Part shown: in pieces, positions 1-64,000 of the stretch
Position numbering within the stretch: the stretch's first letter is position 1
Layout of the letters: every line of letters begins with the position of its first letter
Assembly: GCF_016889705.1 (NCBI RefSeq)
Contig: NZ_CP069526.1
Span: 9,514,001 to 9,578,000, forward strand
From: Amycolatopsis sp. FDAARGOS 1241
GTDB taxonomy: Bacteria; Actinomycetota; Actinomycetes; Mycobacteriales; Pseudonocardiaceae
Direction of reading: 5' to 3'
DNA length: 64,000 bases
Notes under the pieces: generated by a model
Database searches by the model: none
Seen by the model: the letters and a program-made list of their open reading frames with translations, nothing else
Told to the model about the DNA's origin: nothing
Position numbers and translations under genes: made by a program

Positions 1-67
1 CGTCGGCCTGCCGGTCGAGTGGACCGCCGAGCGCGACGCGGACGTGTTCGTCCTGACCCGGGTCTGA
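1..67 (+). CDS. C-terminal end of an unidentified protein (partial)
   Basis: Only the last 21 codons are inside the window, read from base 2 to a TGA at 65-67. The fragment is too short to assign to a family. A strong intrinsic terminator follows 9 nt after the stop, which supports this being the true end of a coding region transcribed rightward. Confidence 0.5.
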   Translation, partial: VGLPVEWTAERDADVFVLTRV

Positions 68-76
68 ACACAGCAG

Positions 77-115
77 AACGCCCTGCCGGCTTGACCGAAG
101 CCGGCAGGGCGTTTT
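77..115. terminator. Strong hairpin terminator between convergent genes
   Basis: A perfect 16-bp stem (77-92 pairing with 98-113) encloses a 5-nt loop and is followed by T residues. It begins and ends with AA/TT, so it can work in both directions. It separates the rightward partial gene from the leftward sugar operon that ends at 141. Confidence 0.85.
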
Positions 116-140
116 CGTGGTGCAGGAAGCTCGAGAAGAC

Positions 141-1148
141 TCAGAGGTCGAGCGGCAGCACGTAGCTCGGCGACCCCGTCGGGTACTTCACGACCTCGGC
201 TTCGCCCAGCCGGTCGAGGGGGAAGGCTGTGATCGCGTCGTCGGACTGCGCGGCGACGTAGCAGATCCCGTCGGCGATGGCGAAGTGCCGCGGGTGCTTG
301 CCGCTGGGCTGGTCGGCCGTGGCCGCGAGCGGCGAGCCCGCGAACGCGGTGACGACGTCGGCGCCGCGGTTGGACAGGTACGCACCCGAGCCGTGCACTT
401 CGAGGTGCGCCACGATGTTCTCGCCCTCGAACGGCGCGTGCGTGGCCGGCGTGGCCGCGATGACCTCGAACGCCCCGGGCGCCGTTTCCCGCACCGTCAG
501 CAGCTCGCTGGAGAGCTCACACGCCACGTACGCCCGATCAGTCCCCGCGATGCGCACGAGCTGGCGAGGGCCGCTGCCCGGCGGTAGTGCCGACACGGCC
601 AGCGGCGACAGCTTCCCGTCGGCCGAGAGCGTGTAGCTGCGGATCTCGTCGGTGCCGAGATCCACGGCGCTGACCACGGACCCGTCGGCGTTCGGCACCG
701 CCATGTGGACGTGCGCGGACTCCTGGCGGTCTTCGTTCGGGCCGGTGCCGCTGTGCTGCACGAGGTCCGTGCGGCCCGTGATGCGCCCCTCGGCCGAGAG
801 CCCGAACACCGCGAGGCTGCCGCCGGTGTAGTTGGCGCACAGGAGGAACCGGCCGTCGGGTGTCACGGCGAGGTGGCACGGGTGCGCGCCGCCGCTGGGC
901 ACCTCCTCGTCGAGCGCGGCCGGTTCACCGTCCACAAGAGACACCGAGGAGACGGCGCCCTCGTCGTGCTCGTTCGTGGTGTACAACACCGGCAACGTGG
1001 GGTGCTTGACCAGCCAGGACGGCGACTTGAGGGCGAGGGTCGACTCCCACGTCAGCGCGCCGGCCGAGTCGCGGCGGAACGTGGCCAGGCCGGTCCCCTT
1101 CCCGCCCATCTCGGCGGTGTAGCAGCCGACCAGCACGACGTCCGTCAT
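141..1148 (-). CDS. Lactonase, 7-bladed beta-propeller (6-phosphogluconolactonase family)
   Basis: A protein of 335 residues in the lactonase family of seven-bladed beta-propellers. Visible family features are the N-terminal VGCYT strand, repeated blade elements such as SPSWLVKHPTLPVLYTTNE and HLAVTPDGRFLLCANYTGG, and HPRHFAI near the C-terminus. The start ATG at 1148 overlaps the stop of the upstream aldolase gene (ATGA), so it is the last gene of a leftward kinase-aldolase-lactonase operon. Family members open sugar acid lactones. With the galactonate dehydratase in the same locus, D-galactono-lactone is the likeliest substrate, but that is inferred from context; 6-phosphogluconolactone is the alternative. 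Confidence 0.82.
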   Translation of the reverse strand: MTDVVLVGCYTAEMGGKGTGLATFRRDSAGALTWESTLALKSPSWLVKHPTLPVLYTTNEHDEGAVSSVSLVDGEPAALDEEVPSGGAHPCHLAVTPDGRFLLCANYTGGSLAVFGLSAEGRITGRTDLVQHSGTGPNEDRQESAHVHMAVPNADGSVVSAVDLGTDEIRSYTLSADGKLSPLAVSALPPGSGPRQLVRIAGTDRAYVACELSSELLTVRETAPGAFEVIAATPATHAPFEGENIVAHLEVHGSGAYLSNRGADVVTAFAGSPLAATADQPSGKHPRHFAIADGICYVAAQSDDAITAFPLDRLGEAEVVKYPTGSPSYVLPLDL

Positions 1149-1759
1149 GAGCCCTCCCTCACCAGCGCGGCCACGCGGGCCCGGATGTCGTCGGCCGTTC
1201 CGCGCGTCAGCGCCGAACCTATGCCGCACGCGACCGCGCCCGCCGCGAGCCACTCTGGCACGTCCTCGGGGGCGATTCCACCCGTCGGCACGAGCGGCGC
1301 CTGCGGCAGCGCGGCCCGCACGTCCTTGACCCAGCGCGGCCCGAGCGCCGTGGCGGGGAAGACCTTCACCGCGTCGGCGCCTTCTTCCAGCGCCTTCACG
1401 ATTTCCGTGACGGAACCCGCGCCGGGGAACGCGGCCGCGCCGTAGCGGTGCGCGGTGCGGATCACGGCGGCCTCGACGTTCGGCGACACGAGGAACTTCG
1501 CGCCCGCGCGGATCGCGAGCACGGCCGAGGCCTCGTCGAGCACCGTGCCGGCGCCGATCACCGCCTCGGGGAAGGCGGCCGTGAGCTCTTCGATCGCGGC
1601 CGTGGCCCCGGGGTTGGTGAACGGGATCTCCACCGAGCGCAGGCCCGCGTCCAGCGCCGCGCGTGCCGCGACGACGGCCGACGCCGCGTCCGGCGTCCGC
1701 ACGATGCCCACCACCCCCTGCCGAAGGGCCGCGTGCGTGATCTCCCACCGGTAGCTCAT
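1145..1759 (-). CDS. KDPG/KDPGal-type aldolase (Eda/DgoA family)
   Basis: A class I aldolase of 204 residues, close to the usual length of Eda and DgoA (about 205-215). The catalytic glutamate lies in SVEIPFTNPG and the Schiff-base lysine in DAVKVFPATALGP; the glycine-rich phosphate-binding part is PTGGIAPED. It cleaves 2-keto-3-deoxy-6-phospho sugar acids to pyruvate and glyceraldehyde 3-phosphate. It lies between a PfkB kinase gene (overlap at 1756-1759) and the lactonase gene (overlap at 1145-1148). Because the opposite arm of the locus encodes galactonate dehydratase, a DgoA-like role on the galactonate isomer is favoured, although KDPG activity cannot be excluded from sequence. Confidence 0.85.
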   Translation of the reverse strand: MSYRWEITHAALRQGVVGIVRTPDAASAVVAARAALDAGLRSVEIPFTNPGATAAIEELTAAFPEAVIGAGTVLDEASAVLAIRAGAKFLVSPNVEAAVIRTAHRYGAAAFPGAGSVTEIVKALEEGADAVKVFPATALGPRWVKDVRAALPQAPLVPTGGIAPEDVPEWLAAGAVACGIGSALTRGTADDIRARVAALVREGS

Positions 1760-2700
1760 CGATGCACCTCCTCGCCGCCCGAGAGGGCGGCGCTCGTGCG
1801 GGCCAGTTCGGCCCGGTTCGGCAGTCCTTCGAGATCCGTGCGCGTGCCGACGACCAAGGCCGCCGACACCGCTCCGGCCAGCAGCGCCTCGGCGGGCGCA
1901 CCGCCGCGCAGCCAGGCCGACAGGTAGCCGGACGTGAGCGCGTCACCCGCGCCCACGGGGTCCACGACGTGGGTGACCAGGGTGTCCTGGGTCCACTCGT
2001 ACTCGGCCGTCACCGCTCGCGCCACCTTGTCGCGCTGCTTCACCACCACTGTGCCGACCCCCGCGTGCACGAGGTCGCGCGCCGAAGCGTCGAGCAGGTC
2101 CAGCTCGTCCTCACCGGCGAACACCAGGTCTGCCCGGTGCAGCAGCGGGCCCACGGTCTCCCGCCACTGCGCCGGCGAAGCCAGCTTGAGCCGCACGTTG
2201 GGGTCGAACGCGATCGTCGCACCCTCGGTGCGCGCCAGGTCGAACAGCGCCAGCACGGCTTCGCGTGCGGACAGCGACAGCATCGCCGTGATTCCCGAGA
2301 CGAGCACGAGCCGCGCGCCGGCGAGCCCTGCTTCGCGGACGTAGGCCGGGCTGATTGCAGACGCCGCCGAGCCCGTGCGGTGGTACTGCACGTCGATGCC
2401 CCGGCCCGGGGTGTCGTCACGCATCAGCAGGCCGGTGAACCCGGCCGGGTCGACCTCGACGCCCGAGACGTCCACCCCTTCCGCCCGGAGCGCGCTGAGC
2501 ACCGCGGCGCCGGACGCGTCGTCGCCGACGCGGCTGAGCCAGCGCACGCGGTGGCCGAGGCGCGCGAGGCCGACCGACACGTTGGCTTCGGCCCCGGCCA
2601 CGGATGCGGTGAAGTGGTGGGCGCGCCGAAGGGCGACGCCGGGTTCGGCGAGCAGCAAGCGCATCGCCTCGCCCAGGGTGAGGACTTCGGTGTCGTTCAT
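1756..2700 (-). CDS. 2-keto-3-deoxy sugar acid kinase, PfkB family
   Basis: A ribokinase/PfkB kinase of about 314 residues. The N-terminal TLGEAMRLLL and GAEANVSVGLARLG regions and the C-terminal signature VDPVGAGDALTSGYL, which holds the catalytic aspartate and anion hole, are clear. It resembles KdgK-type 2-keto-3-deoxygluconate kinases. I chose the ATG at 2700; another ATG at 2712 would add four residues, and neither has a clear ribosome binding site. It is the first gene of the leftward operon and its product would feed the adjacent aldolase. The specific sugar (gluconate or galactonate form) is inferred from context only. Confidence 0.83.
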   Translation of the reverse strand: MNDTEVLTLGEAMRLLLAEPGVALRRAHHFTASVAGAEANVSVGLARLGHRVRWLSRVGDDASGAAVLSALRAEGVDVSGVEVDPAGFTGLLMRDDTPGRGIDVQYHRTGSAASAISPAYVREAGLAGARLVLVSGITAMLSLSAREAVLALFDLARTEGATIAFDPNVRLKLASPAQWRETVGPLLHRADLVFAGEDELDLLDASARDLVHAGVGTVVVKQRDKVARAVTAEYEWTQDTLVTHVVDPVGAGDALTSGYLSAWLRGGAPAEALLAGAVSAALVVGTRTDLEGLPNRAELARTSAALSGGEEVHR

Positions 2701-2714
2701 CGCGGGAAGCATAC

Positions 2715-2751
2715 CGCGTCAAATCTTAATTTAGGATTTATTCTTGACGCG
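2715..2751. promoter_or_regulatory. Nested palindromic operator between divergent sugar genes
   Basis: An AT-rich island in otherwise GC-rich DNA. The core AAATCTTAATTTAGGATTT (2721-2739) is a near-perfect palindrome with one mismatch per arm. It is flanked by a second exact inverted repeat, CGCGTCAA (2715-2722) and TTGACGCG (2744-2751). It lies just upstream of the leftward kinase operon and about 90 nt upstream of the alpha-galactosidase, where a shared repressor would be expected to bind. The regulator itself is not recognised in the window. Confidence 0.6.
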
Positions 2752-2838
2752 GCCTTCGCGGCCCCGGCATGCTGCTCGCGGGCCGGAGACGATCACGGCC
2801 CCCTTCGGCGCTGTTTCGACGACGAAAGGTGTCGCCAC

Positions 2839-4953
2839 ATGCTCCCGCGCTCCCCGCACAGATCCCGCAGAGCACTTTCAGCCGCTGCGGCCGCCGTCAT
2901 GGTGGCCGGCGCGGTCGGGCTCGCGGTCCCGGCCGAGGCGGCCCCGGCTTCGGGCCTGGACTTCCAGCCGCAGACCACCGCGGCCGACCAGGGTGCTCCC
3001 GACTACTACGACTCCGGCCTGGCGCAGACGCCGTACATGGGCTGGAACAACTACTTCGGCATGCCGACCGTGACCGAGGCCGGCGTGAAGGGCGTCGCCG
3101 ACTACCTCGTGTCGAGCGGCCTGGCCAAGGCCGGCTACAAGTACGTGTGGATCGACGGCGGCTGGAACGCCAAGGTCCCGCGCGACGCGCAGGGCAACCT
3201 CGTGCCCGACCCCGAGCGGTTCCCGTCCGGGATGGACGCGCTGGTCACCTACATCCACGACCGCGGCCTGCTCGCCGGCATCTACACCGACGCCGGCCCG
3301 TCCGACGGCAAGAACTGCGCCGCGGGCAGCCAGGGCTACTACGAGCAGGACACGAAGCGCTTCGCCAGCTGGAAGTTCGACGCCGTCAAGGTCGACTTCC
3401 TGTGCGGCATCGCGAACAACCTCGACCCCAAGACGGCGTACACCGAGTTCAGCGCGGCCCTGCAGAAGGCGGGCCGCAAGATGATCCTGAACATCTGCAA
3501 CCCGGTGACCGACGACTGGGGCGTGCCGCACACGCCGAGCCAGACCGCCGGCGTCTCTTACACCTTCGGCCCGCTCGTGGCCGATTCCTGGCGCACCAAC
3601 ACCGACGTGGCCTTCGGCACCCCGTACGAGGGGATCTACAAGGACATGCTGCGCAACGCGGACGTCAACGCCGCGCACCCCGAGGCCAACGGCCCCGGGC
3701 ACTGGAACGACCCCGACTTCCTGATCCCGATGCGCAAGACCGAGCAGGGCACCCTCGAGATGAACGAGGAGGAGTCGACCACCCAGTTCGTGCTGTGGGC
3801 GGAAATGGCTTCGCCGCTCGTCATCGGCTCGGACCCGCGCACGCTGCCGCAGTCGATGATCGACACGCTCAAGAACCCCGAGATCATCGCCGTCGACCAG
3901 GACAAGCTCGGGATCCAGGGTGTCCGCGTGGCCACCACCGGTTCCACGGACACCTACAGCAAGCGCCTGGCGCAGGACGGTGACCGCGCCGTCGTGCTGC
4001 TGAACCGCGGTGACGCGGCGACGCCGATGACGCTGAACTTCGCCGACGCCGGCCTCACCGGCAAGGTTTCGATCCGCGACCTGCGCGCTCGCGCCGACCG
4101 CGGCACGGCGACCGGTTCCTACACCGTCACGGTTCCCGCGCACGGCACGGCGATGCTGCGCCTGCACGGCACGGACCTGGTACCCGGCACCAGCGTCGCG
4201 AACGGCGCGACGGCCAGCCCGGCCGTCGTGCGCACGGGCGGCAAGACGGTCACGTTCACGCGCGGTCCGCTCGGCGTGCTGCAGGTGCAGGGCCTCGATG
4301 GTGGCCCCGTCATCGGCGGTCCGTTCCTGGGCCAGCCGGCCGCGAACGCCGGGGCGGACGGCCGCGTCGACGTCTACGTCCGTGGTCTGGACAACGCCGT
4401 GTGGCAGCGCACCTACGACGGCAAGCACTGGGGTGGCTGGCGCCGGCTCGGCGGGAACCTCACGGACTCGCCGTCGGTGACCGCGGACGGCACGCTCTAC
4501 ACCCGGGGCGCCGACGGAAAGGTCTGGATCCGCACCACCGACGGCCGCTGGTCCTCGCTCGGTTCGCCGAACGACACGCAGATCTACGGCCGCCCCGGCG
4601 CCGCGACCTCGACGGCCGGCACCACGGTCGCCGTCCGCACCCCGGACGACGGCGTGTGGGTGCGCACCCAGGGCACTGACGGCACCTGGTCGGACTGGAC
4701 GGCGATCGGCGGCACGATCTCGAGCAGCCCGACGCTCGTCGCCCAAGGCGACAAGGTTTCGGTGTTCGCGCTGGCCAGCGACTACACGCTGTGGCAGAAC
4801 GACCGCACCGGCACCGCGTTCTCCGGCTGGTTCAAGCAGCCGAAGTACCCGTCCGGCAGCGTGGTCGGCACCCTCGGCGGGGCGGCTGACGCGAATGGCG
4901 TCTGGCTCGGGGTGCGTGGTCCGGACGACCATGTCCGCGTAGACAAGCTCTGA
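2839..4953 (+). CDS. Secreted GH27 alpha-galactosidase with C-terminal lectin-like propeller
   Basis: A secreted glycoside hydrolase of 704 residues. The start ATG at 2839 follows a GAAAGG site and opens a signal peptide (arginine-rich start, then a hydrophobic alanine/valine stretch ending near AEAAPA). The GH27 domain spans roughly residues 50-440: QTPYMGWNNYFG at its start, nucleophile aspartate in KVDFLCG, and acid/base aspartate in GHWNDPDFL. After a linker, roughly residues 470-700 contain several repeats of the type W-x-R-T-x(5)-W-G/S-x-W and TLYTRGADGKVWIRT, resembling PLL/tachylectin-like propellers. It would release galactose from alpha-galactosides outside the cell and heads the rightward arm of the locus. 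Confidence 0.9.
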   Translation: MLPRSPHRSRRALSAAAAAVMVAGAVGLAVPAEAAPASGLDFQPQTTAADQGAPDYYDSGLAQTPYMGWNNYFGMPTVTEAGVKGVADYLVSSGLAKAGYKYVWIDGGWNAKVPRDAQGNLVPDPERFPSGMDALVTYIHDRGLLAGIYTDAGPSDGKNCAAGSQGYYEQDTKRFASWKFDAVKVDFLCGIANNLDPKTAYTEFSAALQKAGRKMILNICNPVTDDWGVPHTPSQTAGVSYTFGPLVADSWRTNTDVAFGTPYEGIYKDMLRNADVNAAHPEANGPGHWNDPDFLIPMRKTEQGTLEMNEEESTTQFVLWAEMASPLVIGSDPRTLPQSMIDTLKNPEIIAVDQDKLGIQGVRVATTGSTDTYSKRLAQDGDRAVVLLNRGDAATPMTLNFADAGLTGKVSIRDLRARADRGTATGSYTVTVPAHGTAMLRLHGTDLVPGTSVANGATASPAVVRTGGKTVTFTRGPLGVLQVQGLDGGPVIGGPFLGQPAANAGADGRVDVYVRGLDNAVWQRTYDGKHWGGWRRLGGNLTDSPSVTADGTLYTRGADGKVWIRTTDGRWSSLGSPNDTQIYGRPGAATSTAGTTVAVRTPDDGVWVRTQGTDGTWSDWTAIGGTISSSPTLVAQGDKVSVFALASDYTLWQNDRTGTAFSGWFKQPKYPSGSVVGTLGGAADANGVWLGVRGPDDHVRVDKL

Positions 4954-4968
4954 CAGGAGGAATCAGCG

Positions 4969-5682
4969 ATGTCCACACCAGACAACCCGACGGCCGTGGT
5001 GACCGGTGCCGCGTCCGGCATCGGCGCCGCGACGGCCCGGCGGCTGCGGGCCGACGGCTACCGCGTCGTGGGTGTGGACGTCGCTCCCCTCCCCGACGAC
5101 CTCGTCGGCGTGCGCGGCGACGTGACGGCCGACGAGACCTGGCGCCAGGTCATCGAGGCAGCCGGCGAGGTCGGGGAGATCACCGCACTGGTCAGCAACG
5201 CGTACGTGCCGACCACCGGACCGCTCCACGAAATGGCGCGGGAGCAGTGGCAGCACCAGGTCGACGTGAACCTCACCGGTTCCTACCTCGCGGTGAAGGC
5301 GTGCCTGCCGTCGCTGCGGGCGCGCCGCGGGGCCGTCGTCCTGGTGTCCTCGGTGCACGCGCGGTTCGGGTTGCCGGGCCACCCGGCGTATGCGGCGAGC
5401 AAGGGCGCGCTGGTTTCGCTGGCGCGCCAGCTCGCCGTGGAGTACGCGCCCGAGGTGCGCGTGAACTCCGTGCTGCCCGGGCCCGTCCGCACGCAGGCGT
5501 GGGACCGGATCAGCGAAGAGGACATCGAACGCAGTGCGCGGGCGACGCCCGCCGGACGCCTCGGCGACCCGGCCGAGGTGGCCGCCGTGATCGCGTTCCT
5601 GCTCTCGCCCGGGGCCTCGTTCGTCACGGGCGCCGACCTGACCGTCGACGGCGGCTGGTCGGCCGCCAAGGATTCCGCTTAG
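4969..5682 (+). CDS. SDR dehydrogenase, probable sugar 1-dehydrogenase
   Basis: A classical short-chain dehydrogenase of 237 residues. The NAD(P) motif TGAASGIG is at the N-terminus, the active-site YAASK is near residue 144, and the family C-terminal tail FVTGADLTVDGGWS is present. The start ATG follows a perfect AGGAGG (4955-4960) 8 nt upstream. It sits 15 nt after the alpha-galactosidase and before galactonate dehydratase. The natural role in this order is oxidation of galactose to galactonolactone, as SDR galactose dehydrogenases do, but the sequence alone does not fix the substrate. Confidence 0.8.
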   Translation: MSTPDNPTAVVTGAASGIGAATARRLRADGYRVVGVDVAPLPDDLVGVRGDVTADETWRQVIEAAGEVGEITALVSNAYVPTTGPLHEMAREQWQHQVDVNLTGSYLAVKACLPSLRARRGAVVLVSSVHARFGLPGHPAYAASKGALVSLARQLAVEYAPEVRVNSVLPGPVRTQAWDRISEEDIERSARATPAGRLGDPAEVAAVIAFLLSPGASFVTGADLTVDGGWSAAKDSA

Positions 5683-5696
5683 GAAATGGGGGCCAG

Positions 5697-6845
5697 GTGA
5701 AGATCACCGGTATCGAGACGTTCCTCGTCGCGCCACGCTGGCTGTTCCTCAAGGTCAGCACCGACGAGGGCATCTCCGGCTGGGGCGAGCCCGTGGTCGA
5801 GGGCCGCGCCGAAACGGTGCGCGCGGCCGTGCACGAGATGGCCGAGCTCGTCGTCGGCCAGGACCCGCTGCGCATCGAGGACCACTGGCAGACGTTGCGC
5901 CGCGGCGGGTTCTACCGCGGCGGGCCCGTGCTCTCGAGCGCGCTGGCCGGATTCGACCACGCGCTCTGGGACATCGCCGGCAAGGTGCGCGGGGTGCCCG
6001 TGCACGAGCTGCTCGGCGGGCCGGTCCGCGACCGCGTCCGCGTGTACTCGTGGGTCGGTGGCGACCGGCCCTCGGGCATCTTCGACGCGGTGTCAGCGCA
6101 AGTCGAAGCGGGCTTCACGGCGGTGAAGATGAACGTGGCGGGCCCGCTGGCGCCCATCGCGTCACCCGCTGAAGCCACCGCTGCGCTCGCCCGTGCGCGG
6201 GAGGCTCGCGAAGCGCTCGGCCCGGACCGCGACCTCGCCATCGATTTCCACGGCCGCGTCTCGCCCGCGATGGCGCGCCGGCTGGTGAAGATGCTCGAAG
6301 AGGTCCAGCCGATGTTCGTCGAGGAACCGGTGCTGCCGGAGACCCAGGGCGGGGCGCTCGCGTCCATCGTCTCGGCGTCGACGGTGCCCGTCGCTCTCGG
6401 CGAACGGCTCTACTCGCGCTGGGAGTTCAAACCCGTGCTCGACGCGGGCGTCGCGGTGGTGCAGCCCGACCCCTCGCACGCCGGCGGCATCTCGGAGCTG
6501 CGGCGCATCGCGGCGCTGGCCGAGGTCTACGGTGCGAGCCTCGCGCCGCACTGCCCGCTGGGCCCGATCTCGCTCGCGGCCTCGATGCAGGTCGCGTTCG
6601 CGACGCCGAACTTCCTCATCCAGGAACAGAGCCTCGGCATGCACTACCACCAGGGCACCGAGGCCCTGAGCTACCTGGCGGACTCGGCGCTGTTCCGGTT
6701 CACCGGGGGGTATGCCGCGCGCCCGACCGGCCCCGGCCTGGGCGTCGAGATCGACGAAGCCGCCGTGCGCCGCGCCGACGAGGTCGGGCACCAGTGGCGG
6801 TCGCCCGTGTGGCGCCTCGACGACGGGAGCCTCGCCGAATGGTGA
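5697..6845 (+). CDS. dgoD: D-galactonate dehydratase
   Basis: A mandelate-racemase/enolase superfamily protein of 382 residues, the same length as Escherichia coli DgoD as I remember it, with the same landmarks throughout: RWLFLKVSTDEGISGWGEP near the start, YSWVGGDRP, DFHGRVS (metal-ligand aspartate and the catalytic histidine), FVEEPVLPE and ALGERLYSR (metal-ligand glutamates), the catalytic histidine in LAPHCPLGP, and the ending W-R-x-P-x-W. It dehydrates D-galactonate to 2-keto-3-deoxy-D-galactonate. The GTG start at 5697 is set by frame and similarity and has an AGGAA-type site upstream. It overlaps the next gene. Confidence 0.92.
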   Translation: MKITGIETFLVAPRWLFLKVSTDEGISGWGEPVVEGRAETVRAAVHEMAELVVGQDPLRIEDHWQTLRRGGFYRGGPVLSSALAGFDHALWDIAGKVRGVPVHELLGGPVRDRVRVYSWVGGDRPSGIFDAVSAQVEAGFTAVKMNVAGPLAPIASPAEATAALARAREAREALGPDRDLAIDFHGRVSPAMARRLVKMLEEVQPMFVEEPVLPETQGGALASIVSASTVPVALGERLYSRWEFKPVLDAGVAVVQPDPSHAGGISELRRIAALAEVYGASLAPHCPLGPISLAASMQVAFATPNFLIQEQSLGMHYHQGTEALSYLADSALFRFTGGYAARPTGPGLGVEIDEAAVRRADEVGHQWRSPVWRLDDGSLAEW

Positions 6846-7744
6846 CCGACGTGCACTGGCTCGACAACGGCGTCCTGCGGCTGGGCATCGTCCCGGCGCT
6901 GGGCGGGCGGCTGCTGTCGCTGGTGCACGGTGGGGTCGAGGCCGGCGTCGAGCTCCTCTGGCGCAACCCCGCCGTGCTCGGGGACGACCTGCGGCCGCTC
7001 GACGGGCGCGACCCGGTGCCGAACTCCGGGCGCATGGGCGACTGGGTGAACTACGGCGGGGACAAGACCTGGCCCGCGCCACAGGGCTGGGACGGGCCCG
7101 AGCAGTGGGCGGGGCCGCCGGACCCCGTGCTCGACTCGGGCCCGTTCTCCGTCTCCGGGCTCTCCGGCAGCGCGATCACCCTGACCAGCGCCGTCGACCC
7201 GCGCACGGGCCTGCGGCTCACGCGCGAGTTCGCGCTCGGCTCCGGTGCTTCGTACACGCTGCGCCTCACGGCGGAGAACTGCGCCGAGCGGCGGGTGCGC
7301 TGGGCGCTGTGGAACGTCACGCAGCTGCCCGGCGGCGGCGCGGTCACGGCCGGGCTCGCCGGTGTGCGCACGCCCGCCGTGGTGGAGCTCGTGGCGGGCA
7401 CGGGCAATCCGAAGTACACAGTGGACGGTGAGACGGTCGTGGTGCCGCCGCAGGACGTCGTCGGCAAGCTCGGCGTGCCGGACGCGGCGGGCTGGGTGTC
7501 GTACGGGGTCTCCGGGGTGACGCTGACGTTGTCGTTCGACGTCGACGCGGACGCCGAGTACCCCGACGCCGGGTCGCCGCTGGAGATCTGGCTGGAGCAC
7601 CCGCTGCCCGAGCCGATCGCTTCCCTGGGGGACCTCGACCCACCCGCTCGCATCGTCGAGCTGGAGGTGCTGGGACCGTTGACCACGCTCGCTCCGGGTG
7701 AGAAGGCGTCGCTGACCGTGACCGGAACCGTTTCCGAGAGGTAA
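6839..7744 (+). CDS. DUF4380/aldose 1-epimerase-like sugar-binding protein
   Basis: A protein of 301 residues with a galactose-mutarotase-like beta-sandwich pattern: LRLGIVPALGGRLLSLVHGG at the N-terminus, then WPAPQGW, LTREFALGSG and WALWNVTQLPGGG. Such proteins are grouped as DUF4380 or aldose-epimerase-like. The ATG at 6839 overlaps the dehydratase stop; a GTG at 6842 is an alternative start. Position as the last gene of the rightward arm suggests a role with galactose anomers or a related sugar, but no catalytic residue assignment can be defended. Confidence 0.65.
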   Translation: MVTDVHWLDNGVLRLGIVPALGGRLLSLVHGGVEAGVELLWRNPAVLGDDLRPLDGRDPVPNSGRMGDWVNYGGDKTWPAPQGWDGPEQWAGPPDPVLDSGPFSVSGLSGSAITLTSAVDPRTGLRLTREFALGSGASYTLRLTAENCAERRVRWALWNVTQLPGGGAVTAGLAGVRTPAVVELVAGTGNPKYTVDGETVVVPPQDVVGKLGVPDAAGWVSYGVSGVTLTLSFDVDADAEYPDAGSPLEIWLEHPLPEPIASLGDLDPPARIVELEVLGPLTTLAPGEKASLTVTGTVSER

Positions 7745-7825
7745 TTCCCTCGCCTTCCGCGCCTGTCGTGTGCCACGCTCTTCGCCGGCTCGGTGCACGG
7801 GGTGCCGAGGCTTCGTCAGGCCGAA

Positions 7826-7853
7826 CCGGTGGGACCCCCGCGGGTCCCACCGG
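7826..7853 (+). terminator. Hairpin after the sugar locus, before purB
   Basis: A perfect 12-bp GC-rich stem (7826-7837 with 7842-7853) encloses a 4-nt loop. There is no T tract, as is common for actinomycete terminators. It lies between the DUF4380 gene and purB and most likely ends the rightward sugar operon. Confidence 0.6.
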
Positions 7854-7891
7854 CCCCGCCCACCGCTGACCTGCACAGGTATCGTGGGCGC

Positions 7892-9319
7892 GTGACGGAC
7901 AAGCCCCGGATTCCCAACGTCCTCGCCGCTCGCTACGCCTCGCCCGAGCTGGTGCAGCTGTGGTCGCCCGAGCAGAAGGTGGTGCTGGAGCGGCAGCTGT
8001 GGCTCGCCGTGCTCCGCGCGCAGAACGAGCTGGGCGTCGAGGTCGAAGACGGCGTGCTCGCCGACTACGAGCGCGTGGTCGAGGACGTGAACCTCGAGTC
8101 CATCGCCGAGCGCGAGCGCGTGACGCGCCACGACGTGAAGGCCCGGATCGAGGAGTTCAACGCCCTCGCCGGCCACGAGCACGTGCACAAGGGCATGACC
8201 TCGCGCGACCTCACCGAGAACGTCGAGCAGCTGCAGCAGCTGCGGTCGCTGGAGCTGATGCGCAGCCGGGTCGCCGCCGTGCTCGCCCGGCTGGCCGCGC
8301 TGGCCGTGGAGCACTCGGACCTGGTGATGGCCGGGCGCTCGCACAACGTCGCTGCGCAGGCCACCACGCTCGGCAAGCGCTTCGCGACCGCTGCCGACGA
8401 GCTGCTGGTCGCGTTCGCGCGCCTGGACGACCTCATCGAGCGCTACCCGCTGCGCGGCATCAAGGGGCCGGTCGGCACGGCGCAGGACATGCTCGACCTG
8501 CTGGGTGACGAGTCCACTTTGGACCAGCTCGAGGCTCGGATCGCCGAGCACCTCGGCTTCCGCAACCACTTCGTCAGCGTCGGGCAGGTCTACCCGCGCT
8601 CGCTGGACTTCGACGTGCTGTCCACGCTCGTGCAGCTCGCCGCGGCGCCGTCGAGCCTCGCCAAGACGATCCGGCTCATGGCCGGCCACGAGCTCGTGAC
8701 GGAGGGCTTCAAGCCGGGGCAGGTCGGATCGTCGGCCATGCCGCACAAGATGAACACCCGCTCGTGCGAGCGCGTGAACGGCCTCGCCGTGGTCCTGCGC
8801 GGCCACCTGTCGATGATCGGCGAGCTCGCGGGCGACCAGTGGAACGAAGGCGACGTCTCCGACTCCGTCGTGCGCCGCGTCGCCCTGCCGGACGCCTTCT
8901 TCGCCCTCGACGGCCTCTTGGAGACCTTCCTCACGGTGCTGTCCGAGTTCGGTGCGTTTCCGGCCGTGGTCGAGCGCGAGCTCGACCGCTACCTCCCCTT
9001 CCTCGCGACGACGAAGGTCCTCATGGCAGCGGTCCGCGGCGGTGTCGGCCGCGAAACCGCCCACGAGGCGATCAAGGAGAACGCCGTCTCGGTGGCGCTG
9101 GCCATGCGCGAACGCGGTGCCGAAAACGACCTCCTCGACCGCCTCGCCGCCGACGACCGGTTGCCCCTGGACCGCGGTGACCTGGACAAACTCCTCGCCG
9201 ACCGCATCTCGTTCACCGGCGTGGCGCCGCAGCAGGTCGAGGAGGTCGCGCAGCGGGTGGGGGCCGTGCTGGAACGCTTCCCGGACGCGGCGGGCTACTC
9301 CCCGCGGCCGATCCTGTGA
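7892..9319 (+). CDS. purB: Adenylosuccinate lyase
   Basis: A fumarase/aspartase superfamily enzyme of 475 residues. The family signature GSSAMPHKMNTR with the catalytic serine loop is present, as are GMTSRDLTENVEQ and AGRSHNVAAQATTLGKR. It acts twice in purine synthesis, splitting SAICAR to AICAR and adenylosuccinate to AMP, releasing fumarate each time. The GTG at 7892 is chosen because the protein then begins TDKPRIPNVLAARYAS, typical for the family. A -10-like TATCGT (7880-7885) ends 6 nt before it, so the transcript is probably leaderless. Confidence 0.95.
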   Translation: MTDKPRIPNVLAARYASPELVQLWSPEQKVVLERQLWLAVLRAQNELGVEVEDGVLADYERVVEDVNLESIAERERVTRHDVKARIEEFNALAGHEHVHKGMTSRDLTENVEQLQQLRSLELMRSRVAAVLARLAALAVEHSDLVMAGRSHNVAAQATTLGKRFATAADELLVAFARLDDLIERYPLRGIKGPVGTAQDMLDLLGDESTLDQLEARIAEHLGFRNHFVSVGQVYPRSLDFDVLSTLVQLAAAPSSLAKTIRLMAGHELVTEGFKPGQVGSSAMPHKMNTRSCERVNGLAVVLRGHLSMIGELAGDQWNEGDVSDSVVRRVALPDAFFALDGLLETFLTVLSEFGAFPAVVERELDRYLPFLATTKVLMAAVRGGVGRETAHEAIKENAVSVALAMRERGAENDLLDRLAADDRLPLDRGDLDKLLADRISFTGVAPQQVEEVAQRVGAVLERFPDAAGYSPRPIL

Positions 9320-9444
9320 GCAGCCTGGTCCTGTGAGCATCCCGTCCTGCAAGCAGCACTGACGGGACCCGACGGAAATTCCGGCTACTGCGGAGGGAGG
9401 CGGCTTCCTAGCCTCGGGGCACTGGCGACAGAAGAGAGTCGACG

Positions 9445-10397
9445 ATGCCCCCCGCCCGCCGTGCCCTGCTCCTCCTGCTGATCGGTGATCTGTGCACCCG
9501 GTGAACGGCAACGGGATCGTGCTGCTCCTGGTCGGCGGCGGTGGGGAGAACGCCGGCTACTGGAACCTGCCCGAGCTGCCGTCGGACAGCCTCGTCCGCG
9601 CGGCGCTCGCCAAGGGCTACGCGACCTACGCGGTCGACCGGCTCGGCACCGGCCGCTCGACCGTGCCCGCGTCGAGCAAGTCCGTCACGTACGACGCGCA
9701 AGTGTCCACTGTGGACCAGGTGGTGACGGCCCTGCGAGGCGAGGCCAAGGTGTTCGGCACCACGTGGCACACGTCGTCGGGGTCGGGCATTCGCTGAGCT
9801 CCGGCACGCTGGCCGGCGTTGCGGCGCGCCACGCTGCTCGACGCACTGGTCCTGACCGGGTACGGCGCCGCCGTGACGCCGGAGACCCTCCAGCTCGACA
9901 AGCTCTACCAGGTGCCGGCCCGGACCGTCGGGACCCGGTGGCGGGGGCTGGACGACGGGTGTCACCGTGCTGCCCGACAAGGTCGAGCAGATCGGGCTCG
10001 TCCACGGCCCGGGCACCGACCCGCACGCGCTCGCGGCGATCGGCGCCCACCAGGGCACGCTCTCCGACACCGAACTGTCGTCGCGGCCCCAAGGTGCGGC
10101 CGCGGCAGCGCAGGCGGCGCGGATCACGCTGCCGGCGCTGGTGGCCGTCGGTCAGTTCGACCGGCACTTCTGCGAAGGAATCCCGTGGGTGCACCGCCGT
10201 CGCCAACGCCCCAGTGCGGGAGCGCGCAGGCGTTCCAGCCCTACGAGAAGAAGCTGCTGCCCCATGCCTGCGTCGCCACGAACCTCATTGCCCGCAGCGG
10301 GCACGCGATCCAGGAGGAGCTCGCCGCTCCGATGGCGAACGCCCTGTACCTGTCCTGGCTGCAGGCCACCTTGAGTGGCGGCGCGGCGCGGTGTGCC
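9445..10397 (+). pseudogene. Remnant of a secreted alpha/beta hydrolase, multiple frameshifts
   Basis: Pieces of one alpha/beta hydrolase are spread over different frames. A signal-like start (ATG 9445) stops after 19 codons. Next come GYATYAVDRLGTGRSTVPAS (about 9492-9780), a nucleophile elbow GVGHSLSSG in another frame near 9780-9800, DALVLTGYGAAVTPETLQ near 9840-9900, then VLPDKVEQIGLVHGPGT and LPALVAVGQFDRHFC from 9967, and a final segment with NLIARSGHAIQ. No single reading frame covers it. At least four small insertions or deletions are needed to restore it, so it is almost certainly nonfunctional unless the assembly is poor here. Confidence 0.75.
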
Positions 10398-10592
10398 GAG
10401 ACCGGGCCGGTGCCGTGACGTTCCTCATCCCGCCGGACCGCGGTACGGCGGCAAACCCGGCCAGGTTGCGGCCCCCGCCCGGCTCGAGCGGCACCACCAC
10501 GGTCCGGCTGTGACCACGGGCACCGCGTCCACTCCTTGAGACGGAGTTACTCGATCGGGCGAAATCCCTAATTTGGACGGCGAACCCGGAAG

Positions 10593-10624
10593 CGCCAGGC
10601 CGCCCCCCGCGGCCTGGCGTTTTT
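10593..10624 (+). terminator. Intrinsic terminator just upstream of the ABC uptake operon
   Basis: An 11-bp GC-rich stem (10593-10603 with 10609-10619) with a C5 loop is followed by five T residues. It ends only 26 nt before the ATG of the first binding-protein gene. It may simply end transcription from the hydrolase remnant, or it may act as an attenuator for the operon. No known riboswitch was recognised in the preceding leader. Confidence 0.75.
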
Positions 10625-10650
10625 CCTGCCCGCCCGCACTGGGAAGAAGA

Positions 10651-11451
10651 ATGAGAAAGCTCCTCAGCACCTTCGCCGTCGTGGTCAGCTCCGCCGTCGC
10701 GCTCACCGCGTGCGGCTCCTCGTCGGGCGCGCAGACCCTGCGCGTCGGCACGCTCACCGACGCGCCGCCGAGCATCTACCTCGAGAACGGCCAGTTCACG
10801 GGGTACGACAACGAGCTGTTGCGCGACATCGCGAAGCGCGAGGGCTTCCAGGTCGAGTTCGTCGGCACCGAGTTTTCGGGGCTGCTGGCGAAGGTCGCGA
10901 GCGGGCAGCTCGACATCGGCAGCTCGACGATCTCCGCCACGGCCGCGCGCAAGAAGACCGTGGCGTTCTCCAACGGCTACGACACCAGCTACACCACCGT
11001 CGTGACCAAGAAGGGCGCCGGCCTGGCGCAGGCCGGCGCGTTCGCGGGCAAGCGGCTCGGCGTGGTCCAGGGCAGTGTGCAGGACGAGTTCGCGGGCAAG
11101 CTCGCCGGCGCGCAGGTGGTGCGCTTCCCCGACTACAACGCCGGTTTCGCACAGCTGCGCAGCGGCGCACTCGACGGCTGGGTCGTGCCGAAGGACATCG
11201 GGCAGAAGTACCTCGACCAGAACCCGGGTGTCCCGCTCGAGTTCGGGTACACGGTGCTGGACAAGGACACGCCGTCGGCGTACGCCGTCGCGAAATCCGA
11301 TCCGGACTTGCTGAACAAGCTCAACGACGGCCTCGCGAAGGCCATCGCGGACGGCACCGTCGCGCGGCTGCACGCGCAGTTCTTCAAGCAGGCGCCGGTG
11401 GCGAAGGAGCTGGCCAAGGGCGGTCCCGGGCTGCCGGTGAAGAACGCGTGA
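10651..11451 (+). CDS. Amino-acid-type ABC transporter substrate-binding lipoprotein 1
   Basis: A solute-binding protein of 266 residues in the family-3 (polar amino acid) class. The signal peptide ends in a lipobox LTACG, so the mature protein would be lipid-anchored. The binding-fold pattern is clear: TLRVGTLTDAPP, GYDNELLRDIAKREG, LDIGSSTISATAARKKTVAFS and GKRLGVVQGSVQDEF. The ATG at 10651 has a GGGAAGAAG site upstream. It is about 50 nt from a close paralogue (11500), followed by permease and ATPase genes. The ligand is not determinable; cystine, glutamine or another small polar compound is possible. Confidence 0.85.
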   Translation: MRKLLSTFAVVVSSAVALTACGSSSGAQTLRVGTLTDAPPSIYLENGQFTGYDNELLRDIAKREGFQVEFVGTEFSGLLAKVASGQLDIGSSTISATAARKKTVAFSNGYDTSYTTVVTKKGAGLAQAGAFAGKRLGVVQGSVQDEFAGKLAGAQVVRFPDYNAGFAQLRSGALDGWVVPKDIGQKYLDQNPGVPLEFGYTVLDKDTPSAYAVAKSDPDLLNKLNDGLAKAIADGTVARLHAQFFKQAPVAKELAKGGPGLPVKNA

Positions 11452-11499
11452 CTGCCCTAAGCTGCATCGACGGTTCCGGCCGGAAAGCTGAGGAGTGAC

Positions 11500-12273
11500 A
11501 TGAAGAGGATCTTTGTCACCGCCGTCTTGGCGGCGGCACTCACCGCCACGCTCACCGCGTGCGGCGGCAGCGGCAGCGGCGGGGACACCCTGCGCGTCGG
11601 CACGCTGAGTGACTCGCGGCCCAACGCGTACCAGGCGAACGGCCAGTTCACCGGGTTCGACAACGAGCTGCTGAAGGACATCGCGGCCAAGGAGGGCCTG
11701 AAGGTCGAGTTCGTCTCGGTCGACTTCTCCGCGCTGCTCGGCCAGGTCGCCAACGGCACGTTCGACATCGGCAGCGCGGGCATCGCGCAGACCGACGCGC
11801 GCAAGCAGACCGTCGCCTTCTCCGACCCGTACAACTACCAGTCCCTCGGCATCGAGGCGAAGGAGACGGCGGGCATCACCGACGAGAATTCCTTGGCCGG
11901 CAAGCGAATCGGCGTGGTGCAGGGCACCGTGTCCGACAGCTGGCTCGCGGCCAACGCGCCCAAGGCGCAGGCGGTGCGCTTCCCGAACGACGCGGCGGCG
12001 CTGAGCGCCCTGAAGTCGGCGGCGATCGACGGCGCGGTGTTCGACCAGGCCTCCGCCCAGGACTACGCGGCGAAGAACCCGGGCCTGAAGGTCACCAAGT
12101 CCATCACCACCACGATCCCGCACGGGTACGCGGTGAAGAAGGGCAACAACGACCTGCTGGCCAAGCTCAACGACGGCATCAAGAAGGCCGTCGCCGACGG
12201 CACCTGGAAGAAGGTGCACCAGCAGTTCGAGCGCGACGCGCCGGTGCCGGCGGACTTCTCCGCGGGGCAGTAA
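11500..12273 (+). CDS. Amino-acid-type ABC transporter substrate-binding lipoprotein 2
   Basis: A family-3 solute-binding lipoprotein of 257 residues with lipobox LTACG. It shares with the upstream gene the motifs DTLRVGTLSDSRP, NGQFTGFDNELLKDIAAKEGL, FDIGSAGIAQTDARKQTVAFS and GKRIGVVQGTVSDSW. This indicates a tandem duplication followed by divergence in the ligand-contact segments. An AGGAG site lies 8 nt before the ATG. The permease gene starts 6 nt after its stop. Confidence 0.85.
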   Translation: MKRIFVTAVLAAALTATLTACGGSGSGGDTLRVGTLSDSRPNAYQANGQFTGFDNELLKDIAAKEGLKVEFVSVDFSALLGQVANGTFDIGSAGIAQTDARKQTVAFSDPYNYQSLGIEAKETAGITDENSLAGKRIGVVQGTVSDSWLAANAPKAQAVRFPNDAAALSALKSAAIDGAVFDQASAQDYAAKNPGLKVTKSITTTIPHGYAVKKGNNDLLAKLNDGIKKAVADGTWKKVHQQFERDAPVPADFSAGQ

Positions 12274-12279
12274 TCCGCG

Positions 12280-13043
12280 ATGGGTCAATTCCTCGACACG
12301 TTCCTGAACTGGCAATACATCTGGCAGGTCTTCCCCGACCTGCTCAAGACGGGCCTGGTGAACACACTGATCCTCGCCGGCGCGTCGGCGGTCATCGGCA
12401 CGGTGCTCGGCATGGTGCTCGCCGTGATGGGGTTGTCCACGAAGGTCTGGCTGCGCTGGCCGGCGCGCGTGTACACCGACATCTTCCGCGGCCTGCCGGC
12501 GATCCTGACGATCCTCGTGATCGGCCAGGGGCTCGGCACGCTGGCGCGGCCGCTCGTCGGCACGAACCCGTACCCGCTGGGCATCACCGCGCTGAGCCTG
12601 ATCGCAGCGGCCTACATCGGTGAAATCTTCCGCGCCGGCATCCAGAGCGTCGACAAAGGACAGATGGAGGCCAGCCGCGCGCTCGGCATGACCTACACCA
12701 AGGCGATGCTGCTGGTCGTGATCCCGCAGGGCGTGCGCCGGGTGCTGCCCGCGCTGGTGAACCAGTTCATCGCACTGGTGAAGGATTCGACGCTGGTGTA
12801 CTTCCTCGGGTTCATCACCTCGCAGCGGGAGCTGTTCCGCATCGGCCAGGATCTCGCCGCCAACACGGGCAACCTGTCGCCGCTGGTGGCGGCCGGCTTC
12901 GTGTACCTGGTGATCACCGTGCCGCTCACGCACCTGGTGAACTACATCGACAAGCGGCTGCAGACGGGCCGCAAGGTCCGCGCCGGCGACAAGGGCGACG
13001 GTGGCGATCTCCAGCTCGTGACCAGTGGATCGGGGATGAGCCT

Positions 13044-13047
<4 letters not shown>
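12280..13047 (+). CDS. ABC transporter permease, HisM/GlnP type
   Basis: A membrane protein of 255 residues with about five hydrophobic segments. The N-terminal GLVNTLILAGASAVIGTVLG is typical of polar amino-acid permeases. The cytoplasmic EAA loop that contacts the ATPase reads EASRALGMTYTKAMLLVVIPQ. It forms the channel for the two upstream binding proteins. Its stop overlaps the GTG of the ATPase gene, so the two are translationally coupled. Confidence 0.88.
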
Positions 13048-13784
<737 letters not shown>

Positions 13785-14690
13785 GTTGATCTTGGGTTGT
13801 GGTGGGTCGGGGTGAGGTGACGGATCGGGCGTGGGCGCGGATCGAGCCGCTGTTGCCGGTGTCGGGTCGGGGTCGGCGATGGCGGGATCACCGGCAGGTG
13901 CTCAGCGCGATTCTGTGGAAGTTGCGTACCGGTGCGCCATGGCGTGGCCTGCCCGGACGGTACGGGCCGTGGAAATCTGGGCACGAGCGGTTGCGGTTGT
14001 GGACCGCCGATGGCACCTGGCAGAAGATCCTGGACGAGGTGATCGTCAAAGACGACTCGATCGGCGAGGTCGAGTGGTCATCAGCGTGGACTCCAGCGTG
14101 GTCCGGGCACACCAGCACGCTGCCGGTGCCCGAAAAAAAGGGGGGCTGCACGCCCGCCGTCGAAGCCTTCGCGGTCGAGGGGGAAGAACTCGGACGCTCC
14201 CGAGGCGGACTGAGCAGCAAAATCCACCTCGCCGTCGACGGACGCGGCTTGCCCATGCGGGTGCTGCTCACCGGCGGGTACGCCGGCGACAACCCGCAAC
14301 TGGTAGCGCTGCTCGACGGGCTCGCGGTCGCTCGGATCGGATCGGGCCGGGCCGGCCACGTTGCCGCCCCGACAGCGTGGTCGCGGATCAGGCGTGCTCG
14401 CACCCCTCAACCCGGCGAGCGATGCGGGACCGCGGGATCCGGTTCGTCAGCCCCGCGTGTGAGGACCAGATCGCCCTCCGTGCCGGCAAAGGCTCCCGCG
14501 GCGGCCGCCCACCCGTCCTCGACGCCGAGACCTACAGGCGGCGCAACGCGGTCGAACGCTGCTTCAACCGGCTCAAACAGTTTCGCGACCTAGCCACTCG
14601 CTATGCCAAACGCGCCGCCTGCGACCACGCCGAACTCACCATCGCCGCCATCATCCTCTGGCTCCGATGACTTACAGGCCACGACCTAAC
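13785..14690 (+). mobile_element. Decayed IS5-family (IS427-like) insertion sequence
   Basis: An element of about 0.9 kb bounded by imperfect inverted ends. The left end GTTGATCTTGG (13785-13795) matches the reverse complement of 14679-14690 at 9 of 11 aligned positions, with one gap. No clear target duplication is visible. It fills the space between the ATPase stop and the convergent hydrolase stop at 14686. It contains one transposase remnant read in several frames. Confidence 0.7.
13799..14670 (+). pseudogene. IS5/IS427-type transposase, frameshifted
   Basis: The first part, from GTG 13799, reads VTDRAWARIEPLLPVSG and LRTGAPWRGLPGRYGPWKS, the usual N-terminus of IS427-group transposases. 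The DDE aspartate segment VISVDSSVVRAHQHAAGARKK lies in another frame from about 14072. The frame changes again at an A7-G6 run near 14134-14146, a plausible programmed-frameshift site, to GGLSSKIHLAVDGRGLPM. It changes once more near 14350-14380 to SVVADQAC and RRRNAVERCFNRLKQFRDLATRY. More than one shift is needed, so it is probably inactive. Confidence 0.75.
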
Positions 14691-15921
14691 CCGGCAGGTG
14701 CTCGTCGAGCCAGTCGAACATCCGGTTCTCCGTGAGCAGCCGGCCCAGCGGTTGCACGTGCTCGTTGGCGCCCTCCTCGACGGTGAACCGAAGCAGGTCG
14801 GCCCGGCCGCCGCTCGCGCGCACGCCTTCGGCGAGCCGGCTTGACTGCCCGGGCCAGAACTGCTCGTCGTCGGGATCGGTGATCAGCAGCGGCGTCGTGA
14901 TCCCGGCGATGAGCTCGTCGTCGAGCCGGTAGCGGCCGACCTCGGTGAACAGGTCGAACCAGTCCTCGTGCTGGTAGGGCCGCGCCCGGAACGTCAGCGT
15001 GCGGCGGAGCCCGGGCATCCGCACGGCCAGGCCCATGTTCCGGTTGAACGCCTCGCGGTCACCCTCCTCGAGAGCGGCCCGCATGCTCTTGCCCAGCGTG
15101 CGGGTCCACGAAGCCGACACGTCGACGACGCCGGGATCGAGCACGGCGGCCGCCAGCCGGTGCTCGTACGCGAGCGCCCGGGGCAGCCAGAAGCCGGCCT
15201 GGCTGATGCCGTAGCCGGTGAGGCGGACCGGGTTGACGTCCACCCGCGCCATCAGGGTGTCGACCACGGGCGTCAGCACCGCTTCCCAGTCGGGCCGGAA
15301 GAAGGTGCCCTGCTCGAACAGCATCGCCTGCTGGCCGGGGCCGTCGTAGAGGAACGCGTTCCAGCCGCGCGCCAGCGCTCCGGCCGCGGCCGACGTCCAC
15401 AGGTCGCTGATCGCGCCGTCGCTGCCGTTGGTGACGACGAGCGTCGGCCGCGGCGCGCCGGAAGTGTCCGGCCGGAGGAGGTAACCAGGCAGCTCCGTCG
15501 ATTCGTACGGCACCGGTACGCGCACGAAGGCGCCTCGAGAGCAGTCGACCACGGCGTCCCAGCACTCGCGGTGGGCCACGAAGGCCTCTTTCAGCGCCGC
15601 CGTGTCCGGCTCCGTCGAGAGCCCGTCGACGACACACGCCCAGTACGTGGCCGCCCGCAGGAAACCCGACTGCGCGCTGACGGCGTGGCCCCGGTCGCGC
15701 GCCCGTTCGGCTTCCGTCTGCACTTCCCTTGCGGTGCGTTCCCACTGCGTCGCCCAGTCCGAGGCGCGGCGCACTCGCGCGACGGTCGCCAGCACTTCCC
15801 CGACTTCACTGGCCCCGCGCACGGCGCGCCCGAGGACTCCGCGCGTTTGGAAATCGAGGCCGTCGTCGCGGAAGAACCCGTCGGAAATCACCTTGTTCCC
15901 GTGTGAAAGCAACACCGCCAT
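14686..15921 (-). CDS. Alpha/beta hydrolase, acyl-aminopeptidase/FrsA-like
   Basis: A hydrolase of 411 residues. The N-terminal 120 residues are helical (SDWATQWERTAREVQTEAERA), followed by an alpha/beta hydrolase domain with PTLVVTNGSDG (oxyanion region), FLYDGPGQQAMLFEQG, nucleophile serine in GYGISQAGFW, and a C-terminal LLITDPDDEQFWPGQ with a later histidine in NEHVQPLG. This layout fits the family of 2,6-dihydropseudooxynicotine-hydrolase-like and FrsA-like proteins; the substrate is unknown. The ATG at 15921 has a GGGAGG site upstream and is preferred over an ATG at 15942. Its stop lies within the IS right end. Confidence 0.75.
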   Translation of the reverse strand: MAVLLSHGNKVISDGFFRDDGLDFQTRGVLGRAVRGASEVGEVLATVARVRRASDWATQWERTAREVQTEAERARDRGHAVSAQSGFLRAATYWACVVDGLSTEPDTAALKEAFVAHRECWDAVVDCSRGAFVRVPVPYESTELPGYLLRPDTSGAPRPTLVVTNGSDGAISDLWTSAAAGALARGWNAFLYDGPGQQAMLFEQGTFFRPDWEAVLTPVVDTLMARVDVNPVRLTGYGISQAGFWLPRALAYEHRLAAAVLDPGVVDVSASWTRTLGKSMRAALEEGDREAFNRNMGLAVRMPGLRRTLTFRARPYQHEDWFDLFTEVGRYRLDDELIAGITTPLLITDPDDEQFWPGQSSRLAEGVRASGGRADLLRFTVEEGANEHVQPLGRLLTENRMFDWLDEHLPG

Positions 15922-15984
15922 TTGTGCCCTCCCGCCGTTCACATTCGCCGCCGCGCGCGGGTTTTGGCAAGGGGGCGGACGCCG

Positions 15985-16776
15985 TCAGCCGGCCGGGGAA
16001 GCGGTGATCGTGCATTCCTCCGCGGCGCCCAAATCCAGTACCGCAGCAGCGGATCCACCGTTGACGGCAATGGCCAGGTGGCCTGCGGAATCGGTGAAAA
16101 CCAGATTCGCTCCCGGTGGCACGTCACCGAAGGTGCGGCCGATCATCGCGGTCAGCGCGACGCGGTTGCTGTGCACCGTGACGGAGCCGGTGAGCCCGGA
16201 CAGCTCCAGGTCGGCCGGCGTCGCGGCGAGCTGGACGTTGCCGAAGTGGTCGACGGTCAGCACGTCGGAGACGAGCTTGCCGGGGAAGGCCGCCACGAGC
16301 GGTTCCGGCAGGCGCACCAGGTCGGTGGCCGCGGGCCCGAACGACGCGGGTTCGGCGCCCAGCGCGAGCCGGGCGGCGGCCGGGGCGAAGACGTCGCGGC
16401 CGTGGAAGGTCGCCGACGCCGGGTCCGCGACCTCGATCTCGTACGCGGCGCGCACGCCGCCGAGCGCCGCCGCGGCGGGCAGCAGCAGCCCGTTGTCCGG
16501 CCCCACCAGCACCCCGCGGGCCGCCACCACGACGACGCCACGCCGTGCGGTGCCCACGCCCGGGTCCACCACGGCCAGGTGCACTGCGTCGGGCAACGAG
16601 GGGACGGTCTGCGCCAGCACCGCGGCGCCCGGCCGCACCTGCTGGGGCGGTACGAGGTGCGTCACGTCGAGCACGCGCACGTCGGGCGCCAGCCGCGCGA
16701 TCACCCCGTGGCAGGCGGCCACGAAGCCGTCGCGCAGTCCGTAGTCGGTGGTGAACGAGATCCAGCGGTAGCGCAT
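15985..16776 (-). CDS. S-adenosyl-L-methionine hydrolase (adenosine-forming), SAM hydroxide adenosyltransferase family
   Basis: A protein of 263 residues in the family that includes chlorinase and fluorinase. Conserved blocks are FTTDYGLRDGFVAACHGV, VLDVTHLVPPQQVRPGA, VDPGVGTARRGV, GPDNGLL and FHGRDVFAP. The absence of a halide-enzyme-specific insertion and the ordinary genomic setting favour the hydrolase, which makes adenosine and methionine from SAM and water. The ATG at 16776 has a GAGG-type site upstream; two ATGs just upstream are too close to it. It is divergent from purC, sharing a 148-nt intergenic space. Confidence 0.82.
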   Translation of the reverse strand: MRYRWISFTTDYGLRDGFVAACHGVIARLAPDVRVLDVTHLVPPQQVRPGAAVLAQTVPSLPDAVHLAVVDPGVGTARRGVVVVAARGVLVGPDNGLLLPAAAALGGVRAAYEIEVADPASATFHGRDVFAPAAARLALGAEPASFGPAATDLVRLPEPLVAAFPGKLVSDVLTVDHFGNVQLAATPADLELSGLTGSVTVHSNRVALTAMIGRTFGDVPPGANLVFTDSAGHLAIAVNGGSAAAVLDLGAAEECTITASPAG

Positions 16777-16888
16777 GACCTGCATCATCCTCGATTCGCA
16801 CAGCGTCCCGTTGCCGATCCGACCAAAAGTAGGCGGACACCCAACCGGACGTTCCAGCGTGTGGTGACGGTTTCCGCCGTGGCTGTGG

Positions 16889-16924
16889 TTGGGTTGGCCA
16901 CGAATGGCGCAGTAGGGTGCAGCC
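16889..16924 (+). promoter_or_regulatory. purC leaderless promoter
   Basis: A -10-like TAGGGT (16913-16918) lies 6 nt before the GTG of purC; TTGGGT (16889-16894) is an 18-nt-spaced -35 candidate. There is no ribosome binding site, so transcription probably begins at or next to the start codon. Confidence 0.5.
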
Positions 16925-17812
<888 letters not shown>

Positions 17813-17831
17813 AACTGTCGGACCCCGCTGG

Positions 17832-17844
17832 CAGACTGGGGCCC
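17832..17844 (+). promoter_or_regulatory. -10 element of a leaderless promoter (patatin gene)
   Basis: CAGACT (17832-17837) lies 7 nt before the ATG, in the context GCTGGCAGACTGGGGCCC. Almost the same string precedes the FMN reductase gene at 18777. Confidence 0.4.
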
Positions 17845-18681
17845 ATGACCGAGGCGTTGGTACTGGGTGGCGGAGGAGTCGCGGGCATCGCGTGGATCAC
17901 GGGGCTGCTGGCCGGCCTCGCGGACGCCGGGCGGGATGTGAGCGGGGCGGACCTGATCGTCGGCACGTCGGCGGGGTCGGCCGTCGCGGCGCAGATCGGG
18001 AGCGGCCTGAGCCTGGGCGAACTGTACGTGCGCCAGACCGACCCGGCTCGGCAGGCCACGGAGATCTCGGCGGACCTGGACCTGGAGAAGTTCGGCGCGG
18101 AGTTCGCGTCGGTACTGTCCGGCGGCGGCACGGTTGCCCAGCTGCGGCAGGCCGTGGGCGCGTTCGCGCTGGCCGCCACGACCGTGCCGGAGGAGAAGCG
18201 TCGCGAGGTGATCGAGTCGCGGCTGCCGTCCCACGAGTGGCCCACGCGGGCGCTGTCGATCGTCGCCGTCGACGCTTCGACGGGCGAGCCGCGCGTGTTC
18301 GGCAACGACTCGGGCGTGCCGCTGGTCGACGCCGTCGCGGCGAGCTGCGCGGTGCCCGGTGTGTGGCCGGCCGTGACGATCGAGGGGCATCGGTACGTCG
18401 ACGGCGGGGTGCGGTCGGCGGCCAACGCCGACTACGCCGCCGGGTACGACCGGGTGCTGATCGTGGTGCCGCTCGGCGAAGCCGAGCTGTTCCCGGTGGA
18501 GAAGCCGCTGCCGGAGGTGCTGGCTTCGCTGCGCGCGGCCGGCGCCGAGGTCGCGGTGGTGGCGCCCGACGAGGCTTCGCTCGCGGCGATCGGCGCCAAC
18601 CCGCTCGACCCGGCGACGCGCGGCCCGGCCGCGGAGGCGGGCCGGGCGCAGGGCCGGGGGTTGAAGCTCGCCTGGGCGTGA
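17845..18681 (+). CDS. Patatin-like phospholipase, RssA type
   Basis: A patatin-family hydrolase of 278 residues. The oxyanion loop is LGGGGVAGI, the nucleophile serine sits in VGTSAGS, and the catalytic aspartate in YVDGGVRSAANAD, giving the Ser-Asp dyad of this family. No signal peptide or membrane segment is seen, so it is probably cytoplasmic. Such enzymes act on acyl ester bonds in lipids; the native substrate is not predictable. The ATG is preceded by a -10-like element instead of a ribosome binding site. Confidence 0.85.
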   Translation: MTEALVLGGGGVAGIAWITGLLAGLADAGRDVSGADLIVGTSAGSAVAAQIGSGLSLGELYVRQTDPARQATEISADLDLEKFGAEFASVLSGGGTVAQLRQAVGAFALAATTVPEEKRREVIESRLPSHEWPTRALSIVAVDASTGEPRVFGNDSGVPLVDAVAASCAVPGVWPAVTIEGHRYVDGGVRSAANADYAAGYDRVLIVVPLGEAELFPVEKPLPEVLASLRAAGAEVAVVAPDEASLAAIGANPLDPATRGPAAEAGRAQGRGLKLAWA

Positions 18682-18763
18682 CCGTTGGCTCGCCTGGGGG
18701 TAGCCGCTTGCCTACTCGCTGCGCATGAGGGAGAAAACAAGCCTCCGGCGGCGGTTTCGCTGG

Positions 18764-18776
18764 CAGACTGGCGCCC
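18764..18776 (+). promoter_or_regulatory. -10 element of a leaderless promoter (FMN reductase gene)
   Basis: CAGACT (18764-18769) lies 7 nt before the GTG, in the context GCTGGCAGACTGGCGCCC, differing at one base from the patatin upstream region. Confidence 0.4.
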
Positions 18777-19298
18777 GTGATCCTGCTCATCTGCGGCAGT
18801 CTGCGGGGCGGCTCGGTGAACGCGGCGGTCATCAACACTGCCGCGCACTTCACCGACGCGAAGGTCTACGCGGGGCTCGCCGACCTCCCGCACTTCAACC
18901 CGGACGACGACCACGAGCCACTGCCCCCGGCCGTCGCCGCGCTGCGTTCGGAGATCGCCGCGGCCGACGGCGTGCTGATCTGCACGCCCGAATATGCGGG
19001 CGGCCTCCCGGGCTCCTTCAAGAACCTCCTCGACTGGACCGTCGGCGGCGGCGAGATCTACGGCAAGCCCGTGTCGTGGATCAACGCCTCCTCCGTCGCC
19101 GCCCCCACCGGCGGCGCGGACGCCCACGACTCCCTCCGCAAAGTCCTCACCTACGCCGGCGCCCGCATCGTCGACGACGCGTGCGCCCGCATCCCCATCC
19201 CCCGCCACGCGGTCACCGACGCCGCCATCACGGACCCCGACCTGCGCGGCCGCATCGCCGTCGCACTCCGCCGGCTGGTCGAGGCCGCGAAGGCCTAG
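18777..19298 (+). CDS. NAD(P)H-dependent FMN reductase
   Basis: A flavodoxin-like reductase of 173 residues. The FMN phosphate-binding loop is CGSLRGGSVN and the family signature PEYAGGLPGSFKNLLDW is intact. It would use NAD(P)H to reduce FMN or, in related enzymes, quinones or azo compounds. The GTG start follows a -10-like CAGACT without a ribosome binding site. The last few codons are included in a decayed direct repeat that continues downstream. Confidence 0.85.
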   Translation: MILLICGSLRGGSVNAAVINTAAHFTDAKVYAGLADLPHFNPDDDHEPLPPAVAALRSEIAAADGVLICTPEYAGGLPGSFKNLLDWTVGGGEIYGKPVSWINASSVAAPTGGADAHDSLRKVLTYAGARIVDDACARIPIPRHAVTDAAITDPDLRGRIAVALRRLVEAAKA

Positions 19299-19770
19299 CC
19301 GGGACGCGCTGACTTCTGCGGGTGACTTCTGCGGGTTTGCTGGCGCTCGGCTGCCGGCTGCGTGCCTGCGCGTGCTGGTTACCTCGCGGAGGACCGCCGC
19401 GCCCTTCTGGCGCGCACCGCTGGCGTGCCTGCACGGGCTCGCCACCGCGCGGCGAGAACCTTTTCGCTGCCATTGCCCGGCGAGCACCGCCCACGGCCAC
19501 ATCGCCGCCCGCCTTCCGAGCGCTCGGCCGCGGCGACGAAGGCTTGGCCGGACGCGCTGGTGTCCGCGCGTAGTCGAAGCGCAGGTGCCGGCTGCGTGCC
19601 GGCGCCGTTGGCTCGGATAGCGTGCGGCGAGAACGCGCCGCCGGTCTTGACCGGCGAGCATTGCCCCGCCCGTATCGCCATCGGCGGGGGCGACCAAGCC
19701 CTTGCCCGGCGCGCGCGGCGAGCGCTGCGGCTCATCCAGGCCAATCCGCGCCGGCCCGTTCGGCGATGAC
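19289..19770. repeat. Decayed imperfect direct repeats, non-coding
   Basis: Two diverged copies of a block of roughly 175-245 bp follow each other. Shared landmarks are GAAGGC-TAGCC-GGGACGCGCTG near 19289 and its variant near 19540, GCCGGCTGCGTGCC at 19353-19366 and 19587-19600, and GCGGCGAGAAC at 19449-19459 and 19624-19634. The changing offsets (about 250, 234, 175) show deletions between copies. No credible gene is seen in 19299-19843; the reading frames here lack any family resemblance. Confidence 0.6.
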
Positions 19771-19843
19771 ACCTCACGTGTCCTTTCTGTGCAGTTCACG
19801 GTGTTGTCAGACCTTCGCCACTGGAGTGGGGCGCAATGGGTAC

Positions 19844-20542
19844 GTGGCTAGCCGTCTGCTGGTATCGCTGTCCGGGGCCGCCCCGCGTACGCTGCACCGC
19901 TGCGCCGACCTCGCCGCGGAGCTGGAGCGGCGCAAGGTGCCGCTGTCGATCCTGCACGTGGCGCGGACCGAGGACGGGCCGGTGACCGCGTGGGTGCGCA
20001 CGCGAGCCGAGGCGGGGGACTCCGTGCTGTTGCACGGTTACGACCACCGCATCACGCCGACGCACCGGGCCATGCACCTGGGCAAGCGCGCGGAGTTCGC
20101 GGACCTGCCCGCGCACGAGGCGCGGCTGCGCCTGATCGCCGCGAAGGCAGCGCTCGACACGACCGGCGTGACCGTCGACGGGTTCGCGCCGCCGCGGTGG
20201 CTGGCGTCGGCGGGGACGCTGCTGGCATTGCGGGAGCACGGGTTCACGTTGTGCGCGAACGCGAACACCGTCCGCGACCTGGTGAGCGGCGAGGCGCACC
20301 GGGCGCGCGTGCAGGAGTTCACGAGCCAGTCGCAGCGCACGGAGACCGTCCGCTGCTTCGCGCTCGTGCTCGCCTCCGCCCGCGCGGCCCGGCGTGGTGG
20401 CCTCGTTCGGTTGGGGATCGACGCCGCCGATCTCGCGCGCCCCGGCTTGCGCCAGGCGCTGCTCGACGCCGTCGACGTCGCCCTTGAGCACCGCGCGTTC
20501 GGCAGCACGTACGGCTCCCTGCGCAGCGCGGTCGCGGCCTGA
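19844..20542 (+). CDS. DUF2334 polysaccharide-deacetylase-like protein
   Basis: A protein of 232 residues of the DUF2334 family, related to carbohydrate deacetylases. VASRLLVSLSGAAPRTL opens the fold, LLHGYDH carries the likely metal histidine and aspartate, and GFAPPRWLAS and GFTLCANANTV follow the family pattern. The GTG at 19844 is fixed by frame; a nearby ATG (19836) is out of frame. The neighbours do not indicate its role. Activity on a cell-envelope sugar is conceivable but unproven. Confidence 0.75.
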   Translation: MASRLLVSLSGAAPRTLHRCADLAAELERRKVPLSILHVARTEDGPVTAWVRTRAEAGDSVLLHGYDHRITPTHRAMHLGKRAEFADLPAHEARLRLIAAKAALDTTGVTVDGFAPPRWLASAGTLLALREHGFTLCANANTVRDLVSGEAHRARVQEFTSQSQRTETVRCFALVLASARAARRGGLVRLGIDAADLARPGLRQALLDAVDVALEHRAFGSTYGSLRSAVAA

Positions 20543-20543
20543 C

Positions 20544-22087
20544 CTACTCGGCGCCGAGGGCTGTCGCCGCCCGCACGCGCAGCTCGGTGAACTTCGCGTC
20601 GTCCTCGCGTGCCCGGCTCAGCTTCGACCCGACGACGCAGCCGAGGAAACCCAGCGGGATCGACACGAGCGTCGGGTAGTCCAGCGGGAACGGCGCGTGC
20701 GCCGCCCCGCCCGGCCACACGGCCGGGCTCAGCACGATCAGCACGATCAGCACCACCGAACTCACCAGCCCGCTCGCGATGCCCGTGAGTGCGCCCGCCG
20801 TGCCGCGCCACGACAATGCGAGCACCAGCGCCGGGAAGTTCGCGCTCGCCGCGACGGACAGCGCGAGCCCGACGAGGAACGCGACGTTGATGTTCGGTCC
20901 CGCCAGCAGCGTCACCGCCACCGCGATCGCCCCGATCACGGCCGACGACAGCCGCGCCACGAGCTTCTGCTCGCGTTCGGTCGCACCACCGCGGCGGATC
21001 ACGTTGGACCACAGGTCGTGCGACGCCGAGCCGGACGCCGAAAGCACCAGCCCCGCCACCACCGCGAGGATCGTCGCGAACGCGACCGCCCCGACGAACG
21101 CCGTGAACACCTGGCCGCCGAACGCGTCCGGCCCGCCGCCGAGGTGCTGCGCGAGCGGCGGCGCCGCGAGGTTCGCACCCGGCCCGGCGGGCTTCTCACC
21201 CGCGGACCCGAGCAGCGCGCGGGCGCCGTAGCCGATGATCGACGTCAGCACGAAGAACGTGCCGATCAGCCCGATCGCCCAGCCCACCGACGCGCGCGCC
21301 GTCTTCGCGTCCGGCACCGTGAAGAACCGGATCAGGATGTGCGGCAGGGCGGCAGTGCCGATCACGAACGCGACCGCCGCCGCGACCGTGTTCAGCGGGG
21401 TGCGGTGCGAGCCGCCGGGTGCGAGGTACGCGTCGCCGAGCGGGTGGGCCGCGGCGGCGCGGTCGAACAGGCTGATCGGGTTCCAGCCAACCTGGCTCAG
21501 CACCCCGATCGCCAGCGCGAGCCCGGCCGCCATCAGCAGCGCGGCCTTCATGATCTGCACCCACGTGGTCGCGAGCATGCCGCCGAACACCACATACAGG
21601 AGCATCGCCGCGCCCGTGAGGATCACCGCCGGTGTGACGTGAGCCCGCTCAGCGTCCGGATCAGCACACCGGAGCCGACCAGCTGCGCGATCAGGTAGAT
21701 GGTGACGATGAACAGGTTCGCCGACGCCGTCATCGCCCGCACCGGCCGCGCGCGCAACCGGTAGGACAGCACGTCGGCGACGGTGAGCTGGCCCGCGTTG
21801 CGCATGCGTTCGGCGAACAGCAGCAGCACGAGCAGGAACGCGACGGCCGCGGCGATCGCGAGCACCCAGCCGTCGAAGCCGCTGAGGAAGATCAGCGCGG
21901 TGAAGCCGAGGACCGTCGCCGCGGACATCAGGTCGCCCGCCACCGCGAAACCGTTCTGCGCCGCGGAGATCCCGCGGCCGGCGGCGAGGTATTCGGTGGT
22001 CGTGTTCGTCTTGCGGGCCGCGAAGAACGTGACCACCAGCGTCACCGCGATCAGCACCGCGAACGCGGTGAGCCGCACGGCGTTCAC
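20544..22087 (-). pseudogene. Acetate-type sodium:solute symporter (ActP-like), split by a frameshift
   Basis: A solute:sodium symporter of about 510 residues is read in two frames. The N-terminal part from GTG 22087 contains TFFAARKTNTTTEYLAAGR and QNGFAVAGDLMSAATVLG and runs out near 21640 after LIRTLSGLT. The rest (TPAVILTGAAMLLYVVFGG, GGMLATTWVQIMK, TALPHILIRFF) continues in another frame to 20544. Adding a single base near 21630 restores one protein, so this is a one-base deletion or a sequencing error. ActP-type proteins import acetate and other short acids. The GTG overlaps the stop of the DUF485 gene. Confidence 0.8.
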
Positions 22088-22394
22088 CGGGCCACCACCG
22101 CGGGTCGGCCGCGAGCGGCGGGCTCAAGCGGGTCGAACACCCGCGCCGTGCGGCGCAGGTACGCCCACGTGATGACCCCGACCAGCACGAACTGGCTCAG
22201 GCCCAGCCCGTACGCGAGCGTCAGGCCGCGGAACACCGACGAGCCCAGTGAGCCCGGCAGCCACGCGACGAGCACGAGGAACAGCGTGAAGCAGCCGAGG
22301 CCGGCCGTGAGCGCGACGGCCGCGAACCGGCGCCGCGACCGCACGAGCGTCTGGACGCCGGCGAGACTTCCACCAGCGCAAACTCAGTGTCCAC
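22084..22394 (-). pseudogene. DUF485 membrane protein, symporter partner, with probable N-terminal frameshift
   Basis: The open part (GTG 22344 to 22084) encodes 86 residues with two membrane spans, as in YjcH, which is cotranscribed with ActP. Upstream, the same frame continues as SLAGVQTLVRSRRRF without a start, while another frame starts at GTG 22394 as DTEFALVE. Inserting one base near 22367 joins them to DTEFALVE-SLAGVQTLV, which looks like the native N-terminus. The functional gene may therefore be broken, or translation may begin at 22344. Confidence 0.6.
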
Positions 22395-22443
22395 AGAGGA
22401 GGGGGAGGGAGTCGTCGTGGACTGCTCCTTTCAAAGTGGACAG

Positions 22444-22472
22444 AGGCTAGCTAACGCTCGTAATTAAGACAA
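22444..22472 (-). promoter_or_regulatory. Promoter for the DUF485-symporter operon
   Basis: On the minus strand TTGTCT (22472-22467) and TAGCCT (22449-22444) are spaced by 17 nt, directed at the DUF485 gene. The spacer contains a weak GCTAA half-site resembling the TetR operators further right. Confidence 0.45.
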
Positions 22473-22551
22473 GTGTCCGGTTCGCGAAGTCTGCGCGACT
22501 CACCCGGGGGACGCGGCGCTCGCGCCCGACGGGGGCTGGAATCATGGACCC

Positions 22552-23157
22552 ATGGCTCCAGGGGCGGTCGGCAAGTCCGAAGCGAAGACGACGGTGAGCC
22601 CGGCTGCGGTCCGGGAAGCCGCACTCACGCTGTTCGCCGAGCGCGGCTACCACGGCACGGCGCTCAGCCAGATCGCGGCCGAGCTCAAGATCCGCACGCC
22701 CAGCCTGTACAACCACATGCGCGCCAAGCAGGACCTCCTGCGCGACATCGTCGCCGACACGACCGAACAGGTCTGGGCCGACTACGAGCAGGCGGTCGAG
22801 GGCGTCGACGACGTCGCCGAACGGCTGCGCAACGCGACCCGGGTGTACGCGCTGCGCCACGCCACCCACCGGCGCGAAGCCCTCATCGTCAACCGGGACA
22901 TCGCCAGCATCGAAGAGCCTGCCCGCAGCGAGGTCCTGGAGCTGCGCCGGCGCCACGCGCGGGCCATCAAGGACCTCATCGAGGAAGGCGTGAAGGCCGG
23001 CCGGTTCCACGAGGAGTCCTCGACGCTCGCGGCGTTCGGGATTCTCGAGATGTGCGTGAGCATCGCCCGGTGGTTCCGCGAAGACGGGCCACTTTCGCCT
23101 GAAGACGTGGCCGAGAAGTACAGCGAGTACGCCCTGCGCGTCGCCGGCTTGGGCTGA
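22552..23157 (+). CDS. TetR-family transcriptional regulator (copy 1)
   Basis: A regulator of 201 residues. The N-terminal helix-turn-helix reads ALTLFAERGYHGTALSQIA and IRTPSLYNHMRAKQDLL; the C-terminal ligand domain contains TRVYALRHATHRREALIVNRD and EMCVSIARWFRED. It is divergent from the DUF485-symporter genes and stands before an acyl-CoA synthetase. A close paralogue is encoded at 34454, at the other end of the same block. Both share nearly identical recognition helices, and the likely operator ACTAA-N6-TTAGT occurs in the adjacent promoters. Confidence 0.88.
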   Translation: MAPGAVGKSEAKTTVSPAAVREAALTLFAERGYHGTALSQIAAELKIRTPSLYNHMRAKQDLLRDIVADTTEQVWADYEQAVEGVDDVAERLRNATRVYALRHATHRREALIVNRDIASIEEPARSEVLELRRRHARAIKDLIEEGVKAGRFHEESSTLAAFGILEMCVSIARWFREDGPLSPEDVAEKYSEYALRVAGLG

Positions 23158-23212
23158 CCCGCGCGCTCGAACGTGCTTGGCGCGTTCCCCTGTCTGGCGT
23201 AGTGCGAACACC

Positions 23213-23264
23213 TTGCCCCGCCCCCTCGTGCTCTCTACACTCCAGCAACTAACTATCATTAGTT
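23213..23264 (+). promoter_or_regulatory. Promoter and TetR-type operator A (acyl-CoA synthetase)
   Basis: TTGCCC (23213-23218), 17 nt, TACACT (23236-23241), then the palindrome AACTAA-CTATCA-TTAGTT (23247-23264). Bound repressor would cover the transcription start. The same architecture recurs at 24850-24899 and 35078-35134. Confidence 0.7.
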
Positions 23265-23270
23265 AACCTC

Positions 23271-24833
23271 GTGATGGAGATGTCGATGCTCAGAGTCGAG
23301 TTGATCCGTCCCATCCCCCAGCTGCTGGTCGGGCACGCGGCGCGCTTCGGCGGCAAGGTCGCGTTCTACGACGACCGCCGATCGGTCACGTACGCGGACC
23401 TGGCGGAACGAACGCGGCGGCTCGCGGGGAACCTCGTGGACGAGGGCGTGGCACACGGCGACCGCGTGCTGATCTACCTGGACAACAGCGTGGAAACGGC
23501 CGAGGCGTACCTGCTGACCACCCGCCTGGGCGCCGTCGGGGTGTGCGCGAACCCGAACGCCGCGCCCGCGGAGGTGGCTTACCAGCTGGGCGACAGTGAT
23601 GCTCGCGTGGTGATCACCGACGACGCCCACCTCGACCACGTCCGCACGATGGTCGCGGCGCGGGGCGTCGACACGCTGGTCCTGCTGGTCACCGACGGTG
23701 CCGTCCCGCCGGACGCGCGGTCGTACGAGACGTTCGCGACCGCGGAACCGAAGAACGCGCCCCGCGACGACCTCGGCCTGGACGACGTCGCGTGGATGCT
23801 CTACACGTCCGGCACCACCGGCCGGCCCAAGGGCGTGCTGCTGACGCAACGCAGCTGCCTGTGGGTCGTCGCCGCGTGCTGGGCGCCGATCGTGGGGCTG
23901 ACGCCGGCCGACCGGGTGCTGTGCCCGCTGCCGCTGTTCCACTCGTACGCGCTGGACCTGTGCGTGCTCGGCGTCTTCGCGGTCGGCGCCACGGAACGGA
24001 TCCTGCCGCGGTTCACGACGTCGCGGGTGCTGGAACTGCTCACCAGTGAGCCGTTCACCTTCATGCCCGGCGTGCCCACGATGTTCCAGTACCTGCTCCA
24101 CGGCACCCGCGGAAAAGGCTTCCACAGCACCACGTTGCGCATGTGCGTCTCGGCCGGCGCGATCATGCCCGCCGCGCTCAACGCCGAGTTCGAGCAGGAG
24201 TTCGGCGTGCAGCTGCTGGAGGGCTACGGCATCACGGAAACGTCCACAATGGTCACCATGAACACGCCCGGCGGCGGGCGTGTGCTGGGCTCGTGCGGCC
24301 TGCCGCTGCCCGGCGTCGGCGTGCGGCTGGTGGACCCGGTGACCGGCGAGGACGTCGGCGTCGGTGAGGAGGGCGAGCTGTGGGTGAGCGGCCCGAACAT
24401 CATGCAGGGCTACCACAACCGAGCCGAGGCGAGCGCTGAGGCGCTGCACCTCGGCTGGTACCACACGGGTGACCTCGGCCGGCGCGACGCCAACGGGTTC
24501 CTCACGATTTCCGGGCGCACCAAGGAACTCATCATCCGCGGCGGCGAGAACATCTACCCGGCCGAAGTGGAGGCCGTGCTGCTGAAGGTCGCCGGCGTGG
24601 CCGACGCGGCCGTGGTCGCGCGCAAGCACGCCGACCTGGGTGAGGTTCCCGTCGCGTTCGTCGTGCCCGACGAGGCCGGCAAGGTCGACGAGCCGGCGCT
24701 GCTGGCCGCGTGCCGGCAGGAGCTGTCGCACTTCAAGGTGCCCGAGCAGATCCTCGAGATCGACGCGATCCCGCGCACCGGCTCGGGCAAGATCATGCGC
24801 TTCCGCCTGCAGGAACGCCTGATCGACGCATGA
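23271..24833 (+). CDS. Acyl-CoA synthetase (AMP-forming)
   Basis: An ANL-superfamily ligase of up to 520 residues. The ATP loop YTSGTTGRPKG, A5 motif EGYGITET, YHTGDLGRRDANGFL, ISGRTKELIIRGGENIYP and the C-terminal catalytic lysine in TGSGKIMR are all present. It activates a carboxylic acid as an acyl-CoA; chain or ring preference cannot be read. Several in-frame starts are close together (23271 GTG or ATG codons down to 23286); the exact one is uncertain. It has its own operator-controlled promoter and precedes the large operon that begins at 24912. Confidence 0.88.
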   Translation: MMEMSMLRVELIRPIPQLLVGHAARFGGKVAFYDDRRSVTYADLAERTRRLAGNLVDEGVAHGDRVLIYLDNSVETAEAYLLTTRLGAVGVCANPNAAPAEVAYQLGDSDARVVITDDAHLDHVRTMVAARGVDTLVLLVTDGAVPPDARSYETFATAEPKNAPRDDLGLDDVAWMLYTSGTTGRPKGVLLTQRSCLWVVAACWAPIVGLTPADRVLCPLPLFHSYALDLCVLGVFAVGATERILPRFTTSRVLELLTSEPFTFMPGVPTMFQYLLHGTRGKGFHSTTLRMCVSAGAIMPAALNAEFEQEFGVQLLEGYGITETSTMVTMNTPGGGRVLGSCGLPLPGVGVRLVDPVTGEDVGVGEEGELWVSGPNIMQGYHNRAEASAEALHLGWYHTGDLGRRDANGFLTISGRTKELIIRGGENIYPAEVEAVLLKVAGVADAAVVARKHADLGEVPVAFVVPDEAGKVDEPALLAACRQELSHFKVPEQILEIDAIPRTGSGKIMRFRLQERLIDA

Positions 24834-24849
24834 CGCGCGACGCCCCGGC

Positions 24850-24899
24850 TTGACCCGGGGACGATGTCGGCCCTACTCTACAAACTAACGTTAATTAGT
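24850..24899 (+). promoter_or_regulatory. Promoter and TetR-type operator B (eleven-gene operon)
   Basis: TTGACC (24850-24855), an 18-nt spacer, TACTCT (24874-24879), then ACTAA-CGTTAA-TTAGT (24884-24899), a palindrome 4 nt beyond the -10. It sits 12 nt before the GTG of the first operon gene, with AAGGTGG as ribosome binding site. Confidence 0.7.
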
Positions 24900-24911
24900 A
24901 AGGTGGTGTGT

Positions 24912-25526
24912 GTGGACCTCTCCAACACCTTCACCGTCGACCTGCCGGTCGAGGACGCCTGGCGCGTGCTGACGGACCTCGAGCGCGTCGCTCCGTGCCT
25001 GCCCGGTGCCGCGCTGCTCGGCGTCGAGAACGGCGTGTACCAGGGCGCGGTGAAGATCAAGGTGGGCCCAGTTTCGGCGAAGTACCAGGGCACGGCGCGT
25101 TTCGTCGAGAAGGACGAGACCGCTCACCGCGCGGTGTTGCGGGCCGAGGGCAAGGACGCCGGCGGCCAGGGCAACGCGGCCGCCACCGTCACCGCGACGC
25201 TCACCGCGCAGGGCAGCGGGACCACAGTGGACGTGCGCACCGACCTCGCCTTGTCGGGGCGGGTGGCGCAGTTCGGCCGCGGGGTGATCGCCGACGTCAC
25301 CGGCAAGCTCCTCGGCCAGTTCGTGCAGCGCCTCGAAGCGGAGGTCGCCGGCACCGTCCAGCGCATCAACGGCAAGCCGGTGAACCTCGACGAGGTCGAA
25401 CCGCTCGACGTGATGGCGAGCGTCGGCGGCACCGTCGCGAAGCGCGCGCTGCCTGTCGCGGCCGTGGCCCTGCTGCTGGCCGTGCTGGCGATCCTGGTGG
25501 CGCGCAAGGGAAAGGGGACACGATGA
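24912..25526 (+). CDS. CoxG-like SRPBCC protein with C-terminal membrane anchor
   Basis: A protein of 204 residues of the CO dehydrogenase subunit G (CoxG) family within the SRPBCC fold. LSNTFTVDLPVEDAWRVLTDLE and PCLPGAALLG are the family N-terminus, and VGPVSAKYQGTARF the central strand. A single hydrophobic segment near the end (ALPVAAVALLLAVLAILVA) suggests a membrane tether. CoxG proteins anchor molybdenum hydroxylases of the CO dehydrogenase family to the membrane, which fits the three-subunit hydroxylase encoded downstream in this operon. The stop overlaps the ALDH start. Confidence 0.85.
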   Translation: MDLSNTFTVDLPVEDAWRVLTDLERVAPCLPGAALLGVENGVYQGAVKIKVGPVSAKYQGTARFVEKDETAHRAVLRAEGKDAGGQGNAAATVTATLTAQGSGTTVDVRTDLALSGRVAQFGRGVIADVTGKLLGQFVQRLEAEVAGTVQRINGKPVNLDEVEPLDVMASVGGTVAKRALPVAAVALLLAVLAILVARKGKGTR

Positions 25527-26920
25527 GCGACCTGGTGCGGGAACCCCACCTCTATGTCGGCGGCCGGTGGATCGCCGGCGGTGGCAGCGACTGCGAGGTC
25601 GAGAACCCGGCCACCGAGGAGCCCGCCGGTGTCGTCACGCAGGCCTCGCCGGCCGTCGTGAACCTCGCGGTGGCCTCAGCGAACGCGGCGTTCGACGGCT
25701 GGTCCACCACGCCCGTCGCCGAGCGGGCCGCGGCCCTGCGGCGCCTGCACGACGTGATCTTGGAGCGTGCCGAGCGGTTCGCCGAGCTCATCACGCTCGA
25801 ACAGGGCTCGCCGCCGCCGGTGGCGCGGAAGTTGCACGTGGACACTCCACTGGCGGTGCTGGCCCGCACGGCCGACGCGCTGGAGCAGTTCGAGTTCCGC
25901 CGCGAACTCGGCAACTCCGTGATCCTGCGCGAGCCCGTCGGGGTCGTCGCCGCGATCACGCCGTGGAACCTGCCGCTGCACCAGATCATCGTCAAGGTCG
26001 TGCCTGCACTCGCCGCCGGCTGCACCGTGGTGCTCAAGCCGGCCGCGCTGACGCCGCTCACCGCGTTCGAGCTCATGCGCGCCTTCGAGGCCGCCGGTTT
26101 CCCGGCCGGCACGATCAACCTCGCCACCGGCAGCGGTGGTGACGTCGGCGACCAGCTGACGCGCAGCGTGGGCGTCGACCACGTGTCGTTCACCGGGTCC
26201 ACGCCGGTCGGCGCGCAGGTCGCGGCCGCCGCAGCGGAGACGATCAAGGGTGTCACGTTGGAGCTGGGCGGCAAGTCCGCCAGCGTCGTGCTGTCCGATG
26301 TGGACGATGCGCTGCTCGCCAAGGCCGTGAAGGTCACCGTGGCGAACTGCTACCTCAACGGCGGCCAGACGTGCACCGCGCTCTCGCGGCTGATCGTCCC
26401 GGCCGACCGGCTCGCGCAGGTGGAAGAACTGGCGGCCGCCGCCTCGGCGAAGTACGTCCCGGGCGAGCGGCTCGGTCCGCTCATCTCGGCCGGGCAGCGC
26501 AAGGAGGTCGAGAGCTTCCTCGCACCGGGTGAGGCGCGGGCCATCACCGGCCCGGTCGAGCTGCCGGACCGCGGCTACTACGTGCAGCCCACCGTCTACA
26601 GCGGAGTCGATCCCGACTCCCGGCTCGCGCAGGAGGAGGTTTTCGGGCCCGTCCTGGCGATTCTCGCCGCGAAGTCGGACGACGAAGCCATCGCCATCGC
26701 CAACAACTCGCGGTACGGGCTCGGCGGTGCACTGTGGACCGGCGACCCGGACCACGCGCTGGAGTACGCCGCGCGCATCCGCACCGGCCAGGTCGACGTG
26801 AACGGCGCGCCGTTCAACCCGCGCGCGCCGTTCGGCGGGTACAAGGCCTCAGGCGTCGGGCGCGAGATCGGCGACTACGGCATCGAAGACGTGCTCGAGA
26901 TCAAGGCGGTGCAGCTGTGA
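25523..26920 (+). CDS. Aldehyde dehydrogenase, NAD(P)-dependent
   Basis: An aldehyde dehydrogenase of 465 residues. The conserved PWNLPLHQ, the nucleotide loop FTGSTPVG, the general-base region LELGGKSA, the catalytic cysteine in NGGQTCTALSR and the EEVFGPV block are present. It would oxidise an aldehyde to the acid, which the nearby acyl-CoA synthetase could activate. It is coupled to its neighbours by 4-nt overlaps on both sides. Confidence 0.9.
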   Translation: MSDLVREPHLYVGGRWIAGGGSDCEVENPATEEPAGVVTQASPAVVNLAVASANAAFDGWSTTPVAERAAALRRLHDVILERAERFAELITLEQGSPPPVARKLHVDTPLAVLARTADALEQFEFRRELGNSVILREPVGVVAAITPWNLPLHQIIVKVVPALAAGCTVVLKPAALTPLTAFELMRAFEAAGFPAGTINLATGSGGDVGDQLTRSVGVDHVSFTGSTPVGAQVAAAAAETIKGVTLELGGKSASVVLSDVDDALLAKAVKVTVANCYLNGGQTCTALSRLIVPADRLAQVEELAAAASAKYVPGERLGPLISAGQRKEVESFLAPGEARAITGPVELPDRGYYVQPTVYSGVDPDSRLAQEEVFGPVLAILAAKSDDEAIAIANNSRYGLGGALWTGDPDHALEYAARIRTGQVDVNGAPFNPRAPFGGYKASGVGREIGDYGIEDVLEIKAVQL

Positions 26921-28005
26921 CCGAGATCAACGCGCTGGTCCTGCGGGAAACCGGCGCCCCGATGACCGTCGAGCGCATCCGGTTGCGCGACGTCGGGTCC
27001 AGTGACGTGCGGGTGCGCATCGACGCCACCGGTGTCTGCCACTCGGACCTGTCGCTGGCCCGCGGTGTGCTCGCGCAGGAGCTGCCGGCCGTGCTCGGCC
27101 ACGAAGCGTGCGGCACGGTGCTGGAGGCGGGTGCGGACGTCGCGGACCTGGCCGTCGGCGACCGCGTGATCCTGCTGTGGATCACGCCGTGCGGCGACTG
27201 CGTCCACTGTGGACGTGGAGAGGCGCACTTGTGCGTCAACGGGTCGTCGCGCGGCGCCGAACCGTATGCGGTGGACGCCGAAGGCAACCCCGTTTACGCG
27301 GGGCTGACGGTCGGCTCGTTCGCCGAGCAGACCGTCGTTCCGGCGGCGGCCGCGGTCAAGGTGCCTGATGACATCAGCTCGGCCGACGCCGCGCTGCTCG
27401 GCTGCGCGGTGACCACCGGCGTCGGCGCGGTCACGAAGACCGCGCGGGTCACGCCCGGGTCGTCCGTGCTGGTCGTCGGCCTCGGCGGCGTCGGACTGGC
27501 CGCGATCCAGGGCGCGAAGCTGGCCGGTGCGGGCACGGTGATCGCCGTGGACCGCAACGTCGCCAAGGCGGCTTACGCGACGAAACTCGGCGCCGATCAC
27601 TTCGTCCCGGCCGACGACACCACGAAGAAGGCCGTGCGCGCGCTGACTGGCGGTGAGGGCGTGGACTACGCGTTCGACTGCGTCGGCTCGGGCCGCACGA
27701 TCCGCGACGCGTGGGGGATGACGCGGCGCGGCGGCACCGCGTGCGTGGTCGGTGTCGGCGGCAAGGACGACCAGGTGTCCTTCAGCGCGCTGGAGCTGTT
27801 CCACTTCGCGCGCACGCTCGTCGGCTGCGTCGCGGGATCCCTCGACGCGGCCCACGACCTACCGCGCTACTTCGACGACGTCCGCGCCGGCCGGCTCGAC
27901 CTGGCCGCGATGGTGACCGGCCACGGTGGACTGCCGGACATCGAAGACGCCTTGACCGCCATGGCCGCGGGACAGGGTGTGCGGACGCTGGTGGTGCCGG
28001 CGTGA
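26917..28005 (+). CDS. Zinc-dependent alcohol dehydrogenase
   Basis: A medium-chain dehydrogenase of 362 residues. Catalytic zinc ligands lie in TGVCHSDLS and GHEACGTV, the structural zinc cysteines in PCGDCVHCGRGEAHLC, and the NAD loop in VVGLGGVGLAAIQGAK. It would convert an alcohol to the aldehyde used by the preceding gene product. The GTG start overlaps the ALDH stop, and its own stop overlaps the next GTG. Confidence 0.9.
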   Translation: MTEINALVLRETGAPMTVERIRLRDVGSSDVRVRIDATGVCHSDLSLARGVLAQELPAVLGHEACGTVLEAGADVADLAVGDRVILLWITPCGDCVHCGRGEAHLCVNGSSRGAEPYAVDAEGNPVYAGLTVGSFAEQTVVPAAAAVKVPDDISSADAALLGCAVTTGVGAVTKTARVTPGSSVLVVGLGGVGLAAIQGAKLAGAGTVIAVDRNVAKAAYATKLGADHFVPADDTTKKAVRALTGGEGVDYAFDCVGSGRTIRDAWGMTRRGGTACVVGVGGKDDQVSFSALELFHFARTLVGCVAGSLDAAHDLPRYFDDVRAGRLDLAAMVTGHGGLPDIEDALTAMAAGQGVRTLVVPA

Positions 28006-28796
28006 AGGTCGGAGCGCTCAGCATCGAACCGGTCTACGACGGCTACGGCCGCGAGCCCGGCCGCGAGGTCCTGACCCGCCCGGGCGAGGCCGACGCGTGG
28101 GCCTGCCACGAGCACCTGCTCGACGACCGCGGCGACCTCGACCTCACGCTCGGCGGGTTCCTTCTGCGCACGGGCGATCGCGTGGTGCTCATCGACGCCG
28201 GTGTCGGCACGATCGACAACGACAAGTACCACGGCGGCCGCTTCCTCGAAAGCCTGCGTGAGCACGGCGTCGCTCCCGAAGACGTGACCGACGTCGTGTT
28301 CACGCACCTGCACTTCGACCACGTCGGCTGGGCCACGAAGAAGGGCCAGGTCGTGTTCCCGAACGCGACCTACCGCGTGCACGCGGCCGACTGGGCGCAC
28401 TTCGTCGACAGCCCGGACGCCGAAGCCGGCGCCGTGCGGAAGCTGTCGCCCCTGGCCGATCGGCTGCAACCGTTCACCGAGGACACGACGCTCGCACCCG
28501 GCCTGGACACCCGCCACGTGCCCGGCCACACGCCCGGCTCGACGATCTTCATCGTGTCCAGTGAAGGCGAACGCGCGTTGCTCCTCGGCGACGTCGCACA
28601 CTCCACAGTGGAGCTGACCGACCCGACGTGGGAAGCGGTCTTCGACGTCGACCGCACGGCCGCCCGGCACGTGCGAGCGCGGTTGATCGGCGAGCTCACC
28701 GACAGCCCGGACGCGGTCGCCGCCGCGCACTTCCCCGGCCTGCGCTTCGGCCGGGTGGTGACCGTCGCCGGCGAGCGCCGGTTCGAGTTCATCTGA
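28002..28796 (+). CDS. Metallo-beta-lactamase-fold hydrolase (lactonase-like)
   Basis: A protein of 264 residues with the metal motif THLHFDHVGW, the third histidine in HVPGHTPGS, and the bridging aspartate in LLLGDVAHS. The DAGVGTIDND stretch ahead resembles AHL-lactonase and esterase-type members. It probably hydrolyses an ester, lactone or thioester intermediate of the pathway; the substrate is not identified. A 4-nt overlap couples it to the Zn-ADH gene. Confidence 0.82.
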   Translation: MKVGALSIEPVYDGYGREPGREVLTRPGEADAWACHEHLLDDRGDLDLTLGGFLLRTGDRVVLIDAGVGTIDNDKYHGGRFLESLREHGVAPEDVTDVVFTHLHFDHVGWATKKGQVVFPNATYRVHAADWAHFVDSPDAEAGAVRKLSPLADRLQPFTEDTTLAPGLDTRHVPGHTPGSTIFIVSSEGERALLLGDVAHSTVELTDPTWEAVFDVDRTAARHVRARLIGELTDSPDAVAAAHFPGLRFGRVVTVAGERRFEFI

Positions 28797-28807
28797 AAGG
28801 GGACCCC

Positions 28808-29572
28808 GTGGACCTCAAGCTCAACGGCAAGAACGTGCTGGTCACCGGCGCGGGCCAAGGACTCGGCCGCGCGATCGGGATGGCGTTCGCGCAGGAGGGT
28901 GCCAACGTCGCCTTCCACTACAACACCTCGGCCGACGGTGCCGAAGCCGGGGCGAAGGAAGCGGCTGCGCTCGGCGTGAAGGCCATCGCGGTGGGCGCGA
29001 ACCTGCGCGACGGTGACTCCGTGCGCACCGCGGTCGACGACGTCACGGCGCAGCTCGGCTCGATCGACGTGCTGGTCAACAACGCGGCGGCCACGCAGAG
29101 CAAGCCGTTCCTCGAGACGACCGAGGAGGACTGGGACCCGCAGATCGGCGTCACCGTGGCCGGCACGCTGCGGATCACGCAGGCCGTGGCCAAGAAGATG
29201 GTCGAGAGCGGCGGCGGCGCCATCGTGAACCTCATGGGCGATTCCGGCCGTGTCGGCGAATCGCGGCTGCTGGTCACCGCCACCACACGCTCGACCACGG
29301 TCGGCCTGACCAAGTCGCTCGCGAAGGAGCTGGCGCGCCACGGGATCCGGGCCAACGCCGTGTCCATCGCGCTGGTCCAGACGTCCAGTTTGGACGACCA
29401 CACCGGACACGCCGACGACGCCAAGATGAAGAAGATCCTGTCCGCCTACCCGTTGCGCCGCCTCGGCCGTCCCGAGGACGTGGTGCCGACCGTGCTGCTG
29501 CTGGCCTCCCCGCTCTCGTCCTGGACCACCGGGCAGATCGTGTCGGTCAACGGCGGCTACACGATGCCGTGA
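28808..29572 (+). CDS. SDR-family protein lacking the YxxxK catalytic pair
   Basis: A short-chain dehydrogenase fold of 254 residues. The cofactor motif TGAGQGLGRAIG, the NNAA segment (VLVNNAAATQ) and the C-terminal TGQIVSVNGGYTMP are normal. At the active site, where family members have YxASK before GLTKSLAKEL, this protein reads TATTRSTTVGLTKSL, so both the catalytic tyrosine and lysine appear replaced. It may bind nucleotide without ordinary SDR chemistry or use another residue. It begins 11 nt after the MBL gene and overlaps the large molybdenum-subunit gene. Confidence 0.82.
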   Translation: MDLKLNGKNVLVTGAGQGLGRAIGMAFAQEGANVAFHYNTSADGAEAGAKEAAALGVKAIAVGANLRDGDSVRTAVDDVTAQLGSIDVLVNNAAATQSKPFLETTEEDWDPQIGVTVAGTLRITQAVAKKMVESGGGAIVNLMGDSGRVGESRLLVTATTRSTTVGLTKSLAKELARHGIRANAVSIALVQTSSLDDHTGHADDAKMKKILSAYPLRRLGRPEDVVPTVLLLASPLSSWTTGQIVSVNGGYTMP

Positions 29573-31899
29573 CGGCGGTGGAGGAGCCGGCCGCGGGCGC
29601 CATCGGCAAGGTGGTGCGGCGCAAGGAGGACGCCCGGCTGATCACCGGCCGCGGCCGGTACGTGTCCGACCTGCAGCTGCCGCGGATGCGGCACGTCGCG
29701 TTCCTGCGCAGCCCGTTCGGCCACGCGCGGATCACCCGGCTCGACGCGGCTGCCGCGCGGGAACGGGCGGACGTGTTCACCGGGGACCAGCCCGAGTTCG
29801 CGAACGTGCCGCTGCGGGCGCTCTCGGCGCTGCCGTCCTACGTGGAGACCGAACAGCCGTTGCTCGCACGGGACAAGGTGCGGTTCGCGGGCGAACCCGT
29901 GGCCGCCGTCGTCGCCGCCGACCGCTACCGCGCCGAAGACGCGCTGGAGCTGATCGACGTCGACTACGAGCCGCTGCCCGTGAACGTCACGGCGTGGCTG
30001 CCGGTGACCGAACCGCTGCACGCCGAGGCGCCGGACAACGTGCTGCTCGAGCGCACCTTCGACACGGGTGAGGTGCCCGCCGCGCTGGCCTGTGCCGACC
30101 TCGTCGTCGAACGCGAGCTGATCACCAACCGGCACGCCGGCAACCCGATGGAGTGCCGGGCGGGGGTCGCGCTGTGGGACCCGGTCGACGACAAGCTGAC
30201 GCTGTGGTCGGGCACGCAGGTCCCGCACATCGCGCGCAACATGATCGCCGAGCTGCTCGGTATCCCCGAAGGCAACGTGCGCGTGATCGCGCCCGACGTC
30301 GGCGGCGGATTCGGCGTGAAAGCCGTGGTGTACCCGGAGGACGTCGCGCTGTGCGTCATCGCGCGGCAGCTGCGCGGCACGCCCGTGAAGTGGGTCGAGG
30401 ACCGCGCCGAGCACCTGCTCGCGGCCACGCACGCGCGTGATCACCGCTACGTCGTCAAGGCCGGTTTCACCGCCGACGGCGAACTGATGGCGCTCGACGC
30501 GGACGTGACCTGCAACGTCGGCGCATACTCCGTCTACCCCTGGACGGCCGGGATCGAACCGCTGATGGCCGGCGGTCTGCTGTCCGGGCCGTACCGGCTG
30601 CAGCACTACCGCTGCACCGTGCGCGGGGTCGCGACGAACACCGCGCCGTCCGGCCCGTACCGCGGGGTCGCCCGACCGGCGAGCGTGTTCGCGATGGAGT
30701 CGGTGCTCGACGCGGCGGCCGCCGAGCTGGGGATGTCCGGTGTGGACATCCGGCGGCGCAACCTGATCCGGCCGGAGGAAATCCCGTACCGCATGCCGTC
30801 GCGGCTGGTCGACGATTCGGGCTGGTACGGCGAATGCCTCGAGAAGGCCGTCGAATCGATCGGGTACGACGAGTTCCGCGCCGAACAGCAGCGCCGGCGC
30901 ACCCAGGGCGAGAATCCGATCGGCCTGGGGCTGGCCTGTTACAACGAGCTCACCGGCCTGGGCCGGGCGGCCGCGGCCGGCCCGCGGATGCCGTTCCGCA
31001 CCGGCCACGACGCGTGCACCGTGCGCGTCAACCCCGACGGCCGGGTCACCGTGCTGTCCGGCGTGACGTCGCAGGGGCAAGGCCTGGAAACGACCGTGGC
31101 GCAGATCGTCGCGGACGCCGTCGGGGTGCCGTATTCGGACGTCGAGGTGCGCATCGGCGACACCAACGAATCGTTGTGGGGCTTCGGCGCGTTCTCCTCG
31201 CGCCAGGCCGTGATCGGCGGCGGCGCGGCGCACCGTTCCGCGATCGCCGTGCGGGAGAAGATCATTCGGCTCGCCTCGGAGCTGTACGAAGCGAACCCGG
31301 ACGACCTCAGGCTCGTGAACGGCGAGGTGTTCGTCGTCGGCGAGGCCAAGCCGCTCGGCACGCTGGGCGAGCTCGCCCGCGTGGCGTACCTGGAGTCGAA
31401 CCGGCTGCCGGACGGCATCGAGCCCGGCCTGGAGTCGACGCAGTTCTACGACCCGATCCGCGGCGCGTTCGCGGCCGGCGCGCAGGCGGCGGTCGTCGAG
31501 GTCGACCGGGCGACGGGCGAGCTGAAGATCCTCAAGTACGTGTGCGTCGAGGACGCCGGCACGGTGATCAACCCGCAGGTCGTCGAGGGGCAGATCGCCG
31601 GGTCGATCGCGCAGGGCATCGGCGGCGCGCTGTACGAGCACCTCATCTACGACGAGGGCGGCAACCTCTCCACGGGCACGCTCATGGACTACCTCATGCC
31701 GACGAGCGCCGAGGTGCCCGAGCTCGTGATCGGCCACCTGTCGCACCCGGCGGACAACCCGCTGGGCGTGCGCGGCGTCGGCGAGGGCGGCACGCTCGGC
31801 CCGAACGCCGTGCTCGCGGGCGCGGTCGCCGACGCGCTCGGTGTGCAGATCACGCACCTGCCGCTGACCCCGGCCGCGATCTGGGAGGCGGTTCGATGA
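29569..31899 (+). CDS. Molybdopterin-binding large subunit, xanthine-dehydrogenase/CoxL family hydroxylase
   Basis: A protein of 776 residues with the order of the aldehyde oxidase/xanthine dehydrogenase a/b-hammerhead domain (VVRRKEDARLITGRGRYVSDL) and the molybdenum-cofactor domains. Visible cofactor motifs are PDVGGGFGVKA, GPYRGVARP, GVTSQGQGLETTVAQ and the C-terminal GVGEGGTLGP with the probable catalytic glutamate. The AYRCSFR loop of form I CO dehydrogenase is absent, so this is a form II or other hydroxylase, not a proven CO dehydrogenase. It would hydroxylate a carbon of an aromatic ring, N-heterocycle or aldehyde. Confidence 0.87.
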   Translation: MTAVEEPAAGAIGKVVRRKEDARLITGRGRYVSDLQLPRMRHVAFLRSPFGHARITRLDAAAARERADVFTGDQPEFANVPLRALSALPSYVETEQPLLARDKVRFAGEPVAAVVAADRYRAEDALELIDVDYEPLPVNVTAWLPVTEPLHAEAPDNVLLERTFDTGEVPAALACADLVVERELITNRHAGNPMECRAGVALWDPVDDKLTLWSGTQVPHIARNMIAELLGIPEGNVRVIAPDVGGGFGVKAVVYPEDVALCVIARQLRGTPVKWVEDRAEHLLAATHARDHRYVVKAGFTADGELMALDADVTCNVGAYSVYPWTAGIEPLMAGGLLSGPYRLQHYRCTVRGVATNTAPSGPYRGVARPASVFAMESVLDAAAAELGMSGVDIRRRNLIRPEEIPYRMPSRLVDDSGWYGECLEKAVESIGYDEFRAEQQRRRTQGENPIGLGLACYNELTGLGRAAAAGPRMPFRTGHDACTVRVNPDGRVTVLSGVTSQGQGLETTVAQIVADAVGVPYSDVEVRIGDTNESLWGFGAFSSRQAVIGGGAAHRSAIAVREKIIRLASELYEANPDDLRLVNGEVFVVGEAKPLGTLGELARVAYLESNRLPDGIEPGLESTQFYDPIRGAFAAGAQAAVVEVDRATGELKILKYVCVEDAGTVINPQVVEGQIAGSIAQGIGGALYEHLIYDEGGNLSTGTLMDYLMPTSAEVPELVIGHLSHPADNPLGVRGVGEGGTLGPNAVLAGAVADALGVQITHLPLTPAAIWEAVR

Positions 31900-32567
31900 T
31901 CACGTCCGAGATCCGCGACGACGTGGGCGTCATCGCCCTCGACCGGCACGAACGGCGCAACGCGCTGGACGTCGAGCACCTCGACGACCTGCGCAAGGCG
32001 GTCGAAGACGTCGGCCCGCGGGTGCGTGCGCTCGTCATCACCGGGCGGGGCACGAGCTTCTGCGCCGGGGCCGACCTGCGCGGTGTCCACGGCGCCGGCT
32101 TCCGGAGCGCGCTCTACGCCGCCCTGCACAGCATCACCGCGCTGCCCGTGCCGGTGCTCGCGGCCGTCAACGGGCCGGCGATCGGCGCCGGGACGCAGCT
32201 GGCGATCGCGTGTGACCTGCGGGTGGCCTCGCCGTCCGCCGTGTTCGCGGTGCCGACCGCGCGCAACGGCCTGGTCGTGGACCCGTGGACGGTGCGCCGG
32301 CTCGCCTTGCTCGCCGGCGGGGGCGCCGCGCGGGCGATGCTCCTGGGCTGTGACCGGCTCGACGCTTCGCTGGCCCACACCCGCGGGCTCGTCGACCGGC
32401 TCGGCGACTTCGACGACGCTTTCGCGTGGGCGAGCGAGATCGCCGAGTTCTCGCCATCGTCGTTGCGGTACTCGAAACAAGCGCTCGACACGCTGTTCGA
32501 AGGTGCCTGGACTGCCACCCTGGACGATCTTTTCGAAGCGAGCTGGCCGAAGGAGGTGCCGACGTGA
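31896..32567 (+). CDS. Crotonase-family protein, short and lacking catalytic glutamates
   Basis: An enoyl-CoA hydratase/isomerase-fold protein of 223 residues, shorter than the usual 255-260. The oxyanion pieces SFCAGADLRG and NGPAIGAGTQLAIACDLR are recognisable. In hydratases the second reads GGGCEL and is followed by a second glutamate in a PE segment; here those positions are Q (GTQL) and TA (VPTARNGLV). Simple hydration is therefore doubtful, and another crotonase reaction such as CoA-ester hydrolysis or ring cleavage is possible. It lies between the large and FAD subunit genes. Confidence 0.8.
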   Translation: MITSEIRDDVGVIALDRHERRNALDVEHLDDLRKAVEDVGPRVRALVITGRGTSFCAGADLRGVHGAGFRSALYAALHSITALPVPVLAAVNGPAIGAGTQLAIACDLRVASPSAVFAVPTARNGLVVDPWTVRRLALLAGGGAARAMLLGCDRLDASLAHTRGLVDRLGDFDDAFAWASEIAEFSPSSLRYSKQALDTLFEGAWTATLDDLFEASWPKEVPT

Positions 32568-33382
32568 AACCCGCCCCGTTCGACTACGTCCGTGCGCACA
32601 GCGTCGACGAGGCCGTGCGGACGCTCGCCGACGCCGACGGGGACGGCAAGGTCCTCGCCGGCGGGCAGAGCCTGATGCCGGTGCTCGCGTTGCGCATGGC
32701 CCGGCCGCGTGTGCTCGTGGACGTCAACCGCATCCCCGGCCTGGCCACGATCACGCCCACCGACGGCGGCGTCCGGCTGGGCGCACTGGTGCGGCACGCG
32801 CGGCTGCTCGAACAGCAGCACCACCCGTTGCTGGCCGAGGCCGCGCGCTGGATCGGGCACACGGCGATCCGCACGCGCGGCACGAGCGGCGGCAGCATCG
32901 CGCACGCCGACCCGTCGGCCGAACTGCCGGTGGTCGCGGCGGCGCTGGAGGCGACCGTCCACATCGCCGGACCGACCGGTCGACGGTCCGAAGTGGCTAC
33001 GGACTTCTTCGCCGGGCCACTGGAAACCACGCTCGCCGACGACGAGCTGATCACCGCCGTGGACCTGCCGGTGCCGCAGCGCTGGGGGTTCGCGGAGTTT
33101 TCCCGGCGCCACGGCGACTTCGGGCTCGTGCTCGTGGCCGCGGCGGAGGTCGCGGGCCGGTGGCGGCTGGCGATCGGCGGCGTCGGCGGGGTCCCGCTGC
33201 GGCCCGCGGAAGCCGAACAGCTGCTGAACGACGGCGCGGGCGTCGACGCGGTCGCGGCCGCCGCGGCGGCGGAAACCCGGCCGCAGAGCGATATCCACGC
33301 GTCGGCCGACTACCGGCGGGCGATGACGGCGGAGTTCGTCCGCCGCGCCCTGGCGCCCCACGGAAAGCGAGCCGCCGCATGA
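32564..33382 (+). CDS. FAD-binding medium subunit of molybdenum hydroxylase (CoxM-like)
   Basis: A protein of 272 residues in the CO dehydrogenase flavoprotein family. The FAD-binding motifs LAGGQSLMPVLALRM and TRGTSGGSIAHADPSAELP are intact. It lacks the extra iron-sulfur loop found in the 4-hydroxybenzoyl-CoA reductase beta subunit. It passes electrons from the small iron-sulfur subunit to the final acceptor. Overlaps of 4 nt link it to both neighbours. Confidence 0.88.
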   Translation: MKPAPFDYVRAHSVDEAVRTLADADGDGKVLAGGQSLMPVLALRMARPRVLVDVNRIPGLATITPTDGGVRLGALVRHARLLEQQHHPLLAEAARWIGHTAIRTRGTSGGSIAHADPSAELPVVAAALEATVHIAGPTGRRSEVATDFFAGPLETTLADDELITAVDLPVPQRWGFAEFSRRHGDFGLVLVAAAEVAGRWRLAIGGVGGVPLRPAEAEQLLNDGAGVDAVAAAAAAETRPQSDIHASADYRRAMTAEFVRRALAPHGKRAAA

Positions 33383-33846
33383 GAGCCGAGTTCACCGTCA
33401 ACGGCACCCGCCACGACGTCGACGTCGAACCGCGCCGCACGCTCGCCGACGCGCTGCGCGAGGACCTCGGCCTGACGGGCACGCACCTGGGCTGCGAGCA
33501 CGGCGTCTGCGGCGCGTGCACCGTGCTGGTCGACGGTGAGCCCGTGCGCGCGTGCCTGATGCTCGCCGTGCAGGCCGACGGGTGCTCCGTCAGCACCGTC
33601 GAAGGGCTGGCGGCCGACGACGGCACGCTGCACCCGTTGCAGGAAGCGTTTTGCGCGAAGCACGGGCTCCAATGCGGCTTCTGCACGCCCGGCATGCTGA
33701 TGACGGCGCTCGACCTGCTGGACCGCGAACCGGCGCCGGACCGCGAACGCATCCGCGAGGAGCTGTCCGGCAACATCTGCCGCTGCACGGGTTACGTCGG
33801 CATCGTCGACGCGGTGGAAGCCGCCGCGCGCGAGCTGAACCCGTGA
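33379..33846 (+). CDS. [2Fe-2S] small subunit of molybdenum hydroxylase (CoxS-like)
   Basis: A protein of 155 residues with the plant-type cluster cysteines in GCEHGVCGACTVLVDG and C-L-M, and the second cluster cysteines in CGFCTPGMLM and GNICRCTGYVGIV. These two [2Fe-2S] centres carry electrons between molybdopterin and FAD. With the large and FAD subunits it completes a three-component hydroxylase, though the gene order is large, crotonase, medium, small. Confidence 0.92.
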   Translation: MRAEFTVNGTRHDVDVEPRRTLADALREDLGLTGTHLGCEHGVCGACTVLVDGEPVRACLMLAVQADGCSVSTVEGLAADDGTLHPLQEAFCAKHGLQCGFCTPGMLMTALDLLDREPAPDRERIREELSGNICRCTGYVGIVDAVEAAARELNP

Positions 33847-34457
33847 GGACCGCCGCGTGGCTGCGGCTCACCGGCGTGCCGGCCGACGCCGCGCGCAAGA
33901 CCTGGCGCGAGCTGGACCGGCACGGCTGCGCCACGCTCTACGTCGACGGTGACCTCAGCCTGTGCGCGGCGCTCGCGGTCGAGACCACCACCGCCCGCAT
34001 CTGCTGCTTCGTGCCGCTGGGCCGGCCGGAACACGTGCTGGCCGGGGCGCGCACCGTGCAGTACCTCAGCGCCGGCCGGTTCACCCTCGGGCTGCGCCCG
34101 GCGGATGACGACGACGGGCCGTTCGGGTCTGTCACCGGGTGCGCGCGCCTGGCCGAGGAGGTGCGGGCGGTGCTGGGCCCGTTGCCGATCACCGTCGCCG
34201 GGACGGGCCGGGGTAGCGTGCGGTTGGCGGCCGAATTCGCGACCTGCTGGCAGACCACGGACGTTCCGGGTGAACCGGACGCACTCGCCGCGCACTGCGC
34301 GGAGTTCGGCCGGCCGGTGCCGGAGAGATCCGTGGTCACGACCGGCGCGCGGCGGTGCGAGGTCGCCGCCGACGAGGTGGTGCTGCCGGTCGACCGGCCG
34401 CTGACGGGTGCCGAGTTCCTCGGCACCGCCGGGCTCGTGACGGGGAGGAACTGGTGA
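33843..34457 (+). CDS. Short luciferase-like (LLM-type) flavin protein, function unclear
   Basis: A protein of 204 residues, well below the 280-340 of complete luciferase-like monooxygenases. The segments LAGARTVQYLSAGRFTLGLRP, CARLAEEVRAVLGPLPITVAG and RLAAEFATCWQTTDVPGEP follow the LLM pattern of the F420/FMN-dependent family. The N-terminal flavin region is reduced. It may be a degenerate or compact family member. It is coupled by overlaps to the iron-sulfur subunit and the TetR gene, which argues that it is still translated. Confidence 0.55.
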   Translation: MRTAAWLRLTGVPADAARKTWRELDRHGCATLYVDGDLSLCAALAVETTTARICCFVPLGRPEHVLAGARTVQYLSAGRFTLGLRPADDDDGPFGSVTGCARLAEEVRAVLGPLPITVAGTGRGSVRLAAEFATCWQTTDVPGEPDALAAHCAEFGRPVPERSVVTTGARRCEVAADEVVLPVDRPLTGAEFLGTAGLVTGRNW

Positions 34458-35050
34458 CGGCAGCGCGCAGCGCGGTCAGCGAAGAGGCCGTGCTCGACAC
34501 GGCGCTCACGCTGTTCGCCGAGCGGGGGTACCACGGCACCGCGCTCAGCCAGATCGCAGAGGTGCTGCAGATCCGCACGCCCAGCCTGTACAACCACATG
34601 CGGTCCAAAGAGGACTTGCTGCGGGCCATCGTGGACCGGACCACCGCGGCGGTGCTCGAGGACTTCGAGCGCGTGACCGGCGAGGACGACGACTGGACGG
34701 GGCAGCTGGCGCGCGCCACACGCGTGTACGCCTTCCGCCACGCCACGCACCGGCGCGAAGCCCTGGTGGTCAACCGGGACACCGACTGCCTCGGCGAACC
34801 GCATCGCACGCAGTTCCAGGCCCGCCGCCGGCGCCACGAGCACGCGTTCCGCGCGATCATCGCGTGCGGCGCCGACGCGGGGGTGTTCCACGTGGACTCG
34901 CCGGCGCTCGCGTCGTTCGCCATCCGCGAGATGTGCGTGAGCATCGCGCGCTGGTTCCGGGACCACGGTGCCATGACAGCCGACTCCGTGGCCGACGAGT
35001 ACAGCCGCTACGCGTTGCAGATCGTGGGTTCGCAAACCGGGCATCGGTAA
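34454..35050 (+). CDS. TetR-family transcriptional regulator (copy 2)
   Basis: A regulator of 198 residues closely similar to the one at 22552: LTLFAERGYHGTALSQIAE, IRTPSLYNHMRSKEDLL, TRVYAFRHATHRREALVVN and REMCVSIARWFRDHG are shared with few changes. The GTG overlaps the preceding stop, so it is the last gene of the eleven-gene operon and would control its own expression through operator B. The near-identical recognition helices suggest both regulators read the same operator, perhaps with different inducers. Confidence 0.88.
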   Translation: MTAARSAVSEEAVLDTALTLFAERGYHGTALSQIAEVLQIRTPSLYNHMRSKEDLLRAIVDRTTAAVLEDFERVTGEDDDWTGQLARATRVYAFRHATHRREALVVNRDTDCLGEPHRTQFQARRRRHEHAFRAIIACGADAGVFHVDSPALASFAIREMCVSIARWFRDHGAMTADSVADEYSRYALQIVGSQTGHR

Positions 35051-35077
35051 ATATTTCACCCTAACGGGTAGAACGGG

Positions 35078-35134
35078 TTGACTCTTCCCGTTCCCGTTGC
35101 TTTGATATATGCCACTAACGAACGATAGTTAGTG
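35078..35134 (+). promoter_or_regulatory. Promoter and double TetR-type operator C
   Basis: TTGACT (35078-35083) and TTGATA (35102-35107), 18 nt apart, are followed by CACTAAC (35113-35119), 8 nt, GTTAGTG (35128-35134), a perfect palindrome. It can be read as two overlapping ACTAA-N6-TTAGT sites shifted by 4 nt, each with one mismatch. It stands before the broken beta-lactamase-family gene. Confidence 0.65.
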
Positions 35135-35237
35135 AATTTCAGTGTTCCTGCGCCGACGCAGACTCCGCGCGGCGCGGAAACCATTTCCGGAAATCAGAAC
35201 CGGTGTGCCCTCCCGGGTTTGTGGAACCGGGCGGTGA

Positions 35238-36297
35238 ATGTTGTTCATCCGATCAACGGTGACGGTTGATCGACATCTGGAAAAAGAGTCTCCCCCTGTT
35301 GCGGAAAAGCCCATGGCCGGATCCGTGGTGGCTGTGGTGGCCGCGCTCATCGCCGGAACCACCACGTCCGTGGCCGCCGCGGAACGGCTGGCACCCCCCT
35401 TCTTCCAAGGCACCGCGGATGGCGGTGTGACCACGGCGAAGAGTGATCCGGCGAAGGTCAAGAACTGCGCCGACCCGAAAAGGGTGAGCCGTTCGGCACG
35501 GCGACCCCGCAGGAAGCCGGGCTCGACCCGGCGGTGCTGGAGCAATTGGCGATCACGCACCTGCTTTCGCTGCAGCGCACGCTTTACGTGCTGCGGTTCG
35601 GCTGCCTGGTGAAGACCGGCGCGCTGAACGCGGTGTTCGAGAACACGCCGCAGCACGTGTGGAGCATGACGAAGGGCTTCTCCACGGCGGTGATCGGCCG
35701 GGCCGTGACCATGGGTATCTGCGACGTGCACGACACCGTCGGCAAGTACTTCCCCGACCTCGGCGACGCGGTGCACCGGTCCGTGACCGCGCAGCAGCTT
35801 CTGCAGCACACGTCGGGCGTGAAGATGAACTGGGCCAACGAAATCCCGGGCATCGAGTTCGACCGCGTGAAGGTGTGGGGTTCCGCGCCGATGCAGCGCG
35901 CGCCCGGCACGTACTTCGAGTACAGCCAGAACGGCCCGGCGACCGTGAACGCGATGGCCGAGAAGAGCATGCAGCAGCACGGGTACAAGGACTTCCAGGA
36001 CTTCGCGCAGCGCGAGCTGTTCGACGAGATCGGCATCGACCGCGACAACTACTTCTGGATGCGCGACCAGGCCGGGCACACCGAGGGCTACGCCGGCCTT
36101 CACATGCGACCGATCGACATCGCGCGATTCTCCTTGCTGGAGCAGAACAACGGCGTCTACGGCGGGCGGCGGCTGATCTCGCCGGAGTTCATGCGCGAAG
36201 CCGGCGCGGGTTCGGAGGCGAACCCCGGCTTCGGTTACCAGAGGCCGACCTGGTGCGCGTGATGGCGCACACGGGACCGTTCGTGCTGTACAACTGA
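35238..36297 (+). pseudogene. Beta-lactamase/esterase-family (serine hydrolase) remnant
   Basis: The N-terminal part from ATG 35238 or 35313 has a signal-like segment (SVVAVVAALIAGTTTSVAAAE) and shifts frame near 35480, where restoring one G would join DPKK to GEPFGTATPQEAGLDP. The main part keeps the SxxK motif in VWSMTKGFS and YSQNG as the YxN motif, then ends at 36260 after FGYQRPTWCA. Another frame continues to AHTGPFVLYN at 36297, suggesting a deletion near the C-terminus. Probably an inactive secreted serine esterase or beta-lactamase-like protein. Confidence 0.72.
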
Positions 36298-36303
36298 CCG
36301 GCT

Positions 36304-36335
36304 CCCGGGGTGGCCGCGGGGGCGGCCACCCCGGG
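36304..36335. terminator. Bidirectional hairpin between convergent genes
   Basis: A 14-bp perfect stem (36304-36317 with 36322-36335) with a G4 loop. It lies between the beta-lactamase remnant and the leftward MBL gene ending at 36341. Confidence 0.65.
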
Positions 36336-36340
36336 GTTCG

Positions 36341-36976
36341 TCACAGCTGCGTGGCGACGCCGCGCTCCACGACCTGCACCTCGGTGCCCTGCGGCGCCAG
36401 GCTTTCGAACAGCCCGTAGTGCAGGGCCGGGCTCGAGAGCACTGCTTCGTGGATCGGCACGGACTTGCGCGGCGCGACGGCGCGCAGGAAGTCCACGGCC
36501 TCGCCGGCCTTGAGCCACGGCGCACCCGTCGGCAGGCCGAGCACGTCGATCTTCTGCTCCGGCACGAAGAACGAGTCGCCCGGGTGGTAGAAGGCGCCGT
36601 GGTCGAGGATGTAACCGATGTTCGGGATCACCGGGATGTCGCTGTGGATCACGGCGTGCTCGCCGCCGACGACGTTGACCGCAGTGCCCCCGATCTCGAA
36701 GGCGTCACCGGGGTTCGCGACTTCGTACTGAAAGTTCAGCTTCTGCACGGTCTCGACCGACCCCGGGTCGACGATCAGCTTGGCGTCCGGGTTCGCCGCC
36801 AGCAGCTTCGGCAGGCGTTCGCCGTCGATGTGGTCGAAGTGCTGGTGGGTGATGAGGACGGCGGACAGCTCGCGTTCGCCCTCGAAATCGGTGGAGAACG
36901 CGCCCGGGTCGATCAGGATCCGTTCGGCATCGGTCTCCAGCAGCACGCAGGCATGTCCGAAATGGACGATCCGCAT
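36341..36976 (-). CDS. MBL-fold metal-dependent hydrolase (UlaG-like)
   Basis: A protein of 211 residues. The metal motif THQHFDHIDGERLP, the opening HFGHACVLLET and ILIDPGAF are typical of UlaG/L-ascorbate-6-phosphate-lactonase-type members, and GDSFFVPEQ carries the later aspartate. The substrate is unknown. It is 28 nt downstream of the ArsR-type gene on the same strand, so the two probably form an operon and the regulator may control it. Confidence 0.8.
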   Translation of the reverse strand: MRIVHFGHACVLLETDAERILIDPGAFSTDFEGERELSAVLITHQHFDHIDGERLPKLLAANPDAKLIVDPGSVETVQKLNFQYEVANPGDAFEIGGTAVNVVGGEHAVIHSDIPVIPNIGYILDHGAFYHPGDSFFVPEQKIDVLGLPTGAPWLKAGEAVDFLRAVAPRKSVPIHEAVLSSPALHYGLFESLAPQGTEVQVVERGVATQL

Positions 36977-37004
36977 CAGGATTCTCCTTCACACGTGGTC
37001 ACAT

Positions 37005-37931
37005 TCACCCTATGCCCGCCCACAGCGCGTCGCCAAGCTCGGTCCGCCGGTAGAGCACCCGGTGCCCGCGGCGCGTCGCCGTCGCCAATCCCGCTGCTCG
37101 CAGCGCCGTGAGGTGCGCGGAAACGGTCGCCTTGGCCAGCCCGAGCCGCTGTGCGAGCTCCGTCGTGGCCGCCGGCCGGTCCAGGGCGGTGAGCAAGATC
37201 GCCTTCGTCCGGCCCACCACGGCGGCCAGCGCTTCGGGCGCCAGCGCGGGCTCCGTCCACAGCGCGGCCACGCCTCGCGCGGGGTACAACACCGTCGGCT
37301 GCCACGGCGGCACCGCCACGACTCCCACCGACGGCCAGGCGAACACGCTCGGCACGAGCAGCAACCCCCGGTCGTCCAGCGTCAACCGCTCCCGCGCCGC
37401 TACGTCGACCAGCACCGTGTCCCCGGCGACGCGGATCTGCGGGTGCAGTGTCTCGAACACCCGCCGGACGCCGTGCTCGCCCAGCACCTGCGTGCGGTAC
37501 GCGATGTCGCCCGCGATGACCTCGTGCAGCCGCGCCCAGTGCGGTTCGACGCTCGCGCGCCAGACGGCCTCCAACTGGTCGGCCAGCAGGTCCCGCGCCC
37601 GTTCGGGATCCCGCGGCAGCACCCCGAGGTCGGCGTCCACCATCCCCAGCTCCAGCGCCACCTGCTCCGGCGGCGTCCGGCGGACCACCCCGAGCTGCTC
37701 CTCCACCGTGGTCTCGGCCGACTCGGGCGGCGGGCTGAGGAACTCGGTGAGGTAGTGACGCGCCCCGAGCACCGCCTCGAGCTCCGGCACGGCCGGCCTC
37801 GGGCCGTGCAGCCACTCGGCCGCCCCGGGCAACCGCCGCCTGCCCAGCGCCACCCGCACCACGCCCACCGCCTCCTCCAGCGGCGACCCGGCGAACCACA
37901 ACCCGGCGGGACTGAGCACGAGCTCGAGCAT
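37005..37931 (-). CDS. ArsR-type regulator with large N-terminal domain (DUF5937-like)
   Basis: A protein of 308 residues. The C-terminal 90 residues are a winged helix of ArsR type: AILLTALDRPAATTELAQRLGLA followed by SAHLTALRAAGLATATRRGHRVLY. The N-terminal 200 residues match the DUF5937-like pattern seen with such helices in actinomycetes (FVFAWPSVGVV-like region near 210). The ATG at 37931 is the only start giving the family-like MLELVLSPAGLWF opening. It likely regulates itself and the MBL gene. Confidence 0.75.
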   Translation of the reverse strand: MLELVLSPAGLWFAGSPLEEAVGVVRVALGRRRLPGAAEWLHGPRPAVPELEAVLGARHYLTEFLSPPPESAETTVEEQLGVVRRTPPEQVALELGMVDADLGVLPRDPERARDLLADQLEAVWRASVEPHWARLHEVIAGDIAYRTQVLGEHGVRRVFETLHPQIRVAGDTVLVDVAARERLTLDDRGLLLVPSVFAWPSVGVVAVPPWQPTVLYPARGVAALWTEPALAPEALAAVVGRTKAILLTALDRPAATTELAQRLGLAKATVSAHLTALRAAGLATATRRGHRVLYRRTELGDALWAGIG

Positions 37932-38039
37932 GGATTCGGGTTTAGCCGAATGACCGGGCGCCGGCCATCGCGGCGGCTTCGCCCTCGCGCGCTGCCCGTC
38001 GGGCCGCATCCGCACCGACGGCGTGCACCCGCGCCGAGC

Positions 38040-39000
38040 GGCCCTGATGGGGGAATAGCCCTGGGACCGGAGAACTGCTCTTGCGGGAAACGGTCCCGGT
38101 GGGAGACCGGCCCCCAGCCTCCGAGACGCAGGGTGCGGGCAAAGCCGGGTGGTGTTCCGAGCAGGGCGAGGGCTTTTGGCGTCGCGGGCGGTGCGGCACC
38201 TGGCGTTGCCCGAGAAACGGGCCCGCTCGTGACGGCGACGAGCAGGTGACGCGCTGTGGAGCAATGGCAGCCCCTCTCGGGTCAAACTCCACTGGGTCCG
38301 CGACGTCACCTACATCGAGGACCCCAGAGCCCGCGCCGGGATGTGCCAGTGGCGGCGGACGTGGTGTGCGATGCGGGCGGGATGCGCCCAGGCACCGGTG
38401 ACGCTGGTGCGGCCGAGTGCCGCGTGGGTGGTGTGTTTCCGCTGGTGGCCTGGATGGCTGGCACTGGATGCACGACGCCTGGGGTTGCCTGGGGGAAACG
38501 ATCGGGTGGCCGCGGAACCCACCCGAGGCGCGAGCTGGGTGGTGTTTTGTTCGCGGCGGCCGTGGCCACGGTTGTGGCTGGTGTGGTGGGAATCTCGTGT
38601 CTGGGCAGGGTCTCGAGCAGCCGGTGGAGCGGTGCTGGTTTTGCACGGCGAACACGTAGTAGACGCTGCGGGCGTGCCGGTTGTGGGCGGTGGTGTGCAC
38701 GGCGTCGGCGGTGACGACCACAGGTGTCCGGCAGCCGCGGGAACCACACGACGCTGCCGGAACCCTGCCCTCCAAAAGGGCGCCCTCGTTCCGTTCCACC
38801 GGCGTGTCCGACCAAACCGGCGAAATGGGCCGCTGAGAGCCGAGTAGTCCACACCTTGGCCGGCCTGTGGGCCACTTCGGGCGAGCGCTCAAAAGTCCTG
38901 TTCAACGCACTCAGGACGCTGGCGACCCCTACGACAGCCGCCGGCGAGATGTCGAAGACCGCCGGAGCATCAGCCGCTGGCGGGTACGAAAGTGCCGGCA
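38040..39000. mobile_element. Scrambled insertion-sequence remnant (ISAs1-like pieces)
   Basis: No intact gene is seen in 37932-39094. Short pieces recall ISAs1-family transposases: on the minus strand FDISPAAVVGVASVLSAL (about 38902-38955) and TPVVVTADAVHTTAHN with YYVFAVQNQ (38635-38721), and on the plus strand the typical C-terminal HWVRDVTYIEDP near 38290-38325. Pieces in opposite orientation imply an inversion or two nested remnants. Clear ends and target duplications were not found. Confidence 0.45.
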
Positions 39001-39094
39001 AGACCTCACAGCGGACACCAAGCCTTCAGCCGCCGAACATTCGGGCACAACCGAATCACTATCCGAACACCCCCGCCCGGCGAAGGTCGAACGC

Positions 39095-40252
39095 ATGCTC
39101 ACCACCACGTATTGGCGCTGGTCAGCCGGGGTGCAGCTCGCGCGGCTGCCGACCGCGATGGCGCCGCTGGCGTTCACGTCGCTGACCACAGCGGTGACCG
39201 GGTCGTACCGGCTCGGCGGGGTCCTGATGGCGGTCTACGCCGTCGCGGAGATGGCGGGTGCCGTGCCGGTCGGGCGGGTGCTGGATCGCGTCGGTGCGGC
39301 GCGCGGGCTGCGGGTGTTGCTCGTGCTGGTCGCCGCGGGAACGGCCGGCCTGGCCCTCGCGGCGGCGAGTGGCGCGAGCGGACCGGTGCTGCTCGCCCTC
39401 GTGGTCCTGCCGGGGCTCGCGGGCGGCGGGCTCTCGGGTGGCTTCCGCTCCCTGCTGGCCACGGTCGTGCGCCCCGACCAGCTCACCCGGGCCATCGCGG
39501 TGGACGCGATGCTCCTCGACGGCGTGCTGGTGGCCGGGCCGCTCCTCGTGGGGGCGCTCGTCCTCACCGGTCCCCTCGCGCCGTTGTTCGCGATGGCCGC
39601 CGCGGGCGCCGGGGCGGCCGTGCTCGTGCCGAAGCGGACAGCGGACCGCGCCACCACCAGAGTGAAAGTGCCCCTCGTCGCCTGCCTGCCCTGGCTGGCC
39701 TGCCAGTTCACCGTCGGCCTGCTGCTGTCCACGATCGAGGTCGCGCCCCTGCCCCTGGTCCAGTGCCTCGGCGCGCCCGCGGCCGCGGCGCCCGTGGTCG
39801 TGGCCGTGCTCTGCGGCGCAAGCATCGCCGGCAGCGCGGTCTACGCGTGGCGTGGCCGCGGCGGTCCCCGGCTCTTCCTCACCGCGTTCGTCGCCGGCGG
39901 CGCGCTCGTCGCGGCGAACCTCGGCTGGGCGGGCTTGATCACCGGCGTCGTGCTTGTCGGCGCCGCGACGGGACCGCTCGTGACGATCGCGTCCGTCCGC
40001 ATCCAGCGTCTCCTTCCCGAGAACCGCCGGTCGGAGGGGTTTTCGGTGTCGTTCACGGTCCAGTCGTGCGGGTACGGGCTGGGATCGCTGGCCATCGGGG
40101 TCCTGCCGCTGTGGCTGGCACCGCTGCCCGGCGTTGCGGCTGCCGCGATCACGATCGGGTGGCTCCGGAACCCCTTTCGCCCAGGTGGCCGCCGGTGCGA
40201 TGCTGACGCGGAGTCTCGGGCGACTATTGGCACTGCGTCAGCAACCTCGTAG
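39095..40252 (+). CDS. MFS-type membrane transporter
   Basis: A membrane protein of 385 residues with about ten to twelve hydrophobic segments, of the major facilitator type. AVPVGRVLDRVGAARGLRVLL corresponds to the conserved loop between helices 2 and 3. No substrate-specific feature is seen; efflux is common in relatives. The ATG at 39095 has a GAAGG site upstream. The gene precedes, but is not overlapped by, an aldehyde dehydrogenase gene. Confidence 0.8.
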   Translation: MLTTTYWRWSAGVQLARLPTAMAPLAFTSLTTAVTGSYRLGGVLMAVYAVAEMAGAVPVGRVLDRVGAARGLRVLLVLVAAGTAGLALAAASGASGPVLLALVVLPGLAGGGLSGGFRSLLATVVRPDQLTRAIAVDAMLLDGVLVAGPLLVGALVLTGPLAPLFAMAAAGAGAAVLVPKRTADRATTRVKVPLVACLPWLACQFTVGLLLSTIEVAPLPLVQCLGAPAAAAPVVVAVLCGASIAGSAVYAWRGRGGPRLFLTAFVAGGALVAANLGWAGLITGVVLVGAATGPLVTIASVRIQRLLPENRRSEGFSVSFTVQSCGYGLGSLAIGVLPLWLAPLPGVAAAAITIGWLRNPFRPGGRRCDADAESRATIGTASATS

Positions 40253-40288
40253 CCTGAAGAACAACGCCGAAGAGCAGGGGAGACGCCG

Positions 40289-41785
40289 ATGACCGCCGTC
40301 CAGCCGAACCCGACCTCGGTCGGGGAGACCTTCGATTCGCTGAGCCCGGCGACCGACGAGGTCGTGGGCACGTACCCGGTGCACACCGCCGCGGACGTGC
40401 GCGCGGCGGTCGACCGCGCACGCGTGGCGGCCGGGTGGTGGGACGGGCTGGGCTTCGCGGGGCGCGCCGACCGGTTGCGGCAGTGGAAGGGCGTGCTCAC
40501 GCGGCGGCTCCCGCAGCTGTGCCAGGTGGTGCGCGACGAGACGGGCAAACCGATCGCCGACGCACAGCTCGAAAGCGTCCTCGCCATCGAGCACATCGCG
40601 TGGGCCGCGAAGCACGCGCGCAAGTACCTCGGCCGGCAGCGCCGCTCGGCCGGGCTGCTGATGTCGAACCAGGCCGCGACGGTCGAGTACCGCCCACTCG
40701 GCGTGGTCGGCGTGATCGGCCCGTGGAACTACCCCGTGTACACACCGCTCGGCTCGATCACGTACGCGCTGGCCGCCGGCAACGCCGTGGTCTTCAAGCC
40801 CAGCGAGTACACGCCGGGCGTCGGGAAGTGGCTGGTCGATGCGTTCGCCGAGATCGTGCCGGAGCAGCCGGTGCTGCAACTGGTCACCGGCTTCGGCGAG
40901 ACGGGCGGCGCGCTGGTCACGTCGGGCGTCGACAAGATCGCCTTCACCGGGTCGACCGCGACGGGCAAGAAGATCATGGCCGCCGCCGCGAACACGCTCA
41001 CCCCGGTCGTGATCGAGGCCGGCGGCAAGGACCCGGTGCTCGTCGACGCGGACGCCAACCTCGACGCCGCCGCCGACGCCACCGTCTGGGGTGCCTTCTC
41101 CAACTCCGGCCAGACGTGCATCGGCGTCGAGCGCGTGTACGTCCACGAGCGCGTGCACGACGCGTTCGTCGCGAAGGTGCTGGAGAAGAGCAAGGACGTG
41201 CGCGCCGGCTCCGACGAGGACGCGCAGTACGGCCCGGTCACCATGCCGTCGCAGCTCGCGGTGATCCGGCGGCACATCGCCGACGCCATCGAACGCGGCG
41301 GACGCGCGGTGCTCGGCGGGGTGGACAGCGTCGGTGATCGTTATGCCCAGCCCACCGTGCTGGTCGACGTGCCGGAGGACTCCGAGGCCGTGCGCGAGGA
41401 GACGTTCGGCCCAACGGTGACCATCGCCAAGGTCCGCGACATGGACGAAGCCGTCGAAAAGGCCAACGCCACCACCTACGGCCTCGGCTCCACCGTGTTC
41501 TCCAAGTCGCGCGGTGTCGAACTCGCCTCGAAGCTGCGCACCGGGATGACGTCGATCAACGCGCCGCTCTCGTTCGCCGGCATCGCTTCGCTGCCGTTCG
41601 GGGGCGTCGGCGACTCCGGGTTCGGCCGCATCCACGGCCCGGAGGGGCTGCGCGAGTTCGCGCGCACCAAGGCCGTCGCGCGGCAGCGCTTCACCGCGCC
41701 GGTGACCCTTACTTCGTTCAGCCGCAAGGAATCCACCGACGCACTGGTCGCCAAGCTCATCACGATCATGCACGGCAAGCGCTAG
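40289..41785 (+). CDS. Aldehyde dehydrogenase family protein
   Basis: An aldehyde dehydrogenase of 498 residues. [12 protein letters not shown], the nucleotide loop [23 protein letters not shown] and the catalytic cysteine in [14 protein letters not shown] are present, along with [10 protein letters not shown]. The DETGKP and AAKHARKYL regions resemble succinate-semialdehyde or generic aldehyde dehydrogenases. A GGGGAG site precedes the ATG. The neighbours encode flavin oxidases, so it may act on an aldehyde produced by the GMC enzyme at 43257; that link is speculative. Confidence 0.88.
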
Positions 41786-41841
41786 GGTCGAGGCCGCGAC
41801 CCGGGGTTCCGGGGCGCGTCCCGCACCCAGAAAGAGCCCGC

Positions 41842-43005
41842 ATGACGCGCTACGGCGACTTCCAGAACGAGATCTACTTCGCCGGGCTCACCGGCCGCGT
41901 CCCGACCATGCCGATGGTCTACGCCGACCTCGAAGCCCGTGCGGCGCAGGCACTTCCGCCGTCCGTGCTGTCCTATGTGGCCGGTGGGGCCGGTGACGAG
42001 CGCACCCAGCGCGGCAACGTCGAAGCGTTCTCGCGCTGGGGCCTGGTGCCGCGGATGTTCGTCGGGGCGAAGGACCGTGACCTGTCGGTGGAGCTGTTCG
42101 GGCTCAAGCTGCCGTCGCCGCTGTTCCTGGCACCGGTGGGCGTGATCGGCCTCTGCGCGCAGGACGGCCACGGCGATCTGGCGACCGCTCAAGCCGCCGC
42201 GCGCACGGGGGTGCCGATGGTCGCGTCCACGCTGTCCGTCGACGCGATGGAGCGGATCGTGCCGGAATTCGGGGACACGCCGGGCTTTTTCCAGCTCTAC
42301 ACGCCGACGAACCGCGACCTGGCGGCGTCTCTGGTGCAGCGCGCGGAGGCGGCGGGGTTCAAGGGCATCGTGGTCACGCTCGACACGTGGGTCACCGGGT
42401 GGCGGCCGCGGGATCTGTCCACCGCCAACTTCCCGCAGCTGCGCGGCCACTGCCTCGCGAACTACTTCACCGACCCGGTGTTCCGTTCGCTGCTGGGGAA
42501 GGCGCCCGAGGACGACCCCATGGCGGCGGTCGGGCTGTGGGCGCAGCTGTTCGGCAACCCGCTGACCTGGGACGACCTGCCGTGGTTGCGGTCGCTGACG
42601 AAGCTGCCCCTGATCGTGAAGGGCATCCAGCACCCGGACGACGCCCGCCGCGCCATCGACGGCGGCGTCGACGGCATCTACTGCTCAAACCACGGCGGCC
42701 GCCAGGCCAACGGCGGCCTCCCGGCCCTCGACTGCCTTGCCTCGGTCGTCGACGTATCCGGCGACACCCCGGTCCTGTTCGACTCGGGCATCCGCTCCGG
42801 GGCCGACGTGGTCAAGGCGCTGGCCCTCGGCGCCCGCGCCGTCGGTGTCGGGCGACCCTACGCGTGGGGCCTCGCCCTCGGTGGCGCGGACGGCGCCGTC
42901 CACGTCCTGCGCACCCTCCTGGCCGAAACCGACCTGATCATGGCCGTCGACGGCTACCCCACCCTCGCCGACCTCACGCGGGACAGCTTGCGGAAAGTCG
43001 GTTAG
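41842..43005 (+). CDS. L-lactate 2-monooxygenase-like FMN enzyme
   Basis: An alpha-hydroxy-acid oxidising flavoenzyme of 387 residues. It matches the mycobacterial lactate 2-monooxygenase as I remember it along its length: [36 protein letters not shown]-type segment [16 protein letters not shown], the FMN-contact lysine in [14 protein letters not shown], the catalytic histidine in [16 protein letters not shown], and [18 protein letters not shown]. It would convert lactate to acetate, CO2 and water, or oxidise another 2-hydroxy acid. A GAAAGAG site precedes the ATG. Confidence 0.88.
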
Positions 43006-43250
43006 GTCCGACCCAAGCCGGTGCTCGCCTGGGTCCGACCCCAGGCTGGGGACAACTTGCTGGGTCGGACCCATGTTGGGGGCGACTTGCTGGGTCGGAC
43101 CCAGGCTGCGGGCGACTCGCTGGGTCCGACCCAAGCGGGGGTAACTGACTGGCTCGGACCCAAGCGGGGACGACTCGCTGGGTCCGACCCAAGCTGGGGG
43201 TAACTGACTGGGTCGGACCCACGCTGCGGACACCGGCTTGGGCTCGACCT
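43004..43250. repeat. Tandem array of palindromic 29-31 nt repeats
   Basis: About eight units follow each other between two convergent genes. Units with TGGGTC/TGGCTC cores begin near 43030, 43061, 43091, 43121, 43150, 43179, 43209 and (weakly) 43238, with a partial unit at 43004. Each core is the palindrome TGGGTC-C/G-GACCCA followed by a variable G-rich tail of the type AGCTGGGGCGACTTGC. Every unit can form a hairpin. The array starts at the lactate-monooxygenase-like gene's stop and ends just before the GMC oxidoreductase stop. Confidence 0.85.
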
Positions 43251-43256
43251 GACGGC

Positions 43257-44843
43257 CTATGCGGACCGGCCGCGGATCAGGTCGGCGGCCTTTTCGGCGA
43301 CCATGATCGTCGGGGCGTTGGTGTTGCCGCGCGGGACGACGGGCATGACCGAGGCGTCCACGACGCGCAGGCCGTCGATCCCGCGCACCTTCAGCGCCGG
43401 GTCGACGACCGCGCGCTCGTCCGTGCCCATCGCGCACGTGCCGACCGGGTGGTAGAGCGTCTGGGTGTTCTCCCGCAGGTGCTCCGTCAACGCGTCGTCG
43501 GACAGGTCGTGGGTTTCCGGCAGGAAGGGCTTGTCCAGGAAGCGCGCGAGCGCGCCCGACTTGCCGATCTCGATGAGTGAGCGCAACGCGGCCTTCATGG
43601 TCTCGAGATCGATCGGCTCGGCGTAGTAGGCCGGGTCGATCTCGGGTTTCCACAAGGGATTCGCGGACTTGAGGCGGAGCCGGCCGCGGCTGGCGACGTC
43701 GACGAGGGTCGCCGCGGAGGTGAAGCCCGGGACGGTCGGTTCGCGCAGGCCGTTGTCGTAGAAGAGCGTGGGGGCGACGTGGATCTGCATGTCAGGAGCC
43801 GAAATCCCGTCGCGCGTCTCGTAGAACGCGCCCGCCTCGCCGATGTTCGACGCCAGCGGCCCGCGGCGCGTCAGCTGCCAGCGCACGAGGCCGGCGGGCG
43901 TCGCCGCGTCGACGAGGTCGGTGGTGCCGTTGGTCGACCAGATGATCCCGGCGGCCGGGTGGTCGTGCAGGTTCTCGCCGACGCCCGGCAGGCCCGCGAC
44001 GACATCGATGCCCCGCTCCCGCAGGTGCTCCGCCGGACCGACGCCCGAGAGCATCAGCAGCTGCGGCGAGTTGATCGCGCCACCCGAGAGCAGCACCTCG
44101 GCGTTCGCGCGGGCCGTTACCTCGACGCCCTTGTGCAGGTAGGCGACGCCGACGGCGCGCGTCCCCTCGAACAGGATCCGCGTCGCCTGCGCGTGGGTGT
44201 GGACGGTCAGGTTGGGCCGGTCCAACGCGGGCCGCAGGTACGCGTCGGCGGTCGACCAGCGGCGGCCGCGCTTGCACGTCACCTGGTAGAGGCCCGCGCC
44301 CTCCTGGGACTCGCCGTTGAAGTCGTCCGTGTGCTTCAAGCCCCAGGCCACGGCGCTGTCGACCCACGCGCTCGACAGCTCGTGGGTGAAACGGCGGTCT
44401 TCGACGTGCAGCGGCCCGTCGGTGCCGTGCAGCGGGCCGCCGAGGCGCTGGTTGCCCTCGGCTCGCTTGAAGTACGGCAGCACGTCGTCCCAGCCCCAGC
44501 CGGTGGCGCCGTGGGCATCGCGCCAGCCGTCGTAGTCGGCGCGGTTGCCGCGGATGTAGATCATGGCGTTGATCGACGAGCAGCCGCCGAGCATCTTGCC
44601 GCGCGGCCAGTACGCGGGCTTGCCGGTGTGCTTCTGCTCGACGGTCTCGTAGTTCCAGTCCCACTTGGTCTTGAACAGCGACGCGAACGCGGCGGGGATG
44701 TGGATCTCGTCGGCGGTGTCCTCGCCGCCCGCCTCGAGCAGCAGCACCTGGGCGGCCGGGTCCTCGCTCAGCCGCGCCGCGAGCACGCACCCCGCGCTCC
44801 CCGCGCCGACGATGACGTAGTCGAAGGACTCCTGACCGGCCAC
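43257..44843 (-). CDS. GMC-family FAD oxidoreductase (choline-dehydrogenase-like)
   Basis: A flavoprotein of 528 residues. [19 protein letters not shown] is the FAD-binding Rossmann motif, [19 protein letters not shown] is GMC signature 1, and [15 protein letters not shown] is signature 2. The catalytic histidine lies in [12 protein letters not shown], with a second polar residue in [20 protein letters not shown]. It oxidises an alcohol to an aldehyde; choline-type substrates are common among close relatives, but specificity is not provable. GGAGG lies upstream of the GTG start at 44843. Confidence 0.88.
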
Positions 44844-45060
44844 AATGCCTCCAGCTGCTCATGTTGGCGTGCTGTCAACGACTCATCATGGCGCAGCACG
44901 CGGGCCGGGGAAAGGCCCCGCGAGCAGCATCCTCCAGCCGCGCGGTGCGGGCCAGTTGTGACCTGCGCTGCTGTCCCCGGCACCGGACGGGCGCCGGCCG
45001 CCGCCGGTCAAGTACGCTGCGGACGTACCCACGACCTGCGTGAATAAGGAGCAGCCTGCC

Positions 45061-45300
45061 GTGGCCCGAGTCGTCGTCGACGTCATGCCGAAACCCGAGA
45101 TCCTCGACCCGCAGGGCCAGGCGGTGGCCCGCGCGCTGCCGCGGCTGGGGTTCACCGGCGTCACGGAAGTGCGCCAGGGCAAGCACTTCGAGCTCGAGGT
45201 CGACGACACCGTCGACGACGAGACGCTCGCCAAGATCGCCGAGGGTTTTCTCGCGAACCCCGTGATCGAGCAGTGGACGATCCGGCGGGTGGACGCGTGA
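45061..45300 (+). CDS. purS: Phosphoribosylformylglycinamidine synthase subunit PurS
   Basis: A protein of 79 residues, the usual PurS size. [20 protein letters not shown] and [20 protein letters not shown] are family hallmarks. PurS bridges PurQ and PurL in the three-part FGAM synthase complex. The GTG at 45061 is preferred, with AAGGAG at 45046-45051; a GTG at 45040 would place that site inside the coding region. Its stop overlaps purQ. Confidence 0.92.
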
Positions 45301-45974
45301 GCGCGCGCATCGGGGTCATCACCTTCCCGGGCACCCTCGACGACGGCGACGCCACCCGTGCGATCCGCTACGCCGACGCCGAGGCCGTGCCCCTCTGGCA
45401 CGCGGACGCCGACCTGCGCGGCGTCGACGCCGTCGTCGTCCCCGGCGGCTTCTCCTACGGCGATTACCTGCGCGCCGGCGTGATCGCGCGCTTCGCGCCG
45501 GTGATGGAGTCGGTCATCGACGCGGCCCGCAAGGGCATGCCGGTGCTCGGCATCTGCAACGGCTTCCAGATCCTCTGCGAAGCCGGCCTGCTACCCGGCG
45601 CGATGATCCGCAACGTCGGCCTGCACTTCGTGTGCCGCGACCAGTGGCTCCGGGTCGACGACAACACCACGGCCTGGACCAGCCGCTACGACAAGGGCGC
45701 GGAGATCCTCATCCCGCTCAAGAACAACGACGGCTGCTACGTGGCGGACCAGTCCACTTTGGACATGCTGGAGGCCGAGGGCCGTGTCGCGTTCCGCTAC
45801 GTGGACGGCAACCCCAACGGCTCGCGCAACGACATCGCCGGCATCCGCAGCGAGAACGGCCGCGTCGTCGGCCTCATGCCCCACCCGGAACACGCGATCG
45901 ACGCCCTGACCGGCCCGTCCGACGACGGCCTCGGCCTGTTCCTCAGCGCCGTCGACGCACTGGTTAAGGCCTGA
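45297..45974 (+). CDS. purQ: Phosphoribosylformylglycinamidine synthase subunit PurQ (glutaminase)
   Basis: A class I glutamine amidotransferase of 225 residues. The catalytic cysteine is in [11 protein letters not shown], and the histidine and glutamate in [20 protein letters not shown] is family-specific. It supplies ammonia to PurL, encoded 4.6 kb downstream. The GTG at 45297 overlaps the purS stop. Confidence 0.95.
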
Positions 45975-45990
45975 TTCTTTCCGGCCTTTT

Positions 45991-46024
45991 GAAGGGGCGG
46001 CGCCGGCTCCGGCACCGCCCCTTC
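45991..46024 (+). terminator. Terminator hairpin after purQ
   Basis: A 10-bp stem (45991-46000 with 46015-46024) continues after a one-base mismatch into a further GCCGG/CCGGC stem at the tip. It starts 16 nt after the purQ stop. Confidence 0.65.
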
Positions 46025-46066
46025 GCGTGCGCAGGACGCGGCTCAGCCCGCAGCGAGGTGCGGGCG

Positions 46067-46231
46067 TCAGCGGGCGGGGACCACAGTCGAGACGGTGGCG
46101 GTCACGGGTGGCACCGGGTGCAGGTCGCTGTCGCGCTTGCACGAGGCGCTGCTGAGCGCGGCGGCAGCTACCAGGGCGGCTGCTGACACGTGCCGTGCGC
46201 GCGTTCTGGAGTGCCGAGTGCGGGTGTGCAT
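46067..46231 (-). CDS. Small putative exported protein
   Basis: A reading frame of 54 residues starting MHTRTRHSRTRARHVSAAALV, followed by a hydrophobic alanine stretch ending SASCKRDSD. This resembles a short lipoprotein with a non-ideal lipobox (serine at -3). No family is recognised. The start lies 7 nt after the stop of the PARG-like gene on the same strand (46239), so the two could be cotranscribed. It may be spurious. Confidence 0.4.
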   Translation of the reverse strand: MHTRTRHSRTRARHVSAAALVAAAALSSASCKRDSDLHPVPPVTATVSTVVPAR

Positions 46232-46238
46232 CGTGCGG

Positions 46239-47039
46239 TCAGCTGAATTCACGGGCGAACGCGGTGTAGGTCGGTTCGCCGGCCCGCTTGTCCAGCACGG
46301 CGAAGACGACGCGCTCGAAGTGCGGGTGGTCCGCGAGGGCCTGGCGGAAGGCGGCGGCCACCACCGTCGGGTCGTTTTCGAAGACGCCGCAGCCCCAGGC
46401 GCCGAGGACGAGCGCGCGGTGGCCGTGGTGCGCGGCGAGGGCCACAACGCGCGCGGCGCGCCGTGTCAGCACGGCTGGGACCGAGGCCTCGTGCTGTGGC
46501 TGGTTGCGGCGGATCGCCCCCAGGTTCGGAGCGGCCGCCGTCAGGAACGAGACGGGGGAGGGCGTGGGCAGGAGGGCGCCGCGGTCGTCGCGGAAGACGG
46601 GGACGGCCGGTGAGTGGATGACGCGGTCGGTGTAGCGCAGGTCGGGGTCGGCGCGGTGGTGGGCGTAGAAGCCGGGGACCTCGAGCAGACAGGCGTGCAG
46701 CGCCGAGCAGCGGGCGATCGCCTCCTCCTGCGCCTGGGCACCGTTGAGGAAACCGCCGCCGGGGTTGCGGGCCGAGGCGAAGACCAGGCACGCGACGTCG
46801 TCGCCCACCCGGCGCGCGGCGTCGAGGCTCGACTCATTGGTGATCTCGATCCGCGGGGTCACCGTGGTCGCGGAACGGCGTGCGGGCTCGTCGGGCAGGT
46901 GCAGCCGGGTGCCCTTGCGCGCGTGCTCCACTTGCTCCCGGATCACGACCTCGGCGTCGCCCACGCGGTACGACCCGCGCTCGACGATCGCGACGGTCTC
47001 CGCGGCAATGGCTCTCAACCTGCTGCTCACGGGAAGCAT
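46239..47039 (-). CDS. Bacterial-type poly(ADP-ribose) glycohydrolase-like macrodomain protein (TIGR02452 family)
   Basis: A protein of 266 residues. The PARG signature is clear: ASARNPGGGFLNGAQAQEEA contains the GGG loop and the QEE catalytic segment, and ALVLGAWGCGVFENDP is the second ribose-binding loop. An N-terminal helical region, LRAIAAETVAIVERGSY, is typical of this microbial family (DUF2263). It would remove ADP-ribose chains or monomers from targets. The ATG at 47039 is the first in frame. The neighbours, purQ and an ABC exporter, offer no functional hint. Confidence 0.85.
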   Translation of the reverse strand: MLPVSSRLRAIAAETVAIVERGSYRVGDAEVVIREQVEHARKGTRLHLPDEPARRSATTVTPRIEITNESSLDAARRVGDDVACLVFASARNPGGGFLNGAQAQEEAIARCSALHACLLEVPGFYAHHRADPDLRYTDRVIHSPAVPVFRDDRGALLPTPSPVSFLTAAAPNLGAIRRNQPQHEASVPAVLTRRAARVVALAAHHGHRALVLGAWGCGVFENDPTVVAAAFRQALADHPHFERVVFAVLDKRAGEPTYTAFAREFS

Positions 47040-47111
47040 GGTCCCGGCAGAACCTGCTTGCCCACAACGGAATTGTTCAGCCGACGCGGGAGCCGCGAGT
47101 GCGGACCCGCC

Positions 47112-48851
47112 TTACGACGCCGCCGCCACCAACCGCGCGTACGGGCCCGAAGCGGCCATCAGCTCGGCGTGCGAACCCAGCTCCGTGATCCGTCCGCCCT
47201 CGACGACCGCGACCCGGTCCGCCGCCGCGGCTGTGTGCAGCCGGTGCGCGATCGCGATGACGGTGCGCCCCGCCAGCACCGCGTTCAACGACCGCTCCAG
47301 CTCACGGGCGGATCCCGTGTCCAGCAACGAAGTCGCCTCGTCGAGCACCAGTGTGTGCGGGTCCGCGAGCACCACGCGCGCCAGCGCCAGCTGCTGCGCC
47401 AGCGCCGCCGGAACCGCGTACGCGCCCGAACCCAGCTTGGTGTCCAGCCCGTCCGGCAGCGTCGAAAACCACGTCGAAGCACCGGCCGACGACAACGCGG
47501 CCAGCAGTTCGCCGTCGGTCCACTCGCCGCCGTCCTGCCGCGCCGGCAGTGACAGGTTTTCCCGCAGGGAACCGGAGAACGTGTGGTGCTCCTGCGTCAG
47601 CAGCAGCACCTCACCGCGCAGCACGTCCTCCGCCAGGGACGACACCTCCGTGCCACCCACCAGGATCGATCCCGACGACGGCGCCGAGATCCCGGCCAGC
47701 AAACGTCCCAGGGTCGACTTCCCGGCACCCGACGGACCGACGATCGCCAGCCGCTCCCCGCGTGGCACGACCAGGTCGATGCCGTGCAGCACCTCGCGGT
47801 CGGCCGTGTACCCGAAGCGCACGTCGCGCACCTCGATGTCGCGGCCCGCCGGGGCGGCCGAAACCGAAGCCCGCGAAGGCGCCGGCTGTACGCCGAGAAT
47901 CCGGCGCGCGGCGGCCAGCGCCACCTGCAGGTCCTCCATCCAGAACAGCGCCTCGTTCAACGGCGCCGTCATGGCCTGCGCGTACGCGAGCATCGTCGTG
48001 ATCGTGCCCAGGTCCGCCCAGCCGTGCGAGTACGCGAACACGCCGATCAGCAGCAGCGCCGCGATCGGCAGCACGTAGCTGATCTCCAGCGACGGCAGCC
48101 ACCGCAGCTGCAGTGCCCGCATCCGCCGCTCGCCCAGGATCGCCTGGTCCAGCGCGTCCCGGCCGACGCGCACCCGGCGTTCGGTCAGGCTCAGCGCCTC
48201 GGTGGTGCGCGCGCCCTCCACGGTCTCGTGCGTGGCCGACTGCAGGTCGCCCCAGCGGTCGAGCATCCAGGCCATCAGCGTCGGGATCCGCCGCTGGTAC
48301 CAGACGTTCACCGGTACCAGCAGCGGCAGCGCCACGAGCAGCGCCAACGCCAGCAGCGGCGACGTGATGATCATCGCGGCCGTGGTCAGCAGCACCGTGA
48401 CCACGGCGATCAGGATCTCCGGCGCCGCGAAGCGCACGGCGTGGTCGAGCCGGCTGATGTCGCTCGTCGCGCGGCTGAGCAGGTCGCCGGTGCCGGCGGC
48501 CTCGACCGTGCCCAGCGGCAGGCTCAGCGAGTTGGCGACGAACCGTTCACGCGTCTGCGCGAGCACGCGCTCGCCGAACATCCGCCCGCGAAACCGGGCC
48601 GCCTTCTTGGCCCACGCCTGCAGCACCAGCGCCACGACGAACCCGGCCGCCAGCAGGTCGACGCGGGTCCCGCTGCCGCCGTCGACCACGCCCTGCACGA
48701 GCAGGCCGAGCAGCTGCGGCCCGGCCAGCCCGATCAGCGTCGCCAGGCAGAACAGCCCGAGCATCACCGAGAACTCCCGCCGGTGCTCGGCGGCCGTGCG
48801 CACTGCCCAGCGCCGCACGTCGCGCCTCGACGCGAGGGGGAGCCGCTTCAC
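47112..48851 (-). CDS. ABC exporter half-transporter with degenerate signature motif
   Basis: A protein of 579 residues: six-helix membrane domain (about 1-310) then an ATPase domain. Walker A is intact (VGPSGAGKSTLGRLL), as is Walker B (TLVLDEATSLLD) with the switch histidine in AIAHRL. The signature motif, normally LSGGQ, is replaced by VPAALAQQLALAR. It would pair with the product of the upstream gene, whose defects are complementary. The GTG start at 48851 overlaps that gene's stop. The transported compound is unknown. Confidence 0.88.
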   Translation of the reverse strand: MKRLPLASRRDVRRWAVRTAAEHRREFSVMLGLFCLATLIGLAGPQLLGLLVQGVVDGGSGTRVDLLAAGFVVALVLQAWAKKAARFRGRMFGERVLAQTRERFVANSLSLPLGTVEAAGTGDLLSRATSDISRLDHAVRFAAPEILIAVVTVLLTTAAMIITSPLLALALLVALPLLVPVNVWYQRRIPTLMAWMLDRWGDLQSATHETVEGARTTEALSLTERRVRVGRDALDQAILGERRMRALQLRWLPSLEISYVLPIAALLLIGVFAYSHGWADLGTITTMLAYAQAMTAPLNEALFWMEDLQVALAAARRILGVQPAPSRASVSAAPAGRDIEVRDVRFGYTADREVLHGIDLVVPRGERLAIVGPSGAGKSTLGRLLAGISAPSSGSILVGGTEVSSLAEDVLRGEVLLLTQEHHTFSGSLRENLSLPARQDGGEWTDGELLAALSSAGASTWFSTLPDGLDTKLGSGAYAVPAALAQQLALARVVLADPHTLVLDEATSLLDTGSARELERSLNAVLAGRTVIAIAHRLHTAAAADRVAVVEGGRITELGSHAELMAASGPYARLVAAAS

Positions 48852-50482
48852 ACCGTCACCGCATTCTCACTCACGACCTCGTCGGCCACATGCGTCCACA
48901 GTGGACTCTGACTGAACACCACCGTCGTGCGGCCCCGCCGCAGCTCGGCCACGCGCTGCGTGATCCGCGCCTCCGTGTGCGCGTCGACGGCCGAGGTCGG
49001 TTCGTCGAGCAGCAGCACTTCAGCGTCGGTCGCCAGCGCCCGCGCCAGGCTCAGCCGCTGCCGCTGCCCACCCGACACCTCGCGCCCGCGCTCCCCGATC
49101 AGCTCGTCGACTCCCCGGGGCAGCGCCTCGATGATGTCGTCGGCATCGGCCGCGGACAGGGCTTCTTCGACGCTCACCTCACCGGGCTTCGCGGGCGCCA
49201 GCTGGTCGCGCAGCACGCCGGAGAACCACAGGTCCTGGTTGTGCGCGTACACGACCCGCTCCCGCAGCTCGGCCAGCGCGACCCGGTCCGCCGGCACACC
49301 GCCGACGAGCACGCGCTCACCTTCGGCCGCGTCGGCGAACCGCGCCATCCGCTGGGCGATCGCCTCCGCCTCGGCGCCCAGGTCGACGACCGTGAGCTTG
49401 CCCGGCTCGACGCGGATGCCGCTCTCGGTGTCCACCAGCTCCAACGGCCCGGCGGGCAGCGGTACCGGGGACTCCGGTTCGGCCAGCTTCGGCTGCAGCG
49501 ACAGCAGGCCGCACACCTTGCGCGCCGCGACGAGCCCGGAACTCACCGCGCCCACGGCCTCCGTCGCCGAGTCCACCGGCACGACCAGGAACGCCGAGAC
49601 GCCGTAGAACGCCACCAGCTCGCCCACACCGATCGTGCCGTCGAGCGCGAGCCGCGCACCCAGCCACGTGATCGCCACGGTGACCAGGCCCGGCAGCACG
49701 ATCGCCGCCGCGGCCAGCCACGCCTCCGCGCGCCCGACCTCGACACCCGAGCGGCGCACGAGCTGGCTCGCGGCGCGGAACCGCTTCAGGAACCGTCGCT
49801 CACCGCCGACCCCGCGCAGGATCCGCAGGCCGGACACGATGTCGGCGCCCAGGGCGTTGACGTCGCTCAGGTTCTCGCGCTGCACCGTCTTGCGCTTCTG
49901 CAGCGGCCGCAGCAGCGGCCCGATGCCCACCACCGCCAGCGGCACACCGACGAGCGCCACCACGCCGAGCAGCGGCGACGAACTCAGCATCGCCAGGCCG
50001 ATCACCACGAACGCCACGACCGAGCCGACCGTCCGGCCGATCACCTCGTAGGCGTTGCCGATCCAGTTGATGTCCGACGACGTGACGGCCACGACGTTGC
50101 CGGTGCTCGTCGCCTCGCGCAGGGTGGCGCCAAGCCGCGTCGTGTGCGCCGTGACCAGGCGCTGCGTGGTGCCCGCGCCGTGCAGCCACATGCCGTAGGA
50201 GTTGAAGTGCAGCCACGTGCCGAAGCCGGCCTGCAACACCCCCAGACCCGCGGCGATGAACGCCCATTGCCACAACACGCCCGTGTCCTCGGCCGCGATC
50301 GCGTCGATGCCGCGGCCGATCACCAGCGGCAGCAGCGCGCTCGGCAACGACCAGCAGGCACCCGTGAGCGCGGCCGTCACGACCATCCACGGGCGCGAGC
50401 GCAGCACCGCGAGCAGGTAGCGGCCGGCCGTCGGCCGGGCAGGCAGCCGGGGCGTGGCGAAGGGATATGTGGCGGAGAGCAC
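48848..50482 (-). CDS. ABC exporter half-transporter with degenerate Walker A
   Basis: A protein of about 544 residues from GTG 50482; an upstream start at 50575 would add 31 residues of poor quality. A six-helix membrane domain is followed by an ATPase domain in which the signature EVSGGQRQRLSLARAL and Walker B VLLLDEPTSAVD are intact. The Walker A position reads LTVVDLGAEAEAIAQRM, with no GxxGxGK. It needs a partner to bind ATP productively, and the gene immediately downstream provides it. It is divergent from purL. Confidence 0.85.
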   Translation of the reverse strand: MLSATYPFATPRLPARPTAGRYLLAVLRSRPWMVVTAALTGACWSLPSALLPLVIGRGIDAIAAEDTGVLWQWAFIAAGLGVLQAGFGTWLHFNSYGMWLHGAGTTQRLVTAHTTRLGATLREATSTGNVVAVTSSDINWIGNAYEVIGRTVGSVVAFVVIGLAMLSSSPLLGVVALVGVPLAVVGIGPLLRPLQKRKTVQRENLSDVNALGADIVSGLRILRGVGGERRFLKRFRAASQLVRRSGVEVGRAEAWLAAAAIVLPGLVTVAITWLGARLALDGTIGVGELVAFYGVSAFLVVPVDSATEAVGAVSSGLVAARKVCGLLSLQPKLAEPESPVPLPAGPLELVDTESGIRVEPGKLTVVDLGAEAEAIAQRMARFADAAEGERVLVGGVPADRVALAELRERVVYAHNQDLWFSGVLRDQLAPAKPGEVSVEEALSAADADDIIEALPRGVDELIGERGREVSGGQRQRLSLARALATDAEVLLLDEPTSAVDAHTEARITQRVAELRRGRTTVVFSQSPLWTHVADEVVSENAVTV

Positions 50483-50576
50483 GATAGTCGACGGTAAGCG
50501 CGCCGACGCAGCTCGCGCGACTGATTTATCCCTCCCGAACGATACGGGCACCTGCGGGTGTGACCTGGCCGACACG

Positions 50577-50589
50577 TAGTCTTGACGGT
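50577..50589 (+). promoter_or_regulatory. -10 element of the purL leaderless promoter
   Basis: TAGTCT (50577-50582) lies 7 nt before the GTG of purL, and no ribosome binding site is present, as for purB and purC. Confidence 0.4.
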
Positions 50590-52896
<2,307 letters not shown>

Positions 52897-52908
52897 GCCG
52901 CTCCTGAT

Positions 52909-52940
52909 GAGGGCCGCTTCCCGAAGGGGGAGCGGCCCTC
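52909..52940 (+). terminator. Terminator hairpin after purL
   Basis: GAGGGCCGCT (52909-52918) pairs exactly with AGCGGCCCTC (52931-52940), and TCCC/GGGG extend the stem toward the loop. It begins 12 nt after the purL stop. Confidence 0.7.
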
Positions 52941-53059
52941 TGTCGTTCCGTCGGTCACCGACAGACCAGCTGCACTGTCCTGTTCGGACGTCGCAGGACT
53001 CGAGTGGACGCGCGGGGAGAAGCCGTTGGGCGAGCTGCTGGACCGGGCGACCGCGGCGG

Positions 53060-54130
53060 TCAGTTCCCGGCCACGGTGATCCGGGCGGTGCCGTTCTCGA
53101 GCGGTTCCAGCTGCCAGCCCTCGGGCAGCTGGTTGTCCTTCGCCGCCTGCACCTTGGTGTTGTACAACGAAAGGTGCTCCGGTACTCGCGCGAACCGCAG
53201 GTCCGTCTGGCCGCCGAACGACGCGCGGCGCAGGTCGAGTGAGTCCTCGAACACCACGTCGGTGAACACGGCGTCCTTGGCGAACACCGCGTCCTTGAAC
53301 GCGGTGCGCCCGGCGAACGTCGTCTCGGTGAAGTCGGCGTTCTCGGCGAAGGCGGTGCCGCTGAACCACGCGTAGTCCAGGAATTTCGTCCCGCGGCAAC
53401 GGAAGTTGCCGATGAGCCGCCCGTTGCCCGTGCCGGCGGCGGTGAAGTAGGCGCGGCCGGTGATCACGCAGCCACTGAGGTTGGTGCTGCTGTGCAGCGA
53501 CGCGTAGCGCAGCAAGAGGCGGCCCACTTTGCGGCGCGACAAGTCGAGGTACTCCAGCACGGCCCCGGTCAGGTCGAGGTCGTGGCTGGGCGCGTCCACT
53601 TCGGACGCCCACGGCAGCAGCTCGGCGACGAGCCGTTGCGCGGTCAGCCGCACCTGCAGCTCACGCTCGACTTCGGGTTCGGCACGGTCCGGCCCGTGGT
53701 AGCGGGAGTGGTCGAACGGCCGCCGCAGGTAGGAACACAGCACGTCGAGCACCGTCTGCGTGTACTCCGGCCGGCTGCGCGCCAAGCCGGCCAGCGCGTG
53801 CAGCGCTCCGACGCGCACCTGGTCGGCCTCGTGCCCCAACAGCTCCACGGACTTGGCGAAGCGTTCGTCGGACACGCGCTCGCGGTCCTGGTCGGCGCGG
53901 CGCATTTCCAGGTCGTGGCGCTGCCGCTCGATCTCCTGCCGAGCCTCCTCGACGCGGCGGCGCCGGTCGTTGAGCCACAGCGCGTACAGCGCGACGACGG
54001 CACCCCCGGCGAGACCACCGGTCTTCAGGGCGTCGCTGCGGCTCGTGGCGGGGTCGGCGAGCAGCCAGCCGCCGACCCCGACGAGCAGCAGCACGGACGT
54101 GACGAACGTCCAGAGCAGTGGGGACCGCAC
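53060..54130 (-). CDS. Membrane-anchored pentapeptide-repeat protein
   Basis: A protein of 356 residues. Two hydrophobic segments at the N-terminus (LLWTFVTSVLLLVGVGGWLLA and a second near 38-55) are followed by a charged coiled coil (RRRRVEEARQEIERQRHDLEM). Residues 240-330 contain pentapeptide-type repeats with central phenylalanine, such as ADFTETTFAGRTAFKDAVF. Such proteins form right-handed beta-helices; the function is unknown. The GTG start lies 3 nt beyond the stop of the upstream gene, so both are one operon. Confidence 0.75.
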   Translation of the reverse strand: MRSPLLWTFVTSVLLLVGVGGWLLADPATSRSDALKTGGLAGGAVVALYALWLNDRRRRVEEARQEIERQRHDLEMRRADQDRERVSDERFAKSVELLGHEADQVRVGALHALAGLARSRPEYTQTVLDVLCSYLRRPFDHSRYHGPDRAEPEVERELQVRLTAQRLVAELLPWASEVDAPSHDLDLTGAVLEYLDLSRRKVGRLLLRYASLHSSTNLSGCVITGRAYFTAAGTGNGRLIGNFRCRGTKFLDYAWFSGTAFAENADFTETTFAGRTAFKDAVFAKDAVFTDVVFEDSLDLRRASFGGQTDLRFARVPEHLSLYNTKVQAAKDNQLPEGWQLEPLENGTARITVAGN

Positions 54131-54133
54131 GCG

Positions 54134-54985
54134 TCAGATGGCCAGCACGAAGAAGAACCCGATGCACCACTTGCCGCCGACGCTGGTGGCGATCACCGAG
54201 CCGTTGGCGTCCTTTCCGGACAGGGAACCGCCGACGCTCGCCGTGACGGTCGAGGTGCCGTCGTAGCCCTCGACCTTCAGCTGCGGCTCGCCGCCCGTGG
54301 CCTCGTCGATGCTGTCCCTCGAGAAGCCCTCGCTGCCCTGGCACGTCATCGCAGTGGCGCCGGCGGCGTCCTTGGCGTTGATCTTGGCCACGAAGTCGTC
54401 GACCGCCTGCTTGCCCTCGGCAGGCGAACCGCTGCCGTCGCCGGTGCCGGGGATGTCCGTCTCGTCGGTGGGCAGGCCCGGCAGCGACGGCTCACCCGTG
54501 GGGAGCTGCGGGCGCGACGTGGGCGCCGGCGGCGGCACGGGGTTCGGCGACTGCGCCGTGGTGCCCGAAGAGTCCTTGCTCAGGAAGAAGCCGGGCGCGA
54601 CAAACCCCGTGATCCCGAGCGCGACCACGACCACCACGGCCACCGCGATGCCGATCCACAGTCCCGTCTTGTTGTTCTTCGGCGGCTGCGGCCCGCCGCC
54701 GTAACCTCCACCGTAGGGCTGGTTCGGGTCCCAGCCCTGCTGCGGGTACTGCTGGGCGCCGGGGTAGGGCTGACCGTACGGCTGGGTGCCGGGATAGGGT
54801 TGCTGGCCGTACTGCTGCGTGTTCGGGTCCCACCCGGGCTGCTGGCCGTACTGCTGCTGCGCGTTCGGATCCCACCCCGGTTGCTGACCCGGTTGCTGGG
54901 GCACCCCGCCCGGCCCGGGTTGCTGCCGGCCCTGGCCGTAGGGGTCGGGCTGGCCGCCCTGCCCGGGCTGCGGTGGGTAGGTCAT
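54134..54985 (-). CDS. Pro/Gln-rich membrane protein with DUF4333-like C-terminus
   Basis: A protein of 283 residues. The first 100 residues are low-complexity repeats rich in PYGQ, QQPGWDPN and YPG. One membrane span follows (LWIGIAVAVVVVVALGITGFV), then a proline-rich linker and an extracytoplasmic domain with AVDDFVAKINAKDA, MTCQG and GGKWCIGFF, whose two cysteines could bond. The ATG at 54985 gives the usual MTYPPQPGQ start of such actinomycete proteins. A cell-envelope role is likely but unspecified. Confidence 0.75.
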   Translation of the reverse strand: MTYPPQPGQGGQPDPYGQGRQQPGPGGVPQQPGQQPGWDPNAQQQYGQQPGWDPNTQQYGQQPYPGTQPYGQPYPGAQQYPQQGWDPNQPYGGGYGGGPQPPKNNKTGLWIGIAVAVVVVVALGITGFVAPGFFLSKDSSGTTAQSPNPVPPPAPTSRPQLPTGEPSLPGLPTDETDIPGTGDGSGSPAEGKQAVDDFVAKINAKDAAGATAMTCQGSEGFSRDSIDEATGGEPQLKVEGYDGTSTVTASVGGSLSGKDANGSVIATSVGGKWCIGFFFVLAI

Positions 54986-55160
54986 CTCCGGTTCCGCCTT
55001 CCTGCTGCACCGTCTCGCGCCGTGGTCTGACGACCGGCGAGCGCCGGCGGTTCCTCCCCCGCCCCACGTGATCAGCATTCTGCAAGGTCGGAGCCCGGCA
55101 CAAAATACGCTCCCGGCCGCACGCGGTGGCCGGGAGCGTCATTTCGCCCTCACGAGTGGA

Positions 55161-56057
55161 TCAGCCGTTCGCCAGCGCCTGCACCCGGTCGTAGGCACCG
55201 TTGAAGGTGTCCTGGTCGAGCGGACTCGAGGTGTACTGCCAGACGGTGTAGTAGCCCCAGCCGTTCGGCAGCGTGCCTGCCGACGAGGCGTACCGCGCGA
55301 CCCACAGCGGCACCGTGCTCGAGAAGTTCTGCGACGTGCCCACGCACTGGTTCCACCAGCTCGTCGAGGTGTAGATGACGGGCCAGCGGCCGGTCTTGGC
55401 GTGGTAGGTGTCGTGGAAGTCGCGGATCCACGCGCCCATCGCGGCCTGGCTCAGGCCGTAACACGTCGCGCCGTACGGGTTGTACTCCATGTCCAGCGCG
55501 CCCGGCAGCGTCTTGCCGTCCCCGGACCAGCCGCCGCCGTGGGCGACGAAGTAAGTGGCCTGCGCCGCGCCGCTCGAGGTGTTCGGGGTGGCGAAGTGGT
55601 ACGCGCCGCGGATGAAGCCCTGGTTGTACGAACCGTTGTACTGCTGGGTGAAATAGGGGTTGGTGTACGACGTGCTTTCGGTCGCCTTCGTCCACACGAA
55701 CCGCTTGCCCTGGCTCCACCAGCTCGCCCAGTTGACGTTGCCCTGGTAGCTGGCGACGTCCATGCCCGCCACGGTGGCCAGGACCTGGTTCGGGATGGCG
55801 GCCGCGGCCTGCGGCTGCTGGGCGGCGGCCTTCGACCCGGGTGTCGAGTCGTCACCCTCGACGCGCCGGATCTGGGACCCCAGTGGGTGGTTGTGCGCCT
55901 GGATGTCGGCGTTGATCACGTTGACCTGGCTCGTCGTGAGGACCGAGCTGGGTGGTGCGGCCATTGCCTGAGCCGTGGAGCCGAGCAGGAGCGCCACGGT
56001 GGGGATGGCCAGGACGGAGAACAGGGTTGCCCCCCGTCCTCTTCGGGAAGTGGACAT
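55161..56057 (-). CDS. Secreted GH25 lysozyme-like hydrolase (copy 1)
   Basis: A protein of 298 residues with a signal peptide (ATLFSVLAIPTVALLLGSTA, cleavage near AMAAPP). The GH25 barrel has MDVASYQGNVNW at its start, KATESTSYTNPYF, GAYHFATPN and the catalytic LDMEYNPYG segment, then YTSTSWWNQCVG. It would cut peptidoglycan between MurNAc and GlcNAc. A paralogue with the same motifs is encoded next to it at 56231. Confidence 0.9.
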   Translation of the reverse strand: MSTSRRGRGATLFSVLAIPTVALLLGSTAQAMAAPPSSVLTTSQVNVINADIQAHNHPLGSQIRRVEGDDSTPGSKAAAQQPQAAAAIPNQVLATVAGMDVASYQGNVNWASWWSQGKRFVWTKATESTSYTNPYFTQQYNGSYNQGFIRGAYHFATPNTSSGAAQATYFVAHGGGWSGDGKTLPGALDMEYNPYGATCYGLSQAAMGAWIRDFHDTYHAKTGRWPVIYTSTSWWNQCVGTSQNFSSTVPLWVARYASSAGTLPNGWGYYTVWQYTSSPLDQDTFNGAYDRVQALANG

Positions 56058-56124
56058 CGTTGAATCCCTTCACAGATACCCTCGCTGTGAGCGGCTATGT
56101 GCAGGTAGCCGCCCGGGGGAGATT

Positions 56125-56154
56125 CTTGATGACGGTCTTCGGTTTGTCATCAAG
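56125..56154. promoter_or_regulatory. Inverted repeat upstream of GH25 copy 1
   Basis: CTTGATGAC (56125-56133) and GTCATCAAG (56146-56154) form a perfect 9-bp inverted repeat with a 12-nt spacer, about 70-100 nt before the lysozyme start. It could be an operator or an RNA hairpin in the leader. No known riboswitch core was recognised. Confidence 0.4.
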
Positions 56155-56230
56155 TTCCGTGAATTCACATGGACGCGTGGGTGATTTTCATCGGTTCCTG
56201 ATGACTATTCCGTGGTCTGGCAACAAATGT

Positions 56231-57088
56231 TCACCCGATTGCCAGATCGCGGAGGGTTGCCAGGGGACCGTTGAGCCAGTTCTGGTCCCCCGGCAGCGTG
56301 CCCTTGTCCGCGAACTGCCAGATCGCCTGGCTGCGCCAGCCGGCCGGCAGTTCGCCGATCTGCGTGTTGTAGCGCGCGAGCCACAGTGGATTCGCGCCGA
56401 ACGCCGCGCTGTTGCCGGTGCAGCGTTTCCACCAGCTCGTGGACGTGTAGATCGCCGGCGACCGTCCGGTCCGGGCGCGATAGGTGTCCGAGAAGGACCG
56501 GACCCACGCGACCATGCCGGCGGCATCCTTGCCGTAGCAGGTTTCGCCGTAGGGGTTGTACTCCAGGTCCACCGCGCCCGGCAGCGTCTTGCCGTCCTTC
56601 GACCAGCCGCCGCCGTGCGCGAGGAAGTAGTTCGCCTGCGCCGCGCCGTCCGACACGTCGGGCCGCGCGAAGTGGTACGAACCGCGGATGATCCCGGCCT
56701 GGTATGAACCGTTGTACTGCTGGGCGAACTGCGGGCTGACGAACCCGGTGCCCTCCGTGGCCTTCACGTAGACGAACTTCGCACCCGCGTTCGCGGCCGC
56801 GGTCCAGTCCACCGCGCCCTGGTGCCCGCTCACGTCGTGGCCGAGGACCTGGTCGCTCGCGGTGTACTCCACGTGCGGGGCGCCATCGACGCCCTCGTAC
56901 TTCTCGATCTGCGAACCGGCGTAGTGGTCTTCCGCGCCTTCGTAGCGCGGCGCGGCGGTGGCCGGAGCGCACAGGGCGAGCAGCCCGGTGCAGACCACAG
57001 CGCCCCACGCGGTGGCACCCCTCAGGACGGTTCGCGCGAAGGAAGCACGTTCGAAGGCAACCCGGCGCAGCAGCGGACGACGCTTCAC
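56231..57088 (-). CDS. Secreted GH25 lysozyme-like hydrolase (copy 2)
   Basis: A protein of about 285 residues from GTG 57088, which has GGGGAG upstream; a further ATG at 57169 would give an unlikely acidic leader. A signal peptide (AVVCTGLLALCAPATAAP) precedes a GH25 barrel with HDVSGHQGAVDW, KATEGTGFVSPQF, GSYHFARPD, catalytic VDLEYNPYGETCYG and YTSTSWWKRCTG. It is clearly paralogous to copy 1. Like that protein it should act on the cell wall outside the membrane. Confidence 0.88.
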   Translation of the reverse strand: MKRRPLLRRVAFERASFARTVLRGATAWGAVVCTGLLALCAPATAAPRYEGAEDHYAGSQIEKYEGVDGAPHVEYTASDQVLGHDVSGHQGAVDWTAAANAGAKFVYVKATEGTGFVSPQFAQQYNGSYQAGIIRGSYHFARPDVSDGAAQANYFLAHGGGWSKDGKTLPGAVDLEYNPYGETCYGKDAAGMVAWVRSFSDTYRARTGRSPAIYTSTSWWKRCTGNSAAFGANPLWLARYNTQIGELPAGWRSQAIWQFADKGTLPGDQNWLNGPLATLRDLAIG

Positions 57089-57236
57089 CCTGGACTCCCC
57101 ACCGGACGCGTGTACTCCTTCGCCGTGCACGATGCCCGGAAGCCGTCGTTCCTGCGACTCGGTGATCACCCGACCGGGTCAGTTGTGCTGGTCGAGACCT
57201 ATCGGTTTTCGCGTGGGTGACGTGCTGCGCGTGCGA

Positions 57237-57271
57237 AAAAGCCCGCCGTCCGGAGTGGACAGCGGGCTTTT
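57237..57271. terminator. Bidirectional terminator
   Basis: AAAAGCCCGC (57237-57246) pairs with GCGGGCTTTT (57262-57271), with an inner GTCC/GGAC stem and a short loop. T tracts occur on both sides. It ends the leftward type VII-associated gene. Confidence 0.85.
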
Positions 57272-57307
57272 CGTCGACAGCCGAAGTGAAAAATCCGGCG
57301 CGGAACC

Positions 57308-57976
57308 TCAGCGCCGTTCTTCGGCGATGGCCTTGAGGAGGTGCTCGGCCGGGACGACGGCGGTGATGAGGTCGTGCGGGTTGATCGCCAGCGGGTGACC
57401 GGCGAGCAGGCTCACGATGTCGCGGCCCAGCACGGCGCGGGCGTGCGGCCACTCGCGCGGCACGAGCGACTTGGTCGTGTACGCGGGCACCATCACGCGG
57501 CCGTCGGCGTTGTGGAAGCCGATCACCGTGCGCTGCACGGGGGACAGCGCGTAGACGAACAGCGTCGAGTCGAGGATGACCTTCGGCAGGTCCTCGGCGG
57601 GGCGGTGCTCGGTGCGCACGAGCTGCAGCAGCCGCTCGAGCTCCGTCTTGGGCTCCGGGAAGCCGAGCGCCTTCGGCGAAGGGCGGTAGCGGTCGTTGGG
57701 GTGGAAGTCCTCGACGACGTCACCCGCGGCGTTGACCGGGTACGCGCCCACCACGGCCCACGAGGGCACCGGGCCGGCCGGGTCGAAGGCCTCGTCGATC
57801 ACGTAGAGCCAGCTGTTCGGGTTGGCGCGCGCGTTCGCCCGCATCTCGGGGGTGATCTCCGGTTTGCCCTGCGGCCCGCGCCGGCCGTGCCGGCCCGCTG
57901 TCGCCGGCTTGCCGGCCGCCTTGCCGCGGGGCCCCGCGGGGGAAACCATCCGATCTGCCTCGTCCCGTTGCGCCAT
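57308..57976 (-). CDS. Type VII secretion-associated (SseB-like) protein
   Basis: A protein of 222 residues. After a basic, glycine-rich N-terminus, RANPNSWLYVIDEAFDPAGPVPSWAVVGAYPV and FHPNDRYRPSPKALGFPEPKTELERLLQLV match actinomycete proteins named type VII secretion system-associated. The C-terminal half, LDSTLFVYALSPVQRTVIGF and VPAYTTKSLVPREWP, resembles an SseB-type domain. No secretion apparatus genes are nearby, so the name reflects family only. The ATG at 57976 is chosen for length. Confidence 0.68.
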   Translation of the reverse strand: MAQRDEADRMVSPAGPRGKAAGKPATAGRHGRRGPQGKPEITPEMRANARANPNSWLYVIDEAFDPAGPVPSWAVVGAYPVNAAGDVVEDFHPNDRYRPSPKALGFPEPKTELERLLQLVRTEHRPAEDLPKVILDSTLFVYALSPVQRTVIGFHNADGRVMVPAYTTKSLVPREWPHARAVLGRDIVSLLAGHPLAINPHDLITAVVPAEHLLKAIAEERR

Positions 57977-58023
57977 CGCCGTCCCTCGGTGCCGGGTGCC
58001 TGAATGTCGGTCCGACGTCACTC

Positions 58024-58035
58024 TACTGTTGAGCC
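58024..58035 (+). promoter_or_regulatory. -10 element of a leaderless promoter (sterol carrier gene)
   Basis: TACTGT (58024-58029) lies 6 nt before the ATG at 58036 and no ribosome binding site is present. Confidence 0.4.
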
Positions 58036-58416
58036 ATGGCCTCTTCGCGTTCGGTCGATCCCGCTGAGTTACGCGCGGCGATCTCGGCCGTTTCGAGCTG
58101 GTTGCGAGGTGAGGGCCCGGATCCGGCCCGCTCCGAGCTGGCCGCCGCGGTTCGGCTGAGTCTGCGGACGCTGGCCGCCGACGCGCCGGGGCGCAGCGTC
58201 GAGGTGCGGGTGCCGCCGTTCGCCGCCGTGCAGTGCGTCGAGGGGCCCCGCCACACCCGCGGCACGCCGCCGAACGTGGTCGAGACCGATGCTCGGACGT
58301 GGCTCGAACTGGCGACCGGTCTGCTCGACTGGACCACCGCCGTGGAGTCCGCGCGCGTGTCCGCGTCCGGCTCGCGGGCCGATCTCGCGTACTGGCTGCC
58401 GGTGGTTCGACTCTGA
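58036..58416 (+). CDS. Sterol carrier family protein
   Basis: A protein of 126 residues with the actinobacterial sterol-carrier-family pattern: RSVEVRVPPFAAVQCVEGPRHTRGTPPNVVETD and TWLELATGLLDW. It corresponds in position to a conserved small gene next to purF in mycobacteria. The family may bind lipids, but the role is unknown. The transcript is probably leaderless. Confidence 0.8.
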   Translation: MASSRSVDPAELRAAISAVSSWLRGEGPDPARSELAAAVRLSLRTLAADAPGRSVEVRVPPFAAVQCVEGPRHTRGTPPNVVETDARTWLELATGLLDWTTAVESARVSASGSRADLAYWLPVVRL

Positions 58417-58603
58417 CCGTCCGTGGTCTTGACCAGCGAACGCTCACCTGACCGTGTGGTTCGGGGCGGACTCTCCGTAGAATCGGGAGGACAAACACGA
58501 CGCGAGCCACGCCGTGCTATACGGGTTGGCCCTGTACGTGTACTTTGGGTAGCCGGGCTGGAATCCCACAGGTCAACGAGCGGCGCACGGAAGGTCCCGG
58601 TCA

Positions 58604-59482
58604 ATGAACGCGGTGAACGCGTCCGGTGGCGAGCAGAGTCTCGGCCCGACTGCGCGCCGGATGATCCTCGGCTCGCAGCTGCGCAAGCTGCGTGAGGAAG
58701 CCGGGATCACGCGCCAGCAGGCCGGCTACAACATCCGCGGATCCGAATCCAAGATCTCCCGCCTCGAGCTGGGCCGCGTCGGCTTCAAGGAGCGCGACGT
58801 CGCCGACCTGCTCACCATGTACGGCGTCTCCGACGACGAGGAGCGCCGCGCGTTCCTCGACATGGTCAAGCAGTCGAACGAGGCCGGCTGGTGGCGCAAG
58901 TTCGGCGACACCGTGCCCGGCTGGTTCACCGACCTCGTCGGACTGGAGGAAGCCGCGTCCCGGATCCAGATCTGGGAGCCGCTGTTCGTGTCCGGCCTGC
59001 TGCAGATCGAGCCGTACGCCCGCGCGATCTTCAGCCACGGCCGTCCGGACATGGCCGACGAGAAGGTGGACCAGCTCGTGGCCCTGCGCATGCGGCGGCA
59101 GAAGATGCTGGCCCGCCCCGACGCGCCCCGCATCTGGGCGGTGCTCGACGAGTCGGTGCTCTACCGGCCGATCGGCGGGCCGAAGGTGTTCAAGCAGCAG
59201 CTGGAGTACCTGCTCGAGGTCACCACGCTGCCGCACGTGTCGGTGCAGATCCTCCCGTACTGCCGCAGCGGTCTGTCCGCCGAGCACGGCTTCGCGCTGC
59301 TGCGGTTCGCCGAGGCGGAGTTGCCGAACATCACGTACGTCGAGTACCTGACCGGCGCGCACTACCTCGACAAGCGCGACGAGATCGAGAAGTACAGCCG
59401 CGCGCTCGACCTGCTGGCGGTCGACGCGGAGACGCCGGAGCGCAGCCGCGCCCGCCTGGCGAAGCGGCGCGCCGAGATCTGA
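58604..59482 (+). CDS. XRE-type regulator with DUF5753 domain
   Basis: A protein of 292 residues. An N-terminal helix-turn-helix (LGSQLRKLREEAGITRQQAG and ESKISRLELGRVGF) is followed by a DUF5753 region (IQIWEPLFVSGLLQIEPYAR, VLDESVLYRPIGG, HVSVQILPYC). This is the regulator half of the actinomycete-specific pairs, like WhiJ-type genes, whose partner is a small DUF397 protein, here encoded at 59828. Such pairs influence development and antibiotic production in Streptomyces; the target here is unknown. Confidence 0.88.
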   Translation: MNAVNASGGEQSLGPTARRMILGSQLRKLREEAGITRQQAGYNIRGSESKISRLELGRVGFKERDVADLLTMYGVSDDEERRAFLDMVKQSNEAGWWRKFGDTVPGWFTDLVGLEEAASRIQIWEPLFVSGLLQIEPYARAIFSHGRPDMADEKVDQLVALRMRRQKMLARPDAPRIWAVLDESVLYRPIGGPKVFKQQLEYLLEVTTLPHVSVQILPYCRSGLSAEHGFALLRFAEAELPNITYVEYLTGAHYLDKRDEIEKYSRALDLLAVDAETPERSRARLAKRRAEI

Positions 59483-59712
59483 CCGGGGTTTCGGCGGTTC
59501 CGGTCAAAACGCTGAAATCACTGAAAACTTCGTCCGGTCACAGTCCGTGCTGAGCCTTCACGCGCTGCCACCGGTCGGTGGCGACTTCTTGGCGCAGGGC
59601 GACGAACCCGCAATCAACAGCGACCCTGTGTGATACTTCACCCCTTCAGGTGGTGCTCGATACGCCCGACTGGGACTTTCTACTGAACCTTGTCGTCACG
59701 CAGTGAGAAACT

Positions 59713-59790
59713 TGCAGAAACTTCTGCACGTGCATTTACCGCTGCATGCGCGCGTGCTAGCGTCCCAGTCACAGGTAGATGCACGTGCAG
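59713..59790 (+). promoter_or_regulatory. DUF397 promoter with three palindromic operator sites
   Basis: TTTACC (59735-59740) and TAGCGT (59758-59763) are spaced by 17 nt. Around them lie TGCAGAA-AC-TTCTGCA (59713-59728), a perfect palindrome, and CTGCACGTGCAT (59724-59735) with its exact inverse ATGCACGTGCAG (59779-59790), each built on the palindrome GCACGTGC. The rest of 59483-59712 shows no gene or structure. Confidence 0.6.
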
Positions 59791-59827
59791 ATTCCTGAGC
59801 TTTTCACCGTCCCGGAAGGTGGGGATC

Positions 59828-60067
59828 ATGGCTGAGCGGTTCGAGAACGGCATTGCGGCCGATCGTTTGACCGGCGCCCAGTGGCGCAAGGCGAGCTACA
59901 GCGGCGCCGTGGGCAACTGTGTGGAGGTCGCTCCGCTGGCCTCAGGAGAGATCGCGATGCGCAACTCCCGCTTCCCGACCGGCCCCGCGCTCGTCTACAC
60001 CCACGCCGAGATGGCCGCCTTCCTCGCCGGGGCGAAGGACGGCGAATTCGACGATGTCCTCGGCTGA
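59828..60067 (+). CDS. DUF397 domain protein
   Basis: A protein of 79 residues with the DUF397 hallmarks WRKASYSGAVGNCVEVA and MRNSRFPTGPALVYTHAEMAAFLAGAKDGEFD. It is the usual small partner of the XRE-DUF5753 regulator encoded upstream. GGAAGGTGGGG precedes the ATG. Its last codons overlap the next gene. Confidence 0.9.
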   Translation: MAERFENGIAADRLTGAQWRKASYSGAVGNCVEVAPLASGEIAMRNSRFPTGPALVYTHAEMAAFLAGAKDGEFDDVLG

Positions 60068-60452
60068 GGCCCTCGGGTCCCGCTACGACGTCGAGACCGG
60101 CCTGCAGGAGCTCATGAGCCGCGGGTACCAGTTCGTGCACCAGACGGACGCGAGCGGCGAGGTCGAGGCCGTGGTCGGCGTGCGGGTGCACGACAACGTG
60201 GTGGACGTCGTCCGGCTCAACGCCGAGGACGACGTGGTCGCGACGCGGCTGCCGGGGACCGAGGACAACGTCTTCGCCCCCGAGAAGTGGTTGTGGCGTC
60301 GCAGCGGCGACGCGGCCGGTGTGCTGACCGAGGTGCTCGCCCTGCCTGATGAGGCCGGCACCGACGACACCGACGACACCGCCACTGCCCCCGCGAAGGG
60401 CTGCTGGGTGCCCGGGCGTGGCGGCACGTCCAAGTGGCTCGCCGCTCGCTGA
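60054..60452 (+). CDS. Conserved hypothetical protein
   Basis: A protein of 132 residues starting inside the DUF397 gene (14-nt overlap). YDVETGLQELMSRGYQFVHQ and AVVGVRVHDNVVDVVRLNAEDD look like a compact alpha/beta domain; the C-terminus is acidic, with repeated DDT, then GCWVPGRGGTSKW. I recognise no family. Coupling to the DUF397 gene suggests coexpression with the regulatory pair. Confidence 0.65.
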   Translation: MSSAEALGSRYDVETGLQELMSRGYQFVHQTDASGEVEAVVGVRVHDNVVDVVRLNAEDDVVATRLPGTEDNVFAPEKWLWRRSGDAAGVLTEVLALPDEAGTDDTDDTATAPAKGCWVPGRGGTSKWLAAR

Positions 60453-60600
60453 ACACCCCGAACTCCAGGCCCCGGTCGACGTGGACGAGACACGCCGGCC
60501 GGGGCCTGGCTCATGTCCGGGGGTCGGGCGCAAGATCAACACCGGTCCGAAACGCGAGCACCGATCTCCCAGGAAGTGGGCAGCACCACGTCCTGTCCGG

Positions 60601-60628
60601 TGAACACGTCCTTAACAGCCCTTACACT
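60601..60628 (+). promoter_or_regulatory. Possible purF promoter
   Basis: TGAACA (60601-60606) and TACACT (60623-60628) are spaced by 16 nt, 39 nt before the purF start. GGGAG at 60656-60660 is the ribosome binding site. Confidence 0.35.
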
Positions 60629-60667
60629 TGGACTTGGCCCCGCCCACGTCTTCCTGGGAGCACCTCG

Positions 60668-62194
60668 GTGGTTTCCGACCAGTCCGCCAGCCCTGATCAG
60701 CCCGAACCGGAACCCCGTGAGGAGTGCGGCGTCTTCGGCGTCTGGGCTCCGGGGGAAGAAGTCGCCAAGCTGACCTACTACGGCCTGTACGCGCTGCAGC
60801 ACCGTGGGCAGGAGGCAGCCGGCATCTCCGTCTCCGACGGTTCGCAGATCGTCGTCTTCAAGGACCTCGGCCTGGTGAGCCAGGTGTTCGACGAGCAGGT
60901 GCTGCAGTCGCTGCAGGGCCACATCGCAGTCGGGCACTGTCGTTACTCCACGACCGGCTCGACGATCTGGGAGAACGCGCAGCCGATCTTCCGCACGACC
61001 GCCACCGGCAGCGGGATTTCGTTCGCGCACAACGGCAACCTCGTCAACACCGCCGAGCTGCGCGACCGCACCGCGGCCGCCGGCCTCAAGCCGCACGCCG
61101 GTCTGACGGGTTCGTCCAGCGACTCCGACCTCGTCTGCGGCCTGCTCGCCGCGAACGCCGCCGACAAGGGCATCGAGGCCGCGGCCATGGAGCTGCTGCC
61201 GACGCTGCGCGGCGCGTTCTGCCTGGTGTTCGCCGACGAGAACACCCTCTACGCCGCACGCGACCCCCACGGCGTGCACCCGCTCGTGCTCGGCCGCCTC
61301 GAGCGCGGCTGGGTCGTGGCGAGCGAGACGGCCGCGCTCGACATCTGCGGCGCGTCGTTCGTCCGCGAGGTCGAGCCCGGTGAGCTCATCGCCATCGACG
61401 CGGAGGGCCTGCGCTCGTCGCGCTTCGCGAACCCGGAGCCGAAGGGCTGCGTGTTCGAGTACGTCTACCTCGCCCGCCCCGACACCACGATCGCCGGCCG
61501 CAGCGTGCACGCCACGCGGGTGGAGATCGGCCGTCGCCTGGCGGTCGAGCACCCGGCCGACGCCGACCTGGTGATGCCCGTGCCGGAGTCCGGCACACCG
61601 GCCGCGATCGGGTACGCGCAGGGATCGGGCATCCCGTACGGCACCGGCCTGGTGAAGAACGCCTACGTCGGGCGCACGTTCATCCAGCCGTCGCAGACCA
61701 TCCGCCAGCTGGGCATCCGCCTGAAGCTGAACCCGCTGCGCGACGTGATCCGCGGCAAGCGGCTCGTGGTGGTGGACGACTCGATCGTGCGTGGCAACAC
61801 GCAGCGCGCGCTCGTGCGCATGCTGCGGGAGGCCGGCGCGCTCGAGGTCCACGTGCGGATCGCGTCGCCGCCGGTGCGCTGGCCGTGCTTCTACGGCATC
61901 GACTTCGCCTCGCGCGCCGAACTGGTGGCCAACGGCGTCGACCTCGACGGCATCCGCCGCTCCATCGGGGCCGACTCCCTGGGCTACATCTCGCTCGACG
62001 GCCTGGTCGCGGCGTCGGAACAGCCCAAGTCGCGGCTGTGCACGGCCTGCTTCTCCGGCGAGTACCCCATCGACCTGCCCGACGACGCCCTCATCGGCAA
62101 GCACCTGCTGGAAAGCATGGAGTCGGTCAATGGGGCGGCGACTCCCGTCAGCCCCGCCGGGTACGGTGCCGAAGACGCCGTCCGGCGTCCCTAG
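60668..62194 (+). CDS. purF: Amidophosphoribosyltransferase
   Basis: The first committed enzyme of purine synthesis, 508 residues, converting PRPP and glutamine to phosphoribosylamine. A short propeptide ends before the N-terminal nucleophile cysteine in REECGVFGVW. The glutaminase half has HRGQEAAGIS, GHCRYSTTG and AHNGNLVN; the transferase half has the PRPP loop VVVDDSIVRGNTQ and the CTACFSGEYP cysteines typical of iron-sulfur-type enzymes. The GTG at 60668 follows GGGAG by 7 nt. Confidence 0.95.
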   Translation: MVSDQSASPDQPEPEPREECGVFGVWAPGEEVAKLTYYGLYALQHRGQEAAGISVSDGSQIVVFKDLGLVSQVFDEQVLQSLQGHIAVGHCRYSTTGSTIWENAQPIFRTTATGSGISFAHNGNLVNTAELRDRTAAAGLKPHAGLTGSSSDSDLVCGLLAANAADKGIEAAAMELLPTLRGAFCLVFADENTLYAARDPHGVHPLVLGRLERGWVVASETAALDICGASFVREVEPGELIAIDAEGLRSSRFANPEPKGCVFEYVYLARPDTTIAGRSVHATRVEIGRRLAVEHPADADLVMPVPESGTPAAIGYAQGSGIPYGTGLVKNAYVGRTFIQPSQTIRQLGIRLKLNPLRDVIRGKRLVVVDDSIVRGNTQRALVRMLREAGALEVHVRIASPPVRWPCFYGIDFASRAELVANGVDLDGIRRSIGADSLGYISLDGLVAASEQPKSRLCTACFSGEYPIDLPDDALIGKHLLESMESVNGAATPVSPAGYGAEDAVRRP

Positions 62195-62224
62195 TCAGAG
62201 TTGTCCAGTAGGGAGTCCGCTTCC

Positions 62225-63295
<1,071 letters not shown>

Positions 63296-63316
63296 CTTTT
63301 CGGTTGCCCCGGCTGC

Positions 63317-63328
63317 GAGACTGGTCCC
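63317..63328 (+). promoter_or_regulatory. -10 element of a leaderless promoter (arfB-like gene)
   Basis: GAGACT (63317-63322) lies 6 nt before the GTG, in the context GCTGCGAGACTGGTCCC, like the patatin and FMN reductase upstream regions. Confidence 0.35.
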
Positions 63329-63757
63329 GTGACTGAGGACGTGCCCGTCGGCTCCCGCTTCGTGATCCCGGCGGCTGAGCTGCGCGAGCGCTTCTCGCGC
63401 TCATCGGGCCCCGGCGGTCAGGGCGTGAACACGACGGACTCGCGGGTTGAGCTGTCGTTCGACGTGGCCCGGTCGGCGGTCGTCCCGCCTTCGCTGCGCG
63501 CCCGAATCCTGGACCGCCTGTCCGGCCGGCTCGTCGACGGCGTTCTGACCATCGCCGCGAGCGAACACCGCTCCCAACTCCACAACCGCGACGCAGCCCG
63601 CGAGCGGCTCGCGGAGGTTCTGCTGAAGGCCTCTGTACCACCACCCGCCCAACGCCGCCCCACCAAACCCTCCCGCGGCTCGAAGGAACGGCGCCTCGCG
63701 GCGAAAAAACGCCGCAGCGCCGTGAAACGCAGCCGGGGCGGCCGCTTCGACGATTAG
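63329..63757 (+). CDS. arfB: ArfB-like peptidyl-tRNA hydrolase (class I release-factor domain)
   Basis: A protein of 142 residues with the GGQ motif in RSSGPGGQGVNTTDSRVEL, which places the catalytic loop in the ribosomal peptidyl transferase centre. The codon-recognition domains of true release factors are missing, as in ArfB/YaeJ. The C-terminal tail is strongly basic (KERRLAAKKRRSAVKRSRGG), as needed to enter the empty mRNA channel. It would rescue ribosomes stalled on broken messages. Confidence 0.9.
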   Translation: MTEDVPVGSRFVIPAAELRERFSRSSGPGGQGVNTTDSRVELSFDVARSAVVPPSLRARILDRLSGRLVDGVLTIAASEHRSQLHNRDAARERLAEVLLKASVPPPAQRRPTKPSRGSKERRLAAKKRRSAVKRSRGGRFDD

Positions 63758-63769
63758 GGCCGGGGCGGC

Positions 63770-64000
63770 GGGGGTGGTGATGCCGGGTGCGTTGGCTCGG
63801 CGCGACCGGTTCACGCGCGCGCTCAGGTGGGCGCGACCGGCCCGGCCGGGTCACCACGGTGGCGTGAGCGGTCCACTCATGCGGTCCGGTTGGCGCGAGC
63901 GGACCGTTCGCGCGATCGACGTGGCGCGGCTGTCCGCTCGACGACCGAGTTGGTCGGAGCGGTCTGGTTGCGCGATGGGCTCGGCGCGACTGGCCCAGCC
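63770..64000. repeat. Degenerate ~30-nt tandem repeats, non-coding
   Basis: From the arfB-like stop to the window end no gene is seen. The DNA shows about seven diverged units of roughly 28-36 nt beginning TTGGC/TGGCG-CG-A/G-CGG (for example TTGGCTCGGCGCGACCGG, TGGCGTGAGCGGTCC and TTGGCGCGAGCGGACCG). The array may continue beyond the window. Confidence 0.5.

What the first reader, a model, noticed from the sequence alone, without database searches (positions are those of the whole stretch)
24912..35050. Eleven-gene translationally coupled catabolic operon with a molybdenum hydroxylase
Every junction but one is a 4-nt start/stop overlap (the exception is an 11-nt gap), so the products should be made in fixed proportion. 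The set is CoxG anchor, ALDH, Zn-ADH, lactonase-like MBL, atypical SDR, Mo-hydroxylase large subunit, atypical crotonase, FAD subunit, iron-sulfur subunit, short luciferase-like protein and TetR. With the upstream acyl-CoA synthetase this reads as alcohol-aldehyde-acid-CoA thioester processing combined with ring or C-H hydroxylation and ester/lactone opening. I know no described pathway with this exact set, and CO dehydrogenase is unlikely because the form I active-site loop is absent. This is my best candidate for an undescribed system.
Basis: partly seen in the sequence, partly recalled or inferred. Interest (0 to 1): 0.78.

Follow-up and report, generated by a model that had tools for sequence, protein, structure and literature searches.

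The report
Bacterial furan-acid degradation regulon, probably
A tightly packed set of bacterial genes, with relatives in soil actinobacteria and on plasmids of root-nodule bacteria, probably breaks down a small ring-shaped acid (best guess 3-furoic acid) into a four-carbon compound; its chemistry has not been tested.

Summary
The eleven genes are there as described: nine of ten junctions are 4-nt overlaps and one is an 11-nt gap. The functional unit is larger: one palindrome stands before the upstream acyl-CoA synthetase (ACS) and before CoxG (4 matches, 0.02 expected; a stricter form has only these two places in the 9.8-Mb genome). The core (ACS, SDR, MBL, CoxG, three-subunit Mo-hydroxylase, usually a crotonase) recurs in 45 actinobacterial loci. 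SDR, ACS and Mo-hydroxylase also occur in 19 of 19 plasmid records of rhizobia, Agrobacterium and Aminobacter. Relatives show the exit: 15 of 15 non-elkanii records hold a thioesterase, and the six clusters read through add an iron-ADH and a succinate-semialdehyde dehydrogenase; the two Bradyrhizobium elkanii clusters read carry a 4-hydroxybutyryl-CoA-dehydratase-like protein instead. The SDR has lost Tyr and Lys, the crotonase both catalytic Glu, and the MBL resembles lactonases and methyl parathion hydrolase. Best reading: acyl-CoA, Mo-hydroxylation to an enol-lactone, reduction, lactone opening, decarboxylation, 4-hydroxybutyryl-CoA, succinate. Furan-3-carboxylate fits the parts, but substrate and reactions are inference. 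CO dehydrogenase is rejected; the 2-furoate (hmf) pathway is nearest in logic.

The parts
20544..22087 (-). sodium:solute symporter (SSF) permease, in two pieces (20544-21626 and 21623-22087); membership probable
   Evidence: PF00474 on both pieces; an SSF match in 15 of 45 orthologous loci, directly before ACS in e.g. L028; no SSF match in the stretches of six other Amycolatopsis
22084..22344 (-). DUF485 partner of the permease
   Evidence: PF04341; paired with SSF in relatives
22552..23157 (+). TetR1 repressor
   Evidence: PF17932 and PF00440; upstream of ACS in 6 of 6 other Amycolatopsis loci examined
23248..23263 (.). operator ACTAACTATCATTAGT before ACS
23271..24833 (+). acyl-CoA synthetase
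   Evidence: PF00501/PF13193; 50-51% identical to ACS of the plasmid clusters
24884..24899 (.). operator ACTAACGTTAATTAGT before CoxG
   Evidence: site with at most 1 mismatch within 160 nt of CoxG in 25 of 28 testable orthologous loci
24912..25526 (+). CoxG
   Evidence: PF06240
25523..26920 (+). aldehyde dehydrogenase
   Evidence: PF00171; best NCBIfam TIGR04284, below cut-off
26917..28005 (+). zinc alcohol dehydrogenase
   Evidence: PF08240/PF00107
28002..28796 (+). MBL-fold lactonase-like hydrolase
   Evidence: PF00753; AF2 model pLDDT 92.9, best Foldseek hit reconstructed lactonase ancestor 5hif, TMq 0.85, followed by methyl parathion hydrolases
28808..29572 (+). SDR with Tyr and Lys of the YxxxK motif replaced
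29569..31899 (+). Mo-hydroxylase large subunit
   Evidence: PF02738, PF20256, PF01315; best solved sequence relatives quinoline 2-oxidoreductase 1t3q (550 bits) and CoxL 8uem (532 bits)
31896..32567 (+). crotonase-fold protein, EchA6-like
   Evidence: NCBIfam NF005891 254 bits, cut-off 237; 5dtp 183 bits
32564..33382 (+). FAD subunit
   Evidence: PF00941, PF03450
33379..33846 (+). [2Fe-2S] subunit
   Evidence: PF01799, PF00111
33843..34457 (+). short luciferase-like protein, an Amycolatopsis addition among the loci examined
   Evidence: weak PF00296 below cut-off; 3 of 45 loci, all Amycolatopsis
34454..35050 (+). TetR2
   Evidence: PF17932 and PF00440
35114..35133 (.). operator-like palindrome after TetR2 (two overlapping matches, 1 mismatch each)

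Best explanation
A TetR-controlled catabolic regulon for an imported small heteroaromatic monocarboxylic acid, most likely furan-3-carboxylate (3-furoate). Proposed steps: a permease takes up the acid; in some genomes ADH and ALDH may make it from the alcohol and aldehyde; ACS makes the CoA thioester; the Mo/FAD/2Fe-2S hydroxylase (with CoxG) puts water's oxygen on the electrophilic ring carbon, giving an enol-lactone; the Tyr/Lys-less SDR adds hydride to this strongly activated double bond, which needs little acid catalysis; the MBL lactonase opens the alpha-substituted gamma-butyrolactone to (2-hydroxyethyl)malonyl-CoA; the Glu-less crotonase decarboxylates it to 4-hydroxybutyryl-CoA; thioesterase, ADH and SSADH (or 4-hydroxybutyryl-CoA dehydratase) carry it to succinate or crotonyl-CoA. 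Shown by sequence: gene set, shared operator, lost catalytic residues, co-occurring C4 enzymes. Inferred: the substrate, the order of steps, the TetR as binder, and every reaction.
For: One palindrome before ACS and CoxG; its stricter form has 2 places in the genome. In L019, L021, L033, L036, L047 and L093 three sites with at most one mismatch flank ACS (with ADH and ALDH), DUF485-SSF and thioesterase/CoxG, so the C4-type enzymes look co-regulated. Core in the 33 loci with enough flank: SDR, MoL, FAD, FeS 33, MBL 32, ACS 30, ECH 29, CoxG 26. Plasmid clusters add thioesterase, iron-ADH and SSADH in the six read through, adenylate kinase in four of them; the SSADH tested (L091) is above the TIGR01780 cut-off; 15 of 15 non-elkanii records hold the thioesterase. 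B. elkanii has instead a protein matching 6vjr at 797 bits and 1u8v at 574 bits (cluster read in 2 of its 4 records, same protein accession). SDR: Arg for Lys in 40 of 40 rows, no Tyr in any (YxxxK enzymes for comparison). Crotonase lacks both Glu. MBL nearest to lactonases and methyl parathion hydrolase. A lactonase rather than an amidase points to an O-heterocycle, and a C5 furan-3-acid losing CO2 gives exactly C4 (inference).
Against: No substrate, expression or product data. The window's cluster has no thioesterase, iron-ADH or SSADH-family ALDH; its ALDH scores 300 bits against TIGR01780 (cut-off 646), so the C4 exit is inferred from relatives. The L021 ALDH is also below that cut-off (539) and the plasmid iron-ADH is above no cut-off. 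No MBL match in the flank held for L041, L042, L044 and L048, and ECH is missing in 4 of 33 loci with enough flank. The window's MBL and crotonase are only about 29-31% identical to those of R. etli, possibly different enzymes. The operator is not found in L089 or L099 and once with one mismatch in L091: the plasmid clusters are regulated otherwise. No paper found says 3-furoate is catabolised this way; '3-furoyl-CoA' occurs in 0 papers.
Confidence: 0.4

Rival explanations
1. Same regulon logic and same C4 exit, but a different substrate: another acid whose CoA thioester is hydroxylated by the Mo enzyme and leaves as 4-hydroxybutyryl-CoA or a similar hydroxyacyl-CoA.
For: The comparative evidence fixes the exit better than the entry. 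The permease, the ABC transporters and the ACS do not name a substrate.
Against: Few acids give C4 by lactone opening; I thought of no rival substrate that uses every part (reasoning, not a search).
Confidence: 0.33
2. A variant of the known hmf pathway: 2-furoate (from furfuryl alcohol and furfural by ADH and ALDH) to 2-furoyl-CoA, 5-hydroxylation by the Mo enzyme, lactone opening by MBL, thioester cleavage by the crotonase to 2-oxoglutarate.
For: Same enzyme classes as hmfABCDE: ACS, three-subunit Mo dehydrogenase, HmfE hydrolase, and a lactone hydrolysis without an assigned gene (passages of PMC6678421 and PMC12064950).
Against: 2-Oxoglutarate needs no thioesterase, 4-hydroxybutyrate or succinate-semialdehyde enzymes, yet these sit in the same clusters; no role for the SDR. 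HmfA was not compared (searches gave no hmf cluster).
Confidence: 0.15
3. A C4 diol/lactone operon: ADH and ALDH oxidise 1,4-butanediol-type compounds, MBL opens gamma-butyrolactone, ACS activates 4-hydroxybutyrate, and the Mo enzyme is an aldehyde oxidoreductase.
For: MBL lactonase likeness; C4 enzymes in relatives; FAD and FeS subunits score best with glyceraldehyde dehydrogenase models, below cut-off.
Against: L042 and L044 keep ACS next to SDR and Mo-hydroxylase with no ADH, ALDH or MBL match in the flank held (2.4 and 4.5 kb upstream), so these three seem to be the working unit; ACS plus thioesterase would be futile.
Confidence: 0.08
4. An aerobic CO dehydrogenase (form II) operon.
For: CoxG and CoxL/M/S-like subunits; second-best solved relative is CoxL 8uem, 532 bits; many homologues are named CO dehydrogenase by their sources.
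Against: Active-site loop reads PYRGVARP, not the recalled AYxCSFR; CODH models TIGR02416 541.5 of 991 and NF040766 659.5 of 950 bits; ACS, SDR and crotonase have no role in CO oxidation.
Confidence: 0.02

Closest known systems
hmfABCDE 2-furoate pathway (Cupriavidus basilensis HMF14 and pseudomonads)
   Same: acid to CoA thioester, three-subunit Mo-dependent ring hydroxylation, lactone stage, crotonase-family enzyme (family of HmfE recalled)
   Different: no SDR, MBL or 4-hydroxybutyrate module in the passages seen; ends at 2-oxoglutarate
quinoline 2-oxidoreductase large subunit (1t3q)
   Same: best sequence match among solved structures to the large subunit, 550 bits
   Different: acts on a free N-heterocycle; no ACS partner (recalled)
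EchA6 crotonase-fold protein
   Same: crotonase above the NF005891 cut-off; both lack the canonical Glu pair (positions recalled)
   Different: lies inside a catabolic operon with a Mo-hydroxylase
AidC, LrsL and methyl parathion hydrolase-ancestor lactonases
   Same: fold (TMq 0.82-0.88 in the first ten hits) and HxHxDH metal motif
   Different: substrate unknown; below the AidB equivalog cut-off (117.6 of 360 bits)
gamma-butyrolactone / 4-hydroxybutyrate utilisation (blc-type; recalled)
   Same: MBL lactonase plus iron-ADH and SSADH genes in the plasmid relatives
   Different: here with ACS, Mo-hydroxylase, SDR and crotonase

Membership tests
form I aerobic CO dehydrogenase | AYxCSFR active-site loop with Cys (motif recalled) | tested here: not met
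   sequence reads PSGPYRGVARPAS
form I aerobic CO dehydrogenase | CoxL equivalog score | tested here: not met
   TIGR02416 541.5 of 991 bits
xanthine-oxidase-family Mo-hydroxylase | Mo-pterin large, FAD and [2Fe-2S] subunits | tested here: met
hmf 2-furoyl-CoA pathway | ACS + three-subunit Mo dehydrogenase + crotonase-family enzyme in one cluster | tested here: met
hmf 2-furoyl-CoA pathway | large subunit orthologous to HmfA | not tested
   no HmfA sequence obtained; attempt failed
hmf 2-furoyl-CoA pathway | product 2-oxoglutarate | tested here: inconclusive
   C4 enzymes in relatives argue against; no assay
classical SDR dehydrogenase | catalytic YxxxK | tested here: not met
   no Tyr in any row, Arg for Lys in 40 of 40, against YxxxK enzymes
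enoyl-CoA hydratase | two catalytic Glu (positions recalled; both present in 9qwv) | tested here: not met
   Thr and Ala in the window, Ala and Arg in R. etli
EchA6-like crotonase (NF005891) | equivalog cut-off 237 bits | tested here: met
   254 bits
AHL-lactonase-like MBL | HxHxDH metal motif and lactonase-type fold | tested here: met
   motif in 19 of 19 aligned sequences
AHL-lactonase-like MBL | AidB equivalog score | tested here: not met
   117.6 of 360 bits
AHL-lactonase-like MBL | lactone hydrolysis | not testable with these tools
   needs an assay

The most novel reading that the evidence does not exclude
An undescribed CoA-dependent pathway for furan-3-carboxylate, in which a Mo-hydroxylase makes an alpha-thioester butenolide, a repurposed SDR without Tyr/Lys reduces it, an AHL-lactonase-type enzyme opens the resulting lactone and a Glu-less crotonase decarboxylates it to 4-hydroxybutyryl-CoA; shared by actinobacteria and plasmids of rhizobia and their kin.
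Probability: 0.35. Interest if true: 0.75.

Novelty: new variant of a known kind. Interest (0 to 1): 0.58.

Why it matters
It would give a testable function to a conserved clade of Mo-hydroxylases now often named CO or xanthine dehydrogenase, explain a family of SDRs that cannot work by the textbook mechanism, and link soil actinobacteria and symbiotic plasmids through one furan-acid pathway. The operator gives a ready inducer screen.

Tried and rejected
CO dehydrogenase reading: rejected, although CoxL 8uem is the second-best solved relative. Beta-oxidation reading of SDR and crotonase: rejected because catalytic residues are missing. N-heterocycle: disfavoured because no amidase or deaminase recurs in the clusters read. 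Finding HmfA by context in 70 genomes of the order of a Burkholderiales record (19 of 70 with a match; 30 loci looked at, six stretches fetched): led nowhere. Pattern for the SDR motif: first version missed a genome known to hold an ortholog; the corrected one hit 1 of 337 genomes of the class of G001, locus not followed, so the cluster is rare there or the pattern too strict. Flanks: one search listed gene calls of nine loci; searches scanned 19 of those genes, from seven of the nine loci, plus one window gene; no recurring substrate clue. SDR model only pLDDT 75.3, with residues 145-153 below 50, so no fold search was made with it. Window ALDH and ADH as upper or lower pathway enzymes: undecided. 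Window-type and Nocardia-type ADH were not found together in any of the 45 loci, which fits either exchange or separate roles; L012 has the window-type pair plus a 39% thioesterase match and a second ALDH.
Full report
OBSERVATION. The eleven genes at 24912-35050 (+) are present with the stated junctions: nine 4-nt overlaps and one 11-nt gap of ten. Several of the same junctions overlap in orthologous loci, for example ALDH-ADH in 22 of 22 and MoL-ECH in 34 of 37; others do not, for example ECH-FAD in 2 of 37.

BOUNDARIES. Two exact copies of a palindrome, ACTAA-N6-TTAGT, stand at 23248 (before ACS) and 24884 (before CoxG). With up to one mismatch 4 matches occur in the window against 0.02 expected. 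The stricter form AACTAAN6TTAGTW has exactly these two places in the whole 9.8-Mb genome. In the 45 orthologous loci a site with at most one mismatch lies within 160 nt of the start of CoxG in 25 of 28 loci that could be tested and of ACS in 13 of 31. In all 45 loci together there are 34 exact sites, against 0.2 in first-order Markov sequences of the same composition. ACS, TetR1 and the Mo-hydroxylase operon are therefore most likely one regulon, with a promoter of its own before CoxG. That TetR1 or TetR2 is the binder is inference. The permease is linked by position and by operators in relatives (15 of 45 loci have an SSF match), not by an operator in the window, and six other Amycolatopsis stretches show no SSF match.

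DISTRIBUTION. A scan with the large subunit returned the best 80 of 122 confirmed relatives; 45 (L009-L053) are 68-83% identical and the other 35 at most 44%, so these 45 are treated as orthologues. In the 33 with at least 6.5 kb upstream and 2.5 kb downstream: SDR, MoL, FAD, FeS 33; MBL 32; ACS 30; ECH 29; TetR 28; CoxG 26; ADH 21; ALDH 19; LLM 3 (identity thresholds set per gene; the other 12 loci have less flank). In the genus, 7 of 60 genomes hold the SDR orthologue, own genome included. The six others hold the rest of the set, with a TetR2 match in five of six and a full-length LLM match in two of six, partial in four (two of the six are probably L009 and L043 again). The luciferase-like gene is thus an Amycolatopsis addition among the loci examined.

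PLASMID RELATIVES. A rearranged version lies on plasmids of Rhizobium, Sinorhizobium, Agrobacterium, Aminobacter and Bradyrhizobium elkanii. ACS is 51%, SDR 43%, FeS 59%, FAD 40% and MoL 40% identical between R. etli and the window; MBL (29% over 118 aa) and crotonase (31%) are more distant. The SDR search lists 19 records at 62% identity or more: four B. elkanii and 15 others. All 19 also hold the ACS and a Mo-hydroxylase large subunit (16 in the listing, the other three). The same 15 hold the thioesterase. I read the cluster through in six of the 15 (L091, L097, L099, L100, L101, L144) and partly in a seventh (L094). The six each have CoxG, crotonase, N-acyl-homoserine-lactonase-family MBL, iron-containing ADH and SSADH; four have adenylate kinase; two (L099, L144) have a further ADH and ALDH. 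The SSADH of L091 is above the TIGR01780 cut-off (722 against 646 bits), while its iron-ADH is above no cut-off. Two of the four B. elkanii regions were read. L089 gives no match to the Aminobacter thioesterase, iron-ADH or SSADH and carries a protein whose best solved relatives are vinylacetyl-CoA isomerase 6vjr (797 bits) and 1u8v (574 bits; recalled as 4-hydroxybutyryl-CoA dehydratase); L140 has the same protein accession.

NOCARDIA-TYPE LOCI. A thioesterase 40-52% identical to the Aminobacter one lies in L019, L021, L033, L036, L040, L047 and L093 (and a 39% match in L012). The L021 ALDH is 49% identical to the R. etli SSADH and its best model is SSADH, below the cut-off (539 of 646 bits). 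Operators stand before ACS, near the permease genes and between thioesterase and CoxG in L019, L021, L033, L036, L047 and L093. Two alternative routes away from 4-hydroxybutyryl-CoA in otherwise similar clusters are the strongest clue to the product.

ODD ENZYMES. The SDR keeps its nucleotide-binding motif in the actinobacterial rows that reach it, but has no Tyr and has Arg for Lys at YxxxK in all 40 rows, some of them truncated, with a conserved [MV]GDS[GS]R[VI]GE stretch. The crotonase lacks both catalytic Glu in window and R. etli; in the window it is EchA6-like. The MBL has an invariant HLHFDH in 19 of 19 aligned sequences, a confident model and lactonase or methyl-parathion-hydrolase relatives.

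MECHANISM. Proposed: 3-furoate to 3-furoyl-CoA (ACS); C2 hydroxylation by the Mo enzyme to the alpha-thioester butenolide; hydride addition by the SDR, where the doubly activated alkene makes Tyr/Lys dispensable; lactone opening by MBL, some of whose relatives use alpha-substituted gamma-butyrolactones; decarboxylation of the malonyl half-thioester by the crotonase; 4-hydroxybutyryl-CoA. Each step is inferred from family and residue evidence; none is shown. In the window ADH and ALDH may make the acid from its alcohol or may serve the exit; sequence does not decide. R. etli and R. gallicum have two such pairs, which shows the two roles could coexist.

COMPARISON WITH THE KNOWN. The hmf pathway is the nearest in logic (passages of PMC6678421 and PMC12064950). 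PMC6678421 says no gene was assigned to lactone hydrolysis there; PMC12064950 lists a putative hydrolase for it. It differs by the SDR, the MBL and the C4 exit. I could not obtain HmfA for a direct test. In the library searched '3-furoyl-CoA' occurs in no paper and '3-furoic acid' in 77; of the 25 listed none was about bacterial catabolism by its title. Combined searches gave nothing on point among the papers listed. One listed paper reports 3-furoic acid in alfalfa by mass (passages of PMC8533172); mass alone does not separate it from 2-furoic acid.

VERDICT. Real and conserved, with sequence evidence for one regulon; function class well supported, exit compound fairly supported, substrate a bold inference.

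Noticed in passing
20544-22087: The SSF permease gene is in two overlapping pieces in different frames, while L028 has one intact 519-aa gene; either a broken gene or a sequencing error. Left as it is.
   Followed up: partly
35238-36262: Serine hydrolase (PF00144 on 35534-36262) whose signal-peptide-like start seems to lie in another frame (ORF 35238-35612); perhaps also broken.
   Followed up: no
35114-35133: A further operator-like palindrome beyond TetR2, with no clear target gene.
   Followed up: no
G000 whole genome: 21 MoCoBD_1 matches, two of them in one frame, so many Mo-hydroxylase systems besides this one.
   Followed up: no
plasmid hits H66-H74, H79-H81: The window's ACS is about 53-58% identical to a stretch of Streptomyces plasmids, annotated in several records as type I polyketide synthase, perhaps a loading domain for a similar acid.
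   Followed up: no
L013 15937-17127, L048 4921-6108: A divergent thiolase-like gene beside the operon in two distant actinobacteria.
   Followed up: no
L141 (Azospirillum sp. TSA2s plasmid p3): Related thioesterase plus iron-ADH beside ACS, MaoC, SDR and thiolase genes, no Mo-hydroxylase annotated in the stretch shown; perhaps another route to the same hydroxyacid.
   Followed up: no
plasmid hits H117-H120: R. leguminosarum and R. ruizarguesonis plasmids match only 58% of the thioesterase; shortened or decayed version of the cluster.
   Followed up: no
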